DNA from: a virus
Length of the DNA: 21,185 bases
Strand: one strand, 5' to 3'
IMG/VR virus record: IMGVR_UViG_3300029986_000089
Coordinates: 1-21,185 of that record
The notes beneath the pieces are model-generated. The model made no database searches. It had not been told where the DNA came from and saw only the letters and a list, made by a program, of their open reading frames with translations. This document shows, piece after piece, positions 1 through 21,185 of this stretch. Position numbers and translations under genes: made by a program. The first letter of the stretch is position 1. Each line of letters begins with the position of its first letter.

Positions 1-124
1 TCCCGCTCAGGCACATCACACAACCAACACTCCCCAATAGATACACGAAACCCTCACGATAGTAAACTACCTCGTTACATGACGGACAGGTTCGAAAATG
101 ACCGGTAGGATGAGGCGATTCCAT
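1..124 (-). CDS. Partial zinc-finger protein, probable HNH homing-endonuclease N-terminus
   Basis: This ORF runs off the left edge; 41 residues are visible. It has two cysteine pairs, C13-x2-C16 and C35-x2-C38, separated by an aromatic/basic stretch with VVYYREGF. This spacing is typical of the N-terminal zinc finger of phage HNH-type homing endonucleases, but no HNH core is visible, so the family is an inference. The start is set by a TTGACA (156-161), 16-bp spacer, TATCAT (134-139) promoter with the ATG 9 bases downstream and no Shine-Dalgarno. The promoter lies inside the 3' end of the neighbouring 55-aa gene. Confidence 0.6.
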   Translation of the reverse strand, partial: MESPHPTGHFRTCPSCNEVVYYREGFVYLLGSVGCVMCLSG

Positions 125-125
125 A

Positions 126-293
126 TTATACCAATGATACACTGCCCGATGAATTTGTCAATTTTTTTTGATGATACGTATCCAAATTTCTAGCCCGAAT
201 CGTTGCCATGTTCCGTCTATAATACTTCTGCTGACGCTCTTTAAGTGCTCGCTTCTGCTCCTCATCCGTCAAATACTTCTTCGCTCTTCCCAT
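126..293 (-). CDS. Small basic protein, 55 aa, unknown
   Basis: This 55-residue ORF begins MGRAKKYLTDEEQKRALKER and is rich in Lys, Arg and Gln. It should form a basic helix over residues 8-35, resembling short basic DNA-binding proteins found beside homing endonucleases in phages and large viruses. A purine-rich AAAGGA lies about 11 bases before the ATG, which is unusual here because most genes lack a Shine-Dalgarno. Its stop falls 2 bp before the ATG of the zinc-finger ORF, and its last codons encode that gene's promoter. The function is unknown. Confidence 0.6.
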   Translation of the reverse strand: MGRAKKYLTDEEQKRALKERQQKYYRRNMATIRARNLDTYHQKKLTNSSGSVSLV

Positions 294-329
294 AAATTTT
301 TATCCTTTCTGTTTAACATACATAGTTTG

Positions 330-435
330 AAAAAGTAGTAAAATCTCCCTATTAAATTTGGTCCCGGGATTTTTTTGATACTAATGTCATAGAAACTAAA
401 ACTTGTGTCACCCGAAATGTTTTTTACTACTTTTT
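330..435. repeat. Inverted repeat with 14-bp arms around a 78-bp spacer
   Basis: AAAAAGTAGTAAAA at 330-343 is perfectly repeated in inverse orientation at 422-435. The spacer holds no ORF. The repeat lies in the 294-553 gap between the 55-aa basic gene and the terminator of the 156-aa gene. It may mark the edge of an inserted element or be a pair of binding sites. I see no coding capacity in this gap. Confidence 0.6.
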
Positions 436-510
436 TCTAATAGAAAATATCATCCATATATCGAATATATGGGGCAGGGGTCGGCAGGGGTCAAAATGTC
501 CACTAATCAG

Positions 511-541
511 ACACCCACCCCCCGTAGGGGGTGGGGGTGGG
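511..541 (-). terminator. GC-rich hairpin after the 156-aa gene
   Basis: On the minus strand, shortly after the stop at 554, CCCACCCCC and GGGGGGTGGG form a 9-10 bp stem with a TAC loop. There is no clear U-tract, so it could be a weak terminator or only a stabilising 3' hairpin. Confidence 0.45.
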
Positions 542-553
542 GCTGGCCACAAT

Positions 554-1024
554 CTATTGTGGTTTGGCGGGCGTGCTGACAAGATACCACTTGGCACGGG
601 GCTTGCTACAAGGGCGGGGCTTGTCCTCTGAATTGGATAAGGCAATCTTAACAATCTCCCCTTTGGCGTAGGTTGATAAGACATTTTTAACGGCTTGCGG
701 CTTGTAACGCATCCCCGCATTAGCAAAGAGCGTGCCAACCGCCGCAACAATATCGTTTGTGAACATTGACCCTGCTACGGCGATTTGGCGCAATTCGGTC
801 TTTTCAATGCCACGGCCAAAAACAGAATCATTCTCCCGTAAAACGTGCTTAACAAGGGCGACAATGCCAAAAACGTCCAATTCCGCATTGGCGTAATGCG
901 TGCCGAAAAATGCCCGTGTACCTTGAACTTCAAGCGTATTGTTAATGTCTTGTGACGTTTGGACAATTTCGGAAGACTTGGCAATGGCTTCCGCCTTGGT
1001 TTCGTTATCAATTGTAGTATTCAT
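554..1024 (-). CDS. Unknown protein, 156 aa, possible DNA-binding regulator
   Basis: This soluble protein has a Ser/Thr/Asn-rich N-terminus (1-35), a predominantly helical middle (50-125: LDVFGIVALVKHVL, IEKTELRQIAVAGS, VKNVLSTYAKGEIV) and a short basic, Pro-rich tail. The helical pattern is compatible with a winged-helix-like domain, but no family is recognised. The promoter is TTGACT (1055-1060), 16 bp, TATATT (1033-1038), with the ATG 8 bases on and no Shine-Dalgarno. The AAATACTGG repeat motif lies in the -35/-10 spacer, so this promoter may be controlled by whatever binds that repeat, possibly this protein itself (inference). Confidence 0.8.
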   Translation of the reverse strand: MNTTIDNETKAEAIAKSSEIVQTSQDINNTLEVQGTRAFFGTHYANAELDVFGIVALVKHVLRENDSVFGRGIEKTELRQIAVAGSMFTNDIVAAVGTLFANAGMRYKPQAVKNVLSTYAKGEIVKIALSNSEDKPRPCSKPRAKWYLVSTPAKPQ

Positions 1025-1079
1025 TGTAAATCAATATAACACATTCCAGTATTTAGTCAAATCTTATTTAAAAATACTT

Positions 1080-1117
1080 TTGCCCGTGGCATTTGGGCCA
1101 GTAATTGCATTCGGTGA
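1080..1117. repeat. Degenerate intergenic element M1 with TTCGGTGA
   Basis: This is a short copy of the intergenic element. The right arm TTCGGTGA is at 1110-1117, preceded by a CCAGTA core and a weak left arm (GCCCGTGGC). It lies between the promoter of the 156-aa gene and the stop of the 85-aa gene. Confidence 0.45.
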
Positions 1118-1128
1118 GATTGACTTGG

Positions 1129-1386
1129 TTAGGGGTGAAGTGTACGCCAAGCGTCGAGGGTGGCTCTATTTTGGAATATGGCGAATCTATCTTGTGCGGA
1201 CGTGCCCGCACACTCCCAAAGGTTTAGACCGCCGCAAAGGGAAATGGACTCGTTTAGAAATGCCATTACAAGGGCTTGCTCGTCGGGGGTGACGGGAAAG
1301 AGCTTGTCGGGGGTGTCTCCACCTGTCCATGCCGTGCGTTGATAGGTTTTACCTGTCGAGGTTGTAATTTGGTAAAGGCTATTCAT
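1129..1386 (-). CDS. Unknown protein, 85 aa
   Basis: I chose the start giving MNSLYQITTSTGKTYQRTAW, because it lies 10 bases after the -10 of a TTGACA (1419-1424), 16 bp, CATATT (1397-1402) promoter. An upstream ATG would lie inside the promoter. AAGG precedes the ATG and might act weakly as a Shine-Dalgarno. The product is acidic to neutral, with a C-terminal helix (SAQDRFAIFQNRATLDAW). No family is recognised. Confidence 0.75.
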   Translation of the reverse strand: MNSLYQITTSTGKTYQRTAWTGGDTPDKLFPVTPDEQALVMAFLNESISLCGGLNLWECAGTSAQDRFAIFQNRATLDAWRTLHP

Positions 1387-1437
1387 ATCGTGCCTTAATA
1401 TGGCATACTTATGCAAGTTGTCAATAATTGTTTTCAG

Positions 1438-1487
1438 GCACCGCCAGCCATGTCGGGCAAGTACTGTGCATTACTTTCATTCGGTGA
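1438..1487. repeat. Intergenic palindromic element M2
   Basis: Left arm CACCG (1439-1443), TACTG core near 1462 (AGTACTGTGCATTACTTT) and right arm TTCGGTGA (1480-1487). It sits between the -35 of the 85-aa gene and the terminator of the next unit. It is one of about twelve related elements in the window. Confidence 0.6.
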
Positions 1488-1526
1488 GCCGATGGCGGTC
1501 GAGGGTCGAGGACGGGGGGGAAAGGG

Positions 1527-1565
1527 AAACGAAACACCCCCGACGCCTTGCGAGCATCGGGGGCG
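1527..1565 (-). terminator. Intrinsic terminator after the 104-aa gene
   Basis: On the minus strand CCCCCGATGC, loop TCGCAAG, GCGTCGGGGG is followed by TGTTTCGTTT. The hairpin is strong and T-rich sequence follows, about 50 bases after the stop at 1611. Confidence 0.8.
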
Positions 1566-1610
1566 AGTAACCCCGCCTAGAAAAATTGGTTGGCGGGGCG
1601 GGGGAGCCGA

Positions 1611-1925
1611 TTAGGAGACGGTCACGGCAGCGGCAGGATGGACATTGACGGTGTTTTCGAGGCCCGGCGGGTTGATTGTGGCATAGGTGCGGAAAGTCGC
1701 ATCATAGAACACGTTGCGGGGAGCGGAGCCGTCAGCGGGCTTGAATGACAGAGTGACATTGAGCTTGGCATTGAGCTTGCCGTCTTCAATGGCTTTCGCC
1801 ACGTTGGCGACGGTGTTTGCCTTGGACTTGCCGGTTTTGGCCCCCACCGCTTTGGCGACACCCGCCAAGTCTTCACGAGTCATTGCATTGAGGACGGGGA
1901 TAACGAGAGATACGTTGCTTTTCAT
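1611..1925 (-). CDS. Unknown protein, 104 aa, helical N-terminus and beta-rich C-terminus
   Basis: Translation begins MKSNVSLVIPVLNAMTREDL. Residues 14-50 form a Lys/Ala-rich helical region (DLAGVAKAVGAKTGKSKANT) and residues 55-104 look beta-rich. The promoter is TTGACA (2010-2015), 16 bp, TATGTT (1988-1993), which predicts a leader of about 56 bases. That is much longer than its neighbours' and is A-rich without a Shine-Dalgarno (CTAGAAAACATT before the ATG). The same leader type precedes the 204-aa, 230-aa and DUF932 genes, so this may be one of the abundant products. It is the last gene of its unit and is followed by a strong terminator. Confidence 0.8.
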   Translation of the reverse strand: MKSNVSLVIPVLNAMTREDLAGVAKAVGAKTGKSKANTVANVAKAIEDGKLNAKLNVTLSFKPADGSAPRNVFYDATFRTYATINPPGLENTVNVHPAAAVTVS

Positions 1926-2011
1926 AATGTTTTCTAGTTTTGCAGTTACTTTGTTTTTGAGGCACTCGCCTTGCTTGTTACGCCTACAACATAACACAAG
2001 CGGCTATATTG

Positions 2012-2284
2012 TCAAATGTTATTTTCAAATTCATATTCGGCAGGATTATTGAACCCGCCGAAATGGACATGAAACACAGTAAAATCATTCGGTGACGCCA
2101 AGCGGATTTTATCAAGCGGTGAAATAGGCAAGAGGCCATCTTGCCAAGTAAGCACCGCTCCCAGCAGGATGGATGCCTGTAAGATTTGGACTTGGTTAGG
2201 CTGTTCGGGAAAGATAGCCCCAAGTGTATGCTCATTGACGACGACGAGCTTTTGAAGTTGTTTTGTCAGAGTATTCATTTTCAT
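2012..2284 (-). CDS. Unknown protein, 90 aa
   Basis: The start MKMNTLTKQLQKLVVVNEHT overlaps the stop of the 103-aa gene as ATGA, so the two are probably translationally coupled. A second ATG two codons later is possible. The middle is hydrophobic (VQILQASILLGAVLTW) and could be a buried helix rather than a membrane span. The TGA stop lies inside the TTGACA (2010-2015) of the next gene's promoter. No own promoter is seen and no family is recognised. Confidence 0.75.
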   Translation of the reverse strand: MKMNTLTKQLQKLVVVNEHTLGAIFPEQPNQVQILQASILLGAVLTWQDGLLPISPLDKIRLASPNDFTVFHVHFGGFNNPAEYEFENNI

Positions 2285-2592
2285 AGTGCTTCAATGTCAT
2301 TCGCTTTTGCAGCAACCCGGAATTGTTGTGATAAGTCTTTCCGTTGCCAATGGTTAGCGGGCTTTCCTACATAGTCCACAAAGGCAGGGCGAAAGTTAAA
2401 GTCAACACAGCAAAAAGTGACATTATCACGCCGCACAGAAGGAACTTTGATTGCCCCAACAACGCCTTTTGTTCCTGATGGCACATAGACTTTCCCGTCA
2501 ATAGTCTTATGTCCACAGGAATAATCGGCCAATGGGCGGATAAGTTTTACCTTATCCCCAACTTTTAGGCTGTTGTATTTATTTTTTGTCAT
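2281..2592 (-). CDS. Unknown protein, 103 aa, SH3/KOW-like beta-barrel
   Basis: The start MTKNKYNSLKVGDKVKLIRP is set by TTGACA (2625-2630), 16 bp, GATATT (2603-2608), with the ATG 10 bases on. KVGDKVKLIRPL, VPSGTKGVVGAIKVPS and DNVTFCCVDF have the pattern of a small SH3/KOW-like barrel. The C-terminal 30 residues are basic and helical. It is the first gene of a two-gene transcript, overlapping the 90-aa gene by 4 bases. The molecular role is unknown. Confidence 0.8.
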   Translation of the reverse strand: MTKNKYNSLKVGDKVKLIRPLADYSCGHKTIDGKVYVPSGTKGVVGAIKVPSVRRDNVTFCCVDFNFRPAFVDYVGKPANHWQRKDLSQQFRVAAKANDIEAL

Positions 2593-2642
2593 ATCGTTCT
2601 TCAATATCGCATACTTATTCCATTTGTCAAATGTTATTTCAA

Positions 2643-2707
2643 GCACCGCATGGGCCGCTGGCGTGTGCATGTAATGTGCAGTACTTACTCTGATGGCGGT
2701 TCGGTGG
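2643..2707. repeat. Intergenic palindromic element M3
   Basis: Left arm GCACCG (2643-2648), AGTACTTACT core near 2680, right arm TTCGGTG (2700-2706). It lies directly upstream of the 103-aa gene promoter and 3' of the terminator of the next unit. Confidence 0.55.
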
Positions 2708-2735
2708 GGTCGAGGTATGGGTGGGGATACACGAA

Positions 2736-2781
2736 AACAAAAAAACCCGCCGACCCTGGGTGCATTACAGGGCGACGGGTC
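2736..2781 (-). terminator. Intrinsic terminator after the 204-aa gene
   Basis: On the minus strand ACCCGTCGCCCTG, loop, CAGGGTCGGCGGGT is followed by a run of seven T. It lies about 20 bases after the stop at 2797. Confidence 0.9.
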
Positions 2782-2796
2782 TTGCGAAACGGCCGA

Positions 2797-3411
2797 CTAA
2801 TCGGCCAAAACGGATTGAACCTCTTCGAGTTCGGGCATTTCAATAACGACGCCCGAAGCTTTCAGGCGGTGGATGTTGGCGAGCTTCACGGCGATAACGG
2901 CGGGCTTGAACGTAGAGCGAGGGCTTTCCTTGTACAGCCACGGCTTGACTTCATCCGCCGAAACAGGTTCGCCCGCTTCATTGATATAGACGCTTTCGGA
3001 CTTGTCCACTTGCGGGAAGTATTGCAGATAATACTCCGTTGAATTGTCGGGGGCTTCCACCTTTTTATTGTGGACAACGGGCAAGGTATTGCCGCTGGCG
3101 GTGGTAAGGTGTTTATACCACGTTTCGCCTGGCTCATATTCCACCTCAGTTTCCTTCACGCCCAATTGTGCAGCGATACGGCGGGCCACGCTGTTAACGT
3201 AATTGGCATTGATGACGCCAATTTTCTTGGATACCTTGTAAAGCCCCTTTTCCGACTTCCCCGCTCCCCAAGGATTGCCCGCACGGATTTTGACCACGGG
3301 GGTCCGGGTGACGATAGACACGAAACGGCAGGCCGTTCCGTTGGTTTTGAGAAAGCCGAGCATTTCCAAGCTTGACATCATTGTTACTACATTTGACCGT
3401 TCAAGTTTCAT
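2797..3411 (-). CDS. Phage/plasmid conserved protein, 204 aa, function unknown
   Basis: Motifs in order are FVSIVTRTPVVKIRAGNPWG (31-50), NANYVNSVARRIAAQLGVK (68-87), GETWYKHL (95-102), LPVVHNKK (109-116) and EYYLQYFPQVDKSESVYI (125-142). A layout of NPW, then YxNSV.RR, then xYYLQ occurs in a recurrent phage/plasmid protein group of unknown role; I assign that from memory only. TTGACA (3477-3482), 16 bp, TAAAGT (3455-3460) predicts a leader of about 37 bases, A-rich and without a Shine-Dalgarno. The strong terminator behind it suggests high expression. Confidence 0.85.
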   Translation of the reverse strand: MKLERSNVVTMMSSLEMLGFLKTNGTACRFVSIVTRTPVVKIRAGNPWGAGKSEKGLYKVSKKIGVINANYVNSVARRIAAQLGVKETEVEYEPGETWYKHLTTASGNTLPVVHNKKVEAPDNSTEYYLQYFPQVDKSESVYINEAGEPVSADEVKPWLYKESPRSTFKPAVIAVKLANIHRLKASGVVIEMPELEEVQSVLAD

Positions 3412-3478
3412 ATTGTTTTACTGTTAATTGTTGATGTTTCGCACTGACATTTACACTTTAACACACTTATTGAAATTG

Positions 3479-3748
3479 TCAAATGGAAATGAAAAGACTT
3501 TTTGCATATGACTCTTCACGCCGAAAGGGGTCGGACAGGTCGCCTTCGTCGGAATGGACAAGCATGCGCTTGCCTTTGTATTTGCAGAAAAGCGGATTGA
3601 AGTTTCCAATTTGCTCCGCACGCAATGTCAGCTTGACGGTTTCAACTACGTCAAACTTGCCAAAGTCACCCGTAATTGCGCCCATGCGTTCAGAACCGTA
3701 GTTTGTTTGTCCCGCTTGGTAGCGACGGACTTGGATTGTGTGTTTCAT
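3479..3748 (-). CDS. Unknown protein, 89 aa
   Basis: The start MKHTIQVRRYQAGQTNYGSE lies 11 bases after TAAAGT (3760-3765), with TTGACA at 3782-3787. The product appears beta-rich (VVETVKLTLRAEQIGNFNPL, FCKYKGKRMLVHSDEGD) and is compatible with a small single-domain fold. Its TGA stop lies inside the TTGACA of the 204-aa gene promoter. No family is recognised. Confidence 0.8.
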   Translation of the reverse strand: MKHTIQVRRYQAGQTNYGSERMGAITGDFGKFDVVETVKLTLRAEQIGNFNPLFCKYKGKRMLVHSDEGDLSDPFRREESYAKSLFISI

Positions 3749-3794
3749 ATCGTGCCTATACTTTAGCACACTTATTCAGGTTGTCAAACTATTT

Positions 3795-4154
3795 TTAGGG
3801 ATACCGAGCTTCTGCATAACGGTCCCCGATTGAACGATAAAGGTCACGGCGACGGTCTGACTCCGCATTGATTTGGGCAATGGTAAATTTTCGCTTGCGA
3901 TTCGGGTGCCGGATGAGGTCATCCCGCATTTCCATTAACTCATTAATGGTATAAGAAAGGATGACCGTTTCATCGGAAATGTCATCGGGGTTGATGGAAA
4001 GAATTTTGATGTTGCGGCCTTTCAGGCGTTTCTCATTAAACTGCCATTGAGCCACGGCATTCTTGCATGTTTCCAAGTCAGCCACTTCAAACACAATGCT
4101 ATTATACAAAGTCGAGTGGCCTTCCCCTTCGCTGTAATTGACGTTAAATTTCAT
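3795..4154 (-). CDS. Unknown protein, 119 aa
   Basis: The start MKFNVNYSEGEGHSTLYNSI lies 10 bases after GATAGT (4165-4170), with TTGACA at 4187-4192. The N-terminal half is beta-rich, and the C-terminal half is a charged helical region (LSYTINELMEMRDDLIRHPN, then RKRKFTIAQINAESDRRRDL) that could bind nucleic acid. It is the promoter-proximal gene of a three-gene unit (119, 89 and 204 aa), each gene with its own promoter. Confidence 0.8.
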   Translation of the reverse strand: MKFNVNYSEGEGHSTLYNSIVFEVADLETCKNAVAQWQFNEKRLKGRNIKILSINPDDISDETVILSYTINELMEMRDDLIRHPNRKRKFTIAQINAESDRRRDLYRSIGDRYAEARYP

Positions 4155-4205
4155 ATTGTGATTCACTATCGCACACTTATTCAGGTTGTCAAATGTTATT
4201 TTCAT

Positions 4206-4301
4206 GCACCGAGCCAGCATGCCCGGCATGCCGGGACGAGTTAGTACTGGTTATTACTTGTCATTATCCCGGGTCGGTGGCATGGGAATTACGTTCGGTG
4301 A
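4206..4301. repeat. Intergenic palindromic element M4
   Basis: Left arm GCACCGAGCC (4206-4215); an inner perfect palindrome TCCCGGCATGCCGGGA-like around 4221-4235; core AGTACTGGTTATTACTTG (4243-4260); right arm GGGTCGGTG (4271-4279); then TTCGGTGA (4294-4301) beside the terminator. The arms CACCGAgCC and GGgTCGGTG pair at 8 of 9 positions. It is nearly identical in layout to M5. Confidence 0.75.
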
Positions 4302-4304
4302 AAG

Positions 4305-4345
4305 ACAAATAAAAACCCCCCGGTGCAGACAATCACCGGGGGGGC
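4305..4345 (-). terminator. Intrinsic terminator after the 121-aa gene
   Basis: On the minus strand CCCCCCCGGTGATTG-TCTGCACCGGGGGG forms a stem followed by TTTTTATTTG. The downstream sequence ACGTTCGGTGAAAG is repeated after the terminators near 5150 and 6190. Confidence 0.85.
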
Positions 4346-4372
4346 GAGCGAGATGAATCCAATAGAAACCCG

Positions 4373-4738
4373 CTAAGGCTTAGTTATGGAAATTGGAGCG
4401 TGTGTCTTGAGCTTGCGGGGCTTAGGGGCCGTATGATCCAAGGCTGTATATTCATCAAAGATATGGCGATAAAGCTCATTGCCGCCTTGTCCATTGGCAG
4501 CAATTAAATCCACCACGGCCAGTCCCGTCTTGTTATTGTAGAAGAGTTGAAGGGTATTGCCCTTATTAGTGTCCATTTGGACGGTTTGAATGTTGCCATC
4601 ATTGCGGGGGTTTGCGGCCAGCAGCATATCCAGCAAGTCAGCTTTCCACTCGTCATGGCGTCCACGGCATAGACCGCTGACCCATTGGCTGAATTCTTGG
4701 CGTTGTTCGGGGGTGAATTGCTTTGTAGTAGTATTCAT
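4373..4738 (-). CDS. Unknown protein, 121 aa
   Basis: The start MNTTTKQFTPEQRQEFSQWV is set by TTGACA (4772-4777), 16 bp, TAAAGT (4750-4755), with the ATG 11 bases on. Residues 8-45 are helical (HDEWKADLLDMLLAANP), residues 52-80 look like beta strands (TLQLFYNNKTGLAVVDLIAA), and the tail is basic and Pro-rich. No family is recognised. It is the last gene of its unit and is followed by a strong terminator. Confidence 0.8.
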   Translation of the reverse strand: MNTTTKQFTPEQRQEFSQWVSGLCRGRHDEWKADLLDMLLAANPRNDGNIQTVQMDTNKGNTLQLFYNNKTGLAVVDLIAANGQGGNELYRHIFDEYTALDHTAPKPRKLKTHAPISITKP

Positions 4739-4801
4739 ATTGTGCCTATACTTTATCACACTTATTCGGTATGTCAAATTGTTTTCGAGGACAATAAATT
4801 C

Positions 4802-4993
4802 TTATGTTATGGGTTCAATATCGGCAATGATACTTGTTCCCGTCGCTTCGTCGGTATCAATTACGGCCACGGAAGGGTTAGCCGCACAGAACTCATTGGC
4901 GGTGTCGGTCGAGGCACAGAGAGCACGCACTTGAAAGCGTTTGCCATCGGCTTCAACAAACATGTGATGCCACGGATTTGAAAGAGTTAGCAT
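4802..4993 (-). CDS. Unknown protein, 63 aa, leaderless
   Basis: The start MLTLSNPWHHMFVEADGKRF lies exactly 6 bases after TAATGT (5000-5005), with TTGACA at 5022-5027. Transcription is predicted to begin at the A of ATG. The product is small, with two short beta strands and an acidic C-terminus (SVAVIDTDEATGTSIIADIE). The function is unknown. The codon pattern and the precise promoter support a real gene. Confidence 0.75.
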   Translation of the reverse strand: MLTLSNPWHHMFVEADGKRFQVRALCASTDTANEFCAANPSVAVIDTDEATGTSIIADIEPIT

Positions 4994-5039
4994 ACCAAGA
5001 CATTAACACACTTATGGTGGATGTCAAATTTTATTTCAA

Positions 5040-5138
5040 GCACCGAGCACGATGCCCGAAGCCGGTGGCCGGGACGAGTGAGTACTGGTTATTACTTGCC
5101 ATTATCCCGGGTCGGTGACGGGGATTTACGTTCGGTGA
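5040..5138. repeat. Intergenic palindromic element M5
   Basis: Left arm GCACCGAGC (5040-5048), inner GCCGGTGGCCGGGACGAG, core AGTACTGGTTATTACTTG (5081-5098), ATTATCCCGGGTCGGTGA right arm ending at 5118, then a second TTCGGTGA at 5131-5138. It shares the core and the CATTATCCCGGGTCGGTG block with M4. Confidence 0.75.
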
Positions 5139-5145
5139 AAGACAA

Positions 5146-5175
5146 ATAAAAACCCGCCAGCCTTGCGGCCAGCGG
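5146..5175 (-). terminator. Intrinsic terminator after the 90-aa gene
   Basis: On the minus strand CCGCTGGCC, GCAA tetraloop, GGCTGGCGG is followed by GTTTTTATTT. The stem has 9 pairs including two G-U. Confidence 0.88.
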
Positions 5176-5195
5176 ATTGAGAGAGATTCGAGAGA

Positions 5196-5468
5196 TTAGG
5201 CGATTTTCACCGCACCGGCGTTCAGGATTTCTCGGATATACACGTCACCCATGTCGCCATATTTCCCTGTCATCGGGGTAATCACGAGACAGAACCAACG
5301 GGCATTCGGATTTAATGCTTCGTTTTCCCGGGACTGATATTTTTTCAAAACCCGCCATGTCCAATCCCCGGCCTGCCACACTTCATACGGGTTTTCCTTG
5401 GGGCGCATCTTGGCGCACTCGTTTTTGGCCTTGGGGGGTTTGACTGTCGCTTTCGCTGTTGCATTCAT
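5196..5468 (-). CDS. Phage conserved protein, 90 aa, unknown
   Basis: After a Lys/Ala-rich N-terminus come NPYEVWQAGDWTWRVLKKYQ (26-45), NARWFCLVITPMTG and GDMGDVYIREIL. This order (PYEVW, WRVLKKYQ, ARWFC, GDVY) recalls a common actinophage/plasmid protein family of unknown function; the match is from memory. TTGACA (5526-5531), 16 bp, TAAAGT (5504-5509) gives a leader of about 29 bases without a Shine-Dalgarno. It is the last gene of its unit, before a terminator. Confidence 0.82.
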   Translation of the reverse strand: MNATAKATVKPPKAKNECAKMRPKENPYEVWQAGDWTWRVLKKYQSRENEALNPNARWFCLVITPMTGKYGDMGDVYIREILNAGAVKIA

Positions 5469-5527
5469 ATTGATTTCATTGTTGATTGTTGACTGACACT
5501 AATACTTTAGCACACTTATTCAGGATG

Positions 5528-5689
5528 TCAAATGGGAATTGTTGCCGAAATGTTGGGACACCCTTGGTTTTTCCAGAACTCCAACCAAATTGCATAAGGG
5601 GCCGACATGTATTTGGTTGCGTTGTAAAATGACGGATGCCGCAGGACAAGCCAATCATTCAAGTCAAAGATGTCGGGGGCATCATCCAT
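5528..5689 (-). CDS. Small acidic protein, 53 aa, unknown
   Basis: The ORF reads MDDAPDIFDLNDWLVLRHPS and continues with FYNATKYMSAPYAIWLEFWK to a TGA that lies inside the TTGACA of the 90-aa gene promoter. Its start overlaps the last 8 bases of the 117-aa gene, so the two are probably coupled; no separate promoter is visible. The aromatic-rich composition and exact fit between its neighbours support it, though it is short. Confidence 0.65.
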   Translation of the reverse strand: MDDAPDIFDLNDWLVLRHPSFYNATKYMSAPYAIWLEFWKNQGCPNISATIPI

Positions 5690-6035
5690 AAATCACCTCG
5701 TCAAAGATTGCGAGTTGAACAAAGGCGTCAAAATCCGTTGCGTCAGCCTGACAGAGCCAATCGTTCCACTTTTCGGGGTCGGCACTCAGGGGCGGGGGCG
5801 TGCATCCCTTGGGCCATTCAGGCGAGAACAAGAGCGGAAAAGCCGCAATGAGCTGGGCCTTGTCGAGAGTATAGTGCCGGTCCTCTTCCATGTCTTGAAA
5901 CCCAAAGAGCCAAGCATCATAGTTCCATCCATCGCATACAAGGGCATTGCCTTGGCTCGCTTCGGGGAAGTTCGCCATGATGGATTTGACGGTGGATTCA
6001 ATCAAGCTGTCGGGGATTGCAATTGTAATGTTCAT
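5682..6035 (-). CDS. Unknown protein, 117 aa
   Basis: The start MNITIAIPDSLIESTVKSIM lies 10 bases after TATAGT (6046-6051), with TTGACA at 6068-6073. The N-terminal 25 residues pair a strand with a helix, the middle has YDAWLFGFQDMEEDRHYTLD, and the C-terminus is acidic and aromatic. This resembles acidic small phage proteins, but no family is recognised. It is the first gene of the unit 117, 53 and 90 aa. Confidence 0.8.
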   Translation of the reverse strand: MNITIAIPDSLIESTVKSIMANFPEASQGNALVCDGWNYDAWLFGFQDMEEDRHYTLDKAQLIAAFPLLFSPEWPKGCTPPPLSADPEKWNDWLCQADATDFDAFVQLAIFDEVIYG

Positions 6036-6086
6036 ATTGTGATTCACTATAGCACACTTATTCAGCATGTCAAATACTTTTTTTAG

Positions 6087-6181
6087 GCACCGAGCAAGAA
6101 GGCCGGGACCGCCAACGGCTGGAAGTACTGGCCAGTATTCATGACCGATGGTCCTCGACGGGTCGGATTTACGTTCGGTGA
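6087..6181. repeat. Intergenic palindromic element M6
   Basis: Left arm GCACCGAGC (6087-6095), a fully palindromic core AGTACTGGCCAGTATT (6124-6139), GACGGGTCGG near 6157-6166 and TTCGGTGA (6174-6181). It lies between the -35 of the 117-aa gene and the terminator near 6191. Confidence 0.7.
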
Positions 6182-6190
6182 AAGGATATA

Positions 6191-6230
6191 AAAACGAAAC
6201 ACCCCGACAGAAACAGTCTGCCGGGGTGCT
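6191..6230 (-). terminator. Intrinsic terminator near 6.2 kb
   Basis: On the minus strand CACCCCGGCAGA, loop, TCTGTCGGGGTG is followed by TTTCGTTTTTATA. It serves either the 99-aa gene or the short transcript from the orphan promoter at 6254-6281. Confidence 0.88.
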
Positions 6231-6253
6231 CGCCGATATGAATACTAACCGCA

Positions 6254-6281
6254 ACTAAAACTTATTTATTCGAGTTGTCAA
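6254..6281 (-). promoter_or_regulatory. Orphan promoter with no gene before the terminator
   Basis: TTGACA (6276-6281), 16-bp spacer, TTTAGT (6254-6259). The predicted start is near 6247, and a strong terminator follows within about 50 bases. There is no ATG-initiated ORF between them. It could be the scar of a deleted gene or the promoter of a very short RNA. The -35 also carries the TGA stop of the 99-aa gene. Confidence 0.6.
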
Positions 6282-6577
6282 ACATTATTTTGGCGAAATC
6301 TTTCGATTGCCATGTAAGTCATTTTACTTAACTGCCGAGGCCAGAAACACATATCACTAGCCAAAATCCGTTGCCGTTCATCTTCATAAATTTGGCGAAT
6401 ATCCGGTGTCGAGATACGGCTTGTTTTTCCGTCATGCCACCCGACAATTTCAGCCACTAACGCTTTCACTTCGTCGAGGGTGCAATCTTCACTAACAAAT
6501 CCACCATCCATTACAGGGCACCAACTTCCCGTGGTAGTTAATGCTTCACGATGGTATCGGACTAAAAAGTAACTCAT
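6278..6577 (-). CDS. Unknown protein, 99 aa
   Basis: The start MSYFLVRYHREALTTTGSWC lies 11 bases after AATAGT (6589-6594), with TTGACA at 6611-6616. It has an N-terminal beta strand, an acidic helix (TLDEVKALVAEIVGWHDG) and a basic C-terminus (PRQLSKMTYMAIERFRQNN). The TGA stop lies inside the next TTGACA. No family is recognised. Confidence 0.8.
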   Translation of the reverse strand: MSYFLVRYHREALTTTGSWCPVMDGGFVSEDCTLDEVKALVAEIVGWHDGKTSRISTPDIRQIYEDERQRILASDMCFWPRQLSKMTYMAIERFRQNNV

Positions 6578-6623
6578 ATCGTGCCTATACTATTGCACAG
6601 AGTTGAAGATTGTCAAATCATTT

Positions 6624-7022
6624 TCAGAGAATAGGATAGTTAGTGATAAGCACACGCCGCTTTGCGTCATACTCTGCCGAGTAGTGATATTCATAGAAGG
6701 ATTCGACTTTAGTCCACTCCATGCGCTCGCCTGTCAGGACAACAGGGTGAAGGAAAGAAGGAATTCGGCTGCAATGGCGGGCAATGCTATCACTCTTCAT
6801 TAGTTTGATGTCCTCGTCTGACATAGCGTATTCCGACAGGCCGTTCGGGGCACAAATGACAAATCCACGAGGCCACGGGAAGTCAAACACGTCACCTTGA
6901 AATTGAAGATTGACTTTCATGCCAACCCTGAACTGGAAATTGCTTTTGAATGTTACTTTGCCGACTTCCACCGTATAAGGGTAGAGGCCGACAACCTTTG
7001 TGACTGTGCCTTTGATGTTCAT
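6624..7022 (-). CDS. Unknown protein, 132 aa, beta-rich
   Basis: The start MNIKGTVTKVVGLYPYTVEV is set by TTGACA (7055-7060), 16 bp, GATATT (7033-7038), with the ATG 10 bases on. The N-terminal 50 residues alternate short strands (VTFKSNFQFRVGMKVNLQFQ) like an OB or SH3-type barrel. The C-terminal half has a helix (SDEDIKLMKSDSIARHCS) and a YEYHYSAEYDAKRRVLI segment. The function is unknown. Confidence 0.8.
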   Translation of the reverse strand: MNIKGTVTKVVGLYPYTVEVGKVTFKSNFQFRVGMKVNLQFQGDVFDFPWPRGFVICAPNGLSEYAMSDEDIKLMKSDSIARHCSRIPSFLHPVVLTGERMEWTKVESFYEYHYSAEYDAKRRVLITNYPIL

Positions 7023-7063
7023 ATCGTGAGTCAATATCGCATACTTACTCAGATTGTCAAATT

Positions 7064-7465
7064 TTATTTCAACTCATCCGCCGCAACGCTCAATTCAGTC
7101 ACGTTGCTGTAATTGTTATCAATGAAATTGGCAAGCTCATCCAATGAAAGCAGAGCATTGATTGTGTCTTGGGGCAAGTGAGCTTCGGCCCCGTACCATG
7201 ACAGAACATCATTAATGAGATTGCCAAGGCTTTCACTGAGAAACTCGCCATCCTTGGTGTAAAGGATTTTCAGGTCACTTGGCTCAAGATAAAGACGCCG
7301 CATGGCCAATTGGCATCCCTCAAATTCCGGGATACCCCGTTTGATGCGCCGACAAAGCTTCACGGCATAAGGATGGAACGCAGCCATTTCAGCATTTTGA
7401 AACTTCTCGACTCGCTTATCGTGAGCGTTAATCAGCCGTCGAAGTGTTTTGGATTTAACTTGCAT
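7064..7465 (-). CDS. Unknown helical protein, 133 aa, leaderless
   Basis: The start MQVKSKTLRRLINAHDKRVE lies 6 bases after TATTGT (7472-7477), with TTGACA at 7494-7499; a longer ORF would start inside the promoter. The protein is mainly helical: a basic N-terminal helix (1-40) and an acidic C-terminal part (NALLSLDELANFIDNNYSNV). Its N-terminus resembles that of the 269-aa protein (KSKTL followed by a helix). It is the first gene of the unit 133, 132 and 99 aa. Confidence 0.8.
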   Translation of the reverse strand: MQVKSKTLRRLINAHDKRVEKFQNAEMAAFHPYAVKLCRRIKRGIPEFEGCQLAMRRLYLEPSDLKILYTKDGEFLSESLGNLINDVLSWYGAEAHLPQDTINALLSLDELANFIDNNYSNVTELSVAADELK

Positions 7466-7519
7466 GCCAATACAATACCACACTCGTTTCATTTGTCAAA
7501 AACTTTCTTATACTTTTTT

Positions 7520-7608
7520 CCGAGCATGGCCCAGCCATGCCGGGTATGCACATACTGGTCATTATTTGTGGTATTTAGGCTCGGTGAGGGTCGGTGAGGA
7601 ATCGGTGA
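7520..7608. repeat. Intergenic palindromic element M7 with three TCGGTGA
   Basis: Left arm CCGAGC (7520-7525), inner palindrome CATGGCCCAGCCATG, core CATACTGGTCATTATTTG (7551-7568), right arm GCTCGGTGA (7579-7587), then two more TCGGTGA copies (7591-7597, 7602-7608). This is the densest cluster of the heptamer in the window. Confidence 0.7.
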
Positions 7609-7648
7609 AAAAAAGAACCCCTCGACTTTTTGAGGGCCGAGGGGTTGC
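7608..7648 (-). terminator. Intrinsic terminator after the 71-aa gene
   Basis: On the minus strand AACCCCTCG, loop GCCCTCAAAAAGT, CGAGGGGTT is followed by CTTTTTTT. The stem is 9 bp and perfect. Confidence 0.88.
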
Positions 7649-7686
7649 GATATGAGGCGAGACGCCGAGGCTAAGGACTCAGTAAC

Positions 7687-7902
7687 TTAGAACCGACGTT
7701 GGAATGAAGAGACTTGCGGGGAAAGAGATTCGATTCGGACAATTTGACCGATGCCCACTTGGCGGGTCGGTGATGTATTGAGAGCAGTCAGGATGCCAAC
7801 GTAGGTTCGGGGATTGGCAATGATGGCACCATACGTTGTTCCTTGGTGCGTGTAAACCACTTTAATGGTGGACGTTTTCGGGATTTCGGTTTGTAGTTTC
7901 AT
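7687..7902 (-). CDS. Unknown protein, 71 aa
   Basis: The start MKLQTEIPKTSTIKVVYTHQ lies 11 bases after a perfect TATAAT (7914-7919), with TTGACA at 7936-7941. It is one of few genes here with a Shine-Dalgarno-like AAAGGA before the ATG. It is beta-rich (GTTYGAIIANPRTYVGILTA) with a basic end. The function is unknown. A terminator lies about 40 bases after the stop. Confidence 0.78.
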   Translation of the reverse strand: MKLQTEIPKTSTIKVVYTHQGTTYGAIIANPRTYVGILTALNTSPTRQVGIGQIVRIESLSPQVSSFQRRF

Positions 7903-7946
7903 ATTATTCCTTTATTATAGCACAGCGGTTCAGATTGTCAAATGGA

Positions 7947-8207
7947 TTATTGCAATTGGCTGTAATCATCCAAGGGCAGACGGTCATGTTCTCGCACGAA
8001 GGCAATGAACCGGGGATAATTTTCCACCGCCCATTTCGCATCTGCCAGCAACATCGTGTTACCGCTCCATTTCTGGTCGGAAGAGAGTTGCCGCAGGGCT
8101 TTGATGGCCATAATCTTTTGCGTGCCCGTATAGTTATACTTGGCCATTTCCTGTTCAATGAGGTCCGCTTTGGCCAACAGTTGTGATTTGGTTAGTTCAA
8201 TTTTCAT
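7947..8207 (-). CDS. Unknown helical protein, 86 aa, leaderless
   Basis: The start MKIELTKSQLLAKADLIEQE lies 7 bases after TATTGT (8215-8220), with TTGACA at 8237-8242. The protein is almost entirely helical, with basic and acidic faces (MAKYNYTGTQKIMAIKALRQ; YPRFIAFVREHDRLPLDDYS). It is the first minus gene left of the strand switch. No family is recognised. Confidence 0.8.
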   Translation of the reverse strand: MKIELTKSQLLAKADLIEQEMAKYNYTGTQKIMAIKALRQLSSDQKWSGNTMLLADAKWAVENYPRFIAFVREHDRLPLDDYSQLQ

Positions 8208-8256
8208 ATATCAGACAATAACACATTTATTCCGAATGTCAAATACTTTTTTTAGT

Positions 8257-8312
8257 CACCGAGCGAGGAGGCCGGGGCAGGGATGATGATTACTCAATGG
8301 GCTGTTCGGTGT
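8257..8312. repeat. Intergenic palindromic element M8
   Basis: Left arm TCACCGAGC (8257-8265), GGCCGGGGCAGG, a degenerate core GATTACTCAATGG, and right arm TTCGGTGT (8305-8312). It lies in the divergent region between the minus 86-aa gene and the plus 88-aa gene. Confidence 0.6.
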
Positions 8313-8318
8313 GTCCAA

Positions 8319-8339
8319 AGCAACTTTAACAATGTTGCT
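8319..8339. repeat. Inverted repeat upstream of the plus-strand promoter
   Basis: AGCAAC (8319-8324) and GTTGCT (8334-8339) flank a 9-base spacer, about 20 bp before the -35 of the 88-aa gene. It could be an operator. Confidence 0.4.
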
Positions 8340-8393
8340 GTGCCACTGCTACAAATCATTTGACATTTGACAACCCTGTGCTAGTATAATGAC

Positions 8394-8660
8394 ATGAAAC
8401 TTGAATCAAAGACATCTTCGCAATCCACGGTGAACTCCTATCGGATTATCACCGAAAGTCACGGGCCAATCGTCTATTTGGAATATCTCAATGAAAAGGG
8501 CCACATCATTGATGAAATCCTACGGGATGAGGATGGAAACGACATCAGCGACCCGGCCTTGCTCGAAGATGTTCAGGAATTCATTGATGCCGAGACAGAG
8601 GAACAACGGCGGGATGAAAAAAACGGCCTGTATCCGACCAAGGCCGACGTTGCCAATTGA
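8394..8660 (+). CDS. Acidic protein, 88 aa, unknown, leaderless
   Basis: MKLESKTSSQSTVNSYRIIT starts 6 bases after TAGTAT (8382-8387), with TTGACA at 8360-8365 and a second TTGACA at 8368-8373 that is too close for normal spacing. The C-terminal half is strongly acidic (EILRDEDGNDISDPALLEDV, then FIDAETEEQRRDEK), a composition seen in DNA-mimic proteins, although size and charge alone do not prove that. It is the first plus-strand gene of the window. Confidence 0.8.
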   Translation: MKLESKTSSQSTVNSYRIITESHGPIVYLEYLNEKGHIIDEILRDEDGNDISDPALLEDVQEFIDAETEEQRRDEKNGLYPTKADVAN

Positions 8661-8714
8661 TTCGGTGAAGAAATAAGCTTGACCTTGGGCAAGGGAATTG
8701 GTATTCTCTTGCCT

Positions 8715-8996
8715 ATGAACAATGCCAAATGGATTTTTAAAGATGGCCCGTCACAAATCACTTGTGACAGTTTCCCCTATGCATACCGTCTTATGTTCAA
8801 TACCTTGAAAAAGGGAGTTGAAACCGGACGTAAATACGATGAGATGGTCAAGCAATTGGTCATCATCGCCCCAACCAAAGACCAGCACGGCGACCTCCGG
8901 CGATATAATTACAATGACGCCACCGAACTCGCCAAGGCAAATGGCCTCTTAACTCCGACAGGGGAAATCAATTCAAGAGAATTTAAGCGTCGTTAA
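8715..8996 (+). CDS. Unknown protein, 93 aa, leaderless
   Basis: MNNAKWIFKDGPSQITCDSF starts 7 bases after TATTCT (8702-8707), with TTGACC (8679-8684) at a 17-bp spacing; this excludes the longer ORF that begins at 8679. It has a central helix (PYAYRLMFNTLKKGVETGRK) and a basic C-terminus (EINSREFKRR). The TTCGGTGA at 8661 lies between it and the preceding gene. A terminator follows at 9012-9040. The function is unknown. Confidence 0.78.
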   Translation: MNNAKWIFKDGPSQITCDSFPYAYRLMFNTLKKGVETGRKYDEMVKQLVIIAPTKDQHGDLRRYNYNDATELAKANGLLTPTGEINSREFKRR

Positions 8997-9011
8997 TCTC
9001 CCACCACCAGT

Positions 9012-9040
9012 CACCCCGGCCATCCAGCCGGGGTTTTTTA
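9012..9040 (+). terminator. Intrinsic terminator after the 93-aa gene
   Basis: CCCCGGC, loop CATCCA, GCCGGGG, then TTTTTTATT. It is a textbook stem and T-tract 17 bases after the stop. Confidence 0.93.
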
Positions 9041-9046
9041 TTGTTA

Positions 9047-9087
9047 ACCGGTATGAGAACATACTGGCCATTATTTGCTGTCCGGTC
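9047..9087. repeat. Intergenic element M9
   Basis: ACCGG (9047-9051), core CATACTGGCCATTATTTG (9060-9077), then CCGGT (9082-9086). The arms form a short inverted repeat around the ATACTGG core, as in M4-M7 but with different arm sequence. Confidence 0.5.
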
Positions 9088-9180
9088 CATTCTCTGACCA
9101 GCCACCCAGTTTTCTTTTTTATACATTTCCATTTGACAGCCAAATAAAGTATGCTATTGTAAAAAGGTTTAAACAATTTT

Positions 9181-9588
9181 ATGCTGTTTTATCGTATAGA
9201 AAACGAAAATCGTCTCGGCCCGTATGCAGGGGTTGGAACGATTAACAGTGGAATTAGTGGAACGGCCACTACTCTTCATCCATTGCCTCAAGAGGATGAG
9301 TTATTGAAATTCGTCATACCGACCATCCATAGGGGATACTATTTCTCAGGCAAGTTACGATTTGGATTTTCCAGCCTTGAGCAACTTCGGACATGGTTTA
9401 ACGACGTTTCGGATTTGGGTCGCTTAACGGAACATGGATTTCACCTGAGTATCTATAAAGTCCCCAAAGTCTATGCGGGGGAGACCCAAAGTGTAATCGA
9501 AGCGGATTATCATATCGTTGAAAATTTGAAGGAGAAACACAATTTGGACGAAATTCACTTGACAACTTTTCAACCTGTGGTAGAATAA
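9181..9588 (+). CDS. Phage conserved protein, 135 aa, function unknown
   Basis: MLFYRIENENRLGPYAGVGT is followed by HPLPQEDELL (33-42), RFGFSSLEQLRTWF (59-72), HGFHLSIYKVP (86-96) and a C-terminal helix. The order FYRIEN..GPY, then FGFSSLEQLxxWF, then GFxxxxYxV recurs in uncharacterised phage and plasmid proteins (memory-based). TTGACA (9133-9138), 16 bp, TATTGT (9155-9160); the leader is about 14 bases with AAAAAGG before the start. It opens a plus-strand run of three genes. Confidence 0.85.
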   Translation: MLFYRIENENRLGPYAGVGTINSGISGTATTLHPLPQEDELLKFVIPTIHRGYYFSGKLRFGFSSLEQLRTWFNDVSDLGRLTEHGFHLSIYKVPKVYAGETQSVIEADYHIVENLKEKHNLDEIHLTTFQPVVE

Positions 9589-9592
9589 GAAT

Positions 9593-9784
9593 ATGAAAAT
9601 GTACATCCGATTCTTTCGGAACAAAGAGGATGGCGTCCCCATAAACTCATTGTATGTGTGCCCCGGTGGTAACGACAAGGCAAACTGCCTGAGTAGCGAT
9701 GCCGATACGATCAAGACCGCCATTGACGAATGGATGGAATTATTTGCCAATGGCAAGGTGGATTTCGTATGGCTTGTCGTTTGA
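9593..9784 (+). CDS. Unknown protein, 63 aa, leaderless
   Basis: MKMYIRFFRNKEDGVPINSL starts 6 bases after TAGAAT (9581-9586), with TTGACA (9559-9564) inside the end of the 135-aa gene. It is a short beta-then-helix protein (SDADTIKTAIDEWMELFANG) ending VDFVWLVV. Its TGA stop is inside the TTGACA (9781-9786) of the following gene. No family is recognised. Confidence 0.75.
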   Translation: MKMYIRFFRNKEDGVPINSLYVCPGGNDKANCLSSDADTIKTAIDEWMELFANGKVDFVWLVV

Positions 9785-9814
9785 CAAATATCAATTTGGT
9801 GCTACAATAAGGAT

Positions 9815-10198
9815 ATGGATATACAATACACAAAGCAAGTGGATTTCCTCGGTCGCAACGGGGCGTATGCTCAAAAAGGAATATCCGTCAACACCTATGG
9901 CAACAAGACCAAGGTCACTCTCGAACCCATCACCAGCAAGGGTTTGGTGGGCCGTGCCAGCCTTGAAATCCCGTTGGAAGATGTTCCCTCGGTGATTCAG
10001 GCATTACATCAAGCCGCCGACCTGAAACCATCTGAATCGGTGACGTTGACCCGTGCCCAATGGAATCGCATCAAGCTCTTAATTGACCATGCGATTCAAT
10101 TCGGTGAACAGCAACCGAATGCGACTGATAATCATCGCTTTACCCTCGTCAACCTTTTGGAACGGGAAGCTGAGGTCAAAAAATTCGTTCCAGCTTAA
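9815..10198 (+). CDS. Unknown protein, 127 aa, leaderless
   Basis: MDIQYTKQVDFLGRNGAYAQ starts 6 bases after TACAAT (9803-9808), with TTGACA at 9781-9786. The N-terminal 65 residues are beta-rich (TKVTLEPITSKGLVGRASLE) and the C-terminal half is helical. Three TCGGTGA heptamers lie inside this gene (9989, 10037, 10101), encoding unrelated residues in different frames, so the motif is not a protein-level repeat. The gene ends 21 bp from a convergent gene. Confidence 0.82.
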   Translation: MDIQYTKQVDFLGRNGAYAQKGISVNTYGNKTKVTLEPITSKGLVGRASLEIPLEDVPSVIQALHQAADLKPSESVTLTRAQWNRIKLLIDHAIQFGEQQPNATDNHRFTLVNLLEREAEVKKFVPA

Positions 10199-10219
10199 TA
10201 CTTCCGATAGCTTAACTGG

Positions 10220-10432
10220 CTAGAGCCTTGGGACAATAATCTCCTTGAAACTATTCACGGGAACGTCGCAGTATTCAACTAAATCTCCATAAATATCCGC
10301 AGTCTTCCCCTGATGACTGATGATCGTATTCACGATTATTACGTCCCACTTCCGTAGTTGTTTGTCATAAACTTCATCAAGTCTATCATCATAGACTTGT
10401 ACCAGAACATCACGAAGCATTTGGATTTTCAT
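10220..10432 (-). CDS. Unknown protein, 70 aa
   Basis: MKIQMLRDVLVQVYDDRLDE is followed by WDVIIVNTIISHQGKTADIY and VEYCDVPVNSFKEIIVPRL, a plausible alpha/beta fold. The promoter is weaker than usual: TATTTA lies 5 bases before the ATG, but only a TTGGAA at a 20-bp spacing precedes it. It converges on the 127-aa gene. The function is unknown. Confidence 0.7.
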   Translation of the reverse strand: MKIQMLRDVLVQVYDDRLDEVYDKQLRKWDVIIVNTIISHQGKTADIYGDLVEYCDVPVNSFKEIIVPRL

Positions 10433-10477
10433 AACGATAAATACCGGATATTACATACAAAACTTCCAAGTCGGTGA

Positions 10478-10513
10478 ATAAAAAAAGAACCCCGACTCTT
10501 TCGAGCCGAGGCC
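10478..10513 (-). terminator. Intrinsic terminator after the 132-aa gene
   Basis: On the minus strand CCTCGGCTC, GAAA tetraloop, GAGTCGGGG is followed by TTCTTTTTTTATTC. The stem has 9 pairs including G-U. A GTCGGTGA heptamer abuts it. Confidence 0.88.
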
Positions 10514-10534
10514 ATTGCCAAGGTGAGCCGGGGA

Positions 10535-10933
10535 TTAAACTGAAAGAAACTGATGGATAGGCAATAACTCGCCTTCCGGATTGCTGTGGGTGATTGAAGT
10601 AAAGTCTTTGGTGAAAGACTCTTCCGTGGTCAGGGGGATATATTGATTCCTCCCGCCCGTGTAATCCTTATAATGTTCAGCCGTGCGAATCAGCATGGAT
10701 TCTTTGCTCCACCGCAAATCGGAAATGGAAAAATACCAAACCGCATTCCCGAGAGTAAAGAACCCCGACATGTCGAAATGATTCGGCTTGCCAATGACAA
10801 TGTTTGTGGCTCCTTTGGATTCAAGGAACTTGGTGAACGCCCGCTTAAACAAGCGGTGCCAAGAAAGATATTGCGGCGTCCTTGACGAGGATGATTCAAA
10901 TTCTTGCTGTGTTGATTGTAATGCTTTTTTCAT
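10535..10933 (-). CDS. Unknown protein, 132 aa, leaderless
   Basis: MKKALQSTQQEFESSSSRTP starts 6 bases after TATTGT (10940-10945), with TTGACA at 10962-10967. After a Ser/Gln-rich start come HRLFKRAFTKFLESKGATNI (26-45) and GFFTLGNAVWYFSISDLRWS (57-76). The latter pattern (strand pairs with W and D) is vaguely like small nuclease-fold or restriction-like proteins, but no catalytic signature can be assigned. It is divergent from the plus-strand 160-aa gene. Confidence 0.8.
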   Translation of the reverse strand: MKKALQSTQQEFESSSSRTPQYLSWHRLFKRAFTKFLESKGATNIVIGKPNHFDMSGFFTLGNAVWYFSISDLRWSKESMLIRTAEHYKDYTGGRNQYIPLTTEESFTKDFTSITHSNPEGELLPIHQFLSV

Positions 10934-10939
10934 ACCGAC

Positions 10940-11029
10940 ACAATATCACACTCCCCGAACTTGTCAAATGGTATTTATATTTTCTTTTCCAAAAATAACA
11001 TTTGACAACCAATGCACATGTGCTAGAAT
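10940..11029. promoter_or_regulatory. Divergent promoter pair
   Basis: The minus promoter TTGACA (10962-10967)/TATTGT (10940-10945) and plus promoter TTGACA (11002-11007)/TAGAAT (11024-11029) face away from each other. The 34 bp between the -35 boxes is AT-rich (TATTTATATTTTC), consistent with shared UP elements. Confidence 0.8.
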
Positions 11030-11035
11030 GAGAAT

Positions 11036-11518
11036 ATGAATACACTCCCCTTACAGGGTGAAGTTGACGAGTTCTTGCGGGACTTCTTTCCGAAACATAA
11101 GGACGAATCCTTTTATCTTACCGCCCTCACTTCCCTTGTCATTGAACACTTTGGCGTCACCGCCGAGGATGCCGCTCTCAAATATGACCATTCCCACGGT
11201 CAAACCTCCGGCGAAACCACTCGTATTGAGCAACTTGCAAATCGGGGATGCGTGCATCTTCTTTTGAGCAACCATGCCAAGCGAACGGGACCAAACGAGT
11301 ATCGGGACATTCATGGACCAAAGCCCGTGTATTCGCCTCACCGCCTGTCCCGCAAGCTGGTTTCCGAGGCACGGGTCTCGGTGAGACTTCTTAAAAGTCT
11401 TTCGGACCCCAAGTGGCAAGACCCTACCACCATCTTCATGGAACTCACGGGCCGCACCTTTTCTGACGAAGTGATTGAAGCTGCTATAGCTCATGAATTC
11501 GCAACCAAAACAACTTGA
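11036..11518 (+). CDS. Unknown protein, 160 aa, leaderless
   Basis: MNTLPLQGEVDEFLRDFFPK starts 6 bases after TAGAAT. It is mostly helical: a possible helix-turn-helix-like segment at 28-45 (TSLVIEHFGVTAEDAALKYD) and a basic middle (RIEQLANRGCVHLLLSNHAK). It then has PHRLSRKLVSEARVSVRLLK and an acidic C-terminal helix. No family is recognised. Its TGA stop is in the TTGACA of the next promoter. Confidence 0.82.
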   Translation: MNTLPLQGEVDEFLRDFFPKHKDESFYLTALTSLVIEHFGVTAEDAALKYDHSHGQTSGETTRIEQLANRGCVHLLLSNHAKRTGPNEYRDIHGPKPVYSPHRLSRKLVSEARVSVRLLKSLSDPKWQDPTTIFMELTGRTFSDEVIEAAIAHEFATKTT

Positions 11519-11548
11519 CACTTGCTCGGTGAACTGCTATCCTAACTT

Positions 11549-12013
11549 ATGACAATGCCTGACAGCTTTAACGAGTATAAACGTCGTATGGAAGCTGAGG
11601 GCTACCATATTGCCATGCAACCTATTCAACTCACCCCCGGACGCTTTCCACTTCCCACGCCATATCCCAACTCTTGGTCAATCGAACGTCAACTCATCGA
11701 AGCCGTAAGGGAAGGGAACCTTTTACTCGAAGCCGAAGCCAAAGAAGGGAAGCCTGCCCCTAGTTCGGTGAAACCAGATGCCAAGACCGCCGTGGAAGAT
11801 GCTCTTGCGTCTAAATCCGATAATCCTTATGTTCGGGCACGGGCACAAATTCTTTCCAAATTGGACCCTCATATACGGTCATTAATTGAGCACTTTGAAA
11901 CTTTATCATCTGAACTTCGGGCAAAACAGAGTTTCAATCAACGAACCAGATACGATACATTTTGTAAACAGGTCACTGAGTTGGGAGACAAATTAAGTAA
12001 TAACCCCACTTGA
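11549..12013 (+). CDS. Unknown helical protein, 154 aa
   Basis: TTGACA (11515-11520), 17 bp, TATCCT (11538-11543). The first ATG (MTMPDSFNEYKRRMEAEGYH) is 5 bases on; a second ATG two codons later is possible. The N-terminus has a Pro-rich stretch (LTPGRFPLPTPYPNSW, 27-42). From 50 on the protein is helical and charged, with a likely coiled region (IRSLIEHFETLSSELRAKQS). Its stop again lies in a TTGACA. The function is unknown. Confidence 0.8.
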   Translation: MTMPDSFNEYKRRMEAEGYHIAMQPIQLTPGRFPLPTPYPNSWSIERQLIEAVREGNLLLEAEAKEGKPAPSSVKPDAKTAVEDALASKSDNPYVRARAQILSKLDPHIRSLIEHFETLSSELRAKQSFNQRTRYDTFCKQVTELGDKLSNNPT

Positions 12014-12075
12014 CAATTTTCAATGGTTTGGTATGCTATTGACGAAACTGAAACACACTACAATACAAAAACAAT

Positions 12076-12270
12076 ATGTTCAAAATTGATGATTCAATGC
12101 TTGGTCGGAAGTATTATACGATGGACCCCAAGACCCGCTACACCATCCGTGGATTCGCCCTGAACGGCACCCTCCTCGTAATAGGTGAATACGCCGACGA
12201 CCCGAACAACGTCAACACCGAACATCGGATAGCGTCTCACAAACTAACCGAAATCCATTTGGTCCAATAA
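12076..12270 (+). CDS. Small phage conserved protein, 64 aa
   Basis: MFKIDDSMLGRKYYTMDPKT, then RYTIRGFALNGTLLVIGEYA and a KLTEIHLVQ end; this looks like a compact beta-barrel. Similar GRKY..DP..xYTxxGxAxNxTLLVxGxY proteins recur in phages (memory-based). TTGACA (12010-12015)/TATGCT (12032-12037) gives a leader of about 32 bases, A-rich and without a Shine-Dalgarno. It is followed at 5 bp by the 72-aa gene, probably co-transcribed. Confidence 0.82.
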   Translation: MFKIDDSMLGRKYYTMDPKTRYTIRGFALNGTLLVIGEYADDPNNVNTEHRIASHKLTEIHLVQ

Positions 12271-12275
12271 AATTT

Positions 12276-12494
12276 ATGGGAATCAAAGAACAAGTCAAAA
12301 GTGGCCAACTGACCCCGCAAGAGGCAATGGCCAAGGTCTCCAAGGACAGTCACACCTACGGCTGGTGCAAACGCCGTGGACACAAACATGTGCCCGCTCC
12401 CGTGGCCGAGGCGGCTCACGCTCCCTCCGATGCCTCCGACGAGAAAGCCAAGAACCAATACAAGCAGAAGAAATACCAGAAGGCCAAGAAGTAA
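12276..12494 (+). CDS. Small basic protein, 72 aa, phage/plasmid type
   Basis: MGIKEQVKSGQLTPQEAMAK begins with the VKxGxLTPQEA helix pattern and a TYGWCKRRG segment known from small phage and plasmid proteins of unknown role. A Pro/Ala linker and a Lys-rich tail (KNQYKQKKYQKAKK) follow, suggesting nucleic-acid binding. It has no own promoter and follows the 64-aa gene. A perfect terminator lies 17 bases after the stop. Confidence 0.8.
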   Translation: MGIKEQVKSGQLTPQEAMAKVSKDSHTYGWCKRRGHKHVPAPVAEAAHAPSDASDEKAKNQYKQKKYQKAKK

Positions 12495-12510
12495 TTGAGC
12501 GGCTAAACAG

Positions 12511-12542
12511 ACCCCGAATGAGCAATCATTCGGGGTTTTATT
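12511..12542 (+). terminator. Intrinsic terminator
   Basis: CCCCGAATGA, GCAA tetraloop, TCATTCGGGG, then TTTTATTTT. The 10-bp stem is perfect. Confidence 0.95.
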
Positions 12543-12560
12543 TTGTACCATTATAACACA

Positions 12561-12580
12561 ATTACTGGACATTATTTGCT
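12561..12580. repeat. ATACTGG-type element M10 upstream of the GIY-YIG gene
   Basis: ATTACTGGACATTATTTGCT carries the core of the intergenic elements without the CACCGA/TCGGTGA arms. It lies 10 bp before the endonuclease ATG and could be part of its promoter. Confidence 0.5.
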
Positions 12581-12590
12581 ATTTATTTAC

Positions 12591-13268
12591 ATGAGTTCAG
12601 GCATCTATAAAATAATAAATAAAATCAATGGAAAATACTATGTTGGACGGTCATCCAACCTCACCAAACGGCTTACCAAACATAAACGATTACTCAAAAC
12701 AAACACACATTTTAATGACCATTTACAAAATGCGTGGAACAAATATGGTGAGCAAAACTTTGAATTTGTTATTGCTGAAAGAATGAGTGGACCCAAGGCG
12801 TTAATAGACACCGAACAAAGACATCTTGATATAGCCAAATCCAATCCGTGTGAATGTTACAACCAAATGTTTACTGCCGAAACAATAGAAGTAACAGAAG
12901 AAATGAAGAGGAAAATAAGTGCAACTCTAAAAGGTGTTCCACACTTTCCAATGCGAAAAGAAACGTCAAAACTCTTAGGTGATATAAACCGTGGGAAACG
13001 TCTTACCATAGAACATCGAAAGAAAATAAAGTTAGCTAACACAGGGAGAAAATTTCCAAATAGAGCTAAAGAGTCAGCATTTTACAAACTCCAAAACTCA
13101 TTCACCAATGAATTATTTGAAGGAACCCGCACTGATTTCTGTCATCAATTTCAAATACCAAGTAGTCGAATAAGTGATTTATTATATGGTCGAAGACCCC
13201 GAGTCAGGGGATGGACTTTACTTACGACTTCTTGTATTTCTGACACGCTATCTCATACGCCGCTTTAA
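12591..13268 (+). CDS. GIY-YIG homing endonuclease with NUMOD3-type repeats
   Basis: From the ATG at 12591, GIY is at 4-6 and YVGRSSNLTKRL at 17-28 includes the expected catalytic Arg (27). NAWNKYGEQNFEF is at 47-59 and the metal-binding Glu (75) falls in DTEQRHLD. From about 105 on, SATLKGVPHFP and GDINRGKRLTIEHRKKIKLA are NUMOD3-like DNA-binding segments, followed by a C-terminal DNA-binding region (IPSSRISDLLYGRRP). The gene is clearly more AT-rich than its neighbours and lacks the common TTGACA promoter, as expected for a later insertion. Its last 15 codons overlap the 3' end of the convergent zinc-ribbon gene. Confidence 0.93.
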   Translation: MSSGIYKIINKINGKYYVGRSSNLTKRLTKHKRLLKTNTHFNDHLQNAWNKYGEQNFEFVIAERMSGPKALIDTEQRHLDIAKSNPCECYNQMFTAETIEVTEEMKRKISATLKGVPHFPMRKETSKLLGDINRGKRLTIEHRKKIKLANTGRKFPNRAKESAFYKLQNSFTNELFEGTRTDFCHQFQIPSSRISDLLYGRRPRVRGWTLLTTSCISDTLSHTPL

Positions 13269-13449
13269 TAGTTGAGCCAAAGCCCTCCACATTTTCGTGG
13301 CATGTAGGAGCACATCTATTCTCACACCGAACCTTAATTCCCCGAGCCGTGGTATAGACCATCAGCGGCCCACCACAGAGGGAACAGTGGATTGTGCTGT
13401 CGAGGACCGGAGGGGTCGGGACAAAGAGAGCTTCGGGTAAAGCAGCCAT
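13222..13449 (-). CDS. Zinc-ribbon protein, 75 aa, Lar-like architecture
   Basis: C22-x2-C25 (CSLCGGPLMV) and C42-x3-C46-x3-C50 (CENRCAPTC) are followed by a helix GSTIKAAYEIACQKYKKS. A CxxCG pair, a VRC pair and a final Ala-rich helix is the layout of small phage Lar-type zinc ribbons; Lar moderates type I restriction in lambda-like phages. The assignment is tentative because the second cluster has an extra Cys. It starts 3 bp after the stop of the 113-aa gene and is probably co-transcribed. Its 3' end is overlapped by the GIY-YIG gene. Confidence 0.75.
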   Translation of the reverse strand: MAALPEALFVPTPPVLDSTIHCSLCGGPLMVYTTARGIKVRCENRCAPTCHENVEGFGSTIKAAYEIACQKYKKS

Positions 13450-13452
13450 AGG

Positions 13453-13794
13453 TCAGGACATGCTGGCGGGATTAAACGAGGCGATACGAAATTCCTTGGC
13501 TTTGGATTGCAGGAACTTCTTGAATTTCCAACCGTTGTCGGTGTTCTCCAACCCAGTGAAATGAGCGGTGGTCGAGGAAATGAGCCGAACCTTGCGAAGT
13601 TGAGAATTCCACGGTTGAGTGCTCATCGGATACCAGAACGTCACCAATGGATTCTTTTCGACATCCGAGGGCTTGGGAAGCGGCTTGGCAAAGCGGCCAT
13701 CCTTGCGGCGGGGCTGAGTCCGTGCCTTGAGAAAGTTCAACTTGGCCCGCAGTTTGGGGGTCAGTCCTTTGGCAGATGCGTAAACGATAATCAT
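13453..13794 (-). CDS. Unknown basic protein, 113 aa, leaderless
   Basis: MIIVYASAKGLTPKLRAKLN starts 6 bases after a perfect TATAAT (13801-13806), with TTGACA at 13823-13828. Residues 12-45 are very basic (LKARTQPRRKDGRFAKPLPK), then VEKNPLVTFWYPMSTQPWNS and a basic C-terminus. The layout suggests nucleic-acid binding. This is the most consensus-like promoter in the window. The function is unknown. Confidence 0.82.
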   Translation of the reverse strand: MIIVYASAKGLTPKLRAKLNFLKARTQPRRKDGRFAKPLPKPSDVEKNPLVTFWYPMSTQPWNSQLRKVRLISSTTAHFTGLENTDNGWKFKKFLQSKAKEFRIASFNPASMS

Positions 13795-13824
13795 AGTGTT
13801 ATTATAACCGCTTTTATATGTTTG

Positions 13825-14052
13825 TCAAGCGTCCAAAAGAAAAATTGTAGTATCCCCACCAATTCCTAATTGAACTAAGGACTCTTCGGACAGACACCGA
13901 CAAGCTTGACAGACATCGGATGGACCCTCCGCCCACAGCCGATATTGTGTCCAATCAGCCAATACGTTATCAATCAAAACACCCGATTGATAATCATGCA
14001 CCGCTGCCATCGCAATTCCGTGGGTCGGGATTTTACTGTTCAACGTTTTCAT
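13825..14052 (-). CDS. Unknown protein, 75 aa, leaderless
   Basis: MKTLNSKIPTHGIAMAAVHD starts 6 bases after GAAAGT (14059-14064), with TTGACA at 14081-14086. A longer reading would begin inside the promoter. It contains a Cys pair CQACRC near 48-53 and an acidic end (LGIGGDTTIFLLDA). Its TGA stop is inside the next TTGACA. No family is recognised. Confidence 0.78.
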   Translation of the reverse strand: MKTLNSKIPTHGIAMAAVHDYQSGVLIDNVLADWTQYRLWAEGPSDVCQACRCLSEESLVQLGIGGDTTIFLLDA

Positions 14053-14086
14053 ATACACACTTTCGCACACATATACGTTTTGTCAA

Positions 14087-14227
14087 CTAATATCCCCCAA
14101 GAAAAGTAAGCACCCACCGCATAGTCAGATGTTCTTGTTTGACTTCAAACGTAGCGGTGGACCCGTGGAAATAACGAAGAAATTCGGCCAACTCTTTCAG
14201 GTCGTTGAAATAAATTTTTCCATTCAT
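14087..14227 (-). CDS. Small protein, 46 aa, leaderless
   Basis: MNGKIYFNDLKELAEFLRYF continues HGSTATFEVKQEHLTMRWVL to a TAG directly abutting the TTGACA of the 75-aa gene. The ATG is 5 bases after TATATT (14233-14238), with TTGACA at 14255-14260. Despite its size, the exact promoter and tight packing support it. It looks like one helix plus a beta hairpin; the function is unknown. Confidence 0.68.
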   Translation of the reverse strand: MNGKIYFNDLKELAEFLRYFHGSTATFEVKQEHLTMRWVLTFLGGY

Positions 14228-14256
14228 ATCTCAATATAACCTATGACTGTAGATTG

Positions 14257-15066
14257 TCAAATTGAAATTGTTGTCTCCCGCATAAACGCTTGCAGACACG
14301 CCGCCGCAGCCCGTGGTTCACCGTTAAATATCCGGATGGCAGGAACTTTCATAAACCACGAATTGCCAAGGATTTGATCACGGGGGATATTCAATCGTCG
14401 CTCCGCAAATGATAACGACCCCTCGACACAGTTCCCCGCACGGATTGAATCATCCAAAGTAACATATGTGGAATTCAATTGGAGTTTTAGAAGTTCCTCA
14501 AAACGAGCATATTCCAACTGTTGAAGACGTTTTTGCTTGTTTTGGGCATGGTTATTGATAATATCATCAATGGTAATACCATCCGTCCAATACGGATGAT
14601 AATCCACTCCATCGGAATCAATGGCAACAATACCCATATTGTCTTTGTCCCAATGCCACCCATCGGGAAGGATAAACTTGGATACAACATCGCTGGGAGC
14701 TTTGAGCCATTCCAATTTACGACCCCCAAAGACAGCGACGGATTCAATGTGAATTTCGTGTAATGCCGAGGTCAAAGTTCGCCAACCCTTGCCGTATTTA
14801 TAGACACTTTCATGGTTACGGTCAATGATATAAGGAATACGGGCGGCAAATACCCGAAAGAGATATTGACGTTTGGATTCAACCGAATGAAGTCCACGTC
14901 CACCGACAGGCATCAAATGCCCTAACGTAAACTCCGGACAGATTTCGGGGGCTTGAATGAGTTTTGCCAAGGCAAGATATTCTTGCTGATACCGCTTCCA
15001 CTGAGAGATAGTTGACGGTGCCCGCTTGTTAAGAGCTTCAATTTTCTTTAGCGTTTTCGATTTCAT
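14257..15066 (-). CDS. Unknown protein, 269 aa, C-terminal DSxxAGNCxxG domain
   Basis: MKSKTLKKIEALNKRAPSTI starts 6 bases after TATTTT (15073-15078), with TTGACA at 15095-15100. Residues 1-40 are helical. 60-130 includes ESKRQYLFRVFAARIPYIID, and 138-175 is aromatic/acidic (LPDGWHWDKDNMGIVAIDSD). The C-terminus has VTLDDSIRAGNCVEGSLSFA (201-220) and ends EPRAAAACLQAFMRE. A DSxxAGNCxxGxxxFA motif is shared with uncharacterised phage/plasmid proteins; I cannot assign an activity. The TGA stop is inside the next TTGACA. Confidence 0.85.
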   Translation of the reverse strand: MKSKTLKKIEALNKRAPSTISQWKRYQQEYLALAKLIQAPEICPEFTLGHLMPVGGRGLHSVESKRQYLFRVFAARIPYIIDRNHESVYKYGKGWRTLTSALHEIHIESVAVFGGRKLEWLKAPSDVVSKFILPDGWHWDKDNMGIVAIDSDGVDYHPYWTDGITIDDIINNHAQNKQKRLQQLEYARFEELLKLQLNSTYVTLDDSIRAGNCVEGSLSFAERRLNIPRDQILGNSWFMKVPAIRIFNGEPRAAAACLQAFMRETTISI

Positions 15067-15117
15067 ACCCGTAAAATATCACAGGTAATTGAAATGTCAA
15101 ATGGATTTTTCCTGTAT

Positions 15118-15206
15118 TATTACTTATATTCTTTTACTCTTTTTTCCGTTCACGAGCCGCCACGCCGCCACAAGCGGCAAGGCGAGTGTGGAAAGAATAA
15201 GTACTT
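15118..15206. repeat. Large imperfect hairpin
   Basis: ACTTATATTCTTTT (from about 15121) pairs imperfectly with GGAAAGAATAAGTA (near 15190-15203). The centre is a GC-rich hairpin GCCGC, CACAA, GCGGC (near 15170) flanked by CGCC/GGCG. It sits upstream of the 269-aa gene in otherwise AT-rich DNA. It could be a terminator remnant, a REP-like element or a transposon end. No ORF is present. Confidence 0.5.
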
Positions 15207-15284
15207 TATAAATAAGACAGTAATAATTAGCAAACCACTTTTCCCAAACCATCAATATAAATAATGGAAAATATGGTGACACAA

Positions 15285-15520
15285 CCTATTGGGGTGTTTT
15301 CTTTTTGGATACCATTAGTAGTATATCAATTGGGGTGTAGATACTGGATATTATTTGGATATAATTCAATGGGATTTAGGTTCGGTGAGTCATGAATAAT
15401 ACAATAGGTTGGGGTATCAATGAAACTATACACCACCCATTGTGTCTAAATACTGGACGTTATATGCACCATTCCGGCAGTAAAATGGTTCGGTGAATCC
15501 ATATAACATTCGGTGATAAA
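15285..15520. repeat. Repeat-rich spacer with elements M11 and M12
   Basis: AACCTATTGGGGTGT (15289 on), ATTGGGGTGTAGA (15329 on) and AGGTTGGGGTATCA (15407 on) share a TTGGGGT core. AACCTATTG/CAATAGGTT and the ACACC/GGTGT pairs form nested inverted repeats. Two ATACTGG cores (15340, 15450) are each followed by TTCGGTGA (15381, 15489), and a third TTCGGTGA is at 15509. There is no credible ORF. This is the spacer between the ncRNA terminator and the 269-aa gene promoter. Confidence 0.55.
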
Positions 15521-15745
15521 AACGAAACGGCGGTTGAAGATAATGCTTAACATGACTGACAAGCATCACAATCAACCGCCGTTATACTTTATAGTGCTAT
15601 TGAGAAGTGTGACTTCTCCGCACTGTATCTTGTTACCTTTAGTCCACGTTTAATTCTGTCTCTGCTTACCCTTTCGGGCTATGATGGCGAGGCTCTCCAT
15701 CAATGACCTACCTGTAACAAGACTTAGTTCCCCTATCCCAAAACT
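15520..15745 (-). ncRNA. Structured non-coding RNA, about 225 nt, unknown family
   Basis: It has its own promoter (15750-15777), no ORF, and a strong terminator at its end. On the minus strand TCTTGTTAC (15722-15714) pairs perfectly with GTAACAAGA (15636-15628). This closes a domain containing TGATGG/CCATCA (15702-15682) and a GAAA-capped hairpin AGCCC-GAAA-GGGT (15680-15668). A third hairpin follows: GTGC, GAGAAG, TCACA, CTTCTC, GCAC. The 3' end is AACGGCGGTTGA...TCAACCGCCGTT (15583-15526) with an inner ATGCTT/AAGCAT stem and TTTCGTTTTTATC. It matches no RNA class I know (not RNase P, SRP, 6S or tmRNA). Confidence 0.72.
15521..15584 (-). terminator. Intrinsic terminator of the ncRNA
   Basis: A 12-bp perfect stem AACGGCGGTTGA/TCAACCGCCGTT plus an inner ATGCTT/AAGCAT stem, followed by TCGTTTTTATC on the minus strand. 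Confidence 0.85.
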
Positions 15746-15749
15746 ACAT

Positions 15750-15777
15750 CTTATACTACGGGAACCAAAATTGTCAA
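15750..15777 (-). promoter_or_regulatory. Promoter of the ncRNA
   Basis: TTGACA (15772-15777), 16-bp spacer, TATAAG (15750-15755). The geometry is the same as the gene promoters, but no ATG follows. The predicted start is near 15743. Confidence 0.75.
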
Positions 15778-15795
15778 CTACTATTTTTAAAATTG

Positions 15796-15844
15796 ATGCC
15801 ATAAGAGCTTCCCGCCCTTATATCCTTCGCTCACACTATGGCAT
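15796..15844. repeat. Hairpin between the tRNA-like gene and the ncRNA promoter
   Basis: ATGCCATA (15796-15803) and TATGGCAT (15837-15844) are perfect complements around a 33-base loop. It lies 6 bases after the tRNA-like 3' end. It may guide 3' processing or be a weak terminator. Confidence 0.5.
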
Positions 15845-15849
15845 AAAAT

Positions 15850-15969
15850 CGGGGTAGGGAGGATTTGAACCTCCACGCTGTACATGCTTCCCGAATACTT
15901 CACTGCACGGGTCTAACTAGTATTTCCGTCTCATTTTTCTACGGGTGCGTCTTATTCCGCCACTACCCC
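15850..15969 (-). tRNA. tRNA-like gene with oversized anticodon region
   Basis: The acceptor GGGGTAG (15969-15963) pairs perfectly with CTACCCC (15857-15851), and the T arm is perfect (GGAGG-TTCAAAT-CCTCC). The 5' part TGGCGGAATAAGACGCA resembles a class II (Leu-type) D arm but lacks the usual GG of the D loop. CCCG (15945-15942) can pair with CGGG (15893-15890) as an anticodon stem, leaving a 48-nt loop where 7-9 are expected. AAGCATGTACAGCGT would be a long variable region. No CCA is encoded and no anticodon can be assigned. It starts 5 bp after the stop of the 63-aa gene and is probably co-transcribed. It could be a degenerate tRNA, a tRNA with a 39-nt insertion, or a tRNA mimic. Confidence 0.6.
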
Positions 15970-15974
15970 ATCAA

Positions 15975-16166
15975 TTACTTACCGAACAGCGCCGCTGTCA
16001 TATTGCCACTATAAACTGCTTTGCCGTGGCTGTCAAATGTTTTGTTCGTGTTTCCATCATACCGCCCTAACACCGCCCCATTTACATCCTCAGCAATCAC
16101 TTGCGACCCCCGCTCATTCAGGTATCCCACCGTGCGCCCATTCGCATCTTTGATTGCTGTCTTCAT
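15975..16166 (-). CDS. Small beta-hairpin-repeat protein, 63 aa, leaderless
   Basis: MKTAIKDANGRTVGYLNERG starts 5 bases after TATAGT (16172-16177), with TTGACA at 16194-16199. Three consecutive short units of the type xDxNGxxxGxY or xDxxGKxVxSG (residues 6-18, 25-38, 45-56) suggest tandem beta hairpins. Similar small repeat proteins occur in bacteria and phages without known function. The tRNA-like gene follows at once and must be read from this promoter. Confidence 0.75.
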   Translation of the reverse strand: MKTAIKDANGRTVGYLNERGSQVIAEDVNGAVLGRYDGNTNKTFDSHGKAVYSGNMTAALFGK

Positions 16167-16195
16167 AAAACACTATACCACACTCTCAAAACTTG

Positions 16196-16393
16196 TCAAG
16201 CGGGTTTGGCAATTATTTCATATACTCCACACCCGACATGCTTGGCATAAGGCATAAGACACTTTCCATTATAAAAATAATTGCCATACATCAAAATCTG
16301 TTTGGCAATCTTCTTATCTGTGCGAGCCACCCCGCCAAATGAAATACTTGCCTGTATCCGTTGAGCTTCGGCACTGAGTTCTTCAAATTTCAT
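16196..16393 (-). CDS. Unknown protein, 65 aa, leaderless
   Basis: MKFEELSAEAQRIQASISFG starts 5 bases after TATGGT (16399-16404), with TTGACA at 16421-16426. It has an N-terminal helix, then GVARTDKKIAKQILMYGNYF and GCGVYEIIAKPA. The TGA stop is in the next gene's TTGACA. The function is unknown. Confidence 0.75.
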   Translation of the reverse strand: MKFEELSAEAQRIQASISFGGVARTDKKIAKQILMYGNYFYNGKCLMPYAKHVGCGVYEIIAKPA

Positions 16394-16422
16394 ATTTCAC
16401 CATATCACATTCTTTGTGGTTG

Positions 16423-16662
16423 TCAAATTTTATTTTCAGATACCCTGCCCATATAGGGTAGCATCGTATGCCAATGCGTGTCAACCGTTCTGGTATCAAG
16501 AATGTATTTAGACCCTACCGGCAGGGGGTATGTCCGTAAGATGTTGCTATTGAAGCGGGTAGCCTGTTCAAAGGCAACCCACTTCCATTCTACATTACTC
16601 CAAAATGTTGGCAATCCGTCGCAATCGTCGTTCGGGCCAACAATGACATAGTTGTCAGGCAT
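16423..16662 (-). CDS. Unknown protein, 79 aa
   Basis: MPDNYVIVGPNDDCDGLPTF starts 4 bases after the TGA of the gp88-like gene, with no promoter of its own, so it is probably the second gene of that operon. It is aromatic and beta-rich (FWSNVEWKWVAFEQATRFNS; VDTHWHTMLPYMGRV). Its own TGA lies in the TTGACA of the 65-aa gene. No family is recognised; its coupling to the gp88-like gene may hint at a shared role. Confidence 0.75.
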   Translation of the reverse strand: MPDNYVIVGPNDDCDGLPTFWSNVEWKWVAFEQATRFNSNILRTYPLPVGSKYILDTRTVDTHWHTMLPYMGRVSENKI

Positions 16663-16666
16663 ACAA

Positions 16667-17569
16667 TCAAATCGGAATCGTAACCCACTCCCCCGACAGT
16701 TTCAGCGGTGCATGAATCTTAATCACACCCCGCTTGCCCTTGGGCAGGTCAGAGGACTTGAACGAAACCACAGGGACATGCAAGTGCTTCTCGTTCACCT
16801 TTTTAACCTTGCTCTTCCCTTGCTTGGCATAATGTTCAAAATACCCAGACTTGTAACCGCCTTTGCCGTGTTTATGAATCTGATACCACGCCTTACCTGC
16901 CATAGACCCGGCGGGTTGATTCCCATGCAAAAGTAGAGCGAAATCTTTATCGCCTTTCCACAGAAGCGAATCGTCATGGTCAATTTCCAATCCAAGTTGC
17001 TTGGCTTCATCTTCTGAAAATACCACCTTGGACGAACGTATCCCAAACATTCCAATTAAATTGTCATGGATACCACCTTGGGAAGCTACCAGCTTCATAT
17101 TGGATGGGATGGAACCAAGCCGCTTAATCCATTGTGGTAACTGTTTGGTATATCCATAAAAAATCCACTCCGGGTGTTGTTGTGCTACCATCAACCACGC
17201 ATCGAAATATGCTTGGTTAAAGAAGTCGCCACTTCCATTGATGCGAACAAGTTTGATGTTTTTCTTAGTCATCAAAACGGATTCAATTAGACCCGCCATT
17301 CTAATAGCAGTTTTGGCTTGCTTCAATAGTTCAAAGTTTTGCCATCGGGATTCACGGACATTCTTAAAAAGCATTTCCGGAGCCGTGGCAAAACAACGGA
17401 ATTGAGTTTCCGGGCCATCCTTGATTTTGCCCGTTTCTTTATCGGCCCGACTCTGACAGAGTTTGGCGGATGAACATGTCCATCCGGCGGGCAATGAAAA
17501 TATAAAAGTTTCACCGCCAAGTTTGGCGTTTCCTTTGGAAAATGTTAGCGTTTTAATTGTGTCAGTCAT
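16667..17569 (-). CDS. Gp88-like phage protein, 300 aa (mycobacteriophage gene product 88 family)
   Basis: LTFSKGNAKLGGETFIFSLP (8-27), AGWTCSSAKLCQSRA (28-42), GPETQFRCFATAPE (52-65), ESRWQNFELLK (73-83), RINGSGDFFNQAYFDAWL (109-126) and YGYTKQLPQWI (139-149) follow the order I recall for the GP88 family of mycobacteriophages and other phages. Its function is unknown. Conserved Cys at 32, 38 and 59 suggest a metal site (inference). The ATG lies 6 bases after TAAAGT (17576-17581), with TTGACA at 17598-17603. The length is close to that of a full family member. The 79-aa gene follows. Confidence 0.85.
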   Translation of the reverse strand: MTDTIKTLTFSKGNAKLGGETFIFSLPAGWTCSSAKLCQSRADKETGKIKDGPETQFRCFATAPEMLFKNVRESRWQNFELLKQAKTAIRMAGLIESVLMTKKNIKLVRINGSGDFFNQAYFDAWLMVAQQHPEWIFYGYTKQLPQWIKRLGSIPSNMKLVASQGGIHDNLIGMFGIRSSKVVFSEDEAKQLGLEIDHDDSLLWKGDKDFALLLHGNQPAGSMAGKAWYQIHKHGKGGYKSGYFEHYAKQGKSKVKKVNEKHLHVPVVSFKSSDLPKGKRGVIKIHAPLKLSGEWVTIPI

Positions 17570-17645
17570 ACCGTTACTTTACCACAAGGTTGGAATTTGT
17601 CAAATAATAATTTCACTTATCGGGTGACGTGATATATTTATTGAT

Positions 17646-18371
17646 ATGAAAGTATTCATTTATACATTAACAGAACCCGATGGCTTAACCATTCGGTATG
17701 TCGGAAAAAGCAATGAGTTTCGAATTTCCAAACGACTCATAGAACATTGTCGTTATTCGGGATTGAAACATCACACACATAAAAATAATTGGATTAAATC
17801 GTTACTGAATAAAGGTTTTCGACCTCATTTGAACATCATTGAAGAATGTAACGAAGAAACTTACAGGGAACGGGAGAAATACTGGGTTTCATTTTACAAA
17901 GCAGTCGGATGTGATTTAACAAATGGCACTGTCGGTGGTGAGGGAGCATGTCGAATTAATAACCGAGTCATTACCGAAATTCAAAAACAACATATTAGAG
18001 AAACGTTGAAACTTCGCTATAAAGAACACCCCGAAATGTATAAACAATGCTCGGATGCTGGAAAACGGAATTATGGAAACTCCAAACAAACAAAGTTCGT
18101 TCAAACTTCAACACATGTTGGGGTATCATTTATGAAAACCCCGAATCGTTGGAGAGCATACACACGAAATGGGCCGAAACAGATTCATATAGGATTGTTT
18201 AAAACCGAACAAGAAGCAATAACTGCGTATGAGACATTCATGAAAAATGTCCCCGCCTTAGCACAGACGGGGACACATTTGAACCAGTATTTGCTTATGC
18301 CGCCACAGGGGCAGTTTCAGCAGGAACCACGGGAGCCGTTTCAGCGACAGGAGCCGCAGGGGCAGGCGTAG
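17646..18371 (+). CDS. GIY-YIG homing endonuclease with AP2 domain
   Basis: Residues 1-85 carry the nuclease core: FIYTLTEPDG with the GIY-equivalent FIY (4-6), RYVGKS (17-22), basic helix RISKRLIEH, and ETYREREKYW (71-80) with the candidate catalytic Glu. Residues 156-200 (THVGVSFMKTPNRWRAYT, then HIGLFKTEQEAITAYE) are an AP2 DNA-binding domain, common in phage homing endonucleases. It is AT-rich, lies opposite to its neighbours, and lacks the common promoter. The last 25 codons are read antisense to the 3' end of the Ala/Pro-rich gene, giving a Gln/Pro-rich tail after the AP2 domain. Confidence 0.93.
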   Translation: MKVFIYTLTEPDGLTIRYVGKSNEFRISKRLIEHCRYSGLKHHTHKNNWIKSLLNKGFRPHLNIIEECNEETYREREKYWVSFYKAVGCDLTNGTVGGEGACRINNRVITEIQKQHIRETLKLRYKEHPEMYKQCSDAGKRNYGNSKQTKFVQTSTHVGVSFMKTPNRWRAYTRNGPKQIHIGLFKTEQEAITAYETFMKNVPALAQTGTHLNQYLLMPPQGQFQQEPREPFQRQEPQGQA

Positions 18372-18987
18372 GAACCACAGGCTCGGCAATCGGCACCGAA
18401 ACCTCGGGGGCAGCAGCCGCAGGCGTCACAGGAGCCGTTTCCGCCACGGGGACCACAATCGGATTGTGAACCGCATCGGGAATGCTGGCCGGAGTAGGCG
18501 CAATCGTCACCACAAGTTCGGCCAAAATCGCTTTGGCATCCGCCATCAGTTGCTCACTCGTCTTGGTGGACTTCCGGGCCTTGCGAGTAGCTTTCGGAGC
18601 CGTGGCCTCATTCAATCCCTCGGCACCCCGCACTTTCGCTTCGGCCAACGCCTCGGCAAATGGCGTATCCGCATGCCGATACAAGAGACCCCGACGACCG
18701 AGACCGTCACCCGAATCAGGAACCGCCGTATAGCCCTTCATCAGAAATACTTGCTTGTGGCCCAACGCATATTTCAGATTTTTGCGAATCGTCAACATCG
18801 TGGCATTCTCCCCCTTGCCGTAGTTCGCATTCGCCCGCCCTTTGCCCAAATACTTGCGGGTGTCCACCCCATTCGCTTCCATCAGTGCCACGAAAGTGAA
18901 AGTCAAACCCTTCGGAAAGAGCATCGTGTAACGAGGACGCCCCGGATGATCATGCTTCACTGCCACCGTGTTTTGCTTGTTTTTCAT
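18295..18987 (-). CDS. Basic protein with long Ala/Pro/Val-rich tail, 230 aa
   Basis: The N-terminal 150 residues are basic (KGRANANYGKGENATMLTIR, ATRKARKSTKTSEQ). From about 160 on the protein is an Ala/Pro/Val tail with repeated VAETAPV (near 187, 215 and 222), likely disordered. The function is unknown. TTGACA (19059-19064), 17 bp, TATTAT (19036-19041) gives a leader of about 42 bases, A-rich (AACACAATG at the start) without a Shine-Dalgarno. The long-leader class and GC-rich coding suggest strong expression. Its 3' end is overlapped by the GIY-YIG/AP2 gene on the other strand. Confidence 0.82.
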   Translation of the reverse strand: MKNKQNTVAVKHDHPGRPRYTMLFPKGLTFTFVALMEANGVDTRKYLGKGRANANYGKGENATMLTIRKNLKYALGHKQVFLMKGYTAVPDSGDGLGRRGLLYRHADTPFAEALAEAKVRGAEGLNEATAPKATRKARKSTKTSEQLMADAKAILAELVVTIAPTPASIPDAVHNPIVVPVAETAPVTPAAAAPEVSVPIAEPVVPTPAPAAPVAETAPVVPAETAPVAA

Positions 18988-19072
18988 TGTGTTTTCTTTG
19001 TGTATGTTGTTATTGTTTAACTAAACTGTATCCTAATAATAGCACTTGTATATTCGGATGTCAAATCTTTTT

Positions 19073-19228
19073 TTAATCCTTTTTGAAACTTTCACAGAGT
19101 TGTCCCGGCATCCATGACGGAACATAACCATCATATACCCCGGTTATTTTTCCATCCTCAATCAGTTGAGCACCGAACATATCGGCACATTTGGCACAAA
19201 TTCGTATAATTTTATCTTCGGTCTTCAT
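19073..19228 (-). CDS. Small Cys-containing protein, 51 aa, leaderless
   Basis: The ORF reads MKTEDKIIRICAKCADMFGA and continues with QLIEDGKITGVYDGYVPSWM to a TAA. The ATG is 6 bases after TATAGT (19235-19240), with TTGACA at 19257-19262. The C11-x2-C14 pair (CAKC) and a C-terminal Cys (46) could bind zinc. It fits exactly between the promoter of the 230-aa gene and its own promoter. Confidence 0.7.
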   Translation of the reverse strand: MKTEDKIIRICAKCADMFGAQLIEDGKITGVYDGYVPSWMPGQLCESFKKD

Positions 19229-19307
19229 ACCACTACTATACATCAATATCCCTATTTGTCAAATCCTTTTTTATATCACTTTCTACCCTCAACCCAACCA
19301 TAAGTGA

Positions 19308-19321
19308 ATACTGGCCAGTAT
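19308..19321. repeat. Perfect palindrome ATACTGGCCAGTAT
   Basis: This 14-bp perfect palindrome is the fullest copy of the ATACTGG core. It lies between the promoter of the 51-aa gene and the terminator of the DUF932 gene. It is a plausible dimer-binding operator. Confidence 0.55.
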
Positions 19322-19341
19322 ATGCATACTCATATAAACAC

Positions 19342-19375
19342 AAAAAATCCCACAACCCTTTAAGATTGTGGGAGT
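19342..19375 (-). terminator. Intrinsic terminator after the DUF932 gene
   Basis: On the minus strand TCCCACAA, loop TCTTAAAGGG, TTGTGGGA is followed by TTTTTTGTG, about 20 bases after the stop. Confidence 0.9.
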
Positions 19376-19393
19376 TGATTGCGGTGCTTGAAA

Positions 19394-20419
19394 TTAAACC
19401 GTAGTCAGCAACTCCGCCCCATCAGTAGCCCATTGATTGATAACCTTGGGATTGCGTATCCCTTCCCAAAATGCCTGCTTTGCCACCAATCCCGCCCCAT
19501 ACTCGCTTGACTCCACTTGCCGCATGGGATTGTTACCACGGGAACTGGTATGAGTATAATAATCAGTCACCGCTGACATCATATCACTCACATCATTGCC
19601 ATCATTCCCCCGCCCCGATTTAAACAGGGTTTCCAACGTCGTAACCGTATTACGAGTACGACTCGAAAGCTTCTCAGGCTCCGAATTGCGAGTCAAAAAC
19701 CCGGCGAATATGTCACGGGCATCCGTCAAACTGACAGATACTTGCGACAGTTTTTCAAACTCAATTTGAAACTCCCCCTGTACCCCCACGGCCTTGTCAA
19801 TTAACTTGGCAATCTCAGGCAACTTCAACGTAGCATTCTTCGTGTGCCGTTGCCGGACCGATATGTCATCGCTGGCGGTGTCCAAATTATTATCATCCTT
19901 CCCCGCCTTGTTTTCAACCGCAAACAAATTCATTGAAAATGTATTGTCACACACAACACACGTGTTTGACGTGTTTACCCATAATACCGATGACTTGTCA
20001 TGCCCATTCCCAAAATTCAGAAAAGCAGAAAATTCCCTCCCCGCCGCCTGAAACTTCTCCATTCCCTGTAACTCAATCGAAAGAAATACCCTCCCACGAT
20101 TCCGGGTGCTCCCAACAGATACTATCTTATGACTTGTCCCAGAAATGGACATCTTCACCAATTCCAAAAATAAAGCATTGGTAATCGGTTGAAACGTATT
20201 GGGATTATACGGCTTCCCAATTTCCAACCCCGCCACGTCACTCGCTTCCAATACAGAATACTTGCTCGGCTCCCCACGCTTGAAAAGTGGCACCGGCACC
20301 AAATCCCATTTCTTCAAATAATTGTCCTCCAATGTAATTGTAGGACGAACATCCGTCTTCCCATGCCATGCCATCACTGTCCCCTCATGAATGTCATATT
20401 GTTCAATTTTGTCTGCCAT
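19394..20419 (-). CDS. DUF932 phage/plasmid-like protein, 341 aa
   Basis: The DUF932 core is recognisable: VSVGSTRNRGRVFLSIELQG (100-119), EFSAFLNFGNGHDKSSVLWV (129-148) and TCVVCDNTFSMNL (153-165), matching the family's HDGS and RVVCxNTL regions. A C-terminal helical part follows. DUF932 proteins are common on phages and conjugative plasmids; the function is not established. TTGACA (20484-20489), 16 bp, TATTGT (20462-20467) gives a leader of about 36 bases without a Shine-Dalgarno. It is the largest gene in the window, followed by a clean terminator and lying beside the iteron-like region. Confidence 0.9.
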   Translation of the reverse strand: MADKIEQYDIHEGTVMAWHGKTDVRPTITLEDNYLKKWDLVPVPLFKRGEPSKYSVLEASDVAGLEIGKPYNPNTFQPITNALFLELVKMSISGTSHKIVSVGSTRNRGRVFLSIELQGMEKFQAAGREFSAFLNFGNGHDKSSVLWVNTSNTCVVCDNTFSMNLFAVENKAGKDDNNLDTASDDISVRQRHTKNATLKLPEIAKLIDKAVGVQGEFQIEFEKLSQVSVSLTDARDIFAGFLTRNSEPEKLSSRTRNTVTTLETLFKSGRGNDGNDVSDMMSAVTDYYTHTSSRGNNPMRQVESSEYGAGLVAKQAFWEGIRNPKVINQWATDGAELLTTV

Positions 20420-20679
20420 AATCTTTATTCGGTTAATTGTTTCAGTTCTATCAACACCTAAACAATAACAGATTTATTTCAAATGTCAAATAAATCTTTT
20501 CTTCTTTCCCATTCTAGAACATTTTCACCCTTTATTATAAATTCCCATCTTTTTATAATAATAGCCTTGACATCCTACTAGGGACTGCTTTTTACAGTGT
20601 GCCCGTAAACACTCACGTTTATAATGTACCAAATCCTATTATAAAAACAAAATAAAAAAACACTTTCTATAACTACCCA

Positions 20680-20745
20680 AATACTGCCCAGTATCTACCC
20701 ATCAAGCAAATACTGGATATTATTTACCCTAAATACTGGTATGTG
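20680..20745. repeat. Iteron-like ATACTGG cluster
   Basis: AAATACTGCCCAGTATCT (20679-20696), AAATACTGGATATTATTT (20708 on) and AAATACTGGTATG (20731 on) are three copies within 66 bp, spaced about 29 and 23 bp. The first is a near-perfect palindrome and the others keep the left half. Confidence 0.6.
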
Positions 20746-20899
20746 AATAAGTATTTAAATATCAATTTGGCTCGGTGAGATAAACACTTAAAAATAGTAT
20801 TTGCCCCATAAATCAAATCGGTGAAATATACAGTATTTACATATATGAATACAGTAATAAGTATAGTAAAGTAATCGGTGAATTGGCCTCTTTATTCAC

Positions 20900-20918
20900 G
20901 CCTCGCCTCTTCGAGGCT
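20900..20918 (-). terminator. Hairpin downstream of the 50-aa ORF
   Basis: GCCTCG (20900-20905) and CGAGGC (20912-20917) form a stem after the stop at 20943. No T-tract follows, so a terminator role is uncertain. Confidence 0.35.
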
Positions 20919-20942
20919 CGGCGATACTTGCTTAATCCATTT

Positions 20943-21095
20943 TCACATACCCCATAGATGCTCTCTAATGACACTATAATAGCATATCTTCAATTTTCCA
21001 TCCCACCATAGCGTCCACTCCACAAAATGCCCCATATAGCCATTACATACATAATAAACATGTTTGCCCGACGAGCGAAGCGAGGAGGGCATCAT
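20943..21095 (-). CDS. Small aromatic-rich protein, 50 aa, unknown
   Basis: The ORF reads MMPSSLRSSGKHVYYVCNGY and continues with MGHFVEWTLWWDGKLKICYY to a TGA. The W/Y/H pattern over residues 11-45 looks like real beta-sheet coding, while the first nine codons come from a GC-rich GCCC...GGGC palindromic segment, so the true start may be later or the gene may be fused or truncated here. No TTGACA promoter precedes it. The gene call is tentative. Confidence 0.5.
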   Translation of the reverse strand: MMPSSLRSSGKHVYYVCNGYMGHFVEWTLWWDGKLKICYYSVIREHLWGM

Positions 21096-21185
21096 AAATA
21101 CGTATGTATATGTTTGTTCCTATTAAAAAAGCATAGACATCTGTTTCACAAGTACGATGGGAAAACCATAGTGGGGCTTGGTGGG

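Follow-up and report, generated by a model that had tools for sequence, protein, structure and literature searches.

A putative self-contained non-coding RNA gene without Rfam relatives on a contig with a distant jumbo-phage relative of 354 kb

Introduction

Does a stretch of phage DNA that has a promoter and a terminator, with no gene between them, encode an RNA of its own, or is it the leader of a neighbouring gene or the remnant of a lost one? This question is raised by positions 15517 to 15777 of a 21,185-base virus record, which we refer to as the window, and for which an initial annotation had proposed a new structured RNA. The window is a viral contig, and a jumbo phage of 354 kb is a distant relative. 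Protein-guided searches of IMG/VR, in which four proteins served as queries, recovered an identical contig (IMGVR_UViG_3300031524_000144) and a single distant relative, IMGVR_UViG_3300031884_000002 (353,772 bases), which is linked to the window by a 72% identical protein that we take to be DUF932-like.

Results

The RNA unit is carried by the minus strand. All of the elements named in the initial annotation, which gave no strand, are present there. The unit begins with a sigma-70-type promoter (15777-15750, minus), in which a 16-nt spacer separates TTGACA (15777-15772) from TATAAG (15755-15750). The window-wide promoter scan classed this promoter among the 18-nt variants; the form TTGACA-16-TATAAG comes from a separate reading. 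By our criterion the window contains 34 promoters with an exact TTGACA, the spacer being 16 nt long in 30 of them, and the RNA promoter has TTGACA and this spacer in common with about 30 gene promoters, in line with the earlier statement that it is of the type that drives genes here. An ATG lies close behind most of the other TTGACA promoters; behind the RNA promoter there is no gene start.

The gene promoters follow a uniform layout. Window genes are preceded by TTGACA-N16-TANNNT, one promoter per gene, with the ATG modally 6 nt past the -10 box, and many mRNAs should therefore be leaderless or nearly so. The 354-kb relative displays the same -10-to-ATG peak, at 6-9 nt.

With a putative 5′ end 6-7 nt past the -10 box, the spacing of promoter and terminator predicts a non-coding transcript of about 227 nt (15744-15517, minus; MFE z -6.0 to -7.0). 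No ORF of more than 16 codons occurs on the transcript strand of this unit, and the longest ATG frame has exactly that length, which agrees with the earlier estimate of about 225 nt without an ORF. The transcript ends in a strong intrinsic terminator (15583-15517, minus), found both in the predicted fold and in the window scan, which consists of a 12-bp stem, AACGGCGGUUGA/UCAACCGCCGUU (15583-15572 / 15537-15526), an upper stem and the tail UUUCGUUUUU.

The tail sequence GTTTCGTTTTTAT is common to this terminator and the terminator at 6199, and the element TCACCGAA stands immediately after the RNA terminator just as it does after the terminators at 6199, 5148 and 4311. The nonamer directly 3′ of the RNA terminator, TCACCGAAT (15516-15508, minus), is one of 12 copies of TCACCGAAY (1109-15516; 0.42 expected), all of them on the minus strand and several directly behind terminators. 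This element is perhaps a later promoter or a binding site. A second motif, TACTGG-N2-ATTATTTG, is intergenic and lies 45-60 bp from TCACCGAAY.

Two further regions drew our attention. At 6281-6190 (minus) a TTGACA-16-TTTAGT promoter is followed some 20-30 nt later by a strong terminator with the GTTTCGTTTTTAT tail, an arrangement that could encode a second, very short RNA. Between 15100 and 15510, the sequences TACTGG, GGTTCGGTGA and ATTGGGGTGT recur within about 400 bp that have no annotated frame; this stretch may serve in control or in replication.

The plus strand of the RNA region also folds (z -5.2), but we rejected a plus-strand reading because the promoter and the U-tailed terminator are compatible with the minus strand only. 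We also rejected a leader or riboswitch of the next gene downstream (14257-15066): that gene has its own promoter at 15100-15073, so that both a terminator and a separate promoter intervene, and the earlier view that the RNA is not a leader is thereby upheld. Since its promoter and terminator are of types common to the phage genes and enclose no ORF, the RNA appears to be a self-contained non-coding transcription unit built from protein-gene signals. An own promoter, an own intrinsic terminator and the lack of a protein-coding frame are among the features of an independently transcribed phage non-coding RNA. All three are present here, and we consider it very probable that the unit is a real non-coding RNA gene.

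In the predicted fold, the 5′ portion of the transcript forms a domain closed by helix P1, in which GUCUUGUUAC (15723-15714, minus) pairs with GUAACAAGAU (15636-15627, minus) through nine Watson-Crick pairs and one G-U pair, with pair probabilities of about 0.9-1.0 for the 5′ strand. Inside P1, two short helices with internal loops between them (P2; pair probability 0.74-0.89) lead to a three-way junction with the hairpins P3 (UGAUGG...CCAUCA, 15702-15682) and P4 (GCCC-GAAA-GGGU, 15679-15668). The P1 domain is followed by hairpin P5 (AGUGC-GAGAAGU-CAC-ACUUCUC-GCACU, 15624-15593) and then by the terminator. Pair probabilities in P1, P3, P4, P5 and the terminator are mostly 0.8-1.0. The architecture described earlier, in which a perfect 9-bp closing helix surrounds two hairpins, one of them GAAA-capped, and a third hairpin precedes a 12-bp terminator, is thus reproduced in full. 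A 20-nt segment between P4 and P2, AAGCAGAGACAGAAUUAAAC (15667-15648, minus), is unpaired in both the MFE and the centroid structure and is a candidate interaction site.

The fold also bears on the 16-codon ATG ORF (15700-15650, minus), which lies within the P1 domain and would encode the peptide MESLAIIARKGKQRQN. The transcript could in principle be a small mRNA for this peptide, with translation controlled by the structure. We regard this as very improbable: the ORF begins about 45 nt into the transcript with its start paired in P3, whereas genes here begin about 6-11 nt from the -10 box, and an ORF of 16 codons is expected by chance alone.

How far the fold exceeds chance depends on the segment considered. 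Relative to shuffled sequences, the whole unit including the terminator has an MFE z-score of -6.96, the 144 nt ahead of the terminator a z-score of -4.63, and the 161-nt core a z-score of -3.6, its native energy being reached in none of 300 shuffles. Only 4/200 shuffles contained a perfect helix of 9 bp or more that closes 50 nt or more. The window around the terminator is the most extreme of the 704 scanned in the record (z -8.3), and truncating the terminator in a 200-nt window left a z-score of only -1.7 (20 shuffles), so part of the fold signal stems from the terminator and the significance of the core is moderate. Of the earlier interpretation, the self-contained non-coding unit without a known Rfam family stands; the functional multi-domain RNA is putative, as predicted from the thermodynamics of a single sequence.

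No Rfam family matches the RNA at the gathering threshold, and with the isolated region and E-values up to 10 the library returned only the neighbouring tRNA-like element and two chance-level matches. The assertion that the RNA belongs to no known Rfam family, for which an Rfam search had been suggested as a check, accordingly survives both the strict and the permissive threshold. The RNA matches neither Rfam nor ARAGORN models of RNase P, SRP, 6S RNA or tmRNA, nor the Rfam models of ROOL and GOLLD; together with the lack of a group I match, this bears out the earlier exclusion of RNase P, SRP, 6S, tmRNA and group I introns. The same library did recover, in the 354-kb relative, a tmRNA along with numerous tRNAs, which serves as a positive control.

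A tRNA-Leu-like gene, which ARAGORN overlooks at default settings, occupies 15850-15969 (minus), with a promoter at 16036-16008 (minus) and an Rfam tRNA score of 35 bits. Its acceptor and T arms are perfect and its D arm is of the Leu type, with about 48 nt in place of the anticodon loop; it may contain a tiny intron, or be a degenerate tRNA or a tRNA-like RNA. In the 354-kb relative, a tRNA-Leu(UAA) at about 43,600-43,950 (L018:3600-3960, minus) is split in its anticodon by a 192-nt group I intron, as in the cyanobacterial tRNA-Leu introns.

Derivation of the RNA itself from a group I intron or from a tRNA would accommodate this intron and the sequence GCAGAGAC in the RNA, which is reminiscent of a group I P7 region. 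When given the isolated region, however, RF00028 detects the intron of the relative with 52.1 bits and finds nothing in the RNA, which makes a group I origin unlikely, and we rejected a group I intron with this positive control in hand. Moreover, GCAGAGAC has no partner in a P7 arrangement in the fold, and no exons flank the RNA, which is bounded by a promoter and a terminator of its own. Descent from either source is the least probable of the readings that we weighed.

Homologue searches extended beyond Rfam. We found no relative of the RNA in INPHARED by blastn, only chance 29-nt matches in PLSDB by blastn, and no counterpart by blastn or covariance model in the 354-kb relative, which was retrieved piecewise. 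Three IMG/VR scans with DNA patterns taken from the internal loops and the junction and one GTDB pattern scan likewise produced no relative. Applied to the 354-kb relative and to all pattern matches, the single-sequence covariance model detected nothing beyond the identical contig. We discarded its best off-target match (L045, 9.4 bits), which merely reproduces the pattern that had fetched that sequence. The reach of a single-sequence model is limited, and diverged relatives may therefore have been missed. As the identical contig was the sole homologue recovered, the sequences offer no compensatory changes.

The absence of conservation beyond the identical contig, the wealth of small accessory genes in this phage and the significant yet moderate z-scores of the terminator-less fold (-3.6 to -4.6) would all suit decayed or neutral intergenic sequence, in which a former small gene has kept its promoter and terminator and the fold is a by-product. 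We consider this possible but unlikely, for the region has neither a reading-frame remnant nor tblastx similarity to the 354-kb relative, and its helices are undamaged, P1 being perfect over 9 bp and the probabilities lying near 1.

Three unpaired stretches of the RNA were compared with 33 promoter-proximal start regions in the window, and their duplex energies were no better than those of shuffled queries. This search took in the window, a minor part of the phage genome, and makes a target there unlikely. The options that are left are a partner protein, a target in the host or a structural role.

Discussion

We propose that the locus is a lineage-specific phage RNA gene. Host sigma-70 RNA polymerase would read it from the promoter type that the many small monocistronic genes nearby also use, in all likelihood at an early stage of infection, and the transcript would fold and then be released at the intrinsic terminator. 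The product would be stable, about 227 nt long and composed of the P1-closed two-hairpin domain, the 20-nt unpaired strand, P5 and the terminator hairpin. It might then act in trans by offering the unpaired strand or the internal loops of P2 to an RNA-binding protein or to an RNA, of the host or of the phage, much like the regulatory or decoy RNAs described from phages. We infer transcription and its early timing, as well as the stability of the RNA and its action in trans, and taken as a whole we give this scheme an even chance of being correct. Action in trans considered separately falls slightly short of that. Against the scheme stand the interrupted U tail UUUCGUUUUU, which differs from a classic Hfq tail, and the fact that the sole other copy of the RNA is in a 100% identical contig. 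It is conceivable, though rather doubtful, that the RNA founds a new family of structured phage RNAs that share a conserved three-way-junction core and a defined molecular task early in infection and are confined to a jumbo-phage lineage that has been poorly sampled.

Many uncharacterised RNAs are suspected in large phages, and few of them have been found because most have no Rfam relatives. The unit described here indicates that such genes can be detected through transcription signals common to phage protein genes and, provided that it is expressed, it would offer a test case for the roles of early phage RNAs. The present evidence amounts to one orphan RNA gene and no new principle.

The tRNA-like neighbour makes a comparison with two groups of phage RNAs natural, and implies no membership in either. 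The RNAs RNAC and RNAD are encoded in the tRNA gene cluster of T4, and the RNA described here likewise adjoins a tRNA-like gene; our INPHARED and Rfam searches are what covers a sequence relation to them. Both T4 RNAs are small and stable, and their function is unknown (PMC9697503). They are classed as late, whereas our RNA, with its own sigma-70-type promoter and terminator, is for that reason likely to be early. ROOL and GOLLD are folded phage RNAs of unknown function that often lie by tRNA islands and have Rfam profiles (PMC12286853). Our RNA is similarly a folded phage RNA, with a tRNA-like gene that has its own promoter (15850-15969, minus) about 100 nt upstream. It could thus be a structural or storage RNA of this tRNA-island type, exemplified by RNAC, RNAD, GOLLD and ROOL, which are abundant, folded RNAs produced alongside tRNAs, rather than a base-pairing regulator. 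We hold this to be improbable, about as much so as decayed sequence, since the existing Rfam profiles of ROOL and GOLLD do not match, these RNAs are three to four times longer (659 to >800 nt versus about 227 nt), and a single tRNA-like element is no island.

The reading that we prefer, a non-coding RNA with action in trans, has counterparts in trans-acting phage sRNAs, for example VpdS of phage VP882 and 24B_1 of phage Phi24B, which have known targets or Hfq binding (PMC12197685). Like them, our RNA is phage-encoded, non-coding and apparently an independent transcription unit; unlike them, it has no known target, partner or homologue. Phage-derived sRNAs are a known kind of RNA whose functions are largely unknown (PMC12197685), and the RNA described here is, like RNAC and RNAD of T4, ordinary in kind and new in sequence.
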